DNA from: Sulfitobacter sp. M39
GTDB lineage: Bacteria > Pseudomonadota > Alphaproteobacteria > Rhodobacterales > Rhodobacteraceae
Direction: 5' to 3'
Assembly: GCF_021735935.1 (NCBI RefSeq)
Contig: NZ_WMDZ01000004.1
Span: 1 to 62,456 of the forward strand
DNA length: 62,456 nucleotides
Positions within the stretch are counted from its first letter, which is position 1. Each line of letters opens with the position of its first letter. A program made the position numbers and the translations under genes. Below are positions 1 to 62,456 of this stretch, in pieces. Under the pieces are notes generated by a model. The model was given only the letters and a program-made list of their open reading frames with translations, searched no databases and was not told the DNA's origin.

Positions 1-612
1 CCTGACGGGCGCGTATCACTTTTGCATGCTGGGGCCGCAGCGCACGCAGCGATTGAGGCGGTAGTGAGCGGCAATGCCGGTGTTCTACGTCCGCCAGCGC
101 ATGACATTGCGGTAGTTAACCTATTCGAGCTGCTCCAGCGTTTTCACCGCGACTATCATGCCAACATCTACCCCGACCTTCGCGACCCTTTCACAAATGC
201 GCTATTTAATACTTATCGTGCAGCGTTGTATCCGAAAGGGTTCCCACGGCCGCTAAAGCTAAATACGGATGCGCGCGGGACGTTGTTCGAAGCTGTAAAA
301 GGCGGGGGTGGCGGACAAACTTTTTTGTCAACGACTTTGCCCACAGTAACTCGGGGTGATCACTTCCATTTAAATAAAGTCGAACGCTTTCTCGTAGTTC
401 AAGGCGAAGCGATTATTCGTATCCGCAAAGTTTTGAGCGACGTGGTTTGGGAATATCATGTTTCAGGCAATAATCCAGCGCCGGTGGACATGCCGACGCT
501 TCACACCCATTCGATTGAGAATGTTGGCGACACTGAGCTATTAACGCTTTTCTGGACACATGACCTTTTCGATCCAACTAACCCCGACACTTTTGCTGAC
601 AAGGTTCTATAA
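1..612 (+). CDS. capF: CapF/WbjC-type UDP-sugar 3-epimerase/reductase, C-terminal part (5' partial)
   Basis: The frame is open from base 1, so the gene begins outside the window start; its N-terminal half lies at 61949-62456. The visible part is the end of the reductase domain followed by a cupin-like C-terminal domain with conserved histidines and glutamate (TRGDHFHLNKVERFLVVQGE region). CapF enzymes have this two-domain layout: the cupin half epimerises C3 of the 4-keto sugar made by CapE and the SDR half reduces it, on the way to UDP-L-FucNAc. The stop overlaps the capG start (TAATG), so the two are translationally coupled. If the window is circular the gene is split by the linearisation point. 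Direct joining leaves one extra C and shifts the frame. Confidence 0.85.
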   Translation, partial: PDGRVSLLHAGAAAHAAIEAVVSGNAGVLRPPAHDIAVVNLFELLQRFHRDYHANIYPDLRDPFTNALFNTYRAALYPKGFPRPLKLNTDARGTLFEAVKGGGGGQTFLSTTLPTVTRGDHFHLNKVERFLVVQGEAIIRIRKVLSDVVWEYHVSGNNPAPVDMPTLHTHSIENVGDTELLTLFWTHDLFDPTNPDTFADKVL

Positions 613-1754
613 TGAAACGTCTCAAAGTTATGACTATTCTCGGCACCAGGCCCGAGATTATTCGTCTTTCGCGTGTAATGGCACGTCTTGACACCTACAC
701 TGACCATGTCGTTGTCCACACGGGTCAAAATTGGGACTACGAGCTAAATGAAGTTTTTTTTGAAGATCTTGGCGTACGCAAACCGGACCACTTTCTTGGT
801 ACGGGAGGCGGTACTTTAGGTGAGACACTAGGAAAGATTTTAATCGAAAGTGAGAAAGTTATTGCCATAGAAAAGCCTGACGCGGTTGTTGTTCTTGGAG
901 ATACCAATTCGGCGATTTCCGCAATAATGGCGCGGCGCATGAAGGTTCCGGTTTATCACATGGAGGCTGGCAACCGATCTTTTGATCGGAACGTTCCTGA
1001 AGAAACTAACCGTAAGCTGGTTGATCATATTTCAGACTTCAACTTGGTTTATACAGAGCACGCACGTCGGCACTTGCTTTCTGAGGGAGTTCATCACCGG
1101 CGTATATATTTAACCGGGTCACCGATGCGCGAAGTTCTTGATCATTACCTTGAAGATATTCAGGCATCGGATATACTGAAACGGATTGGCTTGAACGATC
1201 GTGGATACTTCATCGTCTCGCTGCATCGCGAAGAGAATGTTGATAGTGCGGCTCGCCTTTTACAATTGGTTAGTGCTCTCAACCGAATTGCTCAGCAGTA
1301 CGATATGCCAGTCATCGTCTCTACTCACCCGCGCACACGCAAACGCTTGGATGCGCTTACGGATGTCACGTTGGATAAGCGTGTACAGTGGATGAAGCCT
1401 TTCGGCTTCCACGATTACAATAAACTGCAGATGCGTGCTTTCTGTGCGATTTCTGACAGTGGGACGATCGCTGAGGAAAGCTCGATGCTTGGGTTTCCGG
1501 CAATTACACCGCGTGACGCAATTGAACGCCCTGAAGGTTTGGATGTTGGCTGCCTAATCATGACAGGGCTGAACGCTGATTCCATCTTGGACGGCATCGC
1601 TGCCATTACGAGTAGCTTCACGGCACGTGAGAATGACAACCTGTCCCACCCAGTGCCGTCCGACTATTGCATAAGAAACACCTCAGAGCGCGTAGTAAAT
1701 CTAATCATCGGAACAGCGCGCCTTTCTAATTCGTGGGATGGGATCAGAACGTAG
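612..1754 (+). CDS. capG: UDP-N-acetylglucosamine 2-epimerase family, CapG/WbjD type (UDP-L-FucNAc synthesis)
   Basis: This 380-residue protein begins with MTILGTRPEIIRLS and carries the EAGNRSFDRNVPEETNRK signature of the non-hydrolysing UDP-sugar 2-epimerases, in the form typical of WbjD/CapG rather than WecB. Downstream, VSLHREENVD and the SDSGTIAEES motif mark the UDP-binding C-lobe. CapG performs the last, C2-epimerising step from UDP-L-PneNAc to UDP-L-FucNAc. The ATG overlaps the capF stop. With capE and capF immediately upstream (across the window junction), all three dedicated FucNAc enzymes are present in the canonical order. Confidence 0.93.
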   Translation: MKRLKVMTILGTRPEIIRLSRVMARLDTYTDHVVVHTGQNWDYELNEVFFEDLGVRKPDHFLGTGGGTLGETLGKILIESEKVIAIEKPDAVVVLGDTNSAISAIMARRMKVPVYHMEAGNRSFDRNVPEETNRKLVDHISDFNLVYTEHARRHLLSEGVHHRRIYLTGSPMREVLDHYLEDIQASDILKRIGLNDRGYFIVSLHREENVDSAARLLQLVSALNRIAQQYDMPVIVSTHPRTRKRLDALTDVTLDKRVQWMKPFGFHDYNKLQMRAFCAISDSGTIAEESSMLGFPAITPRDAIERPEGLDVGCLIMTGLNADSILDGIAAITSSFTARENDNLSHPVPSDYCIRNTSERVVNLIIGTARLSNSWDGIRT

Positions 1755-1766
1755 ATGGCCAACTAA

Positions 1767-2354
1767 ATGACACGCGTAGATGTTACGATTAAGCGCTGTT
1801 TCGATATCGTTGCGGCAGCACTAGGACTGGCCATTTTGTGGCCAGTAATCGTTGTAGCGTGGAGACTTGCAGCGCGTGATACTGGTGCAACTGGGTTCTT
1901 CCGACAGGAACGTGTCGGTCGTGACGGAAAGCTATTCAAAGTGATAAAAATTCGCACGATGCGGGCAATGGACGGAACTACTATTACAACTGCAAGTGAC
2001 GACAGAATTACTCCTCTTGGGGCAAAGCTTAGGCGCTATAAAATAGATGAATTACCTCAACTTTGGAATGTGCTGATTGGGGATATGTCAGTCGTTGGAC
2101 CTAGACCAGATGTGCGTGGGTTTTTAGACTGCCTAGAAGGAGAAGATCGGAAACTTTTGCAGTTGCGCCCCGGTATTACTGGCCCTGCTAGCCTTAAATA
2201 TCGCGACGAGGAGCAAATGCTCGCCAACGTTAAAAATCCGGAGCAGCACAATACATATGTAATTTGGCCAGACAAAGTTCGGATAAATCTCGAATATATG
2301 CGAAACTGGAGTTTCGTTGAGGATATACGTATTATTTTGAGGACAATTTCTTAA
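1767..2354 (+). CDS. initiating sugar-phosphate transferase (PglC/WcaJ catalytic-core type)
   Basis: At 195 residues this is a minimal polyprenyl-phosphate sugar-1-phosphate transferase, without the multi-span N-terminal region of WcaJ/WbaP proteins. One hydrophobic re-entrant helix lies near the N terminus (residues ~12-32). It is followed by FRQERVGRDGKLFKVIKIRTM and the catalytic Asp-Glu dyad within DELPQLWNVL, then SVVGPRP. These are the hallmarks of the monotopic superfamily. It should transfer the first sugar phosphate to undecaprenyl phosphate at the inner face of the cytoplasmic membrane. The gene follows capG and its stop overlaps the next start (TAATG). A PglE-like aminotransferase two genes on and a PglF-like dehydratase at 56750 suggest a bacillosamine-type first sugar, but UDP-FucNAc is also possible. 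Confidence 0.88.
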   Translation: MTRVDVTIKRCFDIVAAALGLAILWPVIVVAWRLAARDTGATGFFRQERVGRDGKLFKVIKIRTMRAMDGTTITTASDDRITPLGAKLRRYKIDELPQLWNVLIGDMSVVGPRPDVRGFLDCLEGEDRKLLQLRPGITGPASLKYRDEEQMLANVKNPEQHNTYVIWPDKVRINLEYMRNWSFVEDIRIILRTIS

Positions 2355-3244
2355 TGTCAGATGAAGAATATGCCCCGCTCCCTTTTACTCCGCTGATAAT
2401 TATAGGGGCAGGGAGATCAGGGACCAACGCCCTTCGTGACGCATTAACGCGACTGCAGGATTTCGAAACTTGGCCGTGCGACGAAATCAATCCGATTTGG
2501 CGGCACGGCAATCTCGACTTACCCACTGATGAAATACCGCCCGAACGGGCGACACCCGTTGTACGACAAGCAATCCGTTCTTCATTTTATAGGATTTGGC
2601 AGAAACAAGGTTGCCCTAGATTCGTTGTGGAGAAAACATGCGCAAATACGTTGCGTGTGCCGTTTGTCGATGCGGTCCTACCCGAGGCACTATATATACA
2701 TATTGTACGGAATGGGTTTGACATCATTGTTTCCGCGCGTAAGCGTTGGCGCGGCGAGTTGGAGGTACCGAGCCTATCTTACTATGCGGCAAAGGCCCGA
2801 TATGCACCACTTTCTGACCTGCCACGCTATGCCGTTTCCGCGCTAAGAAACCGACTGGCCATTAGGTTTGGTCGTCAAGAGCATTTCGACTCTTGGGGGC
2901 CGCGCTTTTCAGAGTTGGGTAGCCTTTCGGGAGCCCCTTTAGACGAGATAGTCGCTCGGCAATGGGCTGCTTGCGTTACCTCTAGCGATGCGGCATTTGC
3001 GCAAATCATGGATTCCCGAGTGTATCAAATGCGCTACGAGGACTTCACTAATAATCCCGCGGACAGCTTGGCTGACATAACAAAATGGCTCGGGGTAGCC
3101 GCTAGGCAAACGCAACTCATAGAAGCGACATCCTCAATCACAGCGTCCTCTGTCGGCAAAGGCTTGGCCGCTTCCGAAACTTTGCCCGAAAAAATTAAGT
3201 CCTTGCTCGCCCCCTCAATGCGTGCTCACGGCTATCAGGAATAG
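2354..3244 (+). CDS. PAPS-dependent sulfotransferase family protein 1
   Basis: The 296-residue protein starts with a 5'-phosphosulfate-binding P-loop-like motif, IIGAGRSGTNALRDAL (residues ~15-30). The 3'-phosphate-binding region is recognisable at LYIHIVRNGFDIIVSARKRW, and MRYEDFTNNP near residue 228 is typical of the family. Such enzymes move sulfate from PAPS to a hydroxyl or amine. The start overlaps the stop of the initiating transferase and the protein is embedded in the glycan operon, so a sugar acceptor is likely. A PAPS synthetase is encoded at 58951. The acceptor sugar and position cannot be read from sequence. Confidence 0.82.
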   Translation: MSDEEYAPLPFTPLIIIGAGRSGTNALRDALTRLQDFETWPCDEINPIWRHGNLDLPTDEIPPERATPVVRQAIRSSFYRIWQKQGCPRFVVEKTCANTLRVPFVDAVLPEALYIHIVRNGFDIIVSARKRWRGELEVPSLSYYAAKARYAPLSDLPRYAVSALRNRLAIRFGRQEHFDSWGPRFSELGSLSGAPLDEIVARQWAACVTSSDAAFAQIMDSRVYQMRYEDFTNNPADSLADITKWLGVAARQTQLIEATSSITASSVGKGLAASETLPEKIKSLLAPSMRAHGYQE

Positions 3245-3254
3245 GAATAAACTA

Positions 3255-4385
3255 GTGCGTATCTGGCTATCTCGCCCTCACATGTCCGGTCGCGAAGAGA
3301 CCTATGTAGCTCAGGCGTTCGAAAGCAACTTTATTGCCCCTTTGGGCCCGCAGCTGGATGCCTTCGAGGCTTCGGTAGCCGATTATCTTGGCGGGGGGGT
3401 CTATTGCGTTGGGCTATCTTCAGGGTCCGCAGCGCTACATTTAGCTTTGCGCCTAGTTGGTGTTGAACCTGGTGATGAGGTTTGGATATCTTCGATGACC
3501 TTTGCTGGAGGGATTTTTCCAGTACTCTACATGGGCGCGACTCCTGTCTTCTTTGATCTTGATCCACTGAGCTGGACTATTGACGTGGCCGCTCTTGGAA
3601 ATGAACTGGAAAAAGCTGCTAGGTTGGGGAACCTACCTAAAGTGATCGTACCAACAGATCTCTACGGTCAAAGCGTTGATATCGAACCGCTCGAAAAACT
3701 TTCCGCTCAATATGGTGTCAAACTGGTAGTGGATAGTGCAGAAAGCTTGGGTGCGTCATATAAGGAAGGGCGCAAATGTGGTACCGGAGGCGATGTATCC
3801 ATCCTATCGTTCAACGGGAATAAAATTATCACCACTTCGGGTGGCGGAATGCTCATCACCCGATCTGAGGCAATCGCAAATGAAGCGCGCTTTCTTGCAA
3901 GCCAAGCGCGCGATTCTGCCCCACATTACGAGCATTCTACGTTCGGTTATAACTACCGTCTTTCGAATGTCTGTGCAGCGATTGGTATCGGCCAGATGGA
4001 AGTTTTAGATGACCGCGTGGCCGCTCGCCGGTCTATCCACGCTCGCTACCGTACTGATTTAGATCTGCCCGGCTTTAGTTTCATGCCTGAACCTGCTGGA
4101 TATCACTCAACCCATTGGCTAACCGCGATTTCAGTTGATCCTAACAACGCGGGCGTGAGTAGAGAGGATATTCGAGAGATGTTAATGGAACACGGAATCG
4201 AATCTCGCCCGCTTTGGAAGCCCATGCACATGCAACCTCTATTTGCCGGAGCGCAATATATTGGTTCTGGGGTTGATGAACGGCTTTTCGAGACTGGGCT
4301 GTGTCTACCTTCAGGCAGTGATATGAGCGAAGCGCAACAAAGCGAGGTAATCGACCGCATTCAAGCGCTGGTCGATAAAGCTTAA
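3255..4385 (+). CDS. DegT/DnrJ/EryC1 aminotransferase, PglE-like nucleotide-sugar aminotransferase
   Basis: A PLP-dependent type I-fold enzyme of 376 residues. I chose the GTG at 3255: an AGGA precedes it, and RIWLSRPHMSGREETYVAQAF matches the usual start of PglE-type enzymes; an upstream ATG at 3222 would overlap the previous gene. SFNGNKIITTSGGG contains the Schiff-base lysine, and DSAESLGASYKEG is the PLP-phosphate region. These enzymes aminate C4 of UDP-4-keto-6-deoxy-GlcNAc, which would be supplied by the dehydratase at 56750. No PglD-like left-handed beta-helix acetyltransferase is encoded nearby, so the fate of the 4-amino group is open. Confidence 0.88.
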   Translation: MRIWLSRPHMSGREETYVAQAFESNFIAPLGPQLDAFEASVADYLGGGVYCVGLSSGSAALHLALRLVGVEPGDEVWISSMTFAGGIFPVLYMGATPVFFDLDPLSWTIDVAALGNELEKAARLGNLPKVIVPTDLYGQSVDIEPLEKLSAQYGVKLVVDSAESLGASYKEGRKCGTGGDVSILSFNGNKIITTSGGGMLITRSEAIANEARFLASQARDSAPHYEHSTFGYNYRLSNVCAAIGIGQMEVLDDRVAARRSIHARYRTDLDLPGFSFMPEPAGYHSTHWLTAISVDPNNAGVSREDIREMLMEHGIESRPLWKPMHMQPLFAGAQYIGSGVDERLFETGLCLPSGSDMSEAQQSEVIDRIQALVDKA

Positions 4386-4388
4386 ACA

Positions 4389-5576
4389 ATGAAAGTGCTC
4401 CTAACACATCGTTTTTTCTGGCCGGACACCGCACCATACGCGGTGATTCTGCGTACAATTGGTGACGCACTGGCCGAAGCCGGGCACGAAGTCCACGTTT
4501 TGTCTTCATTGCCATCCTACCGGTCAGATACACGATCATCCGCCCGAAAACACGAACGACTTGGTGCGCTTGAAGTGCGTCGGATTTGGGTGTTCAGGGA
4601 TGAAAAAAGAAATTCGCTGCGTCGCCTAGCGAACGTGGTACTTTATTGCTTTGCATTGTTCTCAAGAATATTGCTCTTGCGTCCAGGCGTCGTGACCGCA
4701 TCAACATTTCCGCCGGTAATTGCCGCTTGGAGCGCTTGCCTAGCAGCGAGACTGGTAGGTGCAAAATTTGTGTATCATATTCAGGACATCCATCCTGAAA
4801 TATCGATTATCAGCGGGGGCGGTCTGGGACGAGGCCTGCCAATGAAAGCTTTACTGTGGCTTGATAACCAAACACTTAGACGCGCCGATACGATTATTAC
4901 TTTGTCCGAAGATATGGCCGATACATTGCGCGCGCGCGGGTTGGGACCACTGCCGATCACACTGATCAATAATCCCGCTATAAGTTCTGACGACAAACCC
5001 ATCACACCACCTTCCGAATTAGTCAAATCACCGGACAAGATTCGGGTGGTTTTTGCCGGTAACCATGGACGCTACCAGAACCTCCCCCTCCTAGCAGAAG
5101 GGGTGGCGCGTTGCTTTGAGGCCCACCCCGAACTAGAACTGATGTTTCTAGGTGACGGTATGGCACTGGGCGAGCTTAAGTCTCGCTGGGGGGACCATCC
5201 ACAGGTATGCTTTGTTCCGTTTCTACCCTTCGCTGAAGCGCGCGATATTATCAGCCAAGCGGATATTGGACTAGTCTCACTGTCGCCCGGTATCTATCGC
5301 GCGGCTTATCCTTCGAAAGTTTTATCATATGCAGGGCTAGGCGTTCCCATGTTGGCTCTTGTAGAGCCAGAAAGTGAACTAGCGAAAGCTCTTTGTGAAA
5401 ACGGGATTGGATCGGTTCCAGTTGAAAACACGCCTGAGGCCGTCGCATACGCCCTTGAGGAACTGCTGAGCAGAAGGGTAGCGTCGAATTCAGTAGTTGA
5501 GTGGCACCAAACCATCGCGGGAAGCGCGCAGATTCTTGCGCGGTGGCGCTTGCTTATGCAGGGGATGGAACAATGA
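4389..5576 (+). CDS. GT4-type glycosyltransferase (WbuB/WbjE-like)
   Basis: The 395-residue GT-B protein begins MKVLLTHRFFWPDTAPYAVI, the opening typical of WbuB-like transferases that accompany FucNAc gene sets. HIQDIHPEISI lies in the N-lobe. The C-lobe has VVFAGNHGRYQNLPLL, FLGDG and YPSKVLSYAGLGVPML, followed by the acidic donor-binding segment. It probably transfers FucNAc or a related amino sugar to the lipid-linked acceptor in the cytoplasm. The start lies 3 nt after the aminotransferase stop and its own stop overlaps the next ATG. Donor assignment is by context only. Confidence 0.86.
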   Translation: MKVLLTHRFFWPDTAPYAVILRTIGDALAEAGHEVHVLSSLPSYRSDTRSSARKHERLGALEVRRIWVFRDEKRNSLRRLANVVLYCFALFSRILLLRPGVVTASTFPPVIAAWSACLAARLVGAKFVYHIQDIHPEISIISGGGLGRGLPMKALLWLDNQTLRRADTIITLSEDMADTLRARGLGPLPITLINNPAISSDDKPITPPSELVKSPDKIRVVFAGNHGRYQNLPLLAEGVARCFEAHPELELMFLGDGMALGELKSRWGDHPQVCFVPFLPFAEARDIISQADIGLVSLSPGIYRAAYPSKVLSYAGLGVPMLALVEPESELAKALCENGIGSVPVENTPEAVAYALEELLSRRVASNSVVEWHQTIAGSAQILARWRLLMQGMEQ

Positions 5577-6733
5577 ACAATGGGCAGATTGATCACCCCC
5601 GACATTCGCGGCAGCGTCATCTAATGATTGATGCCCTTAACCTTGCGCGTGGCGGGGGGGTTGTTGTTATGTGGCGGCTTGCCTTTGCCTTTGCATCTAA
5701 GGGCTATCGGGTAACTGTTCTTACAGCGCGTGACTTGCCGGGAGCCAATTCAGCAGGCAGTGGAGTTGAAATCATCGTTCAACCAAGCGCTCGGGGAGGA
5801 CTACGTGCTATGCTGTATCGTCTGTTCCGTTTGACGGCTCGGGCAAAGTATATTGGTGCCGATGCAGTGCTTGGTTTTAACTACCATGCGAAGGTAACTT
5901 TGCCGCAGGTTACCTATCACATCAATATTATACCATTTCTTGAGTTCGATGCGCGTCGCAAAGCAGTAGGCTACTTGCGGGCAATAACGCAGCGCCTAGC
6001 TGCCCGTTCTGCACTGCGACGGTCAACAGCCAACATCTTCGAATCTGATTATGTTCGGACGTTGGCAGCACGTAGTGGCATTACAATTCGCAATCCAACC
6101 GTCGCGTACATCGGTGCTGAAGAACAAGACCATCTCTCAGTATGTACCAATTATCGATTGTCAGGACCGTTTGTGACCGTGACCAGTGGCGCACCGCACA
6201 AGAGAAATGACCTTACTCTCACTTTTTTTCGGAGGATTCTTGCTAAAGAGCCCAATGCAAAGTTAGTAATAGTCGGTGATGTTGGCGCTATCCGAGCCGG
6301 ACTTTCGGCTGAAGACCGTAAATTTATCGACGCCTCGGATCAAGTATCTTTCAAAGGCTATCTTGCACGCGACCAACTCTATGAGTTGCTTGCTCAAGCT
6401 AGAGCACTGATTGTTTTTTCCGAACTCGAAAGCTTTTTCATGGTAGCAATCGAAGCTATGTCAGTCGGTTGCCCCGTTATTGCCGCTGACGGCACGTCAA
6501 TCCGTGAGAGTGTTGGCTCAGCTGCATTGGTCGTGCCGGCAGGTGATGTCGACGCTGCCGTGTCCGCAGCAGGACTACTCACCACCCCCGAAGTGTTCGC
6601 GCGCCAGGAAGCAGTCGGGCGCAAATGGGCCTCGACTTTTGAAGCTGACAAATGTGCAAATTCCTTTGTTGCCGCTTTCGAAAATGCAATATGGCCTACT
6701 AGCGAAACAGTGGAAGGAAAGCGCCGCCCATGA
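5573..6733 (+). CDS. glycosyltransferase family 1/4 protein
   Basis: The ATG at 5573 overlaps the preceding stop (ATGA), which fixes the start; a longer in-frame version from 5501 would run inside the upstream gene. The 386-residue protein has the two-Rossmann GT-B layout: MIDALNLARGGGVVVMWRLA at the N terminus, VTSGAPHKRNDL at the inter-lobe region, and ESFFMVAIEAMSVGCPVIAAD with the EX7E-like acidic pair of retaining GT4 enzymes. It should be a cytoplasmic sugar transferase for the repeat unit. The donor is unknown; rhamnose or uronic acid donors are encoded on the same plasmid. Confidence 0.85.
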   Translation: MNNGQIDHPRHSRQRHLMIDALNLARGGGVVVMWRLAFAFASKGYRVTVLTARDLPGANSAGSGVEIIVQPSARGGLRAMLYRLFRLTARAKYIGADAVLGFNYHAKVTLPQVTYHINIIPFLEFDARRKAVGYLRAITQRLAARSALRRSTANIFESDYVRTLAARSGITIRNPTVAYIGAEEQDHLSVCTNYRLSGPFVTVTSGAPHKRNDLTLTFFRRILAKEPNAKLVIVGDVGAIRAGLSAEDRKFIDASDQVSFKGYLARDQLYELLAQARALIVFSELESFFMVAIEAMSVGCPVIAADGTSIRESVGSAALVVPAGDVDAAVSAAGLLTTPEVFARQEAVGRKWASTFEADKCANSFVAAFENAIWPTSETVEGKRRP

Positions 6734-7647
6734 AGATTTGGAAACGACTATTGGCATTTTCAGAGCGGAATCGCGGAGCGCTTTTCCGCAATGCAATTCG
6801 GCAGACAGCAGTCCGTATCTGGATTCGCTATAAGTTATGGCGTTTTTTTGGCCCAATATTGCCAGCTCGTGATCCGAAAACATGGGTGTTTATGGCAGGA
6901 TGCTACAATTCCGGTACAACTATTCTGCGTGAGATGATCGGCGCTCATCCCGATGTAGCGTCGCTTCCCCGCGAAGGGGTTGAGATGACAGAGGCATTTC
7001 CCGATCTTGAGGCGGGAGGATGGGTGAGAATGTGGTATCGGAATGCAAAGGCTGCTGACCTTACAAATCGCGATCCGCATTCTTTGGCGCGCAGAGCAAA
7101 GCGAGACTGGTCACTTTGGTGGCGGCGCGGCGCACCGGTATTTATTGAGAAGTCAATTATCCATGGGGCGTGGATGCCTACGTTGGATGCTGGATTTCCT
7201 AACGCACGGTTCATTGGCGTGATTCGTAATGGGTACTGTGTTTGTGAAGGTATTCGGCGTCGGGCGCGACCGAATGATGCAGCCCGTTCGGCGATAGATA
7301 GTGATGTTTACCCAATTGAGGAAGTGGGCCGCCAGTGGAACTTCGCTAATAAAACCCTTCTCCGCGACCGTGCAGTGGTCCAGAATTATCATGAAGTCCG
7401 CTATGAAAACTTTGCCGCCGAACCGCTTAAAACTATCCAATCCATCTTTACCTTTATTGGTGTAGACCCAGACGTAGTTATGATTCGGAATGACGGACAG
7501 CTGGAAATTGGCGGACGAACGTTCAGGATACAAAATCAGAATGCCGAAAGCTTGAGCCGACTTGAAGCATCCGAGAAGGACCGCTTGTGGTCCGAGATCG
7601 GGCCAATGATGACAGAACTTTCTTACCTGAAGGAAACATCGTCATGA
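6730..7647 (+). CDS. PAPS-dependent sulfotransferase family protein 2
   Basis: The 305-residue protein has a basic N terminus of about 45 residues and then the 5'-PAPS motif VFMAGCYNSGTTILREMI. RFIGVIRNGYCVCEGIRRRA is the 3'-phosphate-binding part, and VRYENFAAEPLKTIQSIF is a common family signature. It is start/stop coupled to both neighbours (ATGA on each side), so it belongs to the same polycistronic message as the glycosyltransferases. It is clearly different in sequence from the first sulfotransferase, which suggests a different acceptor. Its exact substrate is not deducible. Confidence 0.8.
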   Translation: MKIWKRLLAFSERNRGALFRNAIRQTAVRIWIRYKLWRFFGPILPARDPKTWVFMAGCYNSGTTILREMIGAHPDVASLPREGVEMTEAFPDLEAGGWVRMWYRNAKAADLTNRDPHSLARRAKRDWSLWWRRGAPVFIEKSIIHGAWMPTLDAGFPNARFIGVIRNGYCVCEGIRRRARPNDAARSAIDSDVYPIEEVGRQWNFANKTLLRDRAVVQNYHEVRYENFAAEPLKTIQSIFTFIGVDPDVVMIRNDGQLEIGGRTFRIQNQNAESLSRLEASEKDRLWSEIGPMMTELSYLKETSS

Positions 7648-8534
7648 ACCCAAAGAAGGGCAATGTACGCCTATCACTTGATTTCGAATGCGGATGGGGG
7701 GTTGCACAGGGCGGGGGATGGCGCCGAGCGGAGGCTTCTGGTGTATATCGAAATTTGCGGCCGGCGCTGCGTCGTTTTACCCAACGGCTGGAGGAGCTAG
7801 AGCTCTCCTTCACTTGGGCAGTTGTAGGTGGAATGATTGAGGATCCACACGCACGGGATCTTTCCCATTTGCGTGGCGCATTTGATCGCGACATGAAGAC
7901 ATTTTTAGCCGAGGCGGAAGACTTTACAGTTGATGGACGCGATCTTTTGGACATGGTCACCAACTTGAAGACAAAACAGACCTTCGCGACGCATACCTAT
8001 TCTCATTTGCTGTTCTCGGACCCAGAACAAGATATCAATGTTGTCACGGAAGATTTGACGCGAGCCATCGCTGTCAACACACGGCTAGGACTGGATGCAA
8101 GTCGTCTAGTTTTTCCTCGCAATCACGTTGGACACATCGGCATTCTGAAAGATCTTGGAATAACCCATGTCCGCATGCCACCTGCAAACAGTAAGAACCC
8201 CACAGCACGTATCGGAGCTTTAAAACGTGGGCTTGCGCTAATGGCCCGGCCGGTGGCCGTAGTCACCGAGCGAGTGGATGAGACTGGCATTGTATGCCAC
8301 CACGCCAGCGAACTTCTGAATTGGGGCGTTTCCGCTTCAGTACTAAAGCGTAAATTGATACAGCGTCGTAGAAAGCTTGCTCTTGAAGAAGCAGTGCGAG
8401 GAGGCGACATTCACTTCTGGGTACATCCTTTTGATCTGGTGCAGACCAAAGGTTTGGAAGGCGACATATTCGCGATGCTAACGCACATTGCGAACTTACG
8501 AGAGCAAAGCGTGATCGACGTTGGTGGGTTTTGA
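7644..8534 (+). CDS. polysaccharide deacetylase (NodB-like domain)
   Basis: The start is the ATG at 7644 that overlaps the previous stop. The 296-residue protein opens with MNPKKGNVRLSLDFECGWG, where DFE supplies the metal-ligand Asp of carbohydrate esterase family 4. THTYSHLLFS gives the metal-binding histidine pair. No signal peptide is visible, so it would act in the cytoplasm on a nucleotide sugar or lipid-linked intermediate, unlike secreted NodB relatives. N-deacetylation would create free amines that could then be N-sulfated. This is the last gene of the tightly coupled run. Confidence 0.8.
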   Translation: MNPKKGNVRLSLDFECGWGVAQGGGWRRAEASGVYRNLRPALRRFTQRLEELELSFTWAVVGGMIEDPHARDLSHLRGAFDRDMKTFLAEAEDFTVDGRDLLDMVTNLKTKQTFATHTYSHLLFSDPEQDINVVTEDLTRAIAVNTRLGLDASRLVFPRNHVGHIGILKDLGITHVRMPPANSKNPTARIGALKRGLALMARPVAVVTERVDETGIVCHHASELLNWGVSASVLKRKLIQRRRKLALEEAVRGGDIHFWVHPFDLVQTKGLEGDIFAMLTHIANLREQSVIDVGGF

Positions 8535-8777
8535 GAATGTGATTTAAATCACTATTCTGATATAAACCAGAAGCAAGGACTGGCAGGTTTTGGTAAGAAA
8601 CTCCCTGCCGGAGGTCATTACGGCCGAGGAGTTTTTTCGCCCATGTTTCATCAATTTCATAATCTTAGTGTTCAAACTGAGGGCAATGCAATCGTTATAT
8701 CCGCCATTAAAGCATTCACGCCAAAAAATTCCTGAATTGCAATTAAACTTCGCGGCGAAAATAAAATAGAATGAGTA
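8535..8777. other. non-coding AT-rich spacer with a strong inverted repeat
   Basis: A perfect 14-bp palindrome, GTGATTTAAATCAC, lies at 8539-8552, directly after the deacetylase stop, and is extended by AGAAT/ATTCT arms. It lacks a clean T run but may end the upstream message or act as an operator. The rest is AT-rich and I see no convincing gene; a minus-strand 82-codon frame has no recognisable features. Confidence 0.5.
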
Positions 8778-9728
8778 ATGCGACTTATGCAAAGAGCTTT
8801 AACACTAAAGACCTATATCAAACTCATCTTGGGCATTATCCACCCAGTATTGATAATATTGCTACCGCTCTACCGAAGAAAATTTTCAAAAGTTGAAACC
8901 ACTCATAGGCCAATCTTTATAGTTGGGGCTCCCCGTACTGGCTCAACAATATTGTATCAAGTGCTAACAAATAATAATGAGCTTTTGTATATTGATAATC
9001 TTGCATCGCTATTTCATAGAACGATGCCTTTCGGTATATGGCTTTCTCAGGTACTTTTTCGAAATAAGCAGCATAATTCATTTAGCTCAAAGTATGGGAA
9101 TACATCATCATTTCACGCCCCAAGTGAGTCGCAGGCTTTTTGGTTTCGGTGGTTTCCGAAAGATCGAGACTTTGTAGAAGTTAGTGATATAGATCCAGTA
9201 AAGATTGACAATATGAAAAAAACAGTGTCGTCCATGATGAGTCACCACGGCAAAGACATTATTTTCAAGAATCTAGCATGTGGTCAGCGCATTCGCGTGC
9301 TATTTCACGTATTTCCGAATGCGAAGTTCATATTCCTTAGAAGGGATCCACGATACACAGCGCAGTCTTTACTTCTTGCTCGCCGTAACTTGAACATTCA
9401 GGATAGTGCCTGGTGGAGCGTAAAGCCGAAACTTTATAGAAAATATAATAGTTATTCAATTCATAGGAAGTTGGCACAGCAGATTTGGTCTGTAGAGAAA
9501 CAAATTTCAGAGGATATAAGGGAAATTCCAGAAACAAATAAGCTGGAAATACGTTACGAAGAGCTTCCCGCTAGACTTTATGAAATTCAAGATTTTTTGA
9601 ATTTAGAGTTCGGCTTAGATTTCGATGTAGATGATCTAAAAATTACCAACAGATTAAATGTGTCAGAAACAGATTGGGAAGCGTTAGAAACTGCTTATAA
9701 AGAAGTTATATTGCGAGAGGGTAACTAA
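8778..9728 (+). CDS. membrane-anchored sulfotransferase family protein 3
   Basis: A 316-residue protein with a hydrophobic segment at residues ~14-33 (YIKLILGIIHPVLIILLPLY), probably a single N-terminal membrane anchor. IFIVGAPRTGSTILYQVL is the 5'-PAPS loop and KFIFLRRDPRYTAQSLLLAR the 3'-phosphate-binding motif. EIRYEEL near residue 258 fits the family. Base composition is markedly AT-rich compared with the genes before it and codon use is A/T-ending, suggesting separate acquisition. It could sulfate lipid-linked or membrane-proximal glycan. Neighbours are an acyltransferase, a flippase and a polymerase. Confidence 0.8.
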   Translation: MRLMQRALTLKTYIKLILGIIHPVLIILLPLYRRKFSKVETTHRPIFIVGAPRTGSTILYQVLTNNNELLYIDNLASLFHRTMPFGIWLSQVLFRNKQHNSFSSKYGNTSSFHAPSESQAFWFRWFPKDRDFVEVSDIDPVKIDNMKKTVSSMMSHHGKDIIFKNLACGQRIRVLFHVFPNAKFIFLRRDPRYTAQSLLLARRNLNIQDSAWWSVKPKLYRKYNSYSIHRKLAQQIWSVEKQISEDIREIPETNKLEIRYEELPARLYEIQDFLNLEFGLDFDVDDLKITNRLNVSETDWEALETAYKEVILREGN

Positions 9729-9731
9729 GTC

Positions 9732-10691
9732 ATGGAAACGAAGCAACAGTATCGGAATTTGTGTGAAGTAGAACCTTCAGTTCCGCTGTTTCATCAAGCT
9801 TGGTGGTTAGATGCCGTTTGTGGGGAAGATGGCTGGAGCGTCGCGACATACATCCGAGATGGGAAAATCACTGCTGCACTTCCGTACATAATGAAAAAGA
9901 AATTTGGCCTTAAACAAATTGGGCAACCACGGTTTACTCAAACACTAGGTGTGTGGTTCACACCTTCAAAAGCTAAATATACTAAGAGAATTGGAAAGGA
10001 GAAAGAGGTTGTATTCTCATTGATAGATTCCCTGCCATATCACCACATCTTTTTTCAGGGGTTTCATCACAATTATGATAATTGGCTTCCATTTTACTTT
10101 CGTGGATTTGAACAGACAACCAAGTATTCCTATGTTATTAAAGATTTGAGCGATCTAGATTCCATATGGGGTGATATGAGCGTTGATGTAAGGCGAGATG
10201 TGCGACGGTCCAAAGACGCTCTAAAGGTTGTAAATGATATCTCAGCCTCAGAATTTTACAAAATAGTTCACAAGACATACTCTCGTCAAGGCATGTCTCC
10301 GCCCTATTCTGAAGCACGGTTTATCAAGCTAGCTGAAGCTGTGTTCACACATGGCTCAGGAAAAATGTTTGCGGCTGTGGACAGTGAAGCAAATATACAT
10401 GCTGTGTCGTTCATTGTTTGGGACAAGCATTGCGCGTATTACCTGATCGGTGGTGGAGACCCGGAGTTTCGCAATAGTGGTGCAGCAACACTCTGCATCT
10501 GGGAGGCAATCAAGTTCTCATCGACGGTTACAAACTCTTTCGACTTCGAGGGATCAATGGTAGAAAATATAGAGCGATATTTTCGAGGATTTGGAGGAAA
10601 TTTGCAGCCCTACTACCGTATCTATCGTTTCCAAAATGTACTAATCGGCCTGGCTTTCTATTTTCGACGGTATTTTACAAAGAGGCTTTGA
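9732..10691 (+). CDS. FemAB/GNAT-like acyltransferase
   Basis: A 319-residue protein starting 3 nt after the sulfotransferase. The N-terminal half (HQAWWLDAVCGEDGW, then IGQPRFTQTLG) and the C-terminal half (SVDVRRDVRRSKD, FDFEGSMVENIERYFRGFGG) match FemAB-like GNAT proteins of the Acetyltransf_6 type found in polysaccharide loci. It probably acylates an amino sugar, and may be the missing N-acyltransferase for the 4-amino sugar made by the PglE-like enzyme. That link is inferred from content, not shown. AT-rich like its neighbours. Confidence 0.75.
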   Translation: METKQQYRNLCEVEPSVPLFHQAWWLDAVCGEDGWSVATYIRDGKITAALPYIMKKKFGLKQIGQPRFTQTLGVWFTPSKAKYTKRIGKEKEVVFSLIDSLPYHHIFFQGFHHNYDNWLPFYFRGFEQTTKYSYVIKDLSDLDSIWGDMSVDVRRDVRRSKDALKVVNDISASEFYKIVHKTYSRQGMSPPYSEARFIKLAEAVFTHGSGKMFAAVDSEANIHAVSFIVWDKHCAYYLIGGGDPEFRNSGAATLCIWEAIKFSSTVTNSFDFEGSMVENIERYFRGFGGNLQPYYRIYRFQNVLIGLAFYFRRYFTKRL

Positions 10692-10697
10692 TTTCCG

Positions 10698-12296
10698 ATG
10701 AACTCAATTTTTCGCGCTGAGCGGATGAGAATACTTTCTAATTATTGCCGTTTACTCGCAAGCATGATCATCGGACTCGTTGTAACAAGGTTATTATTGC
10801 AAGGCGGTGAATGGCTTTTTAGTGTCTATACATTGATCACGGTTGGGATGGGCGTTTCAGTCATGCTAACGGAGCTCATACGGCTTGGCAGTGTACCTAT
10901 ACTCGGTGCTAGTCTTTGCGAAGGCGAAGTATTAGATAGTCGTAAGTTCAGTGAAGACCTTTCCGCGACGTTTGCAATTTCGCTGGCTGGATCCGTCCTA
11001 GGTGCGGCAATAATGCTGTGTCTAGGCTGGCTGCTTCTGGGAACAGATGCTACGCTATCGAATGAGCGTGCGGTCTGGCTTTTCTTGTTCACTAGAATTG
11101 CGATGATGGTTTTCGCCGTAGCCCTCACGCCAGCAATGGTGGTTCTTTTGGTCAGTGGTCGGCAACCGACCTTCAATCTGTTTCTTTTTCTAGAGCGCGT
11201 TGCTGAGCTGATCGGTGTAGCTGTCCCCTTGTGGGTGTTATCAAGCTCAAATAGTCTTGAGTCCGATCACTTGATTCAGATTGGAGCTGGCGTAGCATTA
11301 TGCTCGATCGCCGTTTACGTCGCGGCTGGCGTGTGCGCATTTCAGCCGAGTTCTGCAGTTAAAACGCAATTAAGTCGCCTAAAAATGAGTGCGTTAACGG
11401 TTTTGCTGCAACGGATCGGGTGGAGCAGCCTACAAATACTATCTTCGAACCTGTATGTTCGCGTCGATATCCTGATCGTCGCGGCTTTTGTCGGCCCAGC
11501 AGGAACGGTTGCCCTGGGAATCGCAATTCGTCTAATGGGCTACGTGCGTCAAGCGACGAATGGTCTTATAAGTGGATTAGATGCAATTATTGCAAATCTT
11601 GATGGCCAACGAAAACGCTCCCACGGTGACCCAACTTCAAGCGATGAGATCGAATTCAAGCTGTTATCACTTTCGACGTGCCTCCAAGGCGGAATTGTAT
11701 TTCAACTGGCTGTACTACTAATCCTACTTCGTGAAGCGATTGTGAACCTATGGGTGGGCGACTTAATCCGCGAAAATGTAGCCTCCTCTACAGTGGAAGA
11801 TATCGCTTTACTCGCAACACTAATGGTAATCGGGATCGGATTTCGGAGCTTAAATCTTAGTTGGATGAGTGCCATGACTGGACGCGGTAACGCAAAGCAC
11901 TTCTCACCCTGGTTAATGCCCGGTGCCATAGGAAATGCCACTGTTCTTACTGTCTGGGGAACCTTCTCACCCGATACTTTCTCGTTTCTGGCAATTGGGT
12001 GGGTCTTTGTCAGCTTTCAGCTGATGACACACGGAATTTTGATCCCCATCGTTAGCGCTCGGTCGCTTGGGTACCCTTTGAAGCTACTAATTGAACCCCT
12101 CTTCGTGCCCTTAATGATCGCTGTTGCAACCTTCCTAGTCGCACAGGGCTTGAAGTCTCAGTTCAAAGATATTCCCTCGGTATGGGTCGTTTTGGGAGTT
12201 GTCGTGGTGGTGGGTATTGGGTTCGCTGTGACCCTTTGCTTTACAATACGGATGGGAGGGCGCAGGAATGTTGTAGGCCCACGTGATCAAACATAG
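10698..12296 (+). CDS. polysaccharide flippase (Wzx-like)
   Basis: A 532-residue, highly hydrophobic protein with roughly 12-14 membrane segments spread along its length and an Arg/Lys-rich central loop (about residues 305-320, GQRKRSHGDPTSSDEIEFK). Its size, topology and place immediately before a polymerase fit the Wzx/MATE-like oligosaccharide flippases of the MOP superfamily. It would move the lipid-linked repeat unit across the cytoplasmic membrane. Sequence conservation in this family is low, so the call rests on topology and context. Confidence 0.78.
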   Translation: MNSIFRAERMRILSNYCRLLASMIIGLVVTRLLLQGGEWLFSVYTLITVGMGVSVMLTELIRLGSVPILGASLCEGEVLDSRKFSEDLSATFAISLAGSVLGAAIMLCLGWLLLGTDATLSNERAVWLFLFTRIAMMVFAVALTPAMVVLLVSGRQPTFNLFLFLERVAELIGVAVPLWVLSSSNSLESDHLIQIGAGVALCSIAVYVAAGVCAFQPSSAVKTQLSRLKMSALTVLLQRIGWSSLQILSSNLYVRVDILIVAAFVGPAGTVALGIAIRLMGYVRQATNGLISGLDAIIANLDGQRKRSHGDPTSSDEIEFKLLSLSTCLQGGIVFQLAVLLILLREAIVNLWVGDLIRENVASSTVEDIALLATLMVIGIGFRSLNLSWMSAMTGRGNAKHFSPWLMPGAIGNATVLTVWGTFSPDTFSFLAIGWVFVSFQLMTHGILIPIVSARSLGYPLKLLIEPLFVPLMIAVATFLVAQGLKSQFKDIPSVWVVLGVVVVVGIGFAVTLCFTIRMGGRRNVVGPRDQT

Positions 12297-12607
12297 GGGC
12301 GTCAAGAACGGGGTAAATTAGGCACTGGCTCGTAAAGTCAAGCGTAGACAATATTGTTATACGAAATTTCAATAGGTATAAGTGAACCAACGATTTAGTT
12401 GAAGTCACAGAAATTTTTCAGTATATTTAGCATTCCGCCTGGACGCCCGAATTGCTACAAGACCGGCTTTTCCGCTCTGAGCGACTTACCTATGCGCTCA
12501 ACACATCCCTACCATAAGCAGCATACTCCTAGAAAGCGAAACGATAAAGTGACTGTGAGACTTGAGTACGCCAGCCTAGTGGCAATGGAGCCTGAGCGAG
12601 GAAATCT
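12297..12607. other. intergenic region before the polymerase gene
   Basis: About 310 nt with no recognisable gene. An 83-codon frame from a TTG at 12399 has no family features and is treated as spurious. I see no strong terminator or promoter. Confidence 0.4.
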
Positions 12608-12664
12608 ATGGCAGCACCTCGCAATTGGCCAGAAGCAGGACGAAAAATAGCGTGTTTGGAATAG
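12608..12664 (+). CDS. possible 18-codon leader peptide overlapping the wzy start
   Basis: GAGCGAGGAAATCT precedes an ATG at 12608, the best ribosome-binding site in this stretch, but that ATG opens only an 18-residue frame ending at 12662-12664. It overlaps the candidate TTG (12625) and GTG (12652) starts of the polymerase gene in another frame. It may couple translation into wzy, or the arrangement may reflect a small frame-disrupting change in an original wzy start. Small size makes it weakly supported. Confidence 0.3.
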   Translation: MAAPRNWPEAGRKIACLE

Positions 12665-13959
12665 TTTTCATAGCCTTTGGAATACTTTTCGTAGCCATGC
12701 TCTTTTTTGTTGCTTACGCAACTAATGGTCGTGAAGTATTTTCACCACCTATGATCTTTTGCATTTTCGTATTTGTCTATGTTTTTCTTAGAACAATTTA
12801 TATGTTCTACGTTGTCGATTTTTCGGAATACGAAGCCCCGGTAGATGAAACGATTTTGGGGTATGGTTTCATTGCGATGACCTTCGCGATAGTTTCTTAC
12901 TGCGCAGGGTACCTCTATGTTGGAAAAGGCTATATTAAGCTTTATAGACCGGAGTTTTCTATAAAAGGCAATTTGGCTTATTACGTGTTGATTGCCGTTG
13001 CGCTGCTGGGACTTCTTTTCTACTTTCGTTATATGGGCGTTCTCGATAATCCATTGCGTCCTTTTGTTTCGAGATACTTTATCACTGACGGCAACCAGAG
13101 ATCTTCGCTGACTTTTCTCGCTATGGGTGCAGACGTTTTATATGTAATTTTTTTGTTTCGTTTGGCACAAGTGAAAAAACTTTCACGGTTAAAGCCATAC
13201 GAATATATGTTAATTTTAATCCCTATCTTTACCAATATTGTTACAACAAATCGCGGGACAATAATTCTATACATTTTTGGTGTTCTTTGCGTCACGTATT
13301 CTTTAAGGAACTTTAAATTTCCCTACCTCAAGTTCTTGGCATTTGTCATTACTATTGTTGGAACGTTGGGCGTAGTGCGCGGTGTGACACAATCAGAAGA
13401 ACAGGTTCAAGCAGTTGACATTGAATACGTTGCCGTACTTTCTCAAACCATTGAACATATTATGGAGCGACCTTACCACATCGCTATCGACAAAACATCT
13501 TTTATAATTTCCGAAGTCTCGGAAAGAAACTTGTACTTGCATGGAGAAAGTTTAATTTCGTTCATTTTTGCCCCTATACCGCGCATTTTTTGGGCAGACA
13601 AGCCAAGCGTTACAATTGGTCCATGGGTCGCGAAGGTAGTATACAGTCGCGAAAACAGATCGGGCGTGCCTCCAGGTTTGATAGCGGAGCTTTTTCTTAA
13701 TTTCTCTTGGCCTGGTATTATCATTGGTATGTTTTTTTACGGCGTAATTTGCAGAGTATTGTACAATACGCATAAGCGCTTTACCGATACTAGTCTAGCT
13801 TGGAGAGTATTTTACTCAATATTCTTAATTAGCTTTATCTTTCGGATTTTGGGTGCTGATTTTTCTGGCGCTGCTATATTTTTCTTGAGATTGTTTGTTC
13901 CGTTTTTTTTGATTTTAACTTTAACCAAATCTCACAAGCCCACCGCTCACAGCGAATAA
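12625..13959 (+). CDS. O-antigen/exopolysaccharide repeat-unit polymerase (Wzy-like)
   Basis: A 444-residue integral membrane protein with about ten to twelve hydrophobic segments and a long non-membrane stretch at residues ~255-335 containing PRIFWADKPSVTIGPWVA. This fits the oligosaccharide repeat-unit polymerase family; the conserved W-DKP patch is typical. It should join flipped repeat units at the periplasmic face. The start is uncertain: TTG at 12625 or GTG at 12652, neither with a clear ribosome-binding site. The gene is strongly AT-rich. It lies immediately after the flippase, making a Wzx/Wzy pair. Confidence 0.82.
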   Translation: MARSRTKNSVFGIVFIAFGILFVAMLFFVAYATNGREVFSPPMIFCIFVFVYVFLRTIYMFYVVDFSEYEAPVDETILGYGFIAMTFAIVSYCAGYLYVGKGYIKLYRPEFSIKGNLAYYVLIAVALLGLLFYFRYMGVLDNPLRPFVSRYFITDGNQRSSLTFLAMGADVLYVIFLFRLAQVKKLSRLKPYEYMLILIPIFTNIVTTNRGTIILYIFGVLCVTYSLRNFKFPYLKFLAFVITIVGTLGVVRGVTQSEEQVQAVDIEYVAVLSQTIEHIMERPYHIAIDKTSFIISEVSERNLYLHGESLISFIFAPIPRIFWADKPSVTIGPWVAKVVYSRENRSGVPPGLIAELFLNFSWPGIIIGMFFYGVICRVLYNTHKRFTDTSLAWRVFYSIFLISFIFRILGADFSGAAIFFLRLFVPFFLILTLTKSHKPTAHSE

Positions 13960-14135
13960 AATTCAATATAGCTCGAAAAAGGCCGTCACCGTAGCTGAAT
14001 TGGCGTCGCTCTCTAATAGCTCGGGGAAGAGAGCGGTTCCAATGCGGTCGGGTGTAAAACGCGGATCAATAATGGGCTACAGAAGCGGTTGCGCATCGCA
14101 GTTGTAGAGGAGTAAAAATTCCGCCAGCCTGTGCC
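13960..14135. other. non-coding spacer between wzy and IS wreckage
   Basis: No gene, RNA or repeat is recognisable here. The sequence shifts from the AT-rich polysaccharide island to GC-richer IS-derived DNA. Confidence 0.4.
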
Positions 14136-14444
14136 TGAATAGCCCCTGGTTTCCTAGACACCTTCTTGGTTCATATTGGACTGTCTGTTTTCGAAGTCGA
14201 CAGGCGACAGCATGCCGTTTCTGACATGTTTGCGTTTCGGGTTATAGAACATTTCGATGTAGTCGAAGATGTCCTGTCTGGCCTGCTCGCGGGTCTTATA
14301 TGTTCGACGCCGGACGCGTTCCCGTTTGAGCAGGTTGAAGAAGCTCTCAGCGACCGCATTGTCATGGCAATTCCCGCGCCTGCTCATCGAGTGTTCGATA
14401 TTGTGGGCCCGCAGAAACGCCGCCCAGTCCCTGCTGGTGTACTG
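14136..14444 (-). mobile_element. IS3-family orfB fragment A (C-terminal part)
   Basis: Minus-strand reading gives the C-terminal end of an IS3-family DDE transposase: QYTSRDWAAFLRAHNIEHSM, NCHDNAVAESFFNLLKRERV with the catalytic Glu, and EMFYNPKRKHVRNGMLSP. It begins abruptly at the QY of the conserved DRGSQY motif, where it meets the end of an IS30-family remnant. Near the other side, GCCCCTGGTTTCCTAGACA at 14142-14160 is a likely terminal repeat. The N-terminal half and orfA are absent, so it is inactive. Confidence 0.85.
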
Positions 14445-14990
14445 GGCGGATTCAACCGGTCGTCGCGACACCGTTAATCATATCTTGTTTGAGCAGCCGG
14501 TCGAGAGCTTCTGTCGGAGTCTGCCGACCCAGCGTTTTCCGAGGCCGCGTGTTCAGGGCATGGGCTACGGCGCTCAGTTCTTCAGCACTGTGTTTGCTCA
14601 GGTCCGTGCCCTTGGGAAAGTATTGGCAGAGCAGACCATTAGCGTTTTCATTGCTGCCGCGTTGCCGAGTTGCGCCTGATTTCTCGGGAGATCGTGCTGC
14701 GCGATCTCTTAAGCTTCCGGGCGATGGCACGGACACTTGTCTCCCTCGCACACTCCAAAGCTATTTCTTCACGTTCTGCGAAGGAAAGGCTACGGTTCTG
14801 CAGTAAGGGCGCCGATGGCGCAAGATGTGTGGGAGGCATGCCACCAGAACTCCGAAACCATCGCGTTCCGACGGGTGCAGAAACACCTGCTTTAACGGCG
14901 GCATCCTGCTGGATAGCCTCTCTGCAACCGCCCGGCAGACCGGCATAGATTCTCACGTTGCCAGACTGGCGGCCTTCCTGGTGAGTTTAA
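14445..14990 (-). mobile_element. IS30-family transposase remnant with internal deletion
   Basis: Two out-of-register minus-strand segments belong to one IS30-type transposase. 14956-14648 encodes the N-terminal HTH region (RSLSFAEREEIALECARE, SVRAIARKLKRSRSTISREI). 14693-14452 encodes the extreme C terminus (RGSNENANGLLCQYFPKGTD, HALNTRPRKTLGRQTPTEAL). The DDE core between them is missing and the join changes frame, so the element is dead. Its C-terminal end and the flanking ~25 bp abut IS3 fragment A. The outer boundary near 14990 is approximate. Confidence 0.8.
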
Positions 14991-15034
14991 TTTGTCCCGG
15001 GTCGAACGTTCGGATTTTCGTCTGCCTGTTTTTG

Positions 15035-15084
15035 TCATCTACACCTCCATCAACGGGGTGTTGCGACGACCGGTTGAATCCGCC
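15035..15084 (+). mobile_element. second IS30-family terminus (plus orientation)
   Basis: The stretch at 15056-15090 repeats, in inverted orientation and with three mismatches over 35 nt, the sequence at 14439-14473 that forms the transposase C terminus and end of the IS30 remnant (coding GVATTG-stop). Here it directly abuts a second, different IS3-family fragment. It is only a terminal stub. The left limit is arbitrary. Confidence 0.55.
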
Positions 15085-15422
15085 CAATACCTGCCGATCA
15101 AATACACCGCACGGTTAGCGGATGCCGGATTGGAGCCCAGCGTTGGCACTGTCGGCTGTTCGTATGATAACGCGCTTACCGAGACGATGATTGACCTATT
15201 CATAGCAGAAGTGATCTACAGATTGGGACCATGGAAGTCAGCCGATGCCGATGAATGGGAAACCCTTACATGGGTCGACTGGTTCAACAACTGCCGTTTG
15301 CTCGAACCAATCTGATACATCACACCAACCGAAGCCGAGAGGCATTCTATGCATACATAAACATACTAGATAAAGTCGCTTGAGAAGAACTAAACGGTCT
15401 CCGGTGAAGCCGGGGCGGTTCA
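15085..15422 (+). mobile_element. IS3-family orfB fragment B with terminal repeat
   Basis: From 15085 the plus strand reads QYLPIKYTARLADAGLEPSV, then CSYDNALTETMIDLFIAEVI with the catalytic Glu, and WVDWFNNCRLLEPI, the C-terminal end of a different IS3-group transposase from fragment A. A TGA at 15313 interrupts it, but the frame continues with recognisable family sequence (ITPTEAERH) to a TAA near 15358. A GC-rich IS3-type terminal repeat ends at 15422 (15396-15422, finishing GGGGCGGTTCA). The N-terminal part is missing. Confidence 0.83.
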
Positions 15423-15705
15423 ACACGTCCAGCTTAGTGGCGCAGCTTAAGGTTCCGTTCCTATGTCACCCAGTTGAACCAAAGCACTTTACCGGCGGCA
15501 AACTCTTGGAGGGCGGCGGCGCTACTATCTTCACACCGGTATTTCAGTGTGGCCAGCTTTATGTGAGTACATCAGAGAATACAGCCTTGCGATATCTTTT
15601 CAATATAAGCGTAGTCTACGGTTCGTGCATACGATGTCTTGAAGATAGCCGGGGGTAACCCCGGACACTATTAATTACTTGCCATAATCCTAATTATAAG
15701 GCGTT
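15423..15705. promoter_or_regulatory. upstream region of the rml operon with a GC hairpin
   Basis: No gene is supported; a 92-codon plus-strand frame starts inside the IS end and has no family features. CCGGGG-GTAA-CCCCGG at 15649-15664 forms a 6-bp GC stem with a tetraloop about 45 nt before rmlC. There is no T run after it, so it is more likely a regulatory or IS-derived structure than a terminator. Confidence 0.35.
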
Positions 15706-15711
15706 TTGATT

Positions 15712-16284
15712 TTGCCTGTTACTATAGAACAAACCACGCTGCCCGGCGTCCTAATTATCACCACCCCGCGCTTTGGCGATCACCGTGGATTTTTCTCCGA
15801 AAGCTATAGCGCCCGTGCCCTGGCTGAACGCGGTATCAACACGCAATTCGTTCAAGACAATCACTCTCTATCAATGACCCTAGGCACCATTCGCGGGCTG
15901 CATTTTCAGGCTCCGCCCCATGCACAAGATAAGCTAGTACGCTGTGGGCGCGGCGCGCTTTTCGACGTGGCGGTCGACATTCGAATAGGGTCGCCGACCT
16001 ATGGGCAGTGGTTCGGGGCCGAGCTGAGCTTCGAGAACGGTAAACAGTTGCTGGTTCCGGCGGGCTTCGCGCATGGGTTTGTGACACGCGCGCCAGAGAC
16101 CGAAATTATCTACAAATGTTCGGATTATTATGCGCAGGAGACCGAGGGGGCCGTCGCTTGGGATGATCCTCAGGTCGGAATTGATTGGGGTTTGGGAGAT
16201 ATGACGCCGGTTTTGTCGGATAAGGACGCAAATGCGCCCGCCTTGGCCGATCTTAACAGTCCGTTCACGTTTGAGGGTGTATAG
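15712..16284 (+). CDS. rmlC: dTDP-4-dehydrorhamnose 3,5-epimerase
   Basis: A cupin-fold protein of 190 residues. RGLHFQAPPHAQDKLVRC carries the catalytic His and substrate-contacting residues, and the early block RFGDHRGFFSESY and late VPAGFAHGFV are diagnostic. RmlC epimerises C3 and C5 of dTDP-4-keto-6-deoxy-glucose. I prefer the TTG at 15712, about 10 nt after ATAAGG; a TTG at 15706 is the alternative. It leads the rmlC-B-D-A operon, with the rmlB ATG immediately after its stop. Confidence 0.95.
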   Translation: MPVTIEQTTLPGVLIITTPRFGDHRGFFSESYSARALAERGINTQFVQDNHSLSMTLGTIRGLHFQAPPHAQDKLVRCGRGALFDVAVDIRIGSPTYGQWFGAELSFENGKQLLVPAGFAHGFVTRAPETEIIYKCSDYYAQETEGAVAWDDPQVGIDWGLGDMTPVLSDKDANAPALADLNSPFTFEGV

Positions 16285-17322
16285 ATGAAGCTATTGGTGA
16301 CAGGCGGTGCAGGTTTCATCGGCTCGGCAGTGGTGCGGTTGGCGATTGCCCAAGGGCATAGTGTGGTAAACCTTGATGCGCTGACCTATGCGGCGTGCCT
16401 TAAGAATGTGGCGAGCGTGGCGGACAGCCCTCTATATGCGTTCGAGCAGGCGGATATTTGTGATCGGGAGGCGTTGGATAGGATTTTCGAAGCACATAAG
16501 CCCGACGCTGTGATGCATCTCGCGGCCGAGAGTCATGTGGATCGTTCCATCGACGGGCCGGGGGCGTTTATTCAGACCAATGTCACCGGCACTTATACGC
16601 TGCTGGAGGCCGCTCGCGCTTATTGGCAAGATGCGGGCAAGCCCGATGGCTTCCGCTTTCACCATATCTCGACTGATGAGGTCTATGGCTCCCTTGGCCC
16701 CACGGGGCAGTTTACCGAATATACGCCTTATGACCCGCGCAGCCCCTACTCAGCCTCGAAAGCCGCCAGCGACCATCTGGTGCGCGCGTGGGGTGAAACC
16801 TATGGCCTGCCAATAGTGCTTACAAATTGCAGCAATAATTACGGGCCCTACCACTTCCCCGAAAAACTGGTGCCCGTCGTCATCCTCAAAGCGCTCGCTG
16901 GCGAGCCAATTCCGGTCTATGGCGATGGTGCGAATGTACGTGACTGGCTGTTTGTCGAAGACCACGCCGATGCGTTGCTGACCGTGCTGACCAAGGGAAC
17001 ATTGGGCCGCAGCTATAACATCGGCGGCGAGAATGAGGTGAGCAATCTTGAACTGGTCAAAATGATCTGCGCCCTGCTTGATGATCGACACCCCGAAGGC
17101 CCGCCCCACGCCGACTTGATCACCTTCGTCGCCGACCGCCCGGGCCATGATCAACGTTATGCTATTGATCCGACACGCATCCGGACAGAGCTTGGCTGGC
17201 GCCCCTCGGTCACGGTGGAAGAAGGGCTGGCCCGCACCGTGGATTGGTACCTTGAGAATAAGGGTTGGTGGCGCGCGCTGCAGAACCGGCAGGGCGTTGG
17301 CGAGCGATTGGGCAAGGCATGA
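16285..17322 (+). CDS. rmlB: dTDP-glucose 4,6-dehydratase
   Basis: A 345-residue extended SDR enzyme. [11 protein letters not shown] is the NAD-binding loop, [11 protein letters not shown] includes the catalytic Thr-Asp-Glu, and [12 protein letters not shown] holds the YxxxK pair. The length is usual for RmlB. It makes dTDP-4-keto-6-deoxyglucose, the RmlC substrate. The stop overlaps the rmlD start (ATGA), giving tight coupling. GC content is higher than in the upstream AT-rich island. Confidence 0.96.
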
Positions 17323-18185
17323 AGATCCTCGTCTTCGGTCACAGCGGTCAGGTCGCTACGGAACTGCGCGCGCTGGACGGCGATGACGTCCAGATCACAG
17401 CCCTCGCCCGGGCCGATGCGGACTTAACCGCCCCCACCGCCTGCGCCGCAGCGATCAATGCCCATGCCCCTGACGCCGTTATCAACGCCGCCGCCTATAC
17501 CGCCGTGGATAAGGCCGAAAGCGATGCGGAAACGGCGCAGATCATCAACGCCGATGCCCCCGCCGCCATGGCCCGCGCCTGCGCCGCGCGCGATATTCCT
17601 TTCGTCTCTATCTCGACCGATTATGTGTTTTCAGGCACGGGCGACACGCCTTGGGTGCCCGCCGACCCGACCGATCCGCAAAGCGTCTATGGCCGCACCA
17701 AGCGTGACGGAGAGATCGAAATTGCCAAGGCGGGCGGGCGCTACGCCGTGTTGCGCACCTCTTGGGTCGTGTCGGCCCATGGCAATAATTTTGTTAAAAC
17801 CATGCTGCGCCTCGGAGCCGAGCGCGAGGCACTAACCATCGTTGCCGATCAGATCGGCGGCCCTACCGGCGCTGCTGAGATCGCACGGGCCTGTATAACA
17901 ATCGCCAAAACCCTCGTTACAGAGCCTAAAAAATCCGGCATTTACCATTTCTCGGGCGCGCCCGACACGAGTTGGGCGGATTTCGCCCGCACTATTTTCG
18001 ACGCCGCCAGTATCCCCTGCGTTGTGACCGACATCCCGTCGTCAGACTACCCTACCCCCGCAAAACGCCCGCTGAATTCCCGGCTGGATTGCACAGCGAC
18101 CGAGGCCGCCTTTGGCATTTCCCGCCCCGATTGGCGCGAGAGCCTCACCCATATTTTGCTCAAACTTGATTTTCCCAAGGACTAA
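17319..18185 (+). CDS. rmlD: dTDP-4-dehydrorhamnose reductase
   Basis: The ATG at 17319 overlaps the rmlB stop, and [16 protein letters not shown] is the standard RmlD opening, so the longer frame from 17265 is rejected. The 288-residue SDR protein has the motifs [15 protein letters not shown] and YGRTKRDGE with the catalytic Tyr-Lys. It reduces dTDP-4-keto-L-rhamnose to dTDP-L-rhamnose. It is followed after 5 nt by rmlA. Confidence 0.95.
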
Positions 18186-18190
18186 TTCCC

Positions 18191-19081
18191 ATGACCCAAA
18201 CGCCCAAACGCAAAGGTATTATCCTCGCCGGCGGCTCCGGCACGCGGCTTTATCCGATCACGATCGCCGTGTCGAAACAGCTGCTGCCTATTTATGACAA
18301 GCCAATGATTTACTATCCGTTAAGCGTGCTAATGCTGGGCGGTATCCGAGAAATTCTGATCATCACTACGCCTCAGGACGCAGACCAGTTCAAACGCGCA
18401 CTTGGCGACGGCAGCCAATGGGGCATTTCGCTGAGCTATGTCACGCAGCCCAGCCCCGATGGACTGGCTCAGGCCTACATCTTGGCGGAAGAGTTCCTAG
18501 ACGGAGCACCTTCCGCGATGGTGCTTGGTGATAATATTTTCTTCGGTCATGGTTTACCTGAGATCCTCACCCAAGCCGACGCCCAGACCACCGGAGGCAC
18601 TGTCTTCGGCTACCGCGTCTCCGATCCAGAACGCTACGGCGTGGTGGATTTCGACGAGAACGGCCAAGCGCGTCAGATCATTGAGAAACCGGAAGTGCCT
18701 CCGTCAAATTACGCGGTAACTGGGCTGTATTTTTTGGACAACACTGCGAGTGAGCGCGCTAAGACGGTCAATCCATCGGCACGGGGAGAGTTGGAGATCA
18801 CGACGCTGCTTGAGACCTATTTGCATGATGGATCGCTGAACGTTCAGCGCATGGGGCGTGGGTATGCTTGGCTGGATACTGGGACACATGGGAGCTTGCT
18901 GGATGCGGGGAATTTTGTGCGGACGCTAGAGACGCGGCAAGGGTTGCAGACAGGTAGTCCTGAGGAAATTGCATTCGATCAGGGTTGGATCGATGCCGTT
19001 ACCTTGGAAGAGCAAGCCAAACTATTTGAAAAAAATGAGTACGGTGTCTATCTGAGTAACCTAAATCGTTCGTTGAGATAA
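18191..19081 (+). CDS. rmlA: glucose-1-phosphate thymidylyltransferase
   Basis: A 296-residue nucleotidyltransferase with the signature [20 protein letters not shown] at the N terminus, [11 protein letters not shown] in the catalytic core, [17 protein letters not shown], and the C-terminal [16 protein letters not shown]. It makes dTDP-glucose from glucose-1-phosphate and dTTP, the first step of the pathway. It completes a full rhamnose set in the order C-B-D-A. A palindrome with a following T-rich stretch at 19097 probably ends or punctuates this operon. Confidence 0.96.
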
Positions 19082-19096
19082 CCATAAACCCCAAAA

Positions 19097-19114
19097 TGTT
19101 TCGCGCGCGAAACA
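19097..19114. terminator. 18-bp perfect palindrome after rmlA (possible terminator or operator)
   Basis: TGTTTCGCGCGCGAAACA is a perfect inverted repeat, 16 nt after the rmlA stop, followed by AAATTCTTTTTA. That reads as a rho-independent terminator in the plus direction. The arms TGTTTC/GAAACA also equal those of the chromosomal ParB parS consensus, though the centre differs (GCGCGC instead of ACGT), so a protein-binding role is an alternative. Confidence 0.5.
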
Positions 19115-19130
19115 AATTCTTTTTATCGAA

Positions 19131-20153
19131 GTGGACCTTCCTGTGAGAAAAGTCTTCATCACCGGCACTGCCGGCTTCATCGGTTTCCACCTTGCCCAAC
19201 TCTTGCTCGACGAGGGGTTCCGCGTCCACGGCTTTGACGGCATGACCGATTACTATGACGTCAAGCTGAAGCAGCGCCGGCACCAGATGCTGCTTCAAAA
19301 CCCTCATTTCTCAATGACCGAGGGGATGCTTGAAGATGACGCGCTGATCACGCAGGTCACCGATGATTTTGCACCTGACGTTATCGTCCACCTCGCGGGT
19401 CAAGCAGGTGTTCGTTACTCGCTGGAGAACCCGCGGGCGTATCTCGACAGCAACCTTGTCGGTACATTCAACGTGATGGAGGCCGCGCGGCGGTTGAAGG
19501 TCGAACATCTGCTAATGGCCTCAACTTCTTCGGTCTACGGGGCCAATGAAGACATGCCGTTTGCAGAAACGGATAAGGCCGACACCGCCCTCACCTTTTA
19601 TGCGGCGACGAAGAAAGCGAATGAGGCTATGGCGCATTCCTATGCGCACCTGTGGGACCTGCCGACAACGATGTTCCGCTTCTTTACCGTCTACGGTCCC
19701 TACGGGCGCCCGGACCTGGCGCTGTTCAAATTCGTCGACGCGATCCTCGATGGGCGCCCCATCGATATCTACAACCATGGCGACATGTACCGCGACTTTA
19801 CCTATGTCACCGATCTGGTGCGCGGCATTCGCCTGTTGATTGACACGCCCCCTGTCCGCCCCGATAACCGCGAAGTGCCCGAGGGCGACAGCCTGTCCCC
19901 CGTGGCTCCCTACCGTATCGTGAACATCGGCAATTCTGACAAAGTGCGCCTGCTCGATTTCGTAGAAGCGATCGAGGAAGAGCTTGGTCAAAAGGCAATC
20001 CGTAACTACATGCCTATGCAGATGGGCGATGTGCCCGCGACTTGGGCGAATGCGGAACTGCTAAAGACCCTCACGGGTTACAAACCACAGACCGATATCA
20101 AGGATGGTATTCGGGAATTTGTAGCTTGGTTCCGCGACTATTACGCCAAGTAG
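19131..20153 (+). CDS. UDP-uronate 4-epimerase-like NAD-dependent epimerase
   Basis: A 340-residue extended SDR enzyme with [14 protein letters not shown] as the nucleotide-binding loop, SSVYGAN with the catalytic Ser, and the [10 protein letters not shown] block that supplies Tyr-Lys. KKANE and [17 protein letters not shown] are characteristic of UDP-glucuronate 4-epimerases (LspL/CapI type), which make UDP-galacturonate. The next gene supplies an oxidised UDP-sugar. The ATG is close behind the palindrome at 19097. Confidence 0.88.
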
Positions 20154-20174
20154 TTTTTGGACGAGGAGTTTGCG

Positions 20175-21446
20175 ATGCCGACCTTAAATGACGCCCCCAT
20201 TGCCGTGATCGGCTTGGGGTATGTTGGCCTGCCCTTGGCGGTCGAATTTGGCAAGAAGCGCAAAGTCGTCGGCTTTGACATCAACACCGCCCGCATCGCC
20301 GAACTGCGGGCCGGCAAGGATAATACGCTCGAGGTGGATGCAGCGGAAATGGCCGCGGCCGCGCATCTCTCGTTTACCGACCAGCTGGATAATCTTGCGG
20401 AATGTACCACCTTCATCGTCACCGTCCCTACCCCAATTGATGAGCACAAGCGCCCAGATCTCACCCCCCTACTCAAAGCATCCGAGACGATCGGAAAGGT
20501 TTTGAAACGCGGCGACATCGTAATTTATGAATCCACGGTCTACCCCGGTGCGACCGAGGAAGATTGTGTGCCCGTGCTGGAGAAAACCTCCGGTCTGACT
20601 TTCAACCAGGATTTCTTCGCCGGCTATTCACCCGAGCGGATTAACCCCGCGGACAAAACCCACCGTCTGCCCAATATTGTCAAAGTTACCTCCGGTTCCA
20701 CCCCCGAAATTGCCGATAAGGTTGATGCGCTCTATGCGTCGATCATCACTGCTGGCACGCACAAAGCGCCGTCGATCAAGGTGGCGGAGGCAGCGAAGGT
20801 AATCGAGAATACTCAAAGAGACGTGAACATCGCGTTGGTGAACGAGCTCGCCCTGATCTTCAACAAGCTCGATATAGACACCCAAGATGTTCTCGATGCT
20901 GCCGGTACCAAATGGAATTTCCTCCCCTTCCGCCCCGGCCTCGTTGGCGGTCATTGCATAGGTGTAGACCCCTACTATCTGACGCAAAAAGCTCAATCCG
21001 TCGGTTACCACCCAGAAGTCGTCCTCGCTGGGCGCCGCATCAACGACGGCATGGGCTGCTATATTGTAGGTCGCACCGTCCGCGAAATGATCGCGCGCGA
21101 CATTCCAGTAAAAGGTTCGCGCGCATTGGTTATGGGACTGACGTTCAAGGAGAATTGCCCGGACCTACGAAATACACGCGTGGTTGATATTATCCATGAG
21201 CTTGAGAGCTATGGGATTGAAGTGGATGTGTATGATCCGTGGGTCGATCCGACGGAGGCTATGCGGGAGTATGGTGTGGAGATGACTGAAATGCCTGAGG
21301 CACGGGGCTATGATTGCATCGTTTTAGCAGTAGCCCACGAGGTGTTTGGGCAAAAAAATTCCGTCAAAGAGTACGGCAAGCCTCAAGCCGTGGTTTTCGA
21401 TGTTAAGTGCTTGCTACCTCGAGATGCGAACGCTTTCAGATTGTGA
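20175..21446 (+). CDS. nucleotide-sugar 6-dehydrogenase (TviB/WbpO-like)
   Basis: The start is the ATG at 20175, preceded by GACGAGGAG; the longer frame from 20157 includes this ribosome-binding site. The 423-residue protein opens with [38 protein letters not shown] and [19 protein letters not shown], with the catalytic cysteine, place it nearer the UDP-N-acetylhexosamine dehydrogenases (TviB/WbpO) than plain UDP-glucose dehydrogenases. The product would be a UDP-hexuronic acid or its N-acetyl form. The coding sequence ends 4 nt before the terminal repeat of an IS3 element. Confidence 0.87.
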
Positions 21447-21488
21447 GTTTGAGCTACTCCCCATTTGCTGGACAGGATCTGGCGTAAT

Positions 21489-22395
21489 TTAAGCTACTCT
21501 TTGCACCTGCTGTTCGGTTTGGGTTGTTTCATTTCGCTGCCAATAGATCACAGCGGGTGGTTGACCGCCAAGGGCGGAATGTGGGCGCTTGCGATTATAG
21601 AACTTGATCCACTTGCCGACACCTGCTTTCGCTTCCGACCCGGTCTCCCAGGCATGCAGGTAGACACACTCGTACTTCAGAGATCGCCAGAGCCGTTCTA
21701 CGAAGATGTTGTCGAGGAACCGTCCCTTGCCATCCATTGAGATACGCACGCCGGATCGGCGCAACCGGTCCGTCCAGGCGAATGACGTGAACTGACTGCC
21801 CTGGTCGGTGTTCATAATCTCTGGCGGGCCGAACTTGTGGATGGCTTCGTTCAGCGCATCGACGCAAAACCCTGCTTCCAGCGTGTTTGATATCCGCCAT
21901 GCCAGTACCTTACGTGTGTGCCAGTCCATGATCGCGACCAGATACAAGAAGCCGCGCCGCATGGGCAGACAGGTGATATCCGAGCACCAGACCTGATTGG
22001 GCCGATCCACACGCAGACCGCGCAGAAGATAGGGGTAGATCTTGTGCCCCTTCGCGGCTTTGCTTATGTTGGGCTTTTGATAGATCGGCATGAGGCCCAT
22101 CAGCCGCATTAGCCGTCTGATCCGCTTCTTGTTCACGAGATGGTCGTCATTCCGCAGGTGCCATGTCATCCACTGGCCGTCAGGGTATTGCCGCCGGCAA
22201 TGTCCCGAGAGGCTGGCGCACCCCGCAAAACGGGGTCTCAAGGAACTGCTTTTCGATCACGCGCATCCGATCGAGATTCATTTCACTTTCGCCCTTGGGC
22301 TCGTAGTAAAACGATGATCGCGAGATCGACAACAGCTTGCATTGCTTGCTGATGGACAGGTTGGCGTTGGCAGGCTCAATCATCTTGCGCCTCAC
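21489..22395 (-). pseudogene. IS3-family transposase orfB, frameshifted
   Basis: The N-terminal piece (22395-22180) reads IEPANANLSISKQCKLLSIS through FLETPFCGVRQ. The core (from about 22190 to 21489) reads MTWHLRNDDHLVNKKRIRRL, then PNQVWCSDITCLP with the first Asp, NTDQGSQFTS with the second, and DNIFVERLWRSLKYE with the Glu, ending near the element's left end. Between GVRQ and MTWHL there are about 40 extra bases that shift the frame. All three catalytic acids survive but are cut off from the N terminus. Confidence 0.88.
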
Positions 22396-22685
22396 TTGCC
22401 GGTCCAGGGTTTGAGCTTTCTGGCCAAAAAATCGTTGGCGACGGCCAACTCCCCAATCTTGGCATGCAGGTCTTTCACTTGTTCTTCATCGACTTCCGGT
22501 GCCTTCCGGCCACCGCGCTCAAATACGCCTGACGCGCCTTCAAGTAGAGCACGCTTCCATTGATGGATCATTGTTGGATGCACCCCAAACCGACTGGCCA
22601 GCTCGCTGACTGTTTCTTCGCCCGTCAGCGCATCCAACGCCACCTTGGATTTGAACTCTGGGTGATGTTGCTTCCGTTTAGACAT
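22392..22685 (-). CDS. IS3-family transposase orfA (HTH protein)
   Basis: A 97-residue protein, MSKRKQHHPEFKSKVALDAL, with an HTH_Tnp_1 domain (TVSELASRFGVHPTMIHQWK) and a C-terminal leucine-zipper-like helix (VDEEQVKDLHAKIGELAV). It overlaps orfB by 4 nt, as usual for IS3 elements where programmed frameshifting fuses the two. It looks intact. Confidence 0.92.
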   Translation of the reverse strand: MSKRKQHHPEFKSKVALDALTGEETVSELASRFGVHPTMIHQWKRALLEGASGVFERGGRKAPEVDEEQVKDLHAKIGELAVANDFLARKLKPWTGK

Positions 22686-22765
22686 ATCTGATCTCCTTCG
22701 TGGTGAAGATCAGCAGACTACAAATCGCAGCTTACGTCTGTGTCCGAATTTCAGGGGGTAGCTCA

Positions 22766-22927
22766 AAGAATGACGTTTCAGCCGGTTTATATAGCAGCTT
22801 TGCATTGGGGGGGGTAATCATCGCACCAAACGGATATACCAACCCGACCAAGCTCGACGACGCTGGAAACCCCTACGGGTATTCTTGCACCACTAGCGCG
22901 AAGAGCGATACCGACAAATATCCGTAG
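22766..22927 (+). pseudogene. possible truncated gene end beside the IS
   Basis: Immediately after the IS right end a plus-strand frame continues for about 54 codons with mixed composition (GVIIAPNGYTNPTKLDDAGN, GYSCTTSAKSDTDKYP) before a stop. It has no start of its own outside the IS, so it may be the tail of a gene cut by the insertion. I do not recognise the family, and it may be chance. Confidence 0.22.
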
Positions 22928-23134
22928 GCTTTCAGACTGAGCGGTTGGTAGATTTCACGCACATGGTTATGTATTAAACCATTGCTCTACAAGACTATTG
23001 TGGAGCTACATGACGGCTAGATGTTAGTATGCACCGAACCGGTAAGTTGTATTCTATATAGAAAGCGCTTTCCCATGTTCGGTTTATAGTTCGCGCTGGT
23101 GCCGTCATCTACTTAAAATCGTTCACACGAGACT
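22928..23134. other. non-coding spacer
   Basis: No gene or clear signal is visible between the IS-adjacent remnant and the 3' end of the minus-strand glycosyltransferase operon. Confidence 0.4.
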
Positions 23135-24247
23135 TTAGATCAAAGCTGGTGGCAATTTAAATGCCTCGAAGCTAGGTACATCGGACATATGCCCTACAGC
23201 GTCAATCGCGCGACCATATAGCACCTCATACGCCCCCAACATCCGCTCCACCGTAAACAACCGGTCCACCCGCTCTCGGGCAGCGCTCCGGGAAATGCCT
23301 ACCGCTTCTCTCAAAGCCTCGGCCAGCTCCCCAGCATCCGCCCCAGCATAACGCGCAACATCCCCCGCAACCTCTCGGATCGAGCCATTCTCCACCGCAG
23401 CAATCGGCAGACCACAAGCCATCGCCTCAATCGCTGCCAGCCCGAAGGGTTCGTCCCAAAGCGGGGTGAACAGCAGGACAGAGGCGCGGGCGATGGCATC
23501 GGTCAGGTCAGCGCCTTGCAGGTGACCGCCGTATTGCACGCGCTCACCTAACAGCGGTCCAATTTCGGTGTTGAAATAACTCTGATCCTCAATCGTGCCG
23601 TAAATCCGAAGCGGGATACCAGCAATCTTAGCCGCCTGAGCGGCCAGATGCGTCCCCTTGGTGGGCGTGATGCGGCCCATCCACACGGCGGTGCTATCGC
23701 CCTCTGGACGGAACGGCCAGTCCGCAAGATCAATGCCATTCGGTACAACGCGGGCAAAGGGAGCATCTCCCCCATCAAACCATGCTCCCAATTGCTTCTG
23801 TGAGCACGTCGTAAACAGTGACCACGGCGCCCCACCATCGGCGACGGCGCGTTTCAGGACCTCGAACGGCGGCACATGTAGGGAGGTCACCATCGGGATC
23901 CGGTGCCGCGCGGCGAAGCGCGGGGGGAAGCGGTGCAAGGAATTGTTGTGCACCACGTCGAAACCGCCCTCGGCAAGGCGCGGCAGGATCCGCGCGAACG
24001 CGGCATCCAAATGCCCCGTCAGCTCCGGCGTGCCGTGCCATTTGTGCCAAGGAAATTCCCGATCATAGTGAACGTCCACGACAGGCTCGACCTTACCGCC
24101 CCAGTCGCTGTCACCGGCCGCAAACAGAGTCACATCATGCCCCCGCGCGCGCAGGCCACGGCAGAGGTGCCAGCAATGGGCCTCCATCCCGCCCATGAAG
24201 GGGCGCGCGATGGGGAAACGCACATGTCCGATGACGGCGATCTTCAT
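23135..24247 (-). CDS. GT4 family glycosyltransferase
   Basis: A 370-residue GT-B protein. MKIAVIGHVRFPIARPFMGG followed by MEAHCWHLCRGLRARGHDVT is the acceptor-side opening of family-4 enzymes. VWMGRITPTKGTHLAAQAAK and EPFGLAAIEAMACGLPIAAV give the donor site with the EX7E acidic pair. It is the last gene of a four-gene minus-strand operon, 4 nt after the GT2 gene stop. The sugar and acceptor are unknown. Confidence 0.88.
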   Translation of the reverse strand: MKIAVIGHVRFPIARPFMGGMEAHCWHLCRGLRARGHDVTLFAAGDSDWGGKVEPVVDVHYDREFPWHKWHGTPELTGHLDAAFARILPRLAEGGFDVVHNNSLHRFPPRFAARHRIPMVTSLHVPPFEVLKRAVADGGAPWSLFTTCSQKQLGAWFDGGDAPFARVVPNGIDLADWPFRPEGDSTAVWMGRITPTKGTHLAAQAAKIAGIPLRIYGTIEDQSYFNTEIGPLLGERVQYGGHLQGADLTDAIARASVLLFTPLWDEPFGLAAIEAMACGLPIAAVENGSIREVAGDVARYAGADAGELAEALREAVGISRSAARERVDRLFTVERMLGAYEVLYGRAIDAVGHMSDVPSFEAFKLPPALI

Positions 24248-24251
24248 GAGC

Positions 24252-25226
24252 TTACTCCGCCGCGATGGCAGAGATACGATCCTCGCCCGCTTGGGCGGCG
24301 GCGCGGCGCTCTTCCTCGGTGTCCAGATCGCGCAGCAGCTTGTCCATCACCCGGCGGCTGTTGGCATAGGGCATATCGCCGGTCTGGCGGCACATTTCGA
24401 AGTCCGCACCACTTGGTGCGCGCAGGATGGTCAGCGCATCGTCGCTATTGTCGATCAGCCCCATCAGGTGAAAGGCGTGCAACCAGTGCCCCATCGTCCG
24501 ATGCCCCCAGCGGGTGGCGAAATATTCGGCGTTGCGGACCACGGCTTCAACATGGTGGATCGGCGGCATGCAGTGGTCGTGATATTGGTGATAGACCTTG
24601 GCCCCCTTCATCCACCAGATGTCGATCCCACGCGCATCGAGCACACGGCCAAAGTCTGTATCCTCGCCGCCATAGCCGAAATAGCCTTCGTCAAACCCGC
24701 CGCTGCGCGCCCAATCGGCGCGATGCATGGCGAAGTTGAGGGACCAGAAACAGCGGTAATCCTCGCAATAACGCAGGCCTTCCGCCGGTGGCCCCTGCCG
24801 GTCGGAGTGTTTGACACCGATCTTGTCAAAGTGGTCGAAATCGAGGCCCCCCTCCGTCGCACCCTTGGGCAGATAGGCGACCTCCCCCATCACCAGCCCG
24901 CGGCCATCGTGGCATGCCTCTGCCACATCGGCGACAAGCGCGGGGTGCGGAATGCAATCCACATCGACAAAGGCCAGAACGGTGCCGCTTGCCTTCCCCG
25001 CCACCGCATTGCGCGCGGCGGCGAGGGGAAGCTCCCCATCGGAGCGGGTGACCTGGATTTGATGGATGGGAAAGGGCGCGTCGGGCAGCCCCTCGTATAG
25101 CTCATCCTGCATGGCGGCGATCACCAGCTCGCGTGGGGGCACGGTTTGCGCGGCCAAGCCACGGATAACATTGTGCAAATGCGCCTCGCGGCCGCGGGCG
25201 ATGGTCAGAACGGATACGTCACGCAT
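24252..25226 (-). CDS. GT2 family glycosyltransferase
   Basis: A 324-residue GT-A protein. SVLTIARGREAHLHNVIRGL opens the nucleotide-binding fold, FVDVDCIPHP is the metal-binding DxD region, and GGFDEGYFGYGGEDTDFGRV is the galactosyltransferase-type ED acceptor motif. A strong ribosome-binding site (AAAGGAGGTTCACC) precedes the ATG at 25226, and the start overlaps the upstream gene by 8 nt. It is probably an inverting transferase working with the neighbouring three enzymes. Confidence 0.88.
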   Translation of the reverse strand: MRDVSVLTIARGREAHLHNVIRGLAAQTVPPRELVIAAMQDELYEGLPDAPFPIHQIQVTRSDGELPLAAARNAVAGKASGTVLAFVDVDCIPHPALVADVAEACHDGRGLVMGEVAYLPKGATEGGLDFDHFDKIGVKHSDRQGPPAEGLRYCEDYRCFWSLNFAMHRADWARSGGFDEGYFGYGGEDTDFGRVLDARGIDIWWMKGAKVYHQYHDHCMPPIHHVEAVVRNAEYFATRWGHRTMGHWLHAFHLMGLIDNSDDALTILRAPSGADFEMCRQTGDMPYANSRRVMDKLLRDLDTEEERRAAAQAGEDRISAIAAE

Positions 25227-26376
25227 GGTGAACCTCCTTTAAAGATTTTGAGATTTCGGGACGGTCCCAAAGTCGGTCCGCCAGATTGCCGAGCCATTGC
25301 GCGGTGCGGGTCGCCGCGTCACTGCCCCCTGCCAATGCGCGTTGGCGTGCGGGATTATGCTGGTTCTGCGCCTGCTCAATCGCGGACCGCCAGGCATGGG
25401 CAGAGCTTGCCATATGCGGCAAATGCAACGCGGCGCCGGCTTGGCCCAAAGCGCGGGCTTTCTCGGCTTGCTCGTCGAAATAGCGCCACTCTGGCACGAC
25501 AATCCACGGCTTCGCAGCGGTGAGCACTTGGGCGCAGGTCGTATTGCCCGTGGACGAGATCACCAGATCCGCCGCCGCGATATAATCGGGCGCGTTGTCG
25601 ACCCAGCCTTTGTGGATCAGGTTCGGCGGCAAGGTCGCATGCCAATCGCGCTGCACCTCGCCGATGGTGATCCAGTCCATCTGCGGATAGCTGCGCGCGG
25701 CGACGCCCAAGGCGGCCTCGGAAATGCCATTGCCACCACCACCACACACCAGCAGCGCCATCGGGCGTTTGCCGAGCTTCAGCGTCCCGCGGGCATCTTC
25801 GGGCTCGGGCAGTGATACATTCACCCCCAGCCCCGGAGCGTAGTGAATTTTCTCCGCCCAAGCGCTCCAGCTCTCCTGCGCCAAATCCGCGTGGAACGGG
25901 GCGAGCAACCCCGCGGCACCGTCATAAGCGGCACAATGCCCCGCATCGCTACGGACGCCATGCTGGAGGACTTTGACATGCGGTACCGAGCAGAGCCGCG
26001 CCAGCTGCGCCACCTCGGCCGAGACATCGACGATCATCAGCTCCGGCGCCTCGGCGGCAAAGAACTGCGCCATGGCGGCCATCGCATCGCGGATGCCGGA
26101 CCAACCAACCGGCGCGCAATGGGTCGTGTCGGGTGTATCAAGCAAAGCGGCGCCATGCGGCTCATCCCCCCGCGCTTCAAACAGAGAGGGCAGCTTTTGC
26201 ACCGTCACGTTGTCACGCAAAGTCGGGAAAATATCGTCGCGCGCACAGAAAATCCGCACCGGCCGCGCCTCGGGCAGCGCGTTAACAACGGCGCCGCAGC
26301 GTTCCGCATGGCCCCGCCCCTGGTGATGCACGAAATAGCCGAAGGGCCGCAAGGGAACGTCAGGAAAATCACGCAT
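25219..26376 (-). CDS. MurG-like (GT28-type) glycosyltransferase
   Basis: A 385-residue protein with FGYFVHHQGRGHAERCGAVV at the N terminus, VKVLQHGVRSDAGH mid-protein, and a C-terminal half containing LLVCGGGGNGISEAALGVAA, IHKGWVDNAPDYIAAADLVI and SSTGNTTCAQVLTAAKPWIV. These match the UDP-binding lobe of GT28/MurG-like enzymes. It sits 2 nt after the fused GT-HAD gene. I cannot name the product; a glycolipid or glycosylated small molecule is as likely as a polymer. Confidence 0.78.
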   Translation of the reverse strand: MRDFPDVPLRPFGYFVHHQGRGHAERCGAVVNALPEARPVRIFCARDDIFPTLRDNVTVQKLPSLFEARGDEPHGAALLDTPDTTHCAPVGWSGIRDAMAAMAQFFAAEAPELMIVDVSAEVAQLARLCSVPHVKVLQHGVRSDAGHCAAYDGAAGLLAPFHADLAQESWSAWAEKIHYAPGLGVNVSLPEPEDARGTLKLGKRPMALLVCGGGGNGISEAALGVAARSYPQMDWITIGEVQRDWHATLPPNLIHKGWVDNAPDYIAAADLVISSTGNTTCAQVLTAAKPWIVVPEWRYFDEQAEKARALGQAGAALHLPHMASSAHAWRSAIEQAQNQHNPARQRALAGGSDAATRTAQWLGNLADRLWDRPEISKSLKEVHHA

Positions 26377-26378
26377 GA

Positions 26379-28424
26379 TTATTCGCCCGCCATCAGCATC
26401 GGCTGCGGTGTGCGGTAATATTGCACCCCATCCAAGACCCCCGCTGCGTGCTTCAGAGAAGAGCGATAGACAGAGGCCAGACCATCCAGCTCCGCCAGCG
26501 CATTTGCAGGCAGCACGGCGTTCTCGAAACGCGAGAGCATATCCAGATCATTGCCGCTATCCCCCGCCACGATCACGCGATCGTCCGACATGCCACGCCG
26601 CGCCGCCTCGAACCCGATCGCGGCGGCCTTGCCGGCCTGCACGGGGATGATGTCGATGAATTTCTCATGGGATGGAATGATGCGGGCCAAAATCCCCGCC
26701 TGATGCAACCGCGCCTCGATCGTGGGCACATCGCTAATGGCACCGAACAGGCTGACCTTCCACCGGCGCTGGTCATAGACCGGCTGGAAACGCACATTTG
26801 TGTCTTCCAACGCCGCACGCACCGCCGACGCATCCCACTCCTGCGAAATCAGCGCTGCGTAATCCTCACATAGGGTAAAACCGTTGCCTGAACGGCGCCA
26901 AATCTCGGTGCCCGTTGAGCTGATGATCGTATCTGGCGTGGGCAGATCCCATTCCGCCAGCACCCGCTGCGCTTCCGCGATGGAGCGTCCGGTGGCGGCG
27001 GTGAAAGCATAACGCTCCCCCTCTCGCCCGAGCCACTGGGCAAAAGCCCGCGCACCATTGCGACAGCCGGTCAGCGTGTTGTCGATGTCGCAGGCGAGCA
27101 GATGCTCATGCTGTTGAACAGCGACGGTTTGACCCTGCCGCCCGCGGACCACCCCTTCCATCACCTCTTGCGTCCGCATCGCCCAAGCGTTCCAATCATA
27201 GGTCTGCCGCGCAATACGCTGCGCCCGCCGCGCGGCCAGTTCCCGCTCCGGTGCCATCAGCACCTCCCGCAACCCGCGTGTCAGGCTCGCTGTATCGTAA
27301 GGATCAATCAAAGCACCGAAACCAAGCTCCGGCAGAATATCCGATGGCCCGCCCGATTGCGTCGCCACCAAAGGCACACCCGCCTGCGCGGCCTCTATCA
27401 GGGTCAGCCCAAAGGGTTCGTGAAACGCCGGATTGCAGAACACACCGCCCTCGGCCGCCAGCGCATAGAGGTCGCTAATATCCTGGGCGGAGTGTTGTCG
27501 CGGCAGCGCCACCTTGCCCCAAAGATCCTGGCGGTCGACCCCGTCAAACAGATCCCCAATCACCGCATCACGCTCGCTGCACCCCTGCCCCAAGCCGTCC
27601 CGCAACCCCGCAATAATCACAAGGTTCGCGCGATCTTGCAGCGTGCGATCAGACGCATAGGCATCGACCAATCGCCGCAAGTTCTTCTTCCGAATGGGCC
27701 GCGCAATGGCAAGAATGATAGGTTTGCTCACATCTCGCAGAAACCCGCCCAGCATCTGCCGCGCCCGCGCCGCATCGCCCTGCGTCTCTACGCAAACCCC
27801 CGGTCCAATCCGATGCGCACGCCCTTCTGCAGCTGGCACCAACTTCGAGATCTGCCGCTCCACCTCATCCCGCGACGAGGCGACAATCGCATCCGCCTCC
27901 GCCAATGCCTCGGTCTCCCGCGCGATCCGTGCCTCCAACTCAGCCGAAGGAACCTCGCCCGGCCCCAACTTCTCTGCCCCCAGCGAATGCGCGGTATAAA
28001 GCACCGGAATCCCGAACCTCTCCCGCGCCGCCAGCGCCAGCTCCGCCGCATCCGAGAAATGCGCATGGTTCACATCCGGCCGCGCCGCACCCATGGCTTC
28101 AAGCGTCTCTAACAAGGCGTTTCGCAGCGAAGGTAGCTCCCCCACCAAATCACCCTTTTCCAAATACTCAGCCCGATCCGACGCCAGACGCACCACTCGA
28201 CACTTAGGCGCAATCTCTTCCTCGGCCTGCGCAAAAACAATCCCTAACTCCGGCGCATCAAACAGCCGCGTTACAATCGTGACCTCTTCAACCTCAGGGA
28301 GTTTTGCCTGCGCCATCGCAGCGCCAAGAACATAGGCGATATGCCCACCGGTATCTTCCGTCATGCCGTACTTAACGGGCGGAGCAGATAGACATCCGCC
28401 CAGCGAAATATGCATGATGCGCAT
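26379..28424 (-). CDS. sucrose-phosphate-synthase-like GT4 fused to a HAD-IIB phosphatase
   Basis: A 681-residue fusion. Residues ~1-430 are a GT4 domain (GGCLSAPPVKYGMTEDTGGH opening, FGLTLIEAAQAGVPLVATQS donor site). Residues ~445-681 are a HAD-IIB phosphatase with LLACDIDNTLTGC as motif I and VAGDSGNDLDML as motif IV. This layout occurs in bacterial sucrose-phosphate synthases and mannosylfructose-phosphate-type enzymes that make and then dephosphorylate a disaccharide. The ATG at 28424 follows GGAGG; a longer TTG start at 28436 includes that site. It heads the four-gene operon. The donor and acceptor are not certain. Confidence 0.85.
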   Translation of the reverse strand: MRIMHISLGGCLSAPPVKYGMTEDTGGHIAYVLGAAMAQAKLPEVEEVTIVTRLFDAPELGIVFAQAEEEIAPKCRVVRLASDRAEYLEKGDLVGELPSLRNALLETLEAMGAARPDVNHAHFSDAAELALAARERFGIPVLYTAHSLGAEKLGPGEVPSAELEARIARETEALAEADAIVASSRDEVERQISKLVPAAEGRAHRIGPGVCVETQGDAARARQMLGGFLRDVSKPIILAIARPIRKKNLRRLVDAYASDRTLQDRANLVIIAGLRDGLGQGCSERDAVIGDLFDGVDRQDLWGKVALPRQHSAQDISDLYALAAEGGVFCNPAFHEPFGLTLIEAAQAGVPLVATQSGGPSDILPELGFGALIDPYDTASLTRGLREVLMAPERELAARRAQRIARQTYDWNAWAMRTQEVMEGVVRGRQGQTVAVQQHEHLLACDIDNTLTGCRNGARAFAQWLGREGERYAFTAATGRSIAEAQRVLAEWDLPTPDTIISSTGTEIWRRSGNGFTLCEDYAALISQEWDASAVRAALEDTNVRFQPVYDQRRWKVSLFGAISDVPTIEARLHQAGILARIIPSHEKFIDIIPVQAGKAAAIGFEAARRGMSDDRVIVAGDSGNDLDMLSRFENAVLPANALAELDGLASVYRSSLKHAAGVLDGVQYYRTPQPMLMAGE

Positions 28425-28800
28425 ATCAGCCTCCAAAAATTATGATGTATTCAGAGCTGCAAAAACGCGAGCCTCGCAAAGATAACAGTAAAGTTACCTT
28501 ATGGTTCCCGTCGGGATTGAGATTTGTTTAGAAGCAGATCGAGAGCGATTATACGCTCGGCCCTTCGCGTGCTATGCATAATCTTGTCAAAAGCAAAATT
28601 TTGCCGCAGCCTATCGGTTCAATAAGTTACTTGAGTAACCCCACACGGCTGTATGCTACTCAAACGTCACCGTTAATAGTCACATCTGTCCATAGACTCT
28701 CGGTAATAGGCTTTTCGGATGCGCGACATAAATGCACCTTGCTGAAGACCCATTTCTTCGCATGTTTTCTGAAACCATTCCGCGTCCTCGGGCAGGACTC
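28425..28800. other. intergenic region upstream of the minus-strand sugar operon
   Basis: About 375 nt without a supported gene. It must contain the promoter of the operon starting at 28424, but I cannot point to convincing -35/-10 boxes. A plus-strand frame at 28574-28804 lacks any family feature. Confidence 0.35.
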
Positions 28801-28974
28801 TTAAATGTAACTGCCTCGTATAAATCGATCTCGGTCTACCTCTGGCCTAGATGGACGATCAAATTCGCCTGGCGCATCATGGTCTTGGGAGCCTTCAAGC
28901 TCCTCAATAACCAGCTTCGCTACTTTTGCCATCAACGAACTCAACTGCTCTTCAGTACATACAAGTCTACTCAT
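28801..28974 (-). CDS. small hypothetical protein (57 residues)
   Basis: From the ATG at 28974 the frame encodes MSRLVCTEEQLSSLMAKVAK followed by an acidic/basic tail ending DRDRFIRGSYI. The N-terminal part looks helical and the tail polar, unlike random translation, and it is divergent from the XRE gene at 29082. No family is recognised. A longer frame from 29034 is possible. Confidence 0.35.
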   Translation of the reverse strand: MSRLVCTEEQLSSLMAKVAKLVIEELEGSQDHDAPGEFDRPSRPEVDRDRFIRGSYI

Positions 28975-29081
28975 CGCTACAGATTTCTCCAAAATGTGGG
29001 TACCAAAATTATATATCACAAATGGATTATTCACAGTTTACTTCATAGCCGCAACCAAAGATTTACTCCCTATGTCCAGCG

Positions 29082-29336
29082 ATGGATACTCCACATATTG
29101 ACCCTTTGTTGACCGCACTGGCCTCGGTTCTAAGAAAGCATCGCCGAGCGTTGAATATTTCCCAAGAGGAGCTGGCCCATAGGGCCGGGAGAAGTATGCG
29201 CTATGTATCCTTGCTCGAAAGAGGGAAGCATCAGCCAACGCTGGATACACTACGGCGTATGAGCGATGTCTTTGGCATGCCCCTTAGCCAGCTCATTCTA
29301 GAAGCAGAAACGCAGATTTCGCAGGCGGATATTTAG
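29082..29336 (+). CDS. XRE-family HTH transcriptional regulator
   Basis: An 84-residue single-domain protein: RKHRRALNISQEELAHRAGR and SMRYVSLLERGKHQPTLDTL form the five-helix Cro/CI DNA-binding fold. It has no partner domain. It lies convergent to hipA and divergent from a small hypothetical gene. A perfect 20-bp inverted repeat follows 40 nt after its stop. It may be an autoregulated repressor or an orphan antitoxin-like protein. Confidence 0.85.
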   Translation: MDTPHIDPLLTALASVLRKHRRALNISQEELAHRAGRSMRYVSLLERGKHQPTLDTLRRMSDVFGMPLSQLILEAETQISQADI

Positions 29337-29376
29337 CCCACTCAGCTCTGACATCTGAGGACACCCAGCGGTAAAT

Positions 29377-29419
29377 ATGACTTTACCCTATTTGAATAGT
29401 TCAAATAGGGTAAAGTCAT
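29377..29419. repeat. perfect 20-bp inverted repeat with 3-nt loop
   Basis: The arm ATGACTTTACCCTATTTGAA (29377-29396) is followed by TAG and then its exact reverse complement (29400-29419). It lies between the convergent XRE and hipA genes. No T run follows on either strand, so it is not a textbook terminator, although a 20-bp RNA stem could still stop or protect both messages. Confidence 0.85.
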
Positions 29420-29489
29420 GACAATGTCGGACCTCAGAAGAAGCCCCACAGACTATAAGCGCTTTTGTTAATTGATAAAATGTTGCGGC

Positions 29490-30791
29490 TTAATGCGAAC
29501 GAAAATGACCAGCTAGGGCGGCTAACTTACCGGACAATCCATCAAATGCGAACTCACGCAAGAACGCCCGCTCGCGTAACGCACTATGATCTGCAGGCGT
29601 CAAATCCACGTCTCGGGCTATCTCATCAAACAGATCGCGGATCGCCTCGACCTGACTGAGGATGACCCTTTCTGCTCGCCCCTGATCCAACCCAAAACTA
29701 CCGGCCGCATCCAGTGCCAAAGAAAGGTTCGCGAGGTGATCTGTCCCCCGTACTGCCATGGCCTGATTGGCCTCATATGACGCCCGCGGACGCGGGTCGA
29801 TGTCGTAGGCCGGCGTCAACTGAAGCTGTTCTCCCGTCCAGAACCCAGCATGGTTGCGGGCGTGGTCATCGGTATTACCCACGAGAATGTTGAAGCACAT
29901 ACGCGCGAATAACTCTTGCAGATCCGCGCTTGGCGTGACGCTCGCTCTGCGCAGATGTGTGGCAAGATCCTCGTAGCTTGCGTAGCGCCCCTGAAGCTCG
30001 CTGAGCCCAAGAATGGTCAACGCAGATACCATCGCGCGCCGTGTCCAGCCCTGCCCGGTATTGATCCGGTCGAACCGCTCAATCAGCAGCACATCCTTGC
30101 CCATGACCTGGCGAAGCTCGACCGGGGCGACGTTCATACCGCAGGCCTGCGCAATCTTCATTGCGATATATTCACCCTTTACCACCGAATGCTGGTCGTT
30201 GGAGGCGCTGAATTTCGCAATCATCTTGCGATTGCCATCGGTGACCTGCGCCTTGGGCCGTGCCCCGCCGATAGACGTCCCGTGGCGCAAGGCTTCGTCC
30301 AGCTCCAGCGGCAAGGACACGCCACGTTCCACAAGATCCGCAGCCTCTATAAGGGTCGAGAGCGCAACCTCCCCCGCCAGTCGCGGCACGTAGTCTGTCG
30401 CGGATGTTTGAAAGTCCAGCGCGCCAATCCGGTCGGAGCCGGATTGCAGCATATAGTTCATCTCATCGAGCGCATCGAGGTCCATGGCGATGCCCTTCGC
30501 ACCGGTCAACCGGTTGATAATGACCCGGCGTCCCCAAAAATCAGGGGCCCCGTCGCGCAGGGAACCTGCGATCTGCAGCGGGGCGGCGGGCACGTGGATC
30601 TGCTCGACCAAGGGCAGTTCTGGCAGGAAAATCGGAATCGCATCAGGATTGCGCAGATAGCTTTTACCGTAGGTGAACTGATGCAGCTGACCCACAAGAT
30701 CGACGCGGCCAGCGACCACAGGGTCGGTTGCACCTGGCAGAAATATCCAGACATAGAGGGTCTTGGTCGGTTTCAACAGCTCAGAAGTCAT
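29490..30791 (-). CDS. hipA: HipA-family toxin (serine/threonine kinase)
   Basis: A 433-residue protein with the HipA N1 domain (LYVWIFLPGATDPVVAGRVD, GSLRDGAPDFWGRRVI), the glycine-rich HGTSIGGARPKAQ loop, and the kinase catalytic motifs ILVGNTDDHARNHAGFW and LTPAYDIDPRP. HipA kinases phosphorylate aminoacyl-tRNA synthetases and cause growth arrest unless held by HipB. The start overlaps hipB by 11 nt. On a plasmid such a pair usually stabilises inheritance. Confidence 0.93.
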   Translation of the reverse strand: MTSELLKPTKTLYVWIFLPGATDPVVAGRVDLVGQLHQFTYGKSYLRNPDAIPIFLPELPLVEQIHVPAAPLQIAGSLRDGAPDFWGRRVIINRLTGAKGIAMDLDALDEMNYMLQSGSDRIGALDFQTSATDYVPRLAGEVALSTLIEAADLVERGVSLPLELDEALRHGTSIGGARPKAQVTDGNRKMIAKFSASNDQHSVVKGEYIAMKIAQACGMNVAPVELRQVMGKDVLLIERFDRINTGQGWTRRAMVSALTILGLSELQGRYASYEDLATHLRRASVTPSADLQELFARMCFNILVGNTDDHARNHAGFWTGEQLQLTPAYDIDPRPRASYEANQAMAVRGTDHLANLSLALDAAGSFGLDQGRAERVILSQVEAIRDLFDEIARDVDLTPADHSALRERAFLREFAFDGLSGKLAALAGHFRSH

Positions 30792-31119
30792 TGTCTATCT
30801 TCCCGCGGCTCGCCTGGAAGGCACGCTGACGCAACAGAGCGTTTGCGCGCCGCTCGGTGCCGAGCCGCGTGGTCAGCCGTTCGTCATCTTCCTCAAATAG
30901 CGGAACGCCAAGGATGGCGGCGATTTCGAAGACAGCACCAAGGGATACGGCCATGTCCCCCTTTTCCACACGTGACAGTAGCGGGCGAGAGACCCCTGCC
31001 CGTTCCGCCAGCTCCTGCGCGGTCATGTTCCGCTCCAACCGCGCGGCGCGGATCATTAGCCCCAAAAGCTCTGCAGCCTTTCGGGCGGTTGGCGAATAGG
31101 GGCGTGTTGGTTTGGCCAT
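30781..31119 (-). CDS. hipB: HipB-like antitoxin (XRE HTH)
   Basis: A 112-residue protein with a clear HTH: RLERNMTAQELAERAGVSRP, LLSRVEKGDMAVSLGAVFEI. The C-terminal extension (TERRANALLRQRAFQASRGK) is basic. It precedes and overlaps hipA, the normal antitoxin-toxin order, and a palindromic operator-like site lies just upstream. It should bind HipA and repress the operon. Confidence 0.9.
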   Translation of the reverse strand: MAKPTRPYSPTARKAAELLGLMIRAARLERNMTAQELAERAGVSRPLLSRVEKGDMAVSLGAVFEIAAILGVPLFEEDDERLTTRLGTERRANALLRQRAFQASRGKIDNDF

Positions 31120-31138
31120 CGGTATTTAGAGTACTTTG

Positions 31139-31156
31139 TAATATACATATTACATA
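31139..31156. promoter_or_regulatory. hipBA operator-like palindrome
   Basis: TGTAATAT-AC-ATATTACA is a perfect 8-bp inverted repeat about 20 nt upstream of the hipB start, in an AT-rich stretch that would hold the promoter. It is the expected position for HipB autoregulation. It could also serve the plus-strand sulfotransferase gene at 31321. Confidence 0.6.
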
Positions 31157-31320
31157 ATGCGACGTAATGATACTTATACGTTATACTACTTCAAATTTCC
31201 ACCAAATTCTATCATTGCGCTCCGACCCATCTTCGACTTCACCGTTGTCCCTGCTGCTACAGCGTACCTTGCCGACACTCCCCCACAGCCTACCTGACTT
31301 TCGCAAGAAAGAGGGGCTCC

Positions 31321-32109
31321 ATGACAACACATCGCTATATTTTCGTTGGCGGTTTGCACCGCTCCGGCACCAGCCTCGTGGCGCGGCTGATCGGTGGTTT
31401 GCCCGGTGTCAGTGCGATCAACGCCGCCCCCGTGCCGGAGAATGAAGGCGTCTATCTGCAAGGGGCCATTCCTCATACCGCGCGGCATGGCATGCCCATG
31501 CATTTCGCTACCGATCCCGCGCAGCACCATATAGAAGGATCGCATTTCGACAGGTTAGAGACGCAAATGCGGTTGGAGCGGGACTGGGCACCGTATTTTA
31601 AAGAAGCCCCGTGGCGGGTCGAGAAGTCGCCCGTAAACCTGACACGGATGCGCCTGTATCAGCAACTCTTCCCCCTGTCGCAATTCGTCGTCGTGACCCG
31701 CCACCCAGAGGCGGTTGCTGCCGCCACCTCCAAATGGATCGACATGAACCCCGCTGCGATGATGAACCACTGGCTGGACGCCTACGACATCGTAAGGCGC
31801 GACATCGATTACCTGCATGCGGTGATCACCATCCGCTATGAAGATCTTGTCGCCGACCCTACCGCTACATTGGCGCGGTTGGCGGCGTTTTTAGATGTGG
31901 ACACGACACCCGCGCCGTCCGACATCCGCGATGGCAATCAGGATTATGCGGGGACGACCACGCCCTCTCCCGCTCAAGCGGAGCGTGCGGCGGCGTGGGG
32001 ATATGGTGTGGGATTGCAGGCTCAGCCTTGGGCTGGCGTGACCCGCCACCCTCTGCGGCGCATTGCTGAGAATGTTGAAGCGGCGGTGGGTGGGGCACCG
32101 TCGACCTGA
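31321..32109 (+). CDS. sulfotransferase family protein 4
   Basis: A 262-residue protein opening with YIFVGGLHRSGTSLVARLIG, a 5'-PAPS-binding loop. WRVEKSPVNLTRMRLYQQLF and QFVVVTRHPEAVAAATSKWI give the 3'-phosphate region, and VITIRYEDLVADPTATLARL is typical of the family. AAAGAGGGG precedes the ATG. It is a single gene between hipBA and the SbnA-like cassette, away from the main polysaccharide locus, and GC-rich unlike sulfotransferase 3. Its acceptor may be a product of the nearby minus-strand sugar operon. Confidence 0.83.
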   Translation: MTTHRYIFVGGLHRSGTSLVARLIGGLPGVSAINAAPVPENEGVYLQGAIPHTARHGMPMHFATDPAQHHIEGSHFDRLETQMRLERDWAPYFKEAPWRVEKSPVNLTRMRLYQQLFPLSQFVVVTRHPEAVAAATSKWIDMNPAAMMNHWLDAYDIVRRDIDYLHAVITIRYEDLVADPTATLARLAAFLDVDTTPAPSDIRDGNQDYAGTTTPSPAQAERAAAWGYGVGLQAQPWAGVTRHPLRRIAENVEAAVGGAPST

Positions 32110-32413
32110 CTGCGGCTTGATACAAGTAAGCCACTAAACCGCAGGCTAGAGACACATACTGTGGACCCACGCCCCCATTACACATCGCCTCCCGCCTCCC
32201 AATCTCACCTCAATTGCACACAAGACGGAACTTTATCCCGACCACGAGGTTCAATCTCAAATAGCAATTTTCGACCATCGTTCTCTTCCTCACAACGCCG
32301 CGCCCCTCCCTTCGAGGGTTCAACAGCACGCGAAGTGAAAGAGACGCAACACGATCCGCGACGGCGCGGTCCTGCGCCGCCGGTGAGACTTGGCTTCCCG
32401 AAAGGCTGCGCAG
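32110..32413. other. intergenic region before the SbnA-like gene
   Basis: CTGCGG (32110-32115) and CCGCAG (32139-32144) could pair weakly just after the sulfotransferase stop, with no T run. The GC-rich stretch directly before 32414 can fold, but I recognise no riboswitch consensus. No gene is supported. Confidence 0.35.
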
Positions 32414-33466
32414 ATGAATATTCGTACTCAGGTAAAGACCCACTCCCACACGGCAACCCCTTTTGCGGCGACGCGGATCGCGGACAATGTGCTCGACCTT
32501 ATTGGGCAGACGCCGATGGTGCGCTTGCCTCGCTACCTCGACCGCGAGGATGTCAATCTGGTCGCCAAGGTCGAGGCGCTGAACCCCGGTGGCAGCGCCA
32601 AGGACCGGCCCGCCCGACACATGATCGAACGCGCTTTGGCGGACGGTCGGCTCAAGGCTGGCGATACGGTGGTTGAATCCTCCTCCGGCAATATGGGCAT
32701 CGGTCTGGCACAGGCGTGCGCAGTGCATGGGCTGCAATTCATCTGCGTCGTCGACCCTAATGCGCAGTCCCAGAACGTGGCGATCATCCGCGCCTTGGGG
32801 GGCCAGATTGAACTGGTCGATCACGCGCCTGACGGTGATTTCCTCGCCGCGCGACTGGATCGTGTCGCCAAGCTTTTAGAAGAAGACTCCCGCCGCTTCT
32901 GGCCGAACCAATATGCGAACCTCGACAACCCAGAGTCCCACGAACTCGGCACCATCGCCGAGATCGACGCAGCGCTTGGCGGGCAGATCGATGTGCTATT
33001 CGTCGCCTGTTCCAGCACCGGCACGGCGCGCGGGTGTCGCGATTATCTGCGCCGGATGGGGCGTAAGACGAAGGTGGTCGCGGTGGATGCCATGGGCAGC
33101 ACGCTGTTCAACGGCACAGCGGGCCCGCGCAAAATCTCTGGCATGGGCGCGGGTCGTATCCCCGAGCTGGCCAAGGGGCAGGAGTTTGATGATCTCGTCC
33201 GCGTTTCCGATGTGGCCTGCGTCGCCGGCTGCCGTCGCGCCGTTGCGCGCGAAGGGCTGCTGGTCGGCGGCTCCGGCGGTGGTGTGCTTGAGGCAGTACG
33301 GGGTATGCAGGACGCGCTTGCCGGCCTGACCGTCGCCGCGATTATCCACGATTCCGGCTCGCGCTACTTGGGCACCGTCTTTGACCCCGAATGGGTGGAG
33401 CGGGAACTGGGGATTTGCGAGGCGGATGTGACCGCGTTGGCAGGATTGGCCTCCGCGGATTCATGA
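32414..33466 (+). CDS. SbnA/Y4xP-like PLP-dependent cysteine-synthase-fold enzyme
   Basis: A 350-residue fold-type II PLP enzyme. DLIGQTPMVRLPRYLDREDV leads into VEALNPGGSAKDRPARHMIE with the PLP lysine, then ESSSGNMGIGLAQAC, and the C-terminal GSGGG and HDSGSRYL loops. Replacement of the usual SSGNTG by SSGNMG fits SbnA-type enzymes, which join O-phosphoserine and glutamate, rather than CysK. The ATG at 32414 is favoured over an upstream in-frame start. The stop overlaps the next gene (ATGA). The three-gene set resembles rhizobial y4xP-y4yA, but no siderophore synthetase is adjacent. Confidence 0.8.
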   Translation: MNIRTQVKTHSHTATPFAATRIADNVLDLIGQTPMVRLPRYLDREDVNLVAKVEALNPGGSAKDRPARHMIERALADGRLKAGDTVVESSSGNMGIGLAQACAVHGLQFICVVDPNAQSQNVAIIRALGGQIELVDHAPDGDFLAARLDRVAKLLEEDSRRFWPNQYANLDNPESHELGTIAEIDAALGGQIDVLFVACSSTGTARGCRDYLRRMGRKTKVVAVDAMGSTLFNGTAGPRKISGMGAGRIPELAKGQEFDDLVRVSDVACVAGCRRAVAREGLLVGGSGGGVLEAVRGMQDALAGLTVAAIIHDSGSRYLGTVFDPEWVERELGICEADVTALAGLASADS

Positions 33467-35013
33467 GCGACACAGAAATTGCCATTGTCGGCTGCGGCCC
33501 CAAGGGGCTCTACGCGCTTGATAGCCTGTGCGAGGCGGCGCGGCGCAGTCCGCGGCACCGGTTTACCGTCCATATTTTCGAACCCTCGGCGCACCCCGGG
33601 GCGGGGCCGATCTACGATCCGGGTCAGCCGGATGTGCTGCTGATGAACTTCCCTGCTGGTCTGATTAACGCCTGGACCGGTGGGCGCGGGCCGTCGTTTT
33701 TGGAATGGGCTGCGCGGAGCCCAAAGCCCGTCGATGCTGGCGACTACGTGCCCCGTGCGCATGTGGGGCGGTATCTCTTCTGGAGCTTTGAGCGTGTCGT
33801 CGCGCAAGCCCCGTCGAATGTGAGACTAATCCGGTATAAAACGGGCGTCGACGCGGTGAACCGCAGCGGGGATCGATGGAATATCTCTCCCCAAAACGTC
33901 ACCGTTGATCACATCCTGATCACAACCGGTCACCAAGATGGGTTTCGTCAGGGCAAGGCCGACACACGCGACCACATCCCCTCCCCCTTCCCCATTGGTC
34001 AGCGTCTGACCCAGACCGCCGTGCCGCCCAACTCTACCGTGCGCTGCAAGGGCTTCGCGCTCACCTTTATCGACACGATGCTCGCACTGACCGAGGGGCG
34101 CGGCGGGGTCTTCACCCTCTCCGCCACCGGGTATAACTATACCCCCTCAGGACAGGAGCAGCGTCGCATCGCCCCCTTCAGCCGCAGCGGTCGCCCGATG
34201 CGCGCCAAGGTAGAGACGGCACTGTTCACGCAGCCGAAGGACGACGCCTTTTGGGACGAACGACGTGCCGATCTTTCGCACATCCTGCGCACCCCTAACG
34301 CCACCTTAACCCATCACATCTGGCCCGCGTTTTTGTCATGCGCCGATCAGGTTCTGGGCAACCCCTCCGGCACCAGCGCCGAGTTCTTCACCCACCGGAC
34401 CGAAACAACCTTCACCCCCGACGAGATCCGCCAAGACCTGCGCATCGGCTATGACATCGCCATGGGGCGACGCGCTCAAGACAGCGCTTGGGCCCTGGCC
34501 GAGGTCTGGCGCCGCTGCTATCCGCAGCTGATCAACTGGATCAGCCACCGCGAGTTAACCCCCGACGACGCCCACCACTTCCGCCAGATCGCGGCAGAGA
34601 TGGAGCGGCTGGCCTTCGGCCCACCCGCGCAGAACATCGGCAAGCTGATCACGCTGGAACAGGCGGGTATCGTCAGCTTTGATAATATGTCGGGCGAGGC
34701 CGCGGCAGATGTCACGATCAACGCCACGATCCCGCCTGCGGGGGGGGCCGAGCTTGGTACCCCGCTGGGCGCTCTCCTGCGCGACGGGCACGTCAGTATC
34801 GGCACAATGGGCGGTGTTAGGGTCGATAAAAACGCCCACGCCCTGACACGCGACGGCACCGCCAAGGGCCTCTCCGTCATCGGCCGCGCCACCGAAGGCT
34901 GCGTGCTTGGCAATGATACGCTGTCACGCTCCCTCCATGATCTTCCCGAAAACTGGGCCGCCGCCGTCGTGCAATGCGCCCGTCAATCCAACGCGCTGGA
35001 GCATTCCCTATGA
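33463..35013 (+). CDS. FAD/NAD(P)-binding protein of the SbnA-Y4yA cassette
   Basis: The ATG at 33463 overlaps the preceding stop. The 516-residue protein starts with EIAIVGCGPKGLYALDSLCE, a dinucleotide-binding GxGxxG, and continues with IFEPSAHPGAGPIYDPGQPD, as in the FAD-NAD(P)-binding (NAD_binding_9) family. DHILITTGH and GLSVIGRATEGCVLGNDTLS are further FAD-contact motifs. It is probably an oxidoreductase acting on the amino-acid product of the SbnA-like enzyme. Its stop overlaps the next ATG. Confidence 0.8.
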   Translation: MSDTEIAIVGCGPKGLYALDSLCEAARRSPRHRFTVHIFEPSAHPGAGPIYDPGQPDVLLMNFPAGLINAWTGGRGPSFLEWAARSPKPVDAGDYVPRAHVGRYLFWSFERVVAQAPSNVRLIRYKTGVDAVNRSGDRWNISPQNVTVDHILITTGHQDGFRQGKADTRDHIPSPFPIGQRLTQTAVPPNSTVRCKGFALTFIDTMLALTEGRGGVFTLSATGYNYTPSGQEQRRIAPFSRSGRPMRAKVETALFTQPKDDAFWDERRADLSHILRTPNATLTHHIWPAFLSCADQVLGNPSGTSAEFFTHRTETTFTPDEIRQDLRIGYDIAMGRRAQDSAWALAEVWRRCYPQLINWISHRELTPDDAHHFRQIAAEMERLAFGPPAQNIGKLITLEQAGIVSFDNMSGEAAADVTINATIPPAGGAELGTPLGALLRDGHVSIGTMGGVRVDKNAHALTRDGTAKGLSVIGRATEGCVLGNDTLSRSLHDLPENWAAAVVQCARQSNALEHSL

Positions 35014-36437
35014 CCATCCCCCAATCGATCTTCGGCCCTTGCCACGGCGTCGTGCCTTTGCGCCCTCGGCTGGAAAACTGGATGGCAGAGCTGCTGCAAG
35101 ACCGCCCCCGCCTTGACGCGCTGACCGACCGCTTTGGCGCCCCGCTCAATATCCAGTCGGTCGATCCCTTCCGCCGCAATATCGCGCAGCTGACCGACTG
35201 CGTGACCGACTATGGCCTGCCCTTCCTGCCCATGTTTGCGCGCAAGGCAAATAAATGCCTCAGCTACGTGCAGGCCGCGCGGGATATGGGCATCGGCATC
35301 GATACGGCCAGTCATGCGGAGGTAGAACAATGCCTCGAACAAGGTCTGCCGGGTGACCGCATCGTCTGCACCGCGGCCGTTAAGGATCGCGCGCTGATGA
35401 CCCTTTGTGTGGGTGGCGGCGTGACTGTGATCCTTGATAATGAGGATGAGTTGGAACTGCTGGAGGAAGTCGCCGAAGGCGCGACCAAGCCTGTCTCTGT
35501 CGGCCTGCGCCTCAACGGGTTTGAGCGTGACGGTACTAAGCTTTATTCGCGTTTCGGCTTTCCGCTGACGCAGGTCCCTACCCTCGCCGCGCGCATTGCC
35601 GCGTCGGAAACGCTCCGCCTCGACGGGCTGCACTTCCACCTCAACGGCTATAGCGCCGAGGATCGCATCGCCGCGATCCTGCAAACGCTCCCCCTGATAA
35701 ACAAGATCAAAGGCGACAGCACCGCGCCCTTCTTCCTTGATATCGGCGGCGGCATCCCGATGAACTACCTCGACGATGCGGCGGAGTGGGAGACTTGGCT
35801 GGCCGAGCTTGACCTCGCCCTGTCCGGTGACCGCGACCCCATCACCCAGCATAACGACGGGCTGGGGCGCAAAGCGGGGGGTGAGGGTAACGTCGACAGC
35901 TACCCCGTTGCCCAAACGCTGGTGCAAGAAGACTGGATGCGCCGCATTCTCGACCACATGGCGGACGGTCAAACCGTGGCAGCACATCTGAGAGATGCGC
36001 ATATCTCCCTGCGTTGTGAGCCCGGTCGGTCGCTGCTGGATGGGTGCGGCATGACGCTCGCCCGTGTCGCCTTTTGCAAGCGCGACAGCGCCGGCACCCC
36101 CGTGATCGGCGTGCAGATGAACCGCACCCAATCCCGTTCCGGCTTCGCCGAATTCGCGCTCGACCCGCTGATGGTCCCCGCCCCCGGTCCGCCCAAAGAG
36201 GCGATCGAAGGCTACCTCGCCGGTACCTATTGCACCGAAAGCGAATGGCTGACACGGCGCAAGATGTCCTTCCCCCAAGGCGTCAAAGCAGGCGACCTCA
36301 TGGTTTTCCCCAACACCGCCGGCTACCTGATGCATTTCCTCGAAAGCCGCTCGCACCAGTTCCCACTGGCGCGGAACGTGTTTGTGACGGAAGGGAATGC
36401 GGGAGCCGTCGTGCTGGATGACATCGACGCGGGGTAG
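35010..36437 (+). CDS. Y4yA-family PLP-dependent enzyme (alanine racemase/decarboxylase fold III)
   Basis: The 475-residue protein starts at the ATG overlapping the upstream stop. LPFLPMFARKANKCLSYVQA carries the PLP lysine, LDGLHFHLNGYSAEDRIAAI and FFLDIGGGIPMNY follow the barrel strands, and SLRCEPGRSLLDGCG and GTYCTESEWLTRRKM complete the active site as in diaminopimelate/ornithine decarboxylase relatives. Y4yA proteins are a distinct branch. Together the three genes look able to build and modify a diaminopropionate-type amino acid, but this product is inferred. Confidence 0.82.
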   Translation: MTIPQSIFGPCHGVVPLRPRLENWMAELLQDRPRLDALTDRFGAPLNIQSVDPFRRNIAQLTDCVTDYGLPFLPMFARKANKCLSYVQAARDMGIGIDTASHAEVEQCLEQGLPGDRIVCTAAVKDRALMTLCVGGGVTVILDNEDELELLEEVAEGATKPVSVGLRLNGFERDGTKLYSRFGFPLTQVPTLAARIAASETLRLDGLHFHLNGYSAEDRIAAILQTLPLINKIKGDSTAPFFLDIGGGIPMNYLDDAAEWETWLAELDLALSGDRDPITQHNDGLGRKAGGEGNVDSYPVAQTLVQEDWMRRILDHMADGQTVAAHLRDAHISLRCEPGRSLLDGCGMTLARVAFCKRDSAGTPVIGVQMNRTQSRSGFAEFALDPLMVPAPGPPKEAIEGYLAGTYCTESEWLTRRKMSFPQGVKAGDLMVFPNTAGYLMHFLESRSHQFPLARNVFVTEGNAGAVVLDDIDAG

Positions 36438-36443
36438 TCGGCC

Positions 36444-37013
36444 TTAGAAGGCGTGGACAATCTCTGACACCAATGCGGCGGTATTCTTGACGTTGAACTT
36501 CCGCATCAGCCGCGCGCGATGCACCTCGACCGTCCGGTGCGAGATATTGAGCGCCTCGCCAATCTCGCGCGAAGTGCGACCGTTAACCAGATGATGCGCC
36601 ACCTCGCGTTCCCGCGGGCTGAGGTCGACAGAACGATAGCTCTTGTCCGCGATCTTCTCGAACGACCAGATCATCAGTGAAAACGGATCCTGCGGGGATA
36701 GGGTCGCCCCCTTGGCCTGCACCCAGAAGATCGTCTTGTCCGACGCCTGCATAAAGCGTTCGTCTTCATAATGCGTATCGCCCGTCTCGCGCATACGTGC
36801 TTCGCAACGCTCCCCGATCTGGTTGAAATCGGCTGTCGAGGGGTAAAGCCGCTGCACCGACCGGTTGATCAGATCGGCCCTTGTATAGCCGAACAAACGC
36901 TCCACCGCCTTATTGGCCTCGATGATGCGGCGATAGCGCACAATGATCTGCGCTACGGGTGATTCCTGAAACCCGAGGCTGGAGGCTTTTTGCGTGGTAG
37001 AGGTATCGATCAT
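36444..37013 (-). CDS. PAS-LuxR family transcriptional regulator
   Basis: A 189-residue regulator. An N-terminal PAS domain (IVRYRRIIEANKAVERLFGY) is followed by a C-terminal LuxR/GerE HTH: LSPREREVAHHLVNGRTSRE, ALNISHRTVEVHRARLMRKF. It has no receiver domain and no acyl-HSL domain, so it probably senses a ligand or redox state through PAS. It is divergent from the thiolase gene, with paired palindromes in between, and probably controls the thiolase/ligase/TRAP genes. An alternative start is at 37019. Confidence 0.87.
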   Translation of the reverse strand: MIDTSTTQKASSLGFQESPVAQIIVRYRRIIEANKAVERLFGYTRADLINRSVQRLYPSTADFNQIGERCEARMRETGDTHYEDERFMQASDKTIFWVQAKGATLSPQDPFSLMIWSFEKIADKSYRSVDLSPREREVAHHLVNGRTSREIGEALNISHRTVEVHRARLMRKFNVKNTAALVSEIVHAF

Positions 37014-37031
37014 CTGCATTTCTACTTAGTC

Positions 37032-37053
37032 CACTACGTAGTGATACGTATCA
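37032..37053. promoter_or_regulatory. paired TACGTA-centred palindromes between the LuxR gene and thiolase
   Basis: CACTACGTAGTG (37032-37043) and TGATACGTATCA (37042-37053) are two overlapping perfect 12-bp palindromes sharing a TACGTA core, and a further ATTACGT follows. They sit in the 110-nt divergent intergenic region, the expected place for the operator of the adjacent PAS-LuxR protein. Confidence 0.65.
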
Positions 37054-37124
37054 TATTACGTGTTTCTACCAATAGATTGCGGGTCTGACATCCGTAAAAT
37101 GATCCTCATATCAGGGAGGATATT

Positions 37125-38297
37125 ATGACCACCGGAGTTTCCATCGTCGGGAGCGGCCACACGCAATTTGGCCGTCTGCAAGAAAACCTTGAAGAGCTGA
37201 TCGTCGCCGCAACGCGCGAAGCGGTCGAAGAATCCGGCATTGACCCCAATGATATCGACGCTGTTTTTCTGGGGCATTTCAACTCCGGCATGGTGACGGA
37301 CGGTTTCGCGTCCTCTCTGATCCATCAGGCCTATCCGCAGCTGCGGTTCAAACCCGGGATGCGGGCCGAAAACGCCTGTGCTTCGGGCTCGGCCGCAATC
37401 CATGCGGGGATGAACATGATCCGCGCGAGCCAAGCACGCACAGTGCTTGTCGTCGGCGCGGAAAAGATGACCAGCCGCAGTACCAAAGAGGTCACGCAGG
37501 CGCTGGCCGGCGCGGGATACCAGAATGATCCGGCGGAGGCGTCGCTGAGCTTTCCGCAAGTCTTTGGCGTGGCCGCGCGCGACTATGATGCGCGCTATGG
37601 CAGCCCGCTGGACGCGATGGCGAAGATCGCGGTGAAGAACCACGCCAACGCCATGTCCAACCCGCTGGCGCATATGCATAAAGAGTTCACCTTCGAACAT
37701 TGCAGCACCGTGTCTGAGATGAACCCCGAGATCGCGCCGCCGCTCCGGTTGACCGATTGTTCACTCGTGACCGATGGCGCCGCGGCCCTGATCCTCACCA
37801 CTGACGAAAACGCGGCGAATTTCCCGAAATCCGTGGCCTTGCGTGCGGCGGAGCATGTGAATGATTTTCTGCCCATGTCACGCCGAGATTTCCTTGCATT
37901 CGAAGGCCCAGAACGCGCCTTCGCGCAGGCGTTCAAAGCGGCTAATGTCAAACTCGACGATATCGATTTTGCCGAAGTCCACGACTGCTTTACCATCGCG
38001 GAACTGCTGACCTACGAAGCGATGGGGCTGGCCCCCAAAGGTCAGGGCGCGCGCGCGTTGGAGGATGGCACCGTCTATCGCGGCGGCGCGCTGCCGGTAA
38101 ACCTGTCGGGCGGGCTGAAAGCCAAGGGTCATCCCGTCGGCGCGACAGGCGTTTCCATGCATGCGCTGGCCTTCCGTCAGCTGACCAACCAAGCCGGCGA
38201 TCTGCAAGTCCCCGGTGCCGAACTGGGGCTGCTGTTCAACATGGGCGGCTCTGCCGTGGCCAACTATGTTTCGGTGCTCGAAGCGCGCAAGGTCTGA
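37125..38297 (+). CDS. thiolase / acetyl-CoA acetyltransferase (SCP2-thiolase-like)
   Basis: A 390-residue thiolase-fold protein. ENACASGSAAIHAGMNMIRA contains the acyl-accepting cysteine, VHDCFTIAELL the second-site HDxF motif of SCP2-type thiolases, and LSGGLKAKGHPVGATGVSMH the C-terminal histidine loop. AGGGAGG precedes the ATG. The canonical second cysteine motif is replaced by the SCP2-type pattern, so it may cleave or condense unusual acyl-CoAs. It is followed after 6 nt by an acyl-CoA ligase. Confidence 0.88.
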   Translation: MTTGVSIVGSGHTQFGRLQENLEELIVAATREAVEESGIDPNDIDAVFLGHFNSGMVTDGFASSLIHQAYPQLRFKPGMRAENACASGSAAIHAGMNMIRASQARTVLVVGAEKMTSRSTKEVTQALAGAGYQNDPAEASLSFPQVFGVAARDYDARYGSPLDAMAKIAVKNHANAMSNPLAHMHKEFTFEHCSTVSEMNPEIAPPLRLTDCSLVTDGAAALILTTDENAANFPKSVALRAAEHVNDFLPMSRRDFLAFEGPERAFAQAFKAANVKLDDIDFAEVHDCFTIAELLTYEAMGLAPKGQGARALEDGTVYRGGALPVNLSGGLKAKGHPVGATGVSMHALAFRQLTNQAGDLQVPGAELGLLFNMGGSAVANYVSVLEARKV

Positions 38298-38303
38298 TTA
38301 CAT

Positions 38304-39851
38304 ATGAATATTTCTGAATGGCTGCTTCAGGCCGCACGGGTGTCTCCCGATGCGCCGGCGATCCGCTGCGGCTTGGATCTGCATGCGACCTACGGGCAGT
38401 TCGCGGCGCGTAGCGCGGGCATGGCGACTTATCTGTCGGACAGCTTGGGAATCCGCAAAGGCGACCGCGTGGCGCTGTTCATGCAGAACTGCCCTGAGTA
38501 TCTGGAGATCCTGCATGCGGTTTTGTGGATGGGTGCGATTGTCGTGCCAATCAATTACAAGCTGCACCCGCGTGAAGCGGCTTGGATCATCGGCGATGCC
38601 AAGGCCCGCGTTGTCGTGACCCAAACCGGCACGGTGTTTGCGAGCGGCATCGAGCTTGGCGAGACCTGCAATGAACTCGACATCCACGATCCCGCGCTGA
38701 TCGCTGCGGCACAGACTGGCGCGGCGATCACGCCCCCCGTCGACACGGGCAAAGACGATGTGGCCTGGCTGTTCTATACCTCGGGCACCACGGGGCGGCC
38801 CAAGGGGGTGATGACCACCCACGGAAACCTCATCGCGATGTCGCTGGCCTATGCGATGGATGTGGACAGCCCCACCGCCCGCGACAATTCGCTTTATGCA
38901 GCACCTATGTCGCATGGCGCGGGGCTCTATCACTTCCCCATCATCCGCGCGGGTGGCTGCCATGTGATCCCGCAGTCCGGCGGGTTCGATCCGGCCGAGA
39001 TCGCAGAGCTGGCGCAGGCCCTGGACAACCTGGTGTTTTTCGCCGCCCCGACGATGATCAAACGCCAGATCGCCTATGCCCGTGCCACGGGCTATGACGG
39101 TACGGGCATCAAGACCATCATCTATGGTGGCGGTCCGATGTATCTCGCCGATATCGAAGAAGGGCTCGCGGTTTTCGGCGCGCGTTTCGTCCAGATTTAT
39201 GGTCAGGGCGAATGCCCCATGACCATTACCGTCCTGCCCCGTGACCTTGTGGCCGACACGGCCCACCCCAACGCCGATGCGCGGCGCGGGTCGGTCGGGT
39301 TTGCGCAGGCGGGCGTGCAGGTGCGGGTCGTTGGTAGCGATATGCGCCCCCTGCCCGCGGGTGCGGTTGGCGAGGTCGTCGTCTCCGGCGATGCGCTGAT
39401 GAAAGGCTATTGGGGCAATGAAAAGGCCACCGCAGATACCGTCGTCGACGGCTGGCTGCGCACGGGCGACTTAGGGTCGATGGATGCCGATGGCTTCCTG
39501 ACCCTCACCGACAGGTCCAAAGATGTGATCATTTCAGGCGGGACAAACATCTATCCACGGGAGGTGGAGGAGACCCTTCTGGCCCATGAAAACGTGTCCG
39601 AAGTGTCGGTGATCGGTGTGCCCAGTCCGGAATGGGGCGAGGATGTCGTGGCCTTTGTCGTCGCAACAGGTGATGTCCCCTGCGACGCGCCGCAGCTTGA
39701 TGCTTGGTGCAAAAGCCGCATGGCGTCGTTCAAGAAGCCGAAGACATACCACTTTGTTCAGGATCTACCCAAGAACAGCTACGGGAAAGTCCTGAAAACC
39801 AGCCTGCGCGAACGTATTGCGCAAGAGCTGGAGGGAGAGCATCAGGCCTAA
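38304..39851 (+). CDS. AMP-dependent acyl-CoA synthetase/ligase
   Basis: A 515-residue ANL-superfamily enzyme. The AMP-binding P-loop is AWLFYTSGTTGRPKGVMTTH, QIYGQGECPMTI is the A5 region, and LRTGDLGSMDADGFLTLTDR and PKNSYGKVLKTSLRE carry the hinge Asp and the C-terminal catalytic lysine. It would activate a carboxylic acid, presumably the one imported by the TRAP transporter encoded next, to a CoA thioester for the thiolase. The specific acid is not predictable. Confidence 0.9.
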   Translation: MNISEWLLQAARVSPDAPAIRCGLDLHATYGQFAARSAGMATYLSDSLGIRKGDRVALFMQNCPEYLEILHAVLWMGAIVVPINYKLHPREAAWIIGDAKARVVVTQTGTVFASGIELGETCNELDIHDPALIAAAQTGAAITPPVDTGKDDVAWLFYTSGTTGRPKGVMTTHGNLIAMSLAYAMDVDSPTARDNSLYAAPMSHGAGLYHFPIIRAGGCHVIPQSGGFDPAEIAELAQALDNLVFFAAPTMIKRQIAYARATGYDGTGIKTIIYGGGPMYLADIEEGLAVFGARFVQIYGQGECPMTITVLPRDLVADTAHPNADARRGSVGFAQAGVQVRVVGSDMRPLPAGAVGEVVVSGDALMKGYWGNEKATADTVVDGWLRTGDLGSMDADGFLTLTDRSKDVIISGGTNIYPREVEETLLAHENVSEVSVIGVPSPEWGEDVVAFVVATGDVPCDAPQLDAWCKSRMASFKKPKTYHFVQDLPKNSYGKVLKTSLRERIAQELEGEHQA

Positions 39852-39908
39852 GCCGCGGTGCAGAACAACGCGCGTCAGCCTTTGACGCGCAGATCGGGAG
39901 AGAGAAAC

Positions 39909-40994
39909 ATGAAACGCAGAACATTCCTAAAAACCGGTGCCGCCGCCGCATCGGGCGTCTTTACGCTGGCCGCCCCCTCGCTTGCGCTGGCCGCAACATC
40001 GCTGAAGTTCGACAGCTACGTGTCGGATTCCGCAGGCCCGTCGTGGATCGACCGCTGGTATCTGGACGAGCTGGAAAAACGCACCGAAGGCGAAGTTTCC
40101 ATCCGCCGCTACTGGTCCGGTTCGCTCAACAAGGTGGGCGAACATCTGGGCGCCGTGCGCGACGGTACATCCGAGATGACCTTGATCTCGCCCGGCTACT
40201 ACCAGTCCGAACTGCCCGTGACCCGCGGGTTGGAATGGTATTTCCGCATGAACCGCGCCGACGCGCTTCAAAAGGTCTGCCGCGATGTTTACGACCAATT
40301 CGACCCGCTGCGCGCGGAATGGGAAGATCGTCACCGCTCCAAAGTGCTCTACTGGACCAACTGGAACTACGCGCCGCTGATCCTACGCGACCCGATCACC
40401 TCGCTGGAAGATATCAAAGGCAAACGCATCCGTGCCTACGGTGTCTCTGCCGATGTGGTCGAAGCGCTTGGCGGTACGGCCGTCGCCATGGCCGCCCCCG
40501 AAGTGTATCAAGCGCTGGAGCGTGGCATTCTCGACGGTGTCTACGGGTTCGATTTCGTGACCGCGATCGCCTATAAGCTGCATGAAATCGCGCCGCAGTT
40601 CTACGATATTGGCGACGGCCCCCACGCCCCTGCTGCAACCATCATGAACAAGCGGGTGTATGACGGGCTTCCCGACGACGTGCGCAAGATCTCGGACGAG
40701 ATTGTCGATGACATCTATGGCGGCCAGTTCAGCGCGATCTACGAAGATGTGCTTGCCACCTATGTCAAAACCGCTGAAGCCGAAGGCGTCACGCTGAGCA
40801 CCGTTTCTGACGAGCAAAAGGCCATGGCCAAGGATCTGGTCCAGCCCGCGCAGGTGAATTCCTGGCTTGAGGATACCGCGAAACCCGCAGGTATCGATGG
40901 CGCAGAAATGCAGTCCTTGATCGATGCCGCGATCAAGAAGTACGACGCCGAAGCAACGCTGAAACGCCCTTACGAGATCAGCCAAGCATCGTAA
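39909..40994 (+). CDS. dctP: TRAP transporter substrate-binding protein (DctP family)
   Basis: A 361-residue periplasmic protein. The N terminus MKRRTFLKTGAAAASGVF followed by a hydrophobic stretch and ALA is a twin-arginine-like signal. RYWSGSLNKVGEHLGAVRDG and KGKRIRAYGVSADVVEALGG (conserved Arg that contacts the ligand carboxylate) are typical of DctP proteins. The ATG at 39909 follows GGGAGAGAAAC; the longer frame from 39858 lacks a signal at its start. It delivers a carboxylate to the DctQM pair encoded downstream. Confidence 0.92.
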   Translation: MKRRTFLKTGAAAASGVFTLAAPSLALAATSLKFDSYVSDSAGPSWIDRWYLDELEKRTEGEVSIRRYWSGSLNKVGEHLGAVRDGTSEMTLISPGYYQSELPVTRGLEWYFRMNRADALQKVCRDVYDQFDPLRAEWEDRHRSKVLYWTNWNYAPLILRDPITSLEDIKGKRIRAYGVSADVVEALGGTAVAMAAPEVYQALERGILDGVYGFDFVTAIAYKLHEIAPQFYDIGDGPHAPAATIMNKRVYDGLPDDVRKISDEIVDDIYGGQFSAIYEDVLATYVKTAEAEGVTLSTVSDEQKAMAKDLVQPAQVNSWLEDTAKPAGIDGAEMQSLIDAAIKKYDAEATLKRPYEISQAS

Positions 40995-41033
40995 TCGGCT
41001 GGGGGCGATCGCATTTTAGCGAAGGATTAAATC

Positions 41034-41555
41034 ATGCAAACGATCAACAGTTTACTGAAAATCGTGTCCGATGCACTTGGTGCGGTCGCCATGTTGTTTC
41101 TCGCATTCCTTGTGTTTGGCACCACGCTTGACGTTTTGGTGCGTGCCCTCACGGGGAGCCCGATCACCGGCGTTTTTGAATTTACCGAACTGGCGCTGGT
41201 GATGGTCGTCTTTCTTGGCGCGGGATGGGCCCAACGGGACGATGCGCATATCCGCGTGACCGTCCTGACAGAGAAGCTCTCCCCCGCCGCCCGCGCCCGT
41301 GTCGTCGCGCTGGCCTGGGCGGTCGGTGCGCTGGCATTGCTGATGCTGGCGATCCCCGCCACGCATGAGGCGGTCTATTCCGTCTCTATCCGGGAATTCC
41401 GCTGGGGTTACGTCAAGATCCCGATCTGGTGGACAAAGGCCAGCTTGGCCGCGGGCCTGTGGTTCGCCTGCATCCAAATGGCAATCCAATCCCTTCAACT
41501 TTTTCTCTTCGGGGAGCCTGCTGAGACAAAGCAGGCGTCGCCCGATCTTCACTGA
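41034..41555 (+). CDS. dctQ: TRAP transporter small membrane subunit (DctQ)
   Basis: A 173-residue protein with four hydrophobic helices (around residues 13-35, 50-68, 88-108 and 134-152) and the family motif ELALVMVVFLGAGWAQRDDA at the second helix. Length and topology are usual for DctQ. It lies between the binding protein and the large subunit genes. Confidence 0.9.
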   Translation: MQTINSLLKIVSDALGAVAMLFLAFLVFGTTLDVLVRALTGSPITGVFEFTELALVMVVFLGAGWAQRDDAHIRVTVLTEKLSPAARARVVALAWAVGALALLMLAIPATHEAVYSVSIREFRWGYVKIPIWWTKASLAAGLWFACIQMAIQSLQLFLFGEPAETKQASPDLH

Positions 41556-41570
41556 CGTCAGGAAGCCCCG

Positions 41571-42884
41571 ATGGATCCGTCCTTTGCCCCCTATATCGCC
41601 GTCGCGCTGATCATTCTGCTGATGGCATTCGGCGCGCCGGTATTTGCCGCGCTGGCGCTGTCCGGCGCCGTCGGTATCGTCTTGGTCGAAGATTTCGCGT
41701 TTCTGATGACGCGGCTCAAGTCGATCTCATACTCCACCACCGCCGTCTACACGCTGACGATCATCCCGCTGTTCATCCTGATGGGCAGTTTCGCGCATCA
41801 TGCGCAGGTGGGTAAAAAGCTGTTTGACGTTGCCAGCCGCTGGGTCGGGCATTTGCCCGGTGGCTTGGCGATGGCAGCGATCCTGACCAGCGCAGGCTTT
41901 GCGGCCACGTCGGGGTCAAGCGTCGCCACTGCCGCCACCGTGGGCTCCGTCGCGATCCCAGAAATGAAGAAGGCGGGCTATCAAGGCAGCCTTTCGGCCG
42001 GCGCAGTCGCGGCTGGTGGCGTGCTGGGTGTGCTGATCCCGCCAAGCGTCCTTCTGATATTCTATGCCGCGCTGACCGAAACCTCGGCTGGCAAGATGCT
42101 TGTCGCGGGGTTCCTGCCGGGGTTGCTGACCGCGATCATGTTCATGGTCGGGATCTACTTCATCGCCCGTCGCGGCGATATGCGCCATGCGGTCACCCCA
42201 CGCGCCAGCTGGGGCGAGGCCGTGCGCGAAACGGGCAAGGCGTGGCAGGTCATGGTCCTGTTTATCGTCGTGATGGGCGGCATCTATCTGGGCCTCGTCA
42301 CCCCGACAGAGGCGGGCGCCGTCGGTGCTTTTGTCGCCTTGATCATGCTGCTGATGCACCGCCCCAGCTGGCCCGGTATGCTGGGCCGTATCGTGGCAAG
42401 CTTCCGGTCGACCATAGACACCACCGTCATGATCCTCTTCACCATGATCGGCGCCGCCGTCTTCAGCTATTTCCTGACGCTGATTCAGGTGCCCAACCAA
42501 TTGGCCGAGGCGGTCGTCGGCTCTGGTCTGCCGCCGTATTTCATCGTGGCGATGCTGCTTCTGGTCTTTGTGCCTCTGGGGATGTTCCTCGATGCATTCT
42601 CGATGATGGTCATCACCATCCCGATCATGTTCCCCACGATACAATCGCTCGGCTTTGATCCGATCTGGTTCGGCATTCTCGCCGTCAAGATGTGCGAGAT
42701 CGGGCTCATCACGCCGCCGGTCGGGCTGAACTGCTATGTCATCGCCGGTATTGATCGCGAAACACCCCTGCCCCAGATCTTTCGCGGTGCGCTGTGGTTT
42801 GTCCTGCTGGAGGTCATTACGATCATGATCCTCTTTGCTTTCCCGATCATCACCACCATCCTGCCGAACTGGATGGGATCTTAA
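41571..42884 (+). CDS. dctM: TRAP transporter large permease subunit (DctM)
   Basis: A 437-residue protein of about 12 membrane segments. Characteristic stretches include IPLFILMGSFAHHAQVGKKL, GFAATSGSSVATAATVGSVA, GGVLGVLIPPSVLLIFYA and LITPPVGLNCYVIAGI. It forms the Na+-driven transport channel with DctQ. A strong bidirectional terminator hairpin follows the stop. Confidence 0.93.
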   Translation: MDPSFAPYIAVALIILLMAFGAPVFAALALSGAVGIVLVEDFAFLMTRLKSISYSTTAVYTLTIIPLFILMGSFAHHAQVGKKLFDVASRWVGHLPGGLAMAAILTSAGFAATSGSSVATAATVGSVAIPEMKKAGYQGSLSAGAVAAGGVLGVLIPPSVLLIFYAALTETSAGKMLVAGFLPGLLTAIMFMVGIYFIARRGDMRHAVTPRASWGEAVRETGKAWQVMVLFIVVMGGIYLGLVTPTEAGAVGAFVALIMLLMHRPSWPGMLGRIVASFRSTIDTTVMILFTMIGAAVFSYFLTLIQVPNQLAEAVVGSGLPPYFIVAMLLLVFVPLGMFLDAFSMMVITIPIMFPTIQSLGFDPIWFGILAVKMCEIGLITPPVGLNCYVIAGIDRETPLPQIFRGALWFVLLEVITIMILFAFPIITTILPNWMGS

Positions 42885-42890
42885 GGCTTC

Positions 42891-42918
42891 ACCGGCGCGC
42901 CCCTACAGACGCGCCGGT
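42891..42918. terminator. GC-rich bidirectional terminator hairpin
   Basis: ACCGGCGCG (42891-42899) and CGCGCCGGT (42910-42918) pair perfectly over 9 bp with a 10-nt loop, followed by a short T stretch. The hairpin sits between convergent dctM and the BCCT transporter gene and can serve both. Confidence 0.8.
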
Positions 42919-42926
42919 TTACGTTC

Positions 42927-44543
42927 TCACCCCCGCGGTTCGCTACGCAGACCCTTGTAGATCGTGTAGCACATCACCAGCATCAGGATGCTGAACGGCA
43001 CACCAGTGGCCGTGACCCCTGCTTGCAGCGCCGACAAGCCGCCGCCGATCAGCAGCACGATGGCGATCAGCCCTTCGACCACACACCAGAAGATCCGCTG
43101 CGGCACCGGCGCGTCGATCTTGCCGCCTGCGGTGATCGTATCCACCACCAGCGAGCCGGAATCCGAGGACGTCACAAAGAACACGAGCGCCAGCACGATC
43201 GCGATGGTCGATGCGGTCTTGGTAAACGGCAGCTCGTTCAACATGCCAAAGAGGCTGAGTTCGGGCGAATAGCTGTCGATGACGTTTGCCTTGACCAGCG
43301 AAGTCTCGGGGGAGGTCAGGATCTGGTCGATGGCGATCCCGCCAAAGACGCCCATCCAGACAAAGATGATCAGCGACGGGATCAGCAAGACGCAGACGAT
43401 GAACTCCCGCACCGTGCGCCCTTTAGAGACGCGCGCGATAAACATGCCAACGAAAGGCGCCCAGGAGACCCACCAGGCCCAGTAAAACGCCGTCCACCCC
43501 TCGCGGTAGGCATCATCTGTTCGCCCAAAGGGGTTCGACAGTGGGATCAGCTCTTGCGTGTAGGCGATCAGGCCGGTCCAGAAACCGCTGAGGCCGATCA
43601 GCGTCGGCCCTGCGAAAAGCACGAAGAGGAAGAACAGGATCGCGACGCCCATATTGAGCTCGGACAGCACCTTTACCCCGCCGTCCAACCCGCGCCAGAC
43701 CGAGACAAGTGCGACAGCCGTCACCAGAACGATGATGATCACCTGCACATTGGTCGAAATCTCGAGCCCGAAGGCAAAGTTAAAGCCCGCATTCGCCTGC
43801 TGCGCCCCAAGACCCAGCGATGTGGCCAAGCCGAACAGCGTCGCAAAGACTGCCAGAATATCGATGATATGGCCGGACCAACCCCAAACCCTTTCACCAA
43901 GGATCGGATAGAAACAGGACCGGATCGAAAACGGCAGACCCTTGTTATAGGTAAACAACGCCAAGGCCAGCGCCATGATTGCATATACCGCCCAACCGTG
44001 CAGCCCCCAGTGATAGAAGGTCGCGGCCAGCCCCATGGCACGGGCAGCCTCTACATTCTCGGCAATGATCGACCCGTCAGCGGCAATGGGCGACGGCACC
44101 CCAAGCGGGCCCGAGACGTTCATGTGATAGACAGGTTCCAGCACGCCAAAGAACAGCAGCCCGATCCCCATACCGGCGGCGAAAAGCATCGCGAACCACG
44201 CCGGGTAGGAATACTCCGGCACCGCATCCTCGCCCCCTAAACGCACCTTGGACATCGGCAGAAAAATCAGCACGATGCAGAAGATCACAAAGAAATTCAC
44301 GATAATCATGAACATCCAGTCGAGCTTGGTGGTGGCGAAATCACGCACCGCGAGGAAGACAGCCCCCGCTTGATCAGGAAAGATCATCGTCAGCAGCACA
44401 AAAACCACCGAGGTGATCCCCGAGATCACGAAGACAGGGTTGTGAATGTCAAAGCCTATGGGGCCAAGGCTGCCGTCGATATTGTCCTGACCGACCTCGA
44501 AATCAGTCTCTATCTCGCCGTTATCTGACGTGGGGTCGGTCAT
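42927..44543 (-). CDS. BCCT family transporter (betaine/carnitine/choline type)
   Basis: A 538-residue protein with about 12 membrane helices. AMLFAAGMGIGLLFFGVLEP and the signature FYWAWWVSWAPFVGMFIARV are diagnostic of the BCCT family; VFFVTSSDSGSLVVDTI lies in a late helix. The N-terminal 30 residues are acidic and cytoplasmic. It imports a quaternary ammonium compound, either as osmoprotectant or as feedstock. The neighbouring CoA ligase and thiolase are compatible with carnitine-like substrates, but this is speculative. Confidence 0.92.
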   Translation of the reverse strand: MTDPTSDNGEIETDFEVGQDNIDGSLGPIGFDIHNPVFVISGITSVVFVLLTMIFPDQAGAVFLAVRDFATTKLDWMFMIIVNFFVIFCIVLIFLPMSKVRLGGEDAVPEYSYPAWFAMLFAAGMGIGLLFFGVLEPVYHMNVSGPLGVPSPIAADGSIIAENVEAARAMGLAATFYHWGLHGWAVYAIMALALALFTYNKGLPFSIRSCFYPILGERVWGWSGHIIDILAVFATLFGLATSLGLGAQQANAGFNFAFGLEISTNVQVIIIVLVTAVALVSVWRGLDGGVKVLSELNMGVAILFFLFVLFAGPTLIGLSGFWTGLIAYTQELIPLSNPFGRTDDAYREGWTAFYWAWWVSWAPFVGMFIARVSKGRTVREFIVCVLLIPSLIIFVWMGVFGGIAIDQILTSPETSLVKANVIDSYSPELSLFGMLNELPFTKTASTIAIVLALVFFVTSSDSGSLVVDTITAGGKIDAPVPQRIFWCVVEGLIAIVLLIGGGLSALQAGVTATGVPFSILMLVMCYTIYKGLRSEPRG

Positions 44544-44699
44544 GCTCTCTCCATTCCTATGGCTTATTGTTCGTCTCTAATGCGCGTAAACTTGCGTGTC
44601 CCTAAGGTTGAACTAGATCGCCGTACGGGAATGTCCTGCATAATTTGTGGTATGGGTAGAACGCCTGAGCCCCTCACAGCCGGAAACGGAGCGCCGAAA

Positions 44700-45377
44700 A
44701 TGTGCAACCTCTACGCTAATACCCTCGCCCCGACCCTCATGCGGCAACTGTTCAAAGTGCGCCCCGAAAAAGACCAGCTGGGCAATGCGCAGCCACTGAC
44801 AGCGATCTTTCCCAAGGGCACGGCGCCCATCGTGGCGCTGGATGACGATGGCAACCGCGTGTTGTGCAACACGCACTGGGGGTTCGTGCTGCCGCAAACC
44901 TCCAAGAAAACTGGCAAGCCGATCCAGCCCAAGGCGGTGAACAACGCGCGGGACGATAAGCTGCGCAGCTCGCCCTTCTGGAAAGCCAGCTTTACTGAAC
45001 GCCGCTGCCTGATCCCCGCCTCCAGCTTTTGCGAGGCGAAGGGGCGCAACCCGGCGACCTATGTCTGGTTTGGCGTGACCGGCGACACCCCGCGCCCGCC
45101 CTTCGCCCTCGCCGGGATCTGGCGCAGCTTTGCGGGCAACTACGGGACAGCGTATCGCGAGCTCACCACCTCCTCGATGATCACGACCACGCCGAATGAA
45201 CTGGTGAAGGACACCCACCCCGACCGGATGCCCGCGATCCTGGCCCCTGAGGACTACGAGGCTTGGCTGACCGGACCGGCAGAGGACGCATTCCGCCTTG
45301 TTAGACCCTATCCCGCTGAGAAAATGGTGATCCACCAGCAGGGCGAAGATCTGAAATCCGACCACGGCGGGCTATAG
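44700..45377 (+). CDS. SRAP domain protein (SOS response-associated peptidase, YedK/HMCES family)
   Basis: The start must be the ATG at 44700: it gives MCNLYANT, placing the catalytic cysteine at position 2, which is needed after Met removal for crosslinking to abasic DNA. A longer frame from 44559 would bury it. NARDDKLRSSPFWKASFTER holds the Asn/Arg residues, RCLIPASSFCEAKG the conserved Glu region, and VKDTHPDRMPAIL the active-site His. SRAP proteins protect abasic sites in single-stranded DNA. It is convergent with the next gene, with only 6 nt between. Confidence 0.92.
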   Translation: MCNLYANTLAPTLMRQLFKVRPEKDQLGNAQPLTAIFPKGTAPIVALDDDGNRVLCNTHWGFVLPQTSKKTGKPIQPKAVNNARDDKLRSSPFWKASFTERRCLIPASSFCEAKGRNPATYVWFGVTGDTPRPPFALAGIWRSFAGNYGTAYRELTTSSMITTTPNELVKDTHPDRMPAILAPEDYEAWLTGPAEDAFRLVRPYPAEKMVIHQQGEDLKSDHGGL

Positions 45378-45383
45378 GCCCGC

Positions 45384-46181
45384 TTACCCCTCTTCGGGGC
45401 GCAGGGTGTAGCCCTTGGCCCACTCCTCGAATGTCTCGTCGAACTGATCCTGCGGCACATGCTCCAACCCCGGCAGCTCGCGCAGCAGAATGTCGAGGTT
45501 GCGCCGATCCTGCGCCGACATCTCCGGATGCTCTCTCAGCTGCGCCAGCTTCTGCGGCAGACGCCGTTCTTCGCGCACGGTACTGAAATAGAGCGCATAG
45601 GGAATGGCCTTGATCTGCGCGACCAGCGTGGCGAGTTGTGGCACCAGGATCTGGCTGAACTGCGTCGTGCCGGGTGGGTGTACATCGGATAGCGCCAGAA
45701 TGGCCCGTCCGGTGGAGACTGCTTGGGTCGTGGAGTAAACGAAAGAGACGGATAAGGTCAGCACCACCATCCCCGACACGCCGATCAACGTCGCCACCAC
45801 CCCCCACAGCGCGCCGCTGCTCTCATAAGTGCCGCCGCCCAATGTCGATAGCAAATGCCCGGCATAGATCGCTTTCTCCAGCACACCCGCCGGCGCGCCC
45901 GAGCTTTGCGAAACCACCGACCCCGCCTGCCCCGACAGGATCAGCGTCCAGCTGAGGCACATCAAGATAATCCAAGCCGCCCCGATGCTGACCACCACAA
46001 GCGGTCCGCAGACACGATGCACCCAATTCTGTTTTGGCAAACATCGGACAAGGCAAAACGTCCCCCGTGCCACCCGTGGCGCGAGCGGGCCATTGGCCCC
46101 CACCCCAAGCGTCGACATGACAACATCCGTCGTCACCACCAGCAATAAACAGATGCCAACGATCGCTGATATCATTGCCAT
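45384..46181 (-). CDS. ion-channel-like membrane protein (two-TM pore-loop domain)
   Basis: A 265-residue protein with an N-terminal helix (residues 4-25), a second pair around 60-85, then a pore-loop-like segment LEKAIYAGHLLSTLGGGTYE and a further helix (GVVATLIGVSGMVVLTLSVS). The arrangement resembles Ion_trans_2 potassium-channel domains, but the selectivity-filter position reads TLGGG rather than TVGYG. The C-terminal ~120 residues are soluble and charged. Function is uncertain: it may be a non-selective channel or a sensor. Confidence 0.6.
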   Translation of the reverse strand: MAMISAIVGICLLLVVTTDVVMSTLGVGANGPLAPRVARGTFCLVRCLPKQNWVHRVCGPLVVVSIGAAWIILMCLSWTLILSGQAGSVVSQSSGAPAGVLEKAIYAGHLLSTLGGGTYESSGALWGVVATLIGVSGMVVLTLSVSFVYSTTQAVSTGRAILALSDVHPPGTTQFSQILVPQLATLVAQIKAIPYALYFSTVREERRLPQKLAQLREHPEMSAQDRRNLDILLRELPGLEHVPQDQFDETFEEWAKGYTLRPEEG

Positions 46182-46290
46182 GCTCCTCCATCATCAGGCC
46201 GGGCGGCCCCATAGGGAATGGCAGCCCGATCCGCATCAGGCTGCCACAAGTTGTTTCAAATTGCGCAGGTTGTTGACCTGCTCAACAAAA

Positions 46291-46719
46291 TCACGCCGCC
46301 GCGCGGTCAGGCGTCAGCCCACCCAGCTTTTCGCTCAGCGCCTCATATTGCTGCGTCAGGAACAGCAGTTCCGCATCCCCTGCGGCATAGGGCTCGATCG
46401 CGCGGTCGTAGGCGTCCAGCACATCCGCCTCGTATTTGCGCACCTGCGCCTCGACCCCATCAGGCCCCTCGATCCCGGCCGAGGTCCAATCCAGCGCGGA
46501 GTAAACCCGCTCTGGCTCTTCCAGCGCGCTCGTATCGATGCCTGCGTCCGAGAGGTATTTCTCGACCTGAGCGATATTCTCCTTACGCATGGCGGTGATC
46601 TCGTTCACCAAATCCTTACCCGCGCCATCGTCAAGGTCATCCAGCGCCGTTTCATAAGCCGCCTGCGTCCCGCTCAGCACCCGCCAAAGCTCACTCATCG
46701 CGTCATTCCTGGTCTGCAT
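46291..46719 (-). CDS. DUF2383/PA2169-like four-helix-bundle protein
   Basis: A roughly 142-residue, all-helical, acidic protein. ELWRVLSGTQAAYETALDDL, TAMRKENIAQVEKYLSDAGI and LLFLTQQYEALSEKLGGLTP fit the ferritin-like PA2169/DUF2383 family found in general stress regulons of alphaproteobacteria. No metal-binding set is obvious. A plausible EcfG-type promoter lies about 90 nt upstream. The start may be the ATG at 46719 or 46725. Confidence 0.65.
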   Translation of the reverse strand: MQTRNDAMSELWRVLSGTQAAYETALDDLDDGAGKDLVNEITAMRKENIAQVEKYLSDAGIDTSALEEPERVYSALDWTSAGIEGPDGVEAQVRKYEADVLDAYDRAIEPYAAGDAELLFLTQQYEALSEKLGGLTPDRAAA

Positions 46720-46811
46720 ACTCACACCTTTAGCTATGGTTAATGGGAAGCTTCACCAGTGCTGAAGAGACCGGTAAAGCATTGATATCGTGATCATTAT
46801 TTCCGAAGAGT

Positions 46812-46837
46812 TAACACGCGCTGCGGGGATTGGTTCC
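46812..46837 (-). promoter_or_regulatory. putative EcfG (general stress sigma) promoter
   Basis: On the minus strand GGAAC (46837-46833) is followed after 17 nt by GTT (46815-46813), close to the GGAAC-N16/17-GTT consensus of alphaproteobacterial EcfG sigma factors. It points at the DUF2383-like gene starting about 90 nt downstream, a family often in this regulon. Confidence 0.5.
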
Positions 46838-46952
46838 GGTGAGTTTTAACGGACCTGGGGGATTTTTACGCAGAGGTGGAGATAGATACTTTTATCTTTG
46901 GGCATTCCTGCCAGCTGTGGCCGCGAACAAGACCCATCTGGCGAGGGTTCGC

Positions 46953-47558
46953 CTACTTTGCGCCGCTCCTCAGCTTGGCATTGGCATGGTCTGCATCTGC
47001 CTGCGCCTTATCGGCAAGAACCCTCAGCTCCGAAGCCTCTTTCGTCAATGCTACCAATTGTTTGTTCAAATCCCGTTCACTTGTTCTTGCCTCTTTCGCT
47101 TCTTCCTTCGTCTCAGAAAGAGCACTTTTCAGGTCAGCAATACGCTCCGCCGATTGTGATTTCGCTAATTCAGCTGCGGCCTCACCGGCTTTGATTGTTT
47201 CCTGAAGCTTGGCGATATCCGCATCCGTCTTTTCCTTGGCTTCATCAGCCAGTCGAAGCTCATCCTCTAGCTTTGATATCTGTTTTTCCAACAGCATTCG
47301 TTCCCCAACGAAGGTACGCTTTGCATGATCTTTTGCTTCGATCCATACTCGCTTCAAAGTATGATCCATGGCCACGTTAACGCTGTTTGGTATGTCTGCC
47401 GATTGCTCTTGGAGCAATTTCCATTCTCGGAGTAACGGTGTGATGGTTTCAAGTGACCCACCACCAAGCACTTCCCGAATGTTCCTATTGGTCGGCTCAG
47501 TGCCCTGCTCGATCAATTGTTCAGCCGCTTGGAAAACCCGCTGTTGGTTAATTGCCAT
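46953..47558 (-). CDS. kfrA: KfrA-like plasmid DNA-binding coiled-coil protein
   Basis: A 201-residue protein. The N-terminal ~65 residues (QQRVFQAAEQLIEQGTEPTN, IREVLGGGSLETITPLLREW) form the KfrA_N winged-helix domain. The remainder is a long Ala/Lys/Glu-rich coiled coil (EKQISKLEDELRLADEAKEK onward). AGGAAGAA precedes the ATG. KfrA proteins autoregulate and help stable plasmid inheritance. Direct and inverted TTGTAAC/GTTACA repeats lie just upstream. Confidence 0.87.
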   Translation of the reverse strand: MAINQQRVFQAAEQLIEQGTEPTNRNIREVLGGGSLETITPLLREWKLLQEQSADIPNSVNVAMDHTLKRVWIEAKDHAKRTFVGERMLLEKQISKLEDELRLADEAKEKTDADIAKLQETIKAGEAAAELAKSQSAERIADLKSALSETKEEAKEARTSERDLNKQLVALTKEASELRVLADKAQADADHANAKLRSGAK

Positions 47559-47590
47559 TTCTTCCTGCCCTTAACTGTCTATCATTATAA

Positions 47591-47634
47591 ATTGTAACAC
47601 ATTGTAACGTTACTCACATTACAATATGTTACAT
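47591..47634. promoter_or_regulatory. KfrA operator region (TTGTAAC repeats)
   Basis: TTGTAAC occurs twice in direct orientation (47592-47598 and 47602-47608). An inverted CATTACAAT (47616-47624) and a GTTACA (47629-47634) follow. The cluster begins about 33 nt upstream of the kfrA start and is AT-rich, fitting an autoregulatory operator-promoter. Confidence 0.6.
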
Positions 47635-47925
47635 ATGGGATCTATCTAGGCGATTTCCGTCATATCCTTAGGCGAAGCAGCCTTCTCTTTGCAATAGCTG
47701 AGAACCCGGCTTTCATAGCCTGCTGGACCAGGCGGAGAGTATTGCATTAGCTAATTTACAGAGCGCATTGCTCCCAATTTTAGACAAACCCAACATGCCC
47801 ATAGGCAGCCGTGGACTCTGGAGCGATGCGCTGAATATGGTTTGCATTTATCCGAGAGAATGTTGTGCCCTAAGGCGGACCCGGAAAAATGTTGGGCACT
47901 GACGGCTTAATTTGGCCGTTACAGT
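47635..47925. other. non-coding region between kfrA and the recombinase gene
   Basis: About 290 nt with no supported gene or RNA. It separates the kfrA promoter region from the 3' end of the minus-strand recombinase operon. Confidence 0.4.
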
Positions 47926-49314
47926 TTACAACCTTGGGCGAGAATTCGTTTCATCATCGTTTGGGAAGCTTCGGGAATACTCTCGGACGGGGCTGCTAGC
48001 TTCAATACATACAATCTGTCGGGATCGTACCGACTGTGTTTTCTTCCGCCGGTTTGACCCACCGTAATGCCCTAGCGTACGCGTGCTTTGCTGTCCTAGG
48101 GCCGCAGCTCTCACTTGTTCATCAAATCGCCCTTCCGTCCTCAAAGCGTCGGCGAATGCATGCCTAAAAACATATGGTGTAACGTTATGCTTGAGACGAG
48201 GGAACGCGCGACTAGCAATTTTCTTGATGCGTTTCCCAAGACTATTGGTCAATAGCCGTTCCTGTTCGGCTATCGATAGCACCTTTCCAGATGATGAATA
48301 CGGAGCCCCCGCTTGACGCAACACTAAATTGTTTTCACCGGACCGCGAAATGTGGCGGTGTAGCCAATGCGCTTCAGGACTGTGACAGCCCAAGGTGATC
48401 TGGCGTATTGCCTGCCCCTTCGCTTCTACCGATAGCTCCTTTTTCGTGGCCGTTTTTGCTCCGTGAATTTTAAACGTAAGCCTTTTTTCCGCATCAACAT
48501 CCGCTAGCGAAACCTCAATGCCAAAACGGCATGAAAATTCGACCGGCCGGCTGCCTGTCAAAATCAATGTCGCAATCATTGCCCGCTGCAAATCGCCAGT
48601 GTTGTCATCAGCCAGCACAAACCGCCAGTAAGTGTCCAGCCAACAATAGGTCGGGTCCGATTTGCGTTTACGATCCTGATGCTGATTGAGCGCACGCAAC
48701 GACGCAATTTGGGCGTTGGGCTTTCTTCTGAATTTAGCCGATCGATCGAATTTATATTTTCTTAGCGCTTGATGTGATGGGTCCGGGGGTTGGGCCACAA
48801 GAAATGCCACCGCGCTCCGAAAACTATCAAATTCAGTCTTATTAAGCGGGCGTTGCGCGGCCACAAATCTGGCAACCAACGCACTATCGACGCTTTTGCG
48901 AAGCAATTCGTTGAGTTGGAGTGTCGCCTTTTCTGTTGGTTTTTGCGAGATATAGTGTTTCCAGAATCTGGGAGCACCTTCGATTACCGACTGCGCAGCT
49001 AGGCGTACCAAGGCAGATCTGTGGGCTTGACGGGTGTTAACGGTCTCCCACCCCCCTGCCCTATCGATTCTAAGGAAGGCCTCATACGGATTGTCGCGCG
49101 GGCTTTTTTTAGCAAGAGCTGCAGCGCGCACTTCATATTTCTGCCACGTACCGGAAGCAATGAGGTCTTCGGGAGCGTACAAGCGGTTCGCTTCTTGCGC
49201 AAATGCGTATGCGATCAAACTATTGGACAACAAGCGCTCCGAAGGCGTTGGGTTCCGCACCGCTATGGCAGCGGCTGCATCTTTTTGGCTTTTCATCGGA
49301 AAGCCAGTCACCAT
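47926..49314 (-). CDS. divergent tyrosine recombinase/integrase-like protein
   Basis: A 462-residue protein whose C-terminal half resembles tyrosine recombinases. TGSRPVEFSCRFG supplies the first catalytic Arg, TPYVFRHAFADALRTEG the second Arg region, and LGQQSTRTLGHYGGSNRRKK the final His and probable nucleophilic Tyr. The usual HxxR reads YVFR and the usual LGH reads LGQ, so it is non-standard. The N-terminal ~230 residues are of unknown type. The ATG at 49314 overlaps the previous gene by 7 nt; it is third in a coupled operon. A role in dimer resolution or in mobility are alternatives. Confidence 0.75.
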   Translation of the reverse strand: MVTGFPMKSQKDAAAAIAVRNPTPSERLLSNSLIAYAFAQEANRLYAPEDLIASGTWQKYEVRAAALAKKSPRDNPYEAFLRIDRAGGWETVNTRQAHRSALVRLAAQSVIEGAPRFWKHYISQKPTEKATLQLNELLRKSVDSALVARFVAAQRPLNKTEFDSFRSAVAFLVAQPPDPSHQALRKYKFDRSAKFRRKPNAQIASLRALNQHQDRKRKSDPTYCWLDTYWRFVLADDNTGDLQRAMIATLILTGSRPVEFSCRFGIEVSLADVDAEKRLTFKIHGAKTATKKELSVEAKGQAIRQITLGCHSPEAHWLHRHISRSGENNLVLRQAGAPYSSSGKVLSIAEQERLLTNSLGKRIKKIASRAFPRLKHNVTPYVFRHAFADALRTEGRFDEQVRAAALGQQSTRTLGHYGGSNRRKKTQSVRSRQIVCIEASSPVREYSRSFPNDDETNSRPRL

Positions 49315-49541
49315 GTCAGCGCTGCCTTCGCGGCACTTTGACCAACTTTCGCCAGAGCCTTAGCATTTGAGGCCGACTTCTCTGAAATGCCTTCCGCAAT
49401 TATATGATTGGCATTCTGCACATAGTGTTCACCCTTGGTCGTCGGGTGAGGATTGTTAATACGAAGACCAAAGCCCCAAGCACTAAGCGACGACGCGCGC
49501 CCCTTTAAGATCGATGAATTTAGAAAGGTATCTGCACTCAT
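49308..49541 (-). CDS. small hypothetical protein, middle gene of the recombinase operon
   Basis: A 77-residue protein from the ATG at 49541: MSADTFLNSSILKGRASSLS, NNPHPTTKGEHYVQNANHII, ending in an Ala/Lys-rich helix (SASNAKALAKVGQSAAKAAL). No family is recognised. It starts 1 nt after the upstream stop and overlaps the recombinase start by 7 nt, which strongly supports translation of all three genes as a set. Confidence 0.6.
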   Translation of the reverse strand: MSADTFLNSSILKGRASSLSAWGFGLRINNPHPTTKGEHYVQNANHIIAEGISEKSASNAKALAKVGQSAAKAALTW

Positions 49542-49542
49542 A

Positions 49543-49971
49543 TCAGCATGCCTTGTCCGTCCAATGCTCAAGAACACAGACCCAAGTCCGGTCATCAGAT
49601 TTTCCGAGGAACGGCAAAAGAGTGAGCCGAAGCCTTGCTGGGGTTAGTGCAATCTCCCCTACTAAATACCTCGGGAACGAAGCTGATGATTCCTGGATCA
49701 GATCCAGCGTCAGCGGTGAGTTCAAATAGGGTACTCCATGAATCGCGGCACAACAGCACATGCAACTCTTCGACAAATCACCTGCGACTTTGACTTGGAT
49801 TTTTCTTCCTATGGCATCCAGCAGCAAGTCGCATGCATAGGTCGCTTGTTTTGGATGACGCTGCAAAACGCCCGCGTATACCGGTCGCCGAAAACCTGCC
49901 AAGATTAGTTTTGCCGTTTCAAGCTTTAGCTTTTTAAATGGTGATTTATTGAGATCATTAGCCTGGGTCAT
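49543..49971 (-). CDS. hypothetical protein, first gene of the recombinase operon
   Basis: A 142-residue protein. The ATG at 49971 follows GGGGGAGTTAAT, a good ribosome-binding site; the longer frame from 50040 ignores it. The sequence includes SCMCCCAAIHGVPYLN, an unusual cysteine run, and LVGEIALTPARLRLTLLPFL. I recognise no family. Its position suggests a partner or regulator of the recombinase. Confidence 0.6.
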   Translation of the reverse strand: MTQANDLNKSPFKKLKLETAKLILAGFRRPVYAGVLQRHPKQATYACDLLLDAIGRKIQVKVAGDLSKSCMCCCAAIHGVPYLNSPLTLDLIQESSASFPRYLVGEIALTPARLRLTLLPFLGKSDDRTWVCVLEHWTDKAC

Positions 49972-50428
49972 ATTAACTCCCCCTCTTGGTAGGAGATTGT
50001 CACGACCCATTAACACAAAGTAAAAAGCTACCAGTGGCATCGTCCCAAGTGTGTGGCTGGCTCCAACGAGGATAAGACGGGTTTTGTAGATGTCGCACTA
50101 ACAGAGCAGTGCAGTACAAGACCTGGCACGTCAGCGATGGAGGAACATAAATCTGAACCAGCCGAAGGCTATAATCACGCAAGTTTGCGCTACGTGATTA
50201 CACCGATGCTCACTAAATTTCCGCGTTTTCGAGTTCCGTTTACTAAGGCGGAACAATTTAAATTCAACCCATAGGTGCATAAAGGAAGACGCCAGGTACA
50301 AGAGATTTGATAGTTGAGTAAAGTCCACCAATGCTAACACCGCATTTGCTGGACTTTGTCAGATAGTTTTTTAATGCCCTGTACGGCGTATGATCATCAA
50401 CCATTTAGGGCGTGGAAATTGGCCAGTG
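49972..50428. other. non-coding region
   Basis: About 455 nt upstream of the recombinase operon and downstream of the next minus-strand gene. It should hold the operon promoter, but no boxes or repeats stand out, and small frames on both strands lack features. Confidence 0.4.
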
Positions 50429-51043
50429 TCATGTCAAAGTATTGAAGACTGTTGTTCGGTCGAGCTCTCCATCTGCGTATTCTTCGAAGATCGCTGTCTC
50501 GCTAATCCGCACCTGGGTGTGTGGCATAAGGGATCTAAGAGTTTGTGCAACCCCGTTCACGCAACCGGAGCTGTCATCTAGTGTTGCCCAAGCACCAGTT
50601 ACCGTGATCTCGGAAGTTTTGAGATGCCTACTCAAGAACTCCGCTGCGTCATCTGGCCCATCGAAATATTCATCCAGGCAATATGAACGATTTTCCTGCC
50701 AGCCATCATAAGCTACCTCGCCCGTGTCGCAACCATACATACGAACTGCTGAAATCGAATTCGGATACCCCATGCGCTCGGCAGCGAGAATAGCATTGGA
50801 CAGCCCCTTCTCGATTACGTCGTCAAACCCGCTTTGGATTTCATCCGATAGAAAGCCATCGATCACCGCAAAGTGCCCGTCGTGTGATAGTATTTCCTCA
50901 GCAACTGCGTTGCGATATTCGCGCGCCTTACGCCCCAATTGGGATTCTGCTGATCCGAACATACCGCCAGGGAGGACAAGCACGAGGGTTTTCGGTAACT
51001 CAATATGGGTTGTTTTTGGCGAGATATTGAAGTCGTTGGTCAT
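50429..51043 (-). CDS. hypothetical protein
   Basis: A 204-residue protein from the ATG at 51043, preceded by AAGGAA; a longer frame to 51100 is less likely. It is acidic and probably cytoplasmic. Visible stretches are TLVLVLPGGMFGSAESQLGR, GHFAVIDGFLSDEIQSGFDD and YGCDTGEVAYDGWQENRSYC. No known domain is recognised. It stands alone between repC and the recombinase operon, so it may be a cargo or backbone gene. Confidence 0.6.
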   Translation of the reverse strand: MTNDFNISPKTTHIELPKTLVLVLPGGMFGSAESQLGRKAREYRNAVAEEILSHDGHFAVIDGFLSDEIQSGFDDVIEKGLSNAILAAERMGYPNSISAVRMYGCDTGEVAYDGWQENRSYCLDEYFDGPDDAAEFLSRHLKTSEITVTGAWATLDDSSGCVNGVAQTLRSLMPHTQVRISETAIFEEYADGELDRTTVFNTLT

Positions 51044-51100
51044 GGTATTTCCTTGTATGAGAAATTTGAAACTGCATTCTGTTCTTGAATGCTCGGTCAA

Positions 51101-51710
51101 ATTATCTCTGCAGGATTAAACTGAGATTTAAATTTTCGGGATTTGAAAGGGCTCATTCGTCAATGTTGGAGTCGAGGGCTTTTATCGCCCCACCGTCGGA
51201 CCTTGGAATTAAATAATGCCTTTACCCAGCTAGACCGCGGTCCATCCTATGGGCACGGGAGCAGAACCCATGTTTCACTGGTATATCTCGTTCGCAGCAT
51301 TTCAAGTGCACTTGGACTACCGAAATACACCACCAAGAGTTAATGGGGGAAGCTATTAGGTACTCTACCGTTATTCCTTATCGGATAGTAGTTCCTATAA
51401 GGGGCAGGGACGTCGCATCCAAATTTGGGATGCTCCTTCAACATCTGCAGCGGGCAGTACGCCCCTGTAAAAATTATCTCGTAAAGATACAAAAGCCCTA
51501 AGACATTTTAGTGTAAGCTACTTCTTTTCCTATATGTGCAGCAAGGTAGAATGGATCATAAGAACTTCGATCTTACGTATGCCTTGGTATTCAACAGAAC
51601 TTAGCCTGGAGAGTGGTGACCGGATCTTCTCTATGATCCATCCCGGTAGCGACCCACCATAGCAATCACCTTCGGTCACCTTAAACTGACATGCCGTCTA
51701 ACGCCGTGGA
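51101..51710. other. non-coding region downstream of repC
   Basis: About 610 nt with no convincing gene; a 66-codon plus-strand frame has no features. It ends at a parS-like palindrome next to the repC stop. It may carry replication-associated sequence, but no iterons are visible. Confidence 0.4.
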
Positions 51711-51734
51711 GTTTCTTGACCGCGGTCAAGAAAC
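51711..51734. promoter_or_regulatory. parS-like palindrome 1 (downstream of repC)
   Basis: A perfect 24-bp palindrome with core CTTGACCGCGGTCAAG, abutting the repC stop. A further half-site GCGGTCAAG lies at 51741-51749. The same 16-bp core occurs at 53046-53061 and 53087-53102, as expected for RepB-binding centromere sites in repABC plasmids. Confidence 0.85.
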
Positions 51735-52868
51735 TCATATGCGGTCAAGTTGTGCGCATAGCACTTTTTCAAAATAGGCATCGGGGTGCTTGATCGTGCC
51801 TGAGCGGGCTAGCAAGTAGTCGAAAACTAGAAGCAGTTTGCCTGCGCCCGCCATTTGGATGCTACGTTTCAATCTATCTTGTCCCACTCTAAGCAGTTTA
51901 CCGAGGTCATACAGGATGCGATTAAGGGTTTCCCCTGAGTGAGGAGGGACTGGGAAAAGCCCTGCTACATGGGTGAAGTCTTCCCAAGCCATTTTCTCTG
52001 GGTCACGGTTCATCTTGGCCTGAGTTTGCGACGTTTGTTTATCTTGTCCCGTTGCTTTAATAGCAATCTTATTAATATCTTTTTTTGTAGACTCTATGTG
52101 CCGGACATTTTGTCCGTTTGTGGCGGTCAGTCCGCCCGGATCCAGTGTACCTGACTGCTGTTCGACAGCTTGTAGACTTTCGTCTGCGCTAGCATTTGCT
52201 ACGGTGTGCTTCTCACCGTAGCAGGCCTCAGTGGCGGCGCCCATAGCTCGGAGCTCCGAGATAATGCTTAGAACTGCGTCCACGGTCAACGTCGCTCGAC
52301 GCAGTATATTTCTAAACATCTGTAAGGTAGAGAGTTTTACTTCATCGAGGCCTGTCTGCCGAAGGAGAGACGCACGGAGTGCTAATGCTTCGGTCTTCAG
52401 TGACCGTAGATGCTCGAGTTCTTCGGTAAGCTGTGACGCTTGCATTGAGAGAGTGTCGTATCGTTGGATCAAGGGCTTAAGGTCGATGCCGAAGGCGTCC
52501 TTAATCACACCTCCATATCGTAGCGGGAAGCGTTTCCCATTTGCAGAACTCTTTCGCTCAATTAGTTCAGCCGCTGAGAGGCGCCCAAGGCTGCGACGAA
52601 GTGTTCTTTCGTCAAGACCATTGGCCCGCTCCGACAACGAAGCGTTCGATGGGAAGACGACGGTAAGTGCAATGTGCTGGCTATCCAGACCTCTACGTTT
52701 CTCACGGGGAAGGAAGCTAATGAGGGCGGTCAACACGGCTAGGTCGTTGGTCGTAAGGCCGAGCTGTTTTCTCAAAATGCGAACCGGGCCTAACAGTTCG
52801 TATGGGTTAGGGTAGGGCAAGTCTGTCAGTTCCGCCAAGGCGGTTCGTGCTTTGTTTCGATGTTTCAT
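51735..52868 (-). CDS. repC: replication initiator RepC
   Basis: RepC of repABC replicons, 377 residues from the ATG at 52868. LLGPVRILRKQLGLTTNDLA, VLTALISFLP and LTVVFPSNASLSERANGLDE match the conserved winged-helix N-terminal domain, with EKMAWEDFTHVAGLFPVPPH in the C-terminal part. A TTG-initiated extension to 52940 is possible, but it would overlap the counter-transcribed RNA promoter, so I prefer the ATG. RepC binds the origin, usually inside its own gene. Translation is probably limited by the antisense RNA encoded opposite its leader. Confidence 0.92.
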   Translation of the reverse strand: MKHRNKARTALAELTDLPYPNPYELLGPVRILRKQLGLTTNDLAVLTALISFLPREKRRGLDSQHIALTVVFPSNASLSERANGLDERTLRRSLGRLSAAELIERKSSANGKRFPLRYGGVIKDAFGIDLKPLIQRYDTLSMQASQLTEELEHLRSLKTEALALRASLLRQTGLDEVKLSTLQMFRNILRRATLTVDAVLSIISELRAMGAATEACYGEKHTVANASADESLQAVEQQSGTLDPGGLTATNGQNVRHIESTKKDINKIAIKATGQDKQTSQTQAKMNRDPEKMAWEDFTHVAGLFPVPPHSGETLNRILYDLGKLLRVGQDRLKRSIQMAGAGKLLLVFDYLLARSGTIKHPDAYFEKVLCAQLDRI

Positions 52869-52911
52869 GGTGTTTCGGAAGAAAAAGCTTCCCCGTTCAC
52901 CGCCAGCGGTG

Positions 52912-52940
52912 TTGAAATCGATTCGATTAGGAGGTATCAA
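52912..52940 (+). promoter_or_regulatory. promoter of the repABC counter-transcribed RNA
   Basis: TTGAAA (52912-52917), a 17-nt spacer and TATCAA (52935-52940) form a good sigma-70-type promoter on the plus strand, opposite to repABC. Transcription from it would start near 52947 and run into the terminator at 52961-53003. Confidence 0.7.
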
Positions 52941-52946
52941 TTAGGT

Positions 52947-53003
52947 GTCGAGACTAATTGAGGCCCTTCGGAAGTATCGCTTTCGGGGGGTCTTTCTTTT
53001 TCT
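52947..53003 (+). ncRNA. counter-transcribed antisense RNA (ctRNA) of the repABC replicon
   Basis: A short RNA of about 55 nt is predicted between the plus-strand promoter and the terminator in the repB-repC spacer. Position, orientation and size are those of the antisense RNAs that pair with the repC leader and control copy number and incompatibility in repABC plasmids. The exact 5' end is inferred. Confidence 0.75.
52961..53003 (+). terminator. intrinsic terminator of the ctRNA
   Basis: AGGCCCTTCGGAA (52961-52973) pairs with TTTCGGGGGGTCT (52981-52993) over 13 positions including G-U pairs, with a 7-nt loop, followed by TTCTTTTTCT. It is a clear rho-independent terminator on the plus strand. 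Confidence 0.8.
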
Positions 53004-53042
53004 AGCCGGTCCTCCTTTCGTTTGCTGCTCGTGGTTTTTTGA

Positions 53043-53064
53043 CGTCTTGACCGCGGTCAAGACG
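53043..53064. promoter_or_regulatory. parS-like palindrome 2 (repB-repC spacer)
   Basis: A perfect 22-bp palindrome with core CTTGACCGCGGTCAAG in the repB-repC spacer, about 40 nt beyond the ctRNA terminator and 8 nt before the repB stop codon. Confidence 0.85.
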
Positions 53065-53072
53065 AGGGGTTG

Positions 53073-53996
53073 TTACTCTGGCCCATCTTGACCGCGGTCA
53101 AGAAGCTCAATTATCAACTTGCGCACAGCCTCCTCCACACGTGGGGCAAGATCTGCGTCAGCGTCGATAGTGATACGGTTACCCCTTCGCCCGACCTTCA
53201 CGCGCTCGTCGGGGTGCGCCGAGGGAGCCGATGGCTTGGTGGCCGTTAGCAAAGTAACCGCTGCTTCTAGACGATCGGGGCCTGGTAAGTCGCGGGGGAT
53301 TTTGGTGGCAATTTCGCGAGCTCTTGCGCCGTCTTTCTCACACAACCGAAAGAGTTTTTCCCAGACCCGTCGACCAACGCCGTGCGCAGGTCCAATAGCC
53401 TGAATCAATTCAGAAGGAATGCCTGTCGCGATACGGTTCATCCGTGAGACAAGCGATTCATCTATCTGAAGTGCCCGATACGCTACGGTCTGAGCGTTCT
53501 TACGTGCCTCGTCTGTCTTCCCAAGCTCCCGAATGATGCCGGCTACAAATAGAGCCCTTTCGATGAACGATGGATCTTGCCGGGCATTGTTTTCTACACC
53601 TTGGGCAATGAGTGCTTCCTCGTCGGTCATCTGCATGACCGTTGCGCGCACCTTCTGACTAAGTTCGCGGCAGGCGAGAAGCCTGCGGCGACCATAGACA
53701 ATCTCAAGGGGTCCATTCGAGGTTCTGCGAACCAAAACTGGAACTTTTTGACCGTGCTCACGGATCGACGAGACAAGATCATCCAGCCCATCGCTGGGAT
53801 CGATGCGATCCATGACCGCGGACATCTGTATGGCGTTCGGGTCTATCAGCCGTGTGGCGTGTTTATCTTCTTCAAGAATGGATGCTTGTGCGCGAGCTAC
53901 GGTCGGGCTCGTGCGGCTTGTATCCAAATTTTCTTCCGAAGGCGTCGCTTCATCCATAGCATTCTTTAGGGAATTTCCGAAGACTTTACGTGCCAT
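53073..53996 (-). CDS. repB: partitioning protein RepB (ParB family)
   Basis: A 307-residue protein from the ATG at 53996 (MARKVFGNSLKNAMDE). IDPSDGLDDLVSSIREHGQK, VPVLVRRTSNGPLEIVYGRR and ALIAQGVENNARQDPSFIER are the ParB nuclease/CTPase and HTH regions; the C-terminal part is a RepB dimerisation domain. RepB binds the CTTGACCGCGGTCAAG sites and works with RepA in segregation. The start overlaps the repA end by 11 nt. One parS palindrome lies inside its own 3' coding end, encoding part of LLDRGQD. Confidence 0.94.
   Translation of the reverse strand: MARKVFGNSLKNAMDEATPSEENLDTSRTSPTVARAQASILEEDKHATRLIDPNAIQMSAVMDRIDPSDGLDDLVSSIREHGQKVPVLVRRTSNGPLEIVYGRRRLLACRELSQKVRATVMQMTDEEALIAQGVENNARQDPSFIERALFVAGIIRELGKTDEARKNAQTVAYRALQIDESLVSRMNRIATGIPSELIQAIGPAHGVGRRVWEKLFRLCEKDGARAREIATKIPRDLPGPDRLEAAVTLLTATKPSAPSAHPDERVKVGRRGNRITIDADADLAPRVEEAVRKLIIELLDRGQDGPE
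53086..53103. promoter_or_regulatory. parS-like palindrome 3 (inside the repB 3' end)
   Basis: An 18-bp palindrome, TCTTGACCGCGGTCAAGA, lies within the repB reading frame 22 nt from palindrome 2. The close pair here and the single copy after repC make three RepB-binding candidates. Confidence 0.85.
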
Positions 53997-55167
53997 CACT
54001 ACGCCCCCATGCCTTGAGGATTTCTCGTTCGACCTCATCTGTCACGCGAGACACGGATTCGGTCGCGCGCTCGTATGTTCGGCGGTTCACGTCGCGAGGT
54101 TCTACCTCAAATATGCTCTGTTGAGTATTTGCAGCGTCACCCACGGCAGTTGATTTGAGGAACTCAGCAGATAGCACCGCATCTCCAAGCACTGTCCGAA
54201 GCAGAGACGAAATTTGAACCTGCGGCCCATCGGTATTTTCGTAGCGTGTAATGAGAAGTCTTACGAAGTTCAGCCCGTGTTCGGGGGCATGCGTCTCGAC
54301 TACGCCCATCAAGTTACTCGCCATCGCCAAAAAGCTCGCAAGCGACATGACGTCAAGCATAGAGGCGTTCAGCGGGATCAGTACCCCAGTCGATGCAAAA
54401 AGAGCCGAGATCACCGAGAAGTTCAGCTGCGGTGGGGTATCAAACAGTACCACATCATATTGGCTCAAGACTGGCTCAAGTGCATCCCTGATGCGGCTAT
54501 GGAACGTAGTGGTGCCTTCTCTGAAGCTCAGTGCGACCTCGAACTCGTACTCCATGATGTCCATGGATGCCGGGATCAGGTCGACAGTCGGGAAGTTCGT
54601 TTTGCGAATGATTTCTGCCGCGGGAAGCGGATCATCGGATTTGATCAGATCGTATGACGTTGGCATATCCGGATCAAGCTCGGGCGTAACACCGAACAGA
54701 TTCGTCAGGCTAGCTTGGCTATCAAGGTCGATCAACAAGACCCGGTACCCTCGCAGTCCCAATAGTTGCCCGATGTGAGCAACAGATGATGTCTTGGCGG
54801 AGCCACCCTTTAGGTTGAAGATCGTTAAAACCTGACAAGCTTCTCCCGTTTTTCTGTGCGGATGCTCTTCTGGTTTGATCCTTCCGGTCTCAAGAAGCAC
54901 GCGTTGTGCCTCGACCATCTCCTCTGCGGAGAAGCTACGGCGATTGCCACCCTCTAAAATCCCTTCGGGAAAGCCTTCGAGGTTTGCCACATGATGGCGA
55001 AAGGTGTTCTGATTAATGCGAAGCAGCTCCGCTGCTTCCCGCATAGCGAAGCGGCGGAGGCCCTTCTGGGCGTCCGGTGGGAAGGTTTCCTGCGCATGTT
55101 CATGCAACCGGTTACCCAGTCGCTTGGACATGACTTCAAATCTCTGGGAAGCTCGAATCCCGCTCAT
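53986..55167 (-). CDS. repA: partitioning protein RepA (ParA ATPase)
   Basis: A 393-residue protein. An N-terminal HTH-like region (RRFAMREAAELLRINQNTFR) precedes the deviant Walker A loop TIFNLKGGSAKTSSVAHIGQ, Walker A' VLLIDLDSQASLTNLF and VVLFDTPPQLNFSVISALFA. RepA drives plasmid partition and represses the operon. The ATG at 55167 follows TTGAGGG; a TTG at 55179 is an alternative. It is the first gene of repABC on the minus strand. Confidence 0.95.
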   Translation of the reverse strand: MSGIRASQRFEVMSKRLGNRLHEHAQETFPPDAQKGLRRFAMREAAELLRINQNTFRHHVANLEGFPEGILEGGNRRSFSAEEMVEAQRVLLETGRIKPEEHPHRKTGEACQVLTIFNLKGGSAKTSSVAHIGQLLGLRGYRVLLIDLDSQASLTNLFGVTPELDPDMPTSYDLIKSDDPLPAAEIIRKTNFPTVDLIPASMDIMEYEFEVALSFREGTTTFHSRIRDALEPVLSQYDVVLFDTPPQLNFSVISALFASTGVLIPLNASMLDVMSLASFLAMASNLMGVVETHAPEHGLNFVRLLITRYENTDGPQVQISSLLRTVLGDAVLSAEFLKSTAVGDAANTQQSIFEVEPRDVNRRTYERATESVSRVTDEVEREILKAWGRSDGT

Positions 55168-55179
55168 TGATGCCCTCAA

Positions 55180-55784
55180 GTCTTTATTGTTTGAGGAACA
55201 TTAACAGATATGGCGGATTAATCTAGGGTAAACTGTTGAGCGGCCTGAGAGCGTTGAGGCCGAGTGTTCGTAACAGCAGTAAACGGTTAGATATCAGCGA
55301 CTTATTATTTATGATCTCGCAAGAATTCAACAGTTTGTTGCGCACGCAGAAGTAAACACAAGATGTATTTTATGTACATATTTAAATCGGCACTCTTCTT
55401 GAATGTCCGATTCCTTTGGATATCTGTCGAGCGAGCCGAGTACCCTTTGCAGGCTCTAAAAGAGTTCTTTCCGATGACGGCTGGCAACTCTTTTGCTTTC
55501 GGGGTCGACGTTAAAGCACCGTATCTATTTAGCCAAAGACGGGAAGCCTTAGGGATCTCGTCCCCTCCGCCAAACATGATAGCCGAACTGATCTGGTGGT
55601 GGTTGTAAAAACGAAGCGAGATTCTGACGACAATGTTTGCCGCCATCACTAGTTATCGTAATCCGCACAGTCGGAGCCCAACACTGATCAGGAATGGCCC
55701 AATCGAATCCGACGGGAAGTTGGCGTTGACCAAAATATACGTTGGGCTGCAGCGCAACAGGTGCAAAATTTCACACATGGGTAT
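55180..55784. other. region upstream of repA without a supported gene
   Basis: The promoter of repABC must lie at the repA-proximal edge. A minus-strand 114-codon frame (55305-55649) and a plus-strand 81-codon frame (55363-55608) overlap each other and have no recognisable features or ribosome-binding sites. Confidence 0.4.
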
Positions 55785-55874
55785 TGGTAGGAATGGGCGG
55801 AATTGAACCGCCGACGACACAGTAATCTGCTGTTAAAAGGGTTTATAAATCCCGTGTCCCACCGAGGCACTCCC
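55785..55874 (-). tRNA. class-II tRNA-like sequence, probably degenerate
   Basis: On the minus strand a 90-nt stretch has acceptor arms GGGAGTG/CATTCCT (7 pairs, two G-U), a perfect T arm GGCGG-TTCAATT-CCGCC, a discriminator A and an encoded CCA. A D-arm-like TCG/CGG stem contains GG in its loop. A 25-nt variable region includes an ACAG/CTGT stem. The best anticodon loop, TTTATAA, would give UAU in a stem with mismatches at both ends, which is not a normal class-II tRNA. It may be a decayed or unusual tRNA. Confidence 0.45.
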
Positions 55875-56749
55875 AGATACCGAACTAGTAATCAGTCGGA
55901 TATTCGGGAGCTCAGGTTGTGGTGGTATGTGTGATCCATACGGCCACGTTACGCCGGCGTCGAACCTAATTCAAGAACGAGACTATAAAACCTTCTGGTA
56001 CAGCAATCTTACGTCAGTGTTCACTTATGTTTTACGACCTATACAACTGGTGAAGTATTGAGGATTGAAGCGAAATCACCATGGATCGATGCTAAACGCA
56101 CGCACTTCGGCAAGCCAAGGTTTACTGATGCTCGGGCAGTCAATAGATTGATGCAACACAAAATCGGACTTATTCTCAGGATCGACTGCTGAGCAGTATC
56201 AATGCAAACGTTCTACAGGCGAGGCAGAAGCGGTTACTATTTTACGTATGCTTGACAAAGCCAAGGCCATCCGCAGCCCTTCGCCGGCTGACATAGATGT
56301 CGAGCGATGGGGTGTTTTCACCGCAAGCTATGCTGACGGCTCTGACAAACTGTGAAATTGTCAGCTGACAATTTATAATGTAAAATCATTACATGGATTT
56401 ATGGATTATGTTCGCCGTGCGACCATAAAAATGATCAGCAGTATGACGATCTGTTGATCATCCAGGCCATTTCTACGAATCTTCCCTATGATGCCGGGAT
56501 GGACAATCTTCTCATCGGGGCACTTCGGCGCGTTCTTACCAGCAGCATCTGTCTTATTCCCTTTTCGCGTGTCTCTGTATATAGCTTCGTGGGGGGGGGA
56601 ATAGCCAATATCTTGCGGCCACAACAAGGCAAGGGCCCAGACCTTGACCTGCCGGCTGCTAATTCGCAAAAATACCTTCGTGAAACGCCCATAAATTGGT
56701 AACCTCTGCACATTACAAAGACTTTTTATATTCATAGAAAACTATCGCC
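55875..56749. other. long region without convincing genes
   Basis: A 35-codon frame at 56248-56355 (MLDKAKAIRSPSPADIDVER) could be a fragment of a lost gene. A perfect 20-bp palindrome and an adjacent smaller repeat occur at 56355-56398. Frames at 56406-56735 on the minus strand have no features. The promoter of the polysaccharide locus is expected near the right edge. Confidence 0.4.
56355..56374. repeat. perfect 20-bp palindrome
   Basis: AAATTGTCAGCTGACAATTT is identical to its reverse complement. It is followed by ATGTAA/TTACAT arms separated by 5 nt (56378-56394). It lies about 375 nt upstream of the dehydratase gene and could be an operator. No T run supports a terminator role. Confidence 0.7.
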
Positions 56750-58636
56750 ATGCACATGAACAGTATTCACGACCTTTCGAGGGCGAAAAAGCGGGCCATT
56801 TTTTTGGCCGTCGACAGCATGCTCGTCCCTCTTGCTCTCTATTGCGCCTTTGCTTTCCGGTACGGGACGGGCACGCCCTGGATGCCGATCTCGGAGAGTT
56901 GGGTGCTGTTCCCCGTAATTTCGATGTGGGGTGTTGGTATCATCTGGGCACTGCGGCTCCACCGCATCAAGCTTAACGCTTTTGATACCCATTCCATGTC
57001 AAATATCGGCGTAGCGTCGCTATTGATCGCCTTCAGTGCAGTGATGCTCAGTTATTGGTTGAAGCTGTCGGCGCCGCGGTCCGTACCGCTTCTTTTGGGG
57101 CTGTTCTTCTGCATCTTCGCTGTCGCGGCGCGCGTGGTGGGGCTGAACCTGCTGCGTTGGCTGTCAGAGCGCGGCGGTAACCGCAAACCCGTCGCGATTT
57201 ACGGGGCAGGGGCCGCGGGTATCCAATTGGCCGCCGCCCTGAGGCAGGCCAGCGAAGCGCGGCCTGTGTTCTTCATCGACGACAACCCAAACCTACACGG
57301 TCTCATGGTCGCAGGGCTGCCTGTTCATGATCCTTCTAAACTAGGGAAGCTGGTCAAAGCGCGCGATATCGAACAAATTCTGCTGGCCGTACCATCGATG
57401 GCCAAGAAGCGTAGGGACGAGTTGATCTCTAAGCTCAGCGTCTATGAAGTCGAGGTGCAGGTGCTGCCGTCCTATGTGGACCTGATGTCTGGCAAAGGAC
57501 TGGCTGATAGCCTGCGCACGGTCGCACCGGATCAGCTTTTGGGCCGCGATAAGGTCGATCTTGATACGCCAGAAATTGCAAAGACATATGCCGGTCGCGT
57601 TGTGATGGTGACCGGGGCAGGGGGCTCGATTGGGTCCGAGCTGTGTCGGCAGCTTCTGAACTGTAACCCGGCGCGGATTGTCTTGTTCGAGCAAGGTGAG
57701 TTCCAGCTGTACTCGATTGATCAGGAGTTGCAGCCCGAGGCGAAAGCCACGGGGATTCCTATTGTCAGCCGTCTTGGGTCGGTCACCAACAAGGCGCGCG
57801 TCGCTGGGGTGATTGCTGAGGAGGGGGTCGAGATTGTCCTCCACGCCGCGGCCTATAAACACGTGCCCCTCGTCGAGGAAAACGAGCTAGAAGGCGCACG
57901 TAACAATGTGCTCGGCACCCAAGTCGTTGCGGAAGCCGCCGCCGAGGCGAAGCTGGAGCGCTTCATTCTGGTCTCCACCGACAAAGCCGTACGGCCGACA
58001 AATATCATGGGAGCCACCAAACGGATGGCCGAACTGGTGGTGCAGGATGTCCAGACACGTAATGCTAGTACCAAGTTTGCCATGGTGCGCTTCGGAAACG
58101 TACTTGGGTCGTCCGGGTCTGTCCTGCCGCTGTTCCAAAAACAGATCGCTCGCGGGGGGCCGGTCACGGTGACCCATAAGGATGTCACGCGTTTCTTTAT
58201 GACGATCCCAGAGGCCGCGCGTCTGGTTTTGCTGGCTGGTGCCTATGCTAGAGGTAGCGATGTGTTCGTGCTAGACATGGGGGAGCCACAGAAGATCATC
58301 GACATCGCCAAGCGGATGATAACGCTCTCTGGTCGGAAGGTTAAGGATTCGGAGACGGGGGAGGGAGATATCGAGATTAAGGTGACTGGTTTGCGGCCGG
58401 GTGAGAAATTATACGAAGAGCTGCTGATCGACGACGACAGCTTGTTGCCGACACCCCATGCGAAGATCCTCCGAGCGCAGGAGGGAATGCTGAGCCAAAT
58501 TGAAGTGGCTGCAATGGTGCGAGAACTGAATAAATCAATTATAGATACTGATACTGGCCGGCTTCGAAGATTGATTGCCTTGAAGGTTGAGGGCTATCAC
58601 GTGCAAGAGGGAAGTCCTCGCACCATAGGAGGCTAA
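56750..58636 (+). CDS. membrane-bound nucleotide-sugar 4,6-dehydratase (FlaA1/WbpM/PglF family)
   Basis: A 628-residue protein with four N-terminal membrane helices (residues ~15-120) and a CoA-binding-like domain (VAIYGAGAAGIQLAAAL). The C-terminal SDR domain has VVMVTGAGGSIGSELCRQLL, LHAAAYKHVPLVEENE and LVSTDKAVRPTNIMGATKRM, in which the usual catalytic Tyr of YxxxK is replaced by Met, as in this family. It converts UDP-GlcNAc to UDP-4-keto-6-deoxy-GlcNAc at the membrane. It would feed the PglE-like aminotransferase at 3255 or a QuiNAc/FucNAc branch. It is full length. Confidence 0.93.
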   Translation: MHMNSIHDLSRAKKRAIFLAVDSMLVPLALYCAFAFRYGTGTPWMPISESWVLFPVISMWGVGIIWALRLHRIKLNAFDTHSMSNIGVASLLIAFSAVMLSYWLKLSAPRSVPLLLGLFFCIFAVAARVVGLNLLRWLSERGGNRKPVAIYGAGAAGIQLAAALRQASEARPVFFIDDNPNLHGLMVAGLPVHDPSKLGKLVKARDIEQILLAVPSMAKKRRDELISKLSVYEVEVQVLPSYVDLMSGKGLADSLRTVAPDQLLGRDKVDLDTPEIAKTYAGRVVMVTGAGGSIGSELCRQLLNCNPARIVLFEQGEFQLYSIDQELQPEAKATGIPIVSRLGSVTNKARVAGVIAEEGVEIVLHAAAYKHVPLVEENELEGARNNVLGTQVVAEAAAEAKLERFILVSTDKAVRPTNIMGATKRMAELVVQDVQTRNASTKFAMVRFGNVLGSSGSVLPLFQKQIARGGPVTVTHKDVTRFFMTIPEAARLVLLAGAYARGSDVFVLDMGEPQKIIDIAKRMITLSGRKVKDSETGEGDIEIKVTGLRPGEKLYEELLIDDDSLLPTPHAKILRAQEGMLSQIEVAAMVRELNKSIIDTDTGRLRRLIALKVEGYHVQEGSPRTIGG

Positions 58637-58950
58637 TGTAATATTTTCAATTCGGTTAGTTTGGACGATAATTTCAATCATGCTTTCTGTATGGCGTTCC
58701 AAGTACCACTTGGCCCTTTGCATATTTAATTATTTTCTAGCCTTAGACGTATTTATTCGATTGTATTTTTTGAATAGCACTGAACTCACCAAACTAAAAA
58801 CGCGATATTTATGGGGTTGATTGCTGCCCTAGTAATGTAAATAAGCTTCCTGTCGTACCCTAAGGCTTTGACATATCTGGGAGCCGCAACACTAATCTTC
58901 ACTCCGAACCACCAAAATGTAATTTTTCAAAAGAATACTGCGAGACGCCC
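58637..58950. other. AT-rich leader before the PAPS synthetase gene
   Basis: A 314-nt AT-rich stretch with no supported gene. A minus-strand 62-codon frame overlapping the dehydratase end is not convincing. It probably contains a promoter, as the flanking genes are GC-rich, but no boxes can be assigned. Confidence 0.35.
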
Positions 58951-60663
58951 ATGCAAACGCCCAACCTTGCTCCGATCCCTGAACTCTATGTCTCTTACGA
59001 CTCGGCGCAGAAGCTGAAGGTGGAAGCTGGCGATCTGGTCAGCCATGACCTGACGCCGCGCCAGATCTGCGATCTAGAGCTGCTGATGAACGGTGGCTTC
59101 AACCCTCTTAAGGGTTTCTTGACCGAAGAAGACTATGACGGTGTTGTCGAAAACATGCGTCTGGCGGATGGGTCGCTGTGGCCGATGCCGATCAACCTTG
59201 ATGTGTCCGAAAAGTTTGCCGAAGGGCTCGAGATCGGGCAGGACATTGCGCTGCGCGATCAGGAAGGCGTGATTTTGGCGGTTATGACCGTCACCGACCG
59301 CTGGGTCCCGAACAAGGCCCGCGAAGCAGAGAAAGTCTTTGGCGCGGACGACAGCGCGCATCCGGCGGTGAACTATCTGCACAACACCGCGGGCAACGTC
59401 TATCTGGGCGGCCCTGTGACTGGCATCCAGCAGCCCGTCCACTATGATTTCAAGGCGCGTCGCGACACGCCGAACGAGCTGCGCGCCTATTTCCGCAAGA
59501 TGGGCTGGCGCAAGGTCGTGGCCTTCCAGACCCGCAACCCCCTGCACCGCGCGCACCAGGAACTGACCTTCCGCGCCGCGCGTGAAGCGCAGGCGAACCT
59601 GCTGATCCACCCCGTTGTCGGCCTGACCAAGCCCGGCGATGTGGACCACTTTACCCGCGTGCGCTGCTACGAGGCCGTGCTGAACAAATACCCCGCCGCC
59701 ACCACCGCGATGAGCCTGCTGAACCTCGCCATGCGCATGGCCGGCCCCCGCGAGGCCGTCTGGCACGGTCTGATCCGCAAGAACCACGGCTGCACCCATT
59801 TCATCGTGGGCCGCGACCACGCGGGCCCCGGCAAGAACTCTGCCGGTGAGGATTTCTATGGCCCCTATGACGCGCAGGATCTGTTCCGCGCCCATGAGCA
59901 AGAAATGGGCATCGAAATGGTCGACTTCAAACATATGGTTTGGGTCGCCGAGCGCGCACAATACGAAGCGATTGACGAGATCGAAGACAAGGATGACATC
60001 ACCATCCTCAACATCTCGGGCACCGAGTTGCGTCGCCGTCTGCAGGAAGGGCTGGAAATCCCCGAATGGTTCTCCTTCCCCGAGGTGGTTGAAGAGCTGC
60101 GCCGCACCAAGCCGCCGCGCAACAAGCAGGGCTTTACCGTCTTCTTCACCGGTTTCTCAGGCTCGGGGAAATCGACAATCGCCAATGCTTTGATGGTTAA
60201 ACTGATGGAGATGGGCGGCCGTCCCGTCACGCTGCTGGATGGGGACATCGTTCGCAAGAATCTGTCGTCGGAATTGGGCTTTAGCAAAGAGCACCGCGAT
60301 CTGAACATCCGCCGCATCGGCTATGTCGCCTCCGAGATCACCAAGAACGGCGGCATCGCCATCTGCGCGCCGATTGCGCCCTACGCCACCACCCGCCGCG
60401 CCGTGCGCGAAGACGTGGAAAGCTTTGGCGCCTTCGTCGAGGTGCATGTCGCCACCTCCATCGAGGAATGCGAACGCCGCGACCGCAAGGGTCTGTACAA
60501 GCTGGCCCGTGAAGGCAAGATCAAGGAATTCACAGGGATTTCAGATCCCTATGACGTTCCAGAAACCCCGGAACTGCGCGTTGAAACAGAGAATGTCGAC
60601 GTCGACAATTGCGCCCATCAGGTGCTGCTCAAGCTGGAAAGCATGGGGCTGATTAAGGGGTAA
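58951..60663 (+). CDS. bifunctional sulfate adenylyltransferase / adenylylsulfate kinase (PAPS synthetase)
   Basis: A 570-residue fusion. Residues ~1-385 are ATP sulfurylase, with FQTRNPLHRAHQELTFRAAR (QxRNPxHxxH) and HFIVGRDHAGPGKNSAG. Residues ~395-570 are APS kinase, with P-loop FFTGFSGSGKSTIANALMVK and LDGDIVRKNLSSELGFSKEH. Together they turn sulfate and ATP into PAPS, the donor for the four sulfotransferases on this plasmid. GC content and codon use are more housekeeping-like than those of its neighbours, suggesting a chromosomal origin. Placing this fusion inside a polysaccharide locus points to glycan sulfation rather than cysteine synthesis. Confidence 0.95.
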   Translation: MQTPNLAPIPELYVSYDSAQKLKVEAGDLVSHDLTPRQICDLELLMNGGFNPLKGFLTEEDYDGVVENMRLADGSLWPMPINLDVSEKFAEGLEIGQDIALRDQEGVILAVMTVTDRWVPNKAREAEKVFGADDSAHPAVNYLHNTAGNVYLGGPVTGIQQPVHYDFKARRDTPNELRAYFRKMGWRKVVAFQTRNPLHRAHQELTFRAAREAQANLLIHPVVGLTKPGDVDHFTRVRCYEAVLNKYPAATTAMSLLNLAMRMAGPREAVWHGLIRKNHGCTHFIVGRDHAGPGKNSAGEDFYGPYDAQDLFRAHEQEMGIEMVDFKHMVWVAERAQYEAIDEIEDKDDITILNISGTELRRRLQEGLEIPEWFSFPEVVEELRRTKPPRNKQGFTVFFTGFSGSGKSTIANALMVKLMEMGGRPVTLLDGDIVRKNLSSELGFSKEHRDLNIRRIGYVASEITKNGGIAICAPIAPYATTRRAVREDVESFGAFVEVHVATSIEECERRDRKGLYKLAREGKIKEFTGISDPYDVPETPELRVETENVDVDNCAHQVLLKLESMGLIKG

Positions 60664-60902
60664 CGTTTAGCTCGCAAACATAGTTAACACACTTCTATCG
60701 CTCGGGATACCGACCACGCGAAAATGCGAACGAATAGAGTATTATTTAAACTTATAGTTGGCATTATTCCCAAGGCTGGGAAATGGCGTCCAGTATTGGC
60801 TTATGTAAACTTCACAGTGCAACTGACGTCGCCAATTCGCTTAGGGATCTTCAATTATCATCAGATGGATCTGATCATCCAATTTTTATAAAGGTATCTG
60901 CT
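60664..60902. other. intergenic region before capE
   Basis: About 240 nt with no gene. A 40-codon upstream extension of the capE frame (60783-60902) is rejected because the ATG at 60903 has a better ribosome-binding site and matches family starts. Confidence 0.4.
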
Positions 60903-61949
60903 ATGAACACCCCGTTACGGCAAAAGCCCAATCGCGTACTGATTACCGGAGGGACAGGTTCCTTCGGCAAAACTATGCTACGCGACCTTTTGGCGGATGG
61001 GGTTGAGGAGGTCCGGATTTTAAGTCGTGACGAAGAGAAACAAGATGCGCTGCGGAACGACCTGCGGGACGATCGAGTTCGGTATTATATTGGAGACATT
61101 CGAGATCGTGGGGCGGTTGATCGAGCCGTGCAGGGCGTCGATGCTATTTTTCATGCTGCGGCCTTGAAGCAAGTGCCAAGTTGCGAATTTTTTCCGCATG
61201 AAGCAGTTCTTACCAATGTAATCGGCTCTGAAAACGTGATCCGATCAGCAATTGCAGAAAAAGTTCAAAGTCTGGTTTGCCTGTCGACTGATAAAGCGGT
61301 GTTGCCTGTGAACGCCATGGGTATGACGAAAGCATTGATGGAAAAAACGGCGCAAGCAGCTGCTCGAACTTTGGGTCCAAAAGGCAATACGATCATTTCA
61401 TGCGTACGGTATGGCAATGTGATGTACTCACGGGGGTCTGCTATTCCGCTTTTCCTACGGCAGATAAAAGCTGGAAATCCGATTACAGTGACAGAGCCAA
61501 CTATGACAAGGTTCTTGATGCCGCTACGATACAGTGTCGCTCTGGTTCATCATGCCTTTCAACATGCTAATCAGGGCGACCTCTTCATTAAGAAAGCCCC
61601 TGCGTCCACCATCGCTGACCTAGTAGCCGCCTTGACTGAGTTGTTTAATGTCCCCAATCACCCGGTTGAGGTGATCGGTTGGCGTCACGCTGAAAAGCTT
61701 TACGAAACGCTTGCAAGTGCGCAAGAGCTTGGTAGCTCGGAGGATATGGGCGACTATTACCGGATCATTCTGGATACGCGAGATCTCAACTACAAACCGT
61801 ATTTTTCAGAAGGCGAAGCTGAAACAAAGAAACTAGAAGACTATCATTCTCACAATACGCAACAGCTTGATGTCGACGGGGTAAAAGAACTTCTTCTCAC
61901 CCTTCCCGAAATACAGGCCGAATTGGACAGCTGGAACGGAGCACGTTGA
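60903..61949 (+). CDS. capE: UDP-GlcNAc 4,6-dehydratase/5-epimerase, CapE/WbjB type
   Basis: A 348-residue SDR enzyme: RVLITGGTGSFGKTMLRDLL at the NAD site, FHAAALKQVPSCEFFPHEAV, and CLSTDKAVLPVNAMGMTKAL with the Met-for-Tyr MxxxK pattern of this group. CapE inverts C5 and makes UDP-2-acetamido-2,6-dideoxy-beta-L-arabino-hexos-4-ulose, the first FucNAc-branch intermediate. The ATG at 60903 follows AAAGG. The stop overlaps the capF ATG (ATGA). Confidence 0.93.
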   Translation: MNTPLRQKPNRVLITGGTGSFGKTMLRDLLADGVEEVRILSRDEEKQDALRNDLRDDRVRYYIGDIRDRGAVDRAVQGVDAIFHAAALKQVPSCEFFPHEAVLTNVIGSENVIRSAIAEKVQSLVCLSTDKAVLPVNAMGMTKALMEKTAQAAARTLGPKGNTIISCVRYGNVMYSRGSAIPLFLRQIKAGNPITVTEPTMTRFLMPLRYSVALVHHAFQHANQGDLFIKKAPASTIADLVAALTELFNVPNHPVEVIGWRHAEKLYETLASAQELGSSEDMGDYYRIILDTRDLNYKPYFSEGEAETKKLEDYHSHNTQQLDVDGVKELLLTLPEIQAELDSWNGAR

Positions 61950-62456
61950 TGCGTATTGTTGTCACTGGGGCCCGTGGTTTAATCGGCTGGCATGCGCATG
62001 CTCGATTGCATGCCGCTAACTGTGCGGCCGACTTCAAAGGCGAACCAAAGCCATACGATATCGTTGCGCTAGACCATACTGCATTTGACGACGATGCAGC
62101 CCTAAATTTGGCGCTTAACGGAGCTCAAGCTGTGCTTCACTTTGCGGGGGTAAATCGTGCTCCCGATAATGAGGTGGAAACTGCGAACCCCGCAATCGCG
62201 ATGCGATTAGCTGAGGCGTGTAAAGCTGTCAGAGCTACACCCCAAATTGTCTATGCGAATTCAACACACGCCGTGAATGAAACACCATATGGGAGATCTA
62301 AACGCATTGCCGGCGAGGTGTTATCGCAAGTTGGTGGCAAATACACCAATATGGTCCTTCCACATATCTTCGGTGAATGTGCGCGGCCTAACTATAATAA
62401 TGTCACAGCAACGTTCATTGAAGCGGTCATCAAGGGAGAGACACCGGTAATCAACC
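61949..62456 (+). CDS. capF: CapF/WbjC-type UDP-sugar 3-epimerase/reductase, N-terminal part (3' partial)
   Basis: The frame runs off the window end after 169 codons. MRIVVTGARGLIGWHAHARL is the NADPH-binding opening, VLHFAGVNRAPDNEV and YANSTHAVNETPYGRSKRIA (Tyr-Lys pair) mark the reductase, and HIFGECARPNYNNVTATFIE is typical of WbjC. The start overlaps the capE stop. The missing C-terminal part matches the open frame at 1-612. One leftover base at 62456 puts a plain end-to-start join out of frame. Confidence 0.93.
   Translation, partial: MRIVVTGARGLIGWHAHARLHAANCAADFKGEPKPYDIVALDHTAFDDDAALNLALNGAQAVLHFAGVNRAPDNEVETANPAIAMRLAEACKAVRATPQIVYANSTHAVNETPYGRSKRIAGEVLSQVGGKYTNMVLPHIFGECARPNYNNVTATFIEAVIKGETPVIN

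Follow-up and report, generated by a model that had tools for sequence, protein, structure and literature searches.

Rhizobial nodPQ, which serve sulfated LPS or Nod factor, offer a parallel for sulfate-activation genes that supply a surface polysaccharide, and in S. meliloti these genes have plasmid locations. According to the sections of PMC6192434 used here, sulfate activation through nodPQ is needed for sulfated surface polysaccharide. Sulfated capsule clusters are described in Vibrio sp. KMM 8419 and Cobetia marina KMM 1449; as presented in the portions of the two reports considered here (PMC11641403, PMC11766843), they are chromosomal, carry cysN/cysD/cysC and an ABC exporter, and hold PAPS, sulfotransferase and dTDP-rhamnose genes within one polysaccharide locus. 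In the Vibrio strain, the PAPS genes are second copies. Among plasmids, a rhamnose-operon biofilm plasmid (2016) combines an rml operon with glycosyltransferases in Roseobacteraceae. Two plasmids named in PMC13386836, CB2047 (pSpoCB-4) and S1704, proved in our plasmid gene comparison to be relatives of the plasmid analysed here; the word sulfotransferase is absent from that paper's main text, and no sulfotransferase was found in the portions considered of the Sulfitobacter faviae genome paper (PMC10221251).

The window, by which we mean the whole stretch of DNA analysed (62 kb), is an entire contig of a Sulfitobacter-like genome and carries plasmid genes (RepC-type, ParA/B). Like the Vibrio and Cobetia clusters, it has PAPS, sulfotransferase and dTDP-rhamnose genes within one polysaccharide locus; as in the Vibrio strain, the PAPS gene is a second copy, and as on the 2016 plasmid, an rml operon is accompanied by glycosyltransferases. 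Unlike the Vibrio and Cobetia clusters, the locus is on a plasmid, is of the Wzx/Wzy type and has one fused gene, copied from the host lineage; the rhizobial genes are of the nodPQ/CysDN type with a symbiosis function, whereas the window gene encodes a fused enzyme. The plasmid locus fits the known pattern of local PAPS genes and sulfotransferases in polysaccharide loci already described. Given the published parts of the Vibrio and Cobetia work, the original prediction that such a combination is uncommon in bacteria was too strong. The features are given below.

1..612, plus strand: CapF/WbcJ-like reductase, C-terminal part, truncated at the contig start (NF047837 positions 184-368, below cut-off; PF14667)
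612..1754, plus strand: CapG/WecB-like UDP-GlcNAc 2-epimerase (PF02350; TIGR00236 over cut-off)
1767..2354, plus strand: initiating sugar-phosphate transferase (Bac_transf, domain match)
2354..3244, plus strand: sulfotransferase ST1 (PF13469, 73.2 bits)
3222..4385, plus strand: DegT/DnrJ/EryC1/StrS sugar aminotransferase (domain match)
4389..5576, plus strand: glycosyltransferase, GT4 type (domain match)
5501..6733, plus strand: glycosyltransferase, GT4 type, listed start probably too early (domain match)
6730..7647, plus strand: sulfotransferase ST2 (PF13469, 80 bits)
7644..8534, plus strand: CE4-like (NodB-type) deacetylase (homology to polysaccharide deacetylases; 4-base overlap between its ATG and the ST2 stop)
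8778..9728, plus strand: sulfotransferase ST3 (PF13469, 69.1 bits)
9732..10691, plus strand: FemAB/GNAT-like acyltransferase (PF13480)
10698..12296, plus strand: Wzx-like flippase (12 predicted membrane segments; no Pfam match)
12625..13959, plus strand: Wzy-like polymerase (PF14296, 27.1 bits, cut-off 26.6; TIGR04370, 63.2 bits, cut-off 40)
15706..19081, plus strand: rmlC, rmlB, rmlD and rmlA, dTDP-L-rhamnose (domain matches)
19131..21446, plus strand: SDR epimerase (TviC-like, tentative) and TviB UDP-GlcNAc 6-dehydrogenase (family profiles)
31321..32109, plus strand: sulfotransferase ST4, in a conserved backbone module outside the glycan cassette (PF13469; related-plasmid comparison)
46953..55179, minus strand: plasmid maintenance region with KfrA_N, a recombinase-like gene, RP-C (RepC), ParB and ParA (domain matches)
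56750..58636, plus strand: membrane-type nucleotide-sugar 4,6-dehydratase (Polysacc_synt_2 with CoA_binding_3)
58951..60663, plus strand: PAPS synthetase, fused ATP sulfurylase/APS kinase (domain order PUA_2, ATP-sulfurylase, APS_kinase)
60783..61949, plus strand: CapE-like UDP-GlcNAc 4,6-dehydratase/5-epimerase, L-FucNAc pathway (best family TIGR04130, 432 bits, below cut-off 730)
61946..62455, plus strand: CapF/WbcJ-like reductase, N-terminal part, truncated at the contig end (NF047837 positions 1-156, below cut-off)

The original prediction placed a fused ATP sulfurylase/APS kinase gene between a nucleotide-sugar dehydratase and capE-F-G. The fused gene is real, with three domains and an NF004040 score of 1043 bits against a cut-off of 669. 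A WbpM/FlaA1-like dehydratase gene precedes it and a CapE-like gene follows, but capF is split by the contig ends, its halves being one base out of frame when the ends are abutted (from coordinates). Because capF runs over the ends and capG is at 612-1754, the interval of that prediction leaves out the whole of capG and a portion of capF. Catalytic motifs, including the kinase P-loop, are intact in both halves of the synthetase (NPLHRAH, GRDHAG, GFSGSGKST, DGD, FTGISDPY); in an alignment of 128 sequences that includes the window copy, each was seen in 120-128. The best PDB match, 1i2d, differs in having an altered P-loop; it is a fungal enzyme whose C-terminal domain is a regulatory kinase relic. 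That the window enzyme has only such a relic was rejected on account of its intact P-loop.

The plasmid synthetase is 99% identical in amino acids and 96.9% in nucleotides to the host chromosomal gene. The block of identity with a 19-kb chromosome stretch (58934-60664) comprises the gene alone, and GC content is 60.2% in the synthetase and 60.4% in the part of the chromosome sampled, against 38-52% for cassette genes. Because the nucleotide identity covers the gene only and its chromosome-like GC stands beside a lower-GC cassette, the gene is, judged from sequence, a copy of the host's chromosomal gene of recent host-lineage origin.

We compared the window plasmid with five public related Sulfitobacter plasmids. 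Backbone genes are kept at high identity on these five, as is the dehydratase at 56750..58636 (94-96% amino acid identity in 5/5); rml, which forms a complete operon on the window plasmid, is also present on all five. On the same plasmids, ST1, ST3, GT4a, the deacetylase, FemAB, Wzx and Wzy had no match at E 1e-8, and a near-mode DNA search of the plasmid collection with window 1-13959 returned no match. On the best reading, a conserved Sulfitobacter plasmid backbone carries an exchangeable glycan cassette that runs from near 60783 across the contig ends to 13959. A genome of another genus (G417) has a related, syntenic cassette, in which CapE, CapG, ST1, ST2, Wzx, Wzy and the deacetylase are kept together with one further sulfotransferase, at identities such as 45% (ST1) and 28% (Wzx) in amino acids. 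No match to CapF was found at the G417 cassette and no synthetase within the 39 kb read; the only synthetase copy of that genome is on another contig.

All four sulfotransferases claimed for the plasmid exceed the curated PF13469 cut-off, and three of them do lie in the tight Wzx/Wzy-type locus; ST4, on the other hand, belongs to a separate backbone module. By eye, ST1-ST4 all show the 5' motif, whereas the 3' motif has its Ser in ST1 and ST3 and lacks it in ST2 and ST4, both motifs being presumably PAPS-binding. The contig, 1.9% of the genome, holds four of the nine PF13469/PF03567 genes of the genome (binomial P about 1e-5). A search for synthetase-sulfotransferase association on other plasmids, which had been put forward as a check, showed no tracking: sulfotransferases occur on 6/7 rml plasmids with a synthetase versus 15/17 selected ones without (three marginal, two of backbone type only; Fisher P = 1), so that the synthetase was rejected as their predictor. 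Within the Sulfitobacter set, cassette sulfotransferases were found on 3/3 plasmids with the synthetase versus 1/3 without (P = 0.2). The 15/17 count suggests that rhamnose-operon plasmids of this order carry sulfotransferases as a matter of course. On R. denitrificans pTB2, the single sulfotransferase match lies ~24 kb from the synthetase, and in Qingshengfaniella and Paracoccus records the annotated neighbours of the synthetase are not glycan-assembly genes.

The suggested "self-supplied" pathway is not supported: the same enzyme is encoded on the host chromosome, the related G417 cassette has no synthetase in the 39 kb read, and sulfotransferases occur on 15 of the 17 selected rml plasmids without one. 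A dedicated self-sufficient sulfation plasmid was rejected on similar grounds, the chromosome carrying a PAPS-reductase-family gene and CysQ besides its synthetase. In our best reading, the plasmid enzyme is a functional-looking accessory PAPS booster, which would be helpful and not required. It might instead be a hitchhiker, or a simple dosage copy of a sulfur-assimilation enzyme, captured from the chromosome by recombination and having no special tie to the sulfotransferases, a reading favoured by the gene-only block, the 15/17 plasmids and an unresolved star tree of plasmid and chromosomal copies; a second full-length copy, with an in-frame TGA, also occurs in a same-genus genome (G008). 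We regard this as unlikely, though worth keeping in mind, given that the synthetase occurs on three of the six Sulfitobacter plasmids (window included) with partly different neighbours, that three Roseobacter plasmids carry a separate clade, and that full-length second copies are rare, being found in G000 only among 150 family genomes (G041 and G084 show partial second matches, and in G094 one gene is split between two pieces at contig edges). The dN/dS of 0.012-0.019 among the three plasmid copies shows constraint on the synthetase sequence, though it may mirror chromosomal history if these were recently captured or converted. The plasmid is a clear test case for the reason a second sulfate-donor enzyme copy is kept.

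As regards the sugars, the rml genes were confirmed, and TviB (the 20157 gene) scores over cut-off; the CapE- and CapF-like genes score below theirs, and the 19131 gene, an SDR epimerase/dehydratase that reaches no cut-off among the families listed, is TviC-like by place only. Since TviB is a UDP-GlcNAc 6-dehydrogenase, the gene content points to an N-acetylhexosaminuronate as the uronate of the putative polymer. The claimed polymerase exceeds both of its cut-offs; the deacetylase was recognized by homology and the flippase by its membrane segments, neither with a Pfam match. Genes overlap from capE to the deacetylase, and within that run ST1 and ST2 share 1 to 23 bases with their neighbours. 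With these overlaps and the cassette kept in G417, the proposed sulfated polymer of FucNAc and uronate is a fair reading.

We consider it reasonably probable that the exchangeable Wzx/Wzy-type cassette produces a sulfated polymer of the cell surface and that the synthetase serves as its accessory PAPS booster; polymer sulfation, booster role, export route and sugar composition are all what we infer from the genes. CapE/F/G, the dehydratase, the aminotransferase and the Rml and Tvi enzymes would provide activated sugars, and the initiating transferase and the two cassette GT4 enzymes would assemble a lipid-linked repeat. In the cytoplasm, ST1-ST3 would sulfate the repeat with PAPS as the donor, and ST2 would probably work with the coupled deacetylase; Wzx would flip the repeat, Wzy would polymerise it, and chromosomal genes would take care of export or ligation. 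The plasmid synthetase would add PAPS or free its supply from chromosomal sulfur control. Such a system would be a clear test case of whether roseobacter plasmids alter cell-surface charge through sulfation.

The acceptor of the sulfate and the final form of the product both admit other readings. By profile, the best PDB matches of ST2 are a 4gox chain named Polyketide synthase, tyrosylprotein sulfotransferases and the CurM sulfotransferase, as might be expected if the cassette enzymes modified a protein or small molecule; these are distant matches, which do not settle what the acceptor is, and with ST1 and ST2 overlapping glycan-assembly genes and accompanying them in G417 we find this very improbable. 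The product could also be an LPS O-antigen and not a free exopolysaccharide or capsule, to which we give somewhat less than an even chance. A genome profile search found no Poly_export gene on the plasmid, both matches being chromosomal, where they could handle export; a chromosomal Wzy_C-family gene (C1:442031) could act as ligase or polymerase, between which the family does not separate. Rhizobial LPS is known to be sulfated, according to the part of PMC6192434 used here.

The overlapping sulfotransferase-deacetylase pair (6730-8534) is the least expected part of the sulfated-polymer cassette and may be new. The deacetylase is significantly homologous to PF01522 proteins, with no Pfam match of its own at E up to 5; its G417 relative scores 17.8 bits against PF01522, below the cut-off of 23.1. 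H117 and H121 of the HxxxH motif, presumably the metal motif, are invariant among 39 sequences. When the PDB was searched with a profile of the deacetylase alignment, the one match, at E 0.47, was taken as chance. As in NDST, a deacetylase and a sulfotransferase form a pair, here judged from gene coupling alone; NDST has both activities in one polypeptide, whereas here two overlapping genes, 6730-7647 and 7644-8534, encode them. In addition, the window enzyme is CE4-like, whereas heparosan-specific deacetylases cluster nearer a CE18 enzyme than CE4 according to PMC13353177; the words CE4 and NodB are not used in the NDST1 structure paper (PMC10864358). It is a speculative and rather improbable proposal that the two genes form a two-gene N-deacetylase/N-sulfotransferase, through which marine alphaproteobacteria would make an N-sulfated surface polymer, some of the plasmids adding a PAPS booster. 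In this proposal the deacetylase would free the amino group of an N-acetylated repeat-unit sugar and ST2 would then place sulfate on the freed nitrogen. Equally, each enzyme could have a target residue of its own, the sulfation then being O-sulfation. If the pair does N-sulfate sugars, bacteria would have a counterpart of a step in making heparin, and the pair would offer simple enzymes for that step.

The two-gene proposal draws support from the 4-base overlap and from G417, where the relatives of ST2 and the deacetylase are separated by a 2-base gap. In metagenomes the homologues of the two look linked by matching contig sizes, 19/45 close deacetylase homologues (P0002-P0046) sharing their longest-contig size with a listed ST2 homologue (hand count). 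A promoter/terminator scan gave 13 promoter-like sites versus 4.7 expected.

From its sequence, the window reads as a system of known type, interesting for its setting: a putative sulfated surface-glycan cassette on a plasmid, accompanied by a fused ATP sulfurylase/APS kinase that appears to be host-derived and may act as a PAPS booster. The host genome comprises 3.34 Mb in four contigs, one of which (C4) is the window, complete, and a domain search found plasmid-type genes in it (KfrA, RepC-type, ParB and ParA). Judged from the plasmids it matches, the genome is Sulfitobacter-like. The original prediction had placed the synthetase between a sugar dehydratase and CapE/F/G, an arrangement borne out by domain and family matches:

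58951-60663, PAPS synthetase, three expected domains, NF004040 at 1043 bits

The sugar enzymes surrounding it are a membrane-type sugar dehydratase, a CapE-like enzyme, CapF, CapG, and an aminotransferase. Nearby assembly genes encode an initiating transferase, two GT4 enzymes (GT4a and GT4b), a 12-segment flippase-like protein (Wzx), and Wzy; the modifying genes are the sulfotransferases ST1 (2354-3244), ST2 (6730-7647), and ST3 (8778-9728), a deacetylase-like gene (7644-8534), and a FemAB-like gene. From CapE to the deacetylase, with the contig ends set aside, neighbouring genes overlap or lie at most 12 bases apart. capF is divided between the contig ends (61946-62456 and 1-612), and the two pieces are one base out of frame when abutted; thus, either the sequence at the contig ends lacks bases or has surplus ones, or capF is broken.

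Comparable systems have been described. The capsule cluster of Vibrio sp. KMM 8419 holds second copies of cysC, cysN, and cysD together with three sulfotransferase genes, a combination its authors regard as a hallmark of sulfated polysaccharide synthesis, and the Cobetia marina KMM 1449 cluster holds cysN/cysC, cysD, and cysQ (PMC11641403, PMC11766843). Sulfated polysaccharides dependent on nodPQ in Mesorhizobium are cited in PMC6192434. A paper on Sulfitobacter plasmids mentions rfbABCD, and sulfotransferases are absent from its main text (PMC13386836). Our literature search found no paper joining "biofilm plasmid" and "sulfotransferase"; among the matches listed, no title or abstract opening dealt with sulfation on roseobacter plasmids, most subscription papers lying outside its scope.

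The synthetase motifs are intact, kinase P-loop included; in its best PDB match, 1i2d, the P-loop is altered as aligned. The fused synthetase is the usual form in this genus, being found in 22 of 23 other genomes (in G021 as two contig pieces), with the exception of G004, a genome 64% complete; in the family it occurs in 125 of 150 genomes (E 1e-100). The host also carries a chromosomal copy, adjoining a pyridine-nucleotide oxidoreductase gene and close to a PurK-like gene, that shares 99% protein and 96.9% DNA identity with the plasmid copy, the DNA match being confined to the gene. The GC content of the plasmid synthetase is 60.2% versus 60.4% in a 19-kb chromosome stretch, and that of the cassette genes is 38-52%. 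Copies on two S. pontiacus plasmids, W028 and S1704, are 97.0-97.2% identical to that of the window, and a tree of plasmid and chromosomal copies is a star with branching not resolved. Between plasmid copies, 47-51 base changes versus 2 or 3 amino-acid changes give a dN/dS of 0.012-0.019, so the plasmid gene looks functional, although a gene recently captured from a chromosome, or converted by one, could show the same low ratio. A second fused copy in another genome of the genus (G008, C5:19993-21693) looks like a decaying duplicate because of one in-frame TGA.

We compared the window with five public Sulfitobacter plasmids (W028, S1704, CB2047, DSM110277, and OXR199) by protein matches, taking E 1e-8 as the limit for a match. 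All five carry the dehydratase (94-96% identity), the dTDP-L-rhamnose genes rml at 15706-19081 (76-97%), the Tvi pair at 19131-21446 (68-99%), and four glycosyltransferase genes at 23135-28436 (88-98% protein identity), one of them fused to a sucrose-6-phosphatase-like domain. The tested genes of a module running from a fourth sulfotransferase, ST4 (31321-32109), to an SRAP protein were likewise present on all five, TRAP genes being represented by DctP only; backbone matches are partly incomplete in S1704 and OXR199, and the module is partial in S1704. This module (31321-45377) encodes ST4, SbnA-like and LysA-like enzymes, an FAD/NAD protein, a thiolase, an AMP-binding enzyme, TRAP and BCCT transporters, and the SRAP protein. 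Close relatives of the replication genes were found only on S1704 and CB2047. Transposase-like remnants read by eye (14154-15400) and an IS3-like transposase (21489-22241) flank the rml-tvi block, whose orientation relative to the dehydratase is reversed in W028.

ST1, ST3, GT4a, the deacetylase, FemAB, Wzx, and Wzy had no match on the five plasmids at E 1e-8. GT4b had one distant match, ST2 matched only ST4 relatives, CB2047 carries moderate relatives of CapE (55%) and CapG (54%), and three plasmids carry aminotransferase relatives (70-71%). Cassette sulfotransferases number three in the window, one each on W028, S1704, and CB2047, and none on DSM110277 and OXR199; the synthetase is on three of the six plasmids, window included, and CB2047 has its one sulfotransferase and no synthetase. 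With the backbone conserved and many cassette genes unmatched on the other five plasmids, the plasmid middle looks like an exchangeable cassette with the synthetase as an accessory gene on its margin.

At the level of sequence, the cassette gains independent support from a related run of genes on contig C3 of G417, a genome of another genus in the family: CapE (76%), CapG (55%), aminotransferase (51%), ST1 (45%), ST2 (39%), deacetylase (35%), Wzx (28%), and Wzy (26%), with GT4a, GT4b, an initiating transferase, a PF00685 sulfotransferase, and two methyltransferases. CapF, ST3, and FemAB had no match in the run. The synthetase was not found in the 39 kb of C3 covered; its single G417 copy is on C1.

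By profile, ST2 is a sulfotransferase whose nearest PDB entries are a chain labelled Polyketide synthase along with tyrosylprotein sulfotransferases; these do not fix its acceptor. The deacetylase, a protein with no Pfam match, has 1133 homologues (E 0.001), the farther of the best 120 listed being mostly annotated PF01522; against annotated polysaccharide deacetylases it shows 26-31% identity in the ten listed of 17 matching plasmid records, almost all of them from archaea. In an alignment of 39 sequences His117 and His121 are invariant and Asp13-Phe-Glu15 nearly so. It occurs in 4 of 394 family genomes, its own included (E 1e-10); among the other three, two matches are weak and have no ST2 match in the 20 kb around. 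By hand count, 19 of 45 close homologues (P0002-P0046) have a longest contig equal in size to that of an ST2 homologue, which suggests, and does not prove, linkage of the two.

A search of plasmids for the synthetase beside sulfotransferases had also been proposed. By tblastn (E 1e-100) against 72,556 plasmid records we found 13 with the synthetase and compared 10 of them with 17 from Rhodobacterales in which the same search had not detected it. The latter were hand-picked, about one per species, among 60 matches listed of 359 rml-bearing records, and not blindly, since a sulfotransferase was already visible in one listed match (Tateyamaria). Calls required PF13469 or PF03567 above the Pfam cut-off, PF00685 alone lying outside the search. 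Of the records with the synthetase 9 of 10 were positive, and of those without it 15 of 17 (three marginally: W17, W20, and W22); in W12 and W14 the sole sulfotransferase is of the backbone ST4 type. For rml plasmids only, the counts were 6/7 versus 15/17 (Fisher P = 1); on the plasmids sampled, sulfotransferases are therefore the norm and do not depend on a synthetase nearby. The genes next to the synthetase vary: in the two Sulfitobacter, the Pontibrevibacter, and the Roseobacter litoralis B14 records they are glycan genes, but Qingshengfaniella has genes of sugar catabolism there and Paracoccus has insertion sequences. In 7 of the 60 rml-bearing matches listed (e.g. NZ_CP135444.1 and NZ_CP019319.1), the rml operon match covers an annotated sulfotransferase. 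A plasmid unit different from that of the window occurs in Serratia sp. JSRIV004 (L026, 13508-18392), where a fused PAPS synthetase, a TauE/SafE transporter, a sulfotransferase, and cysQ are consecutive.
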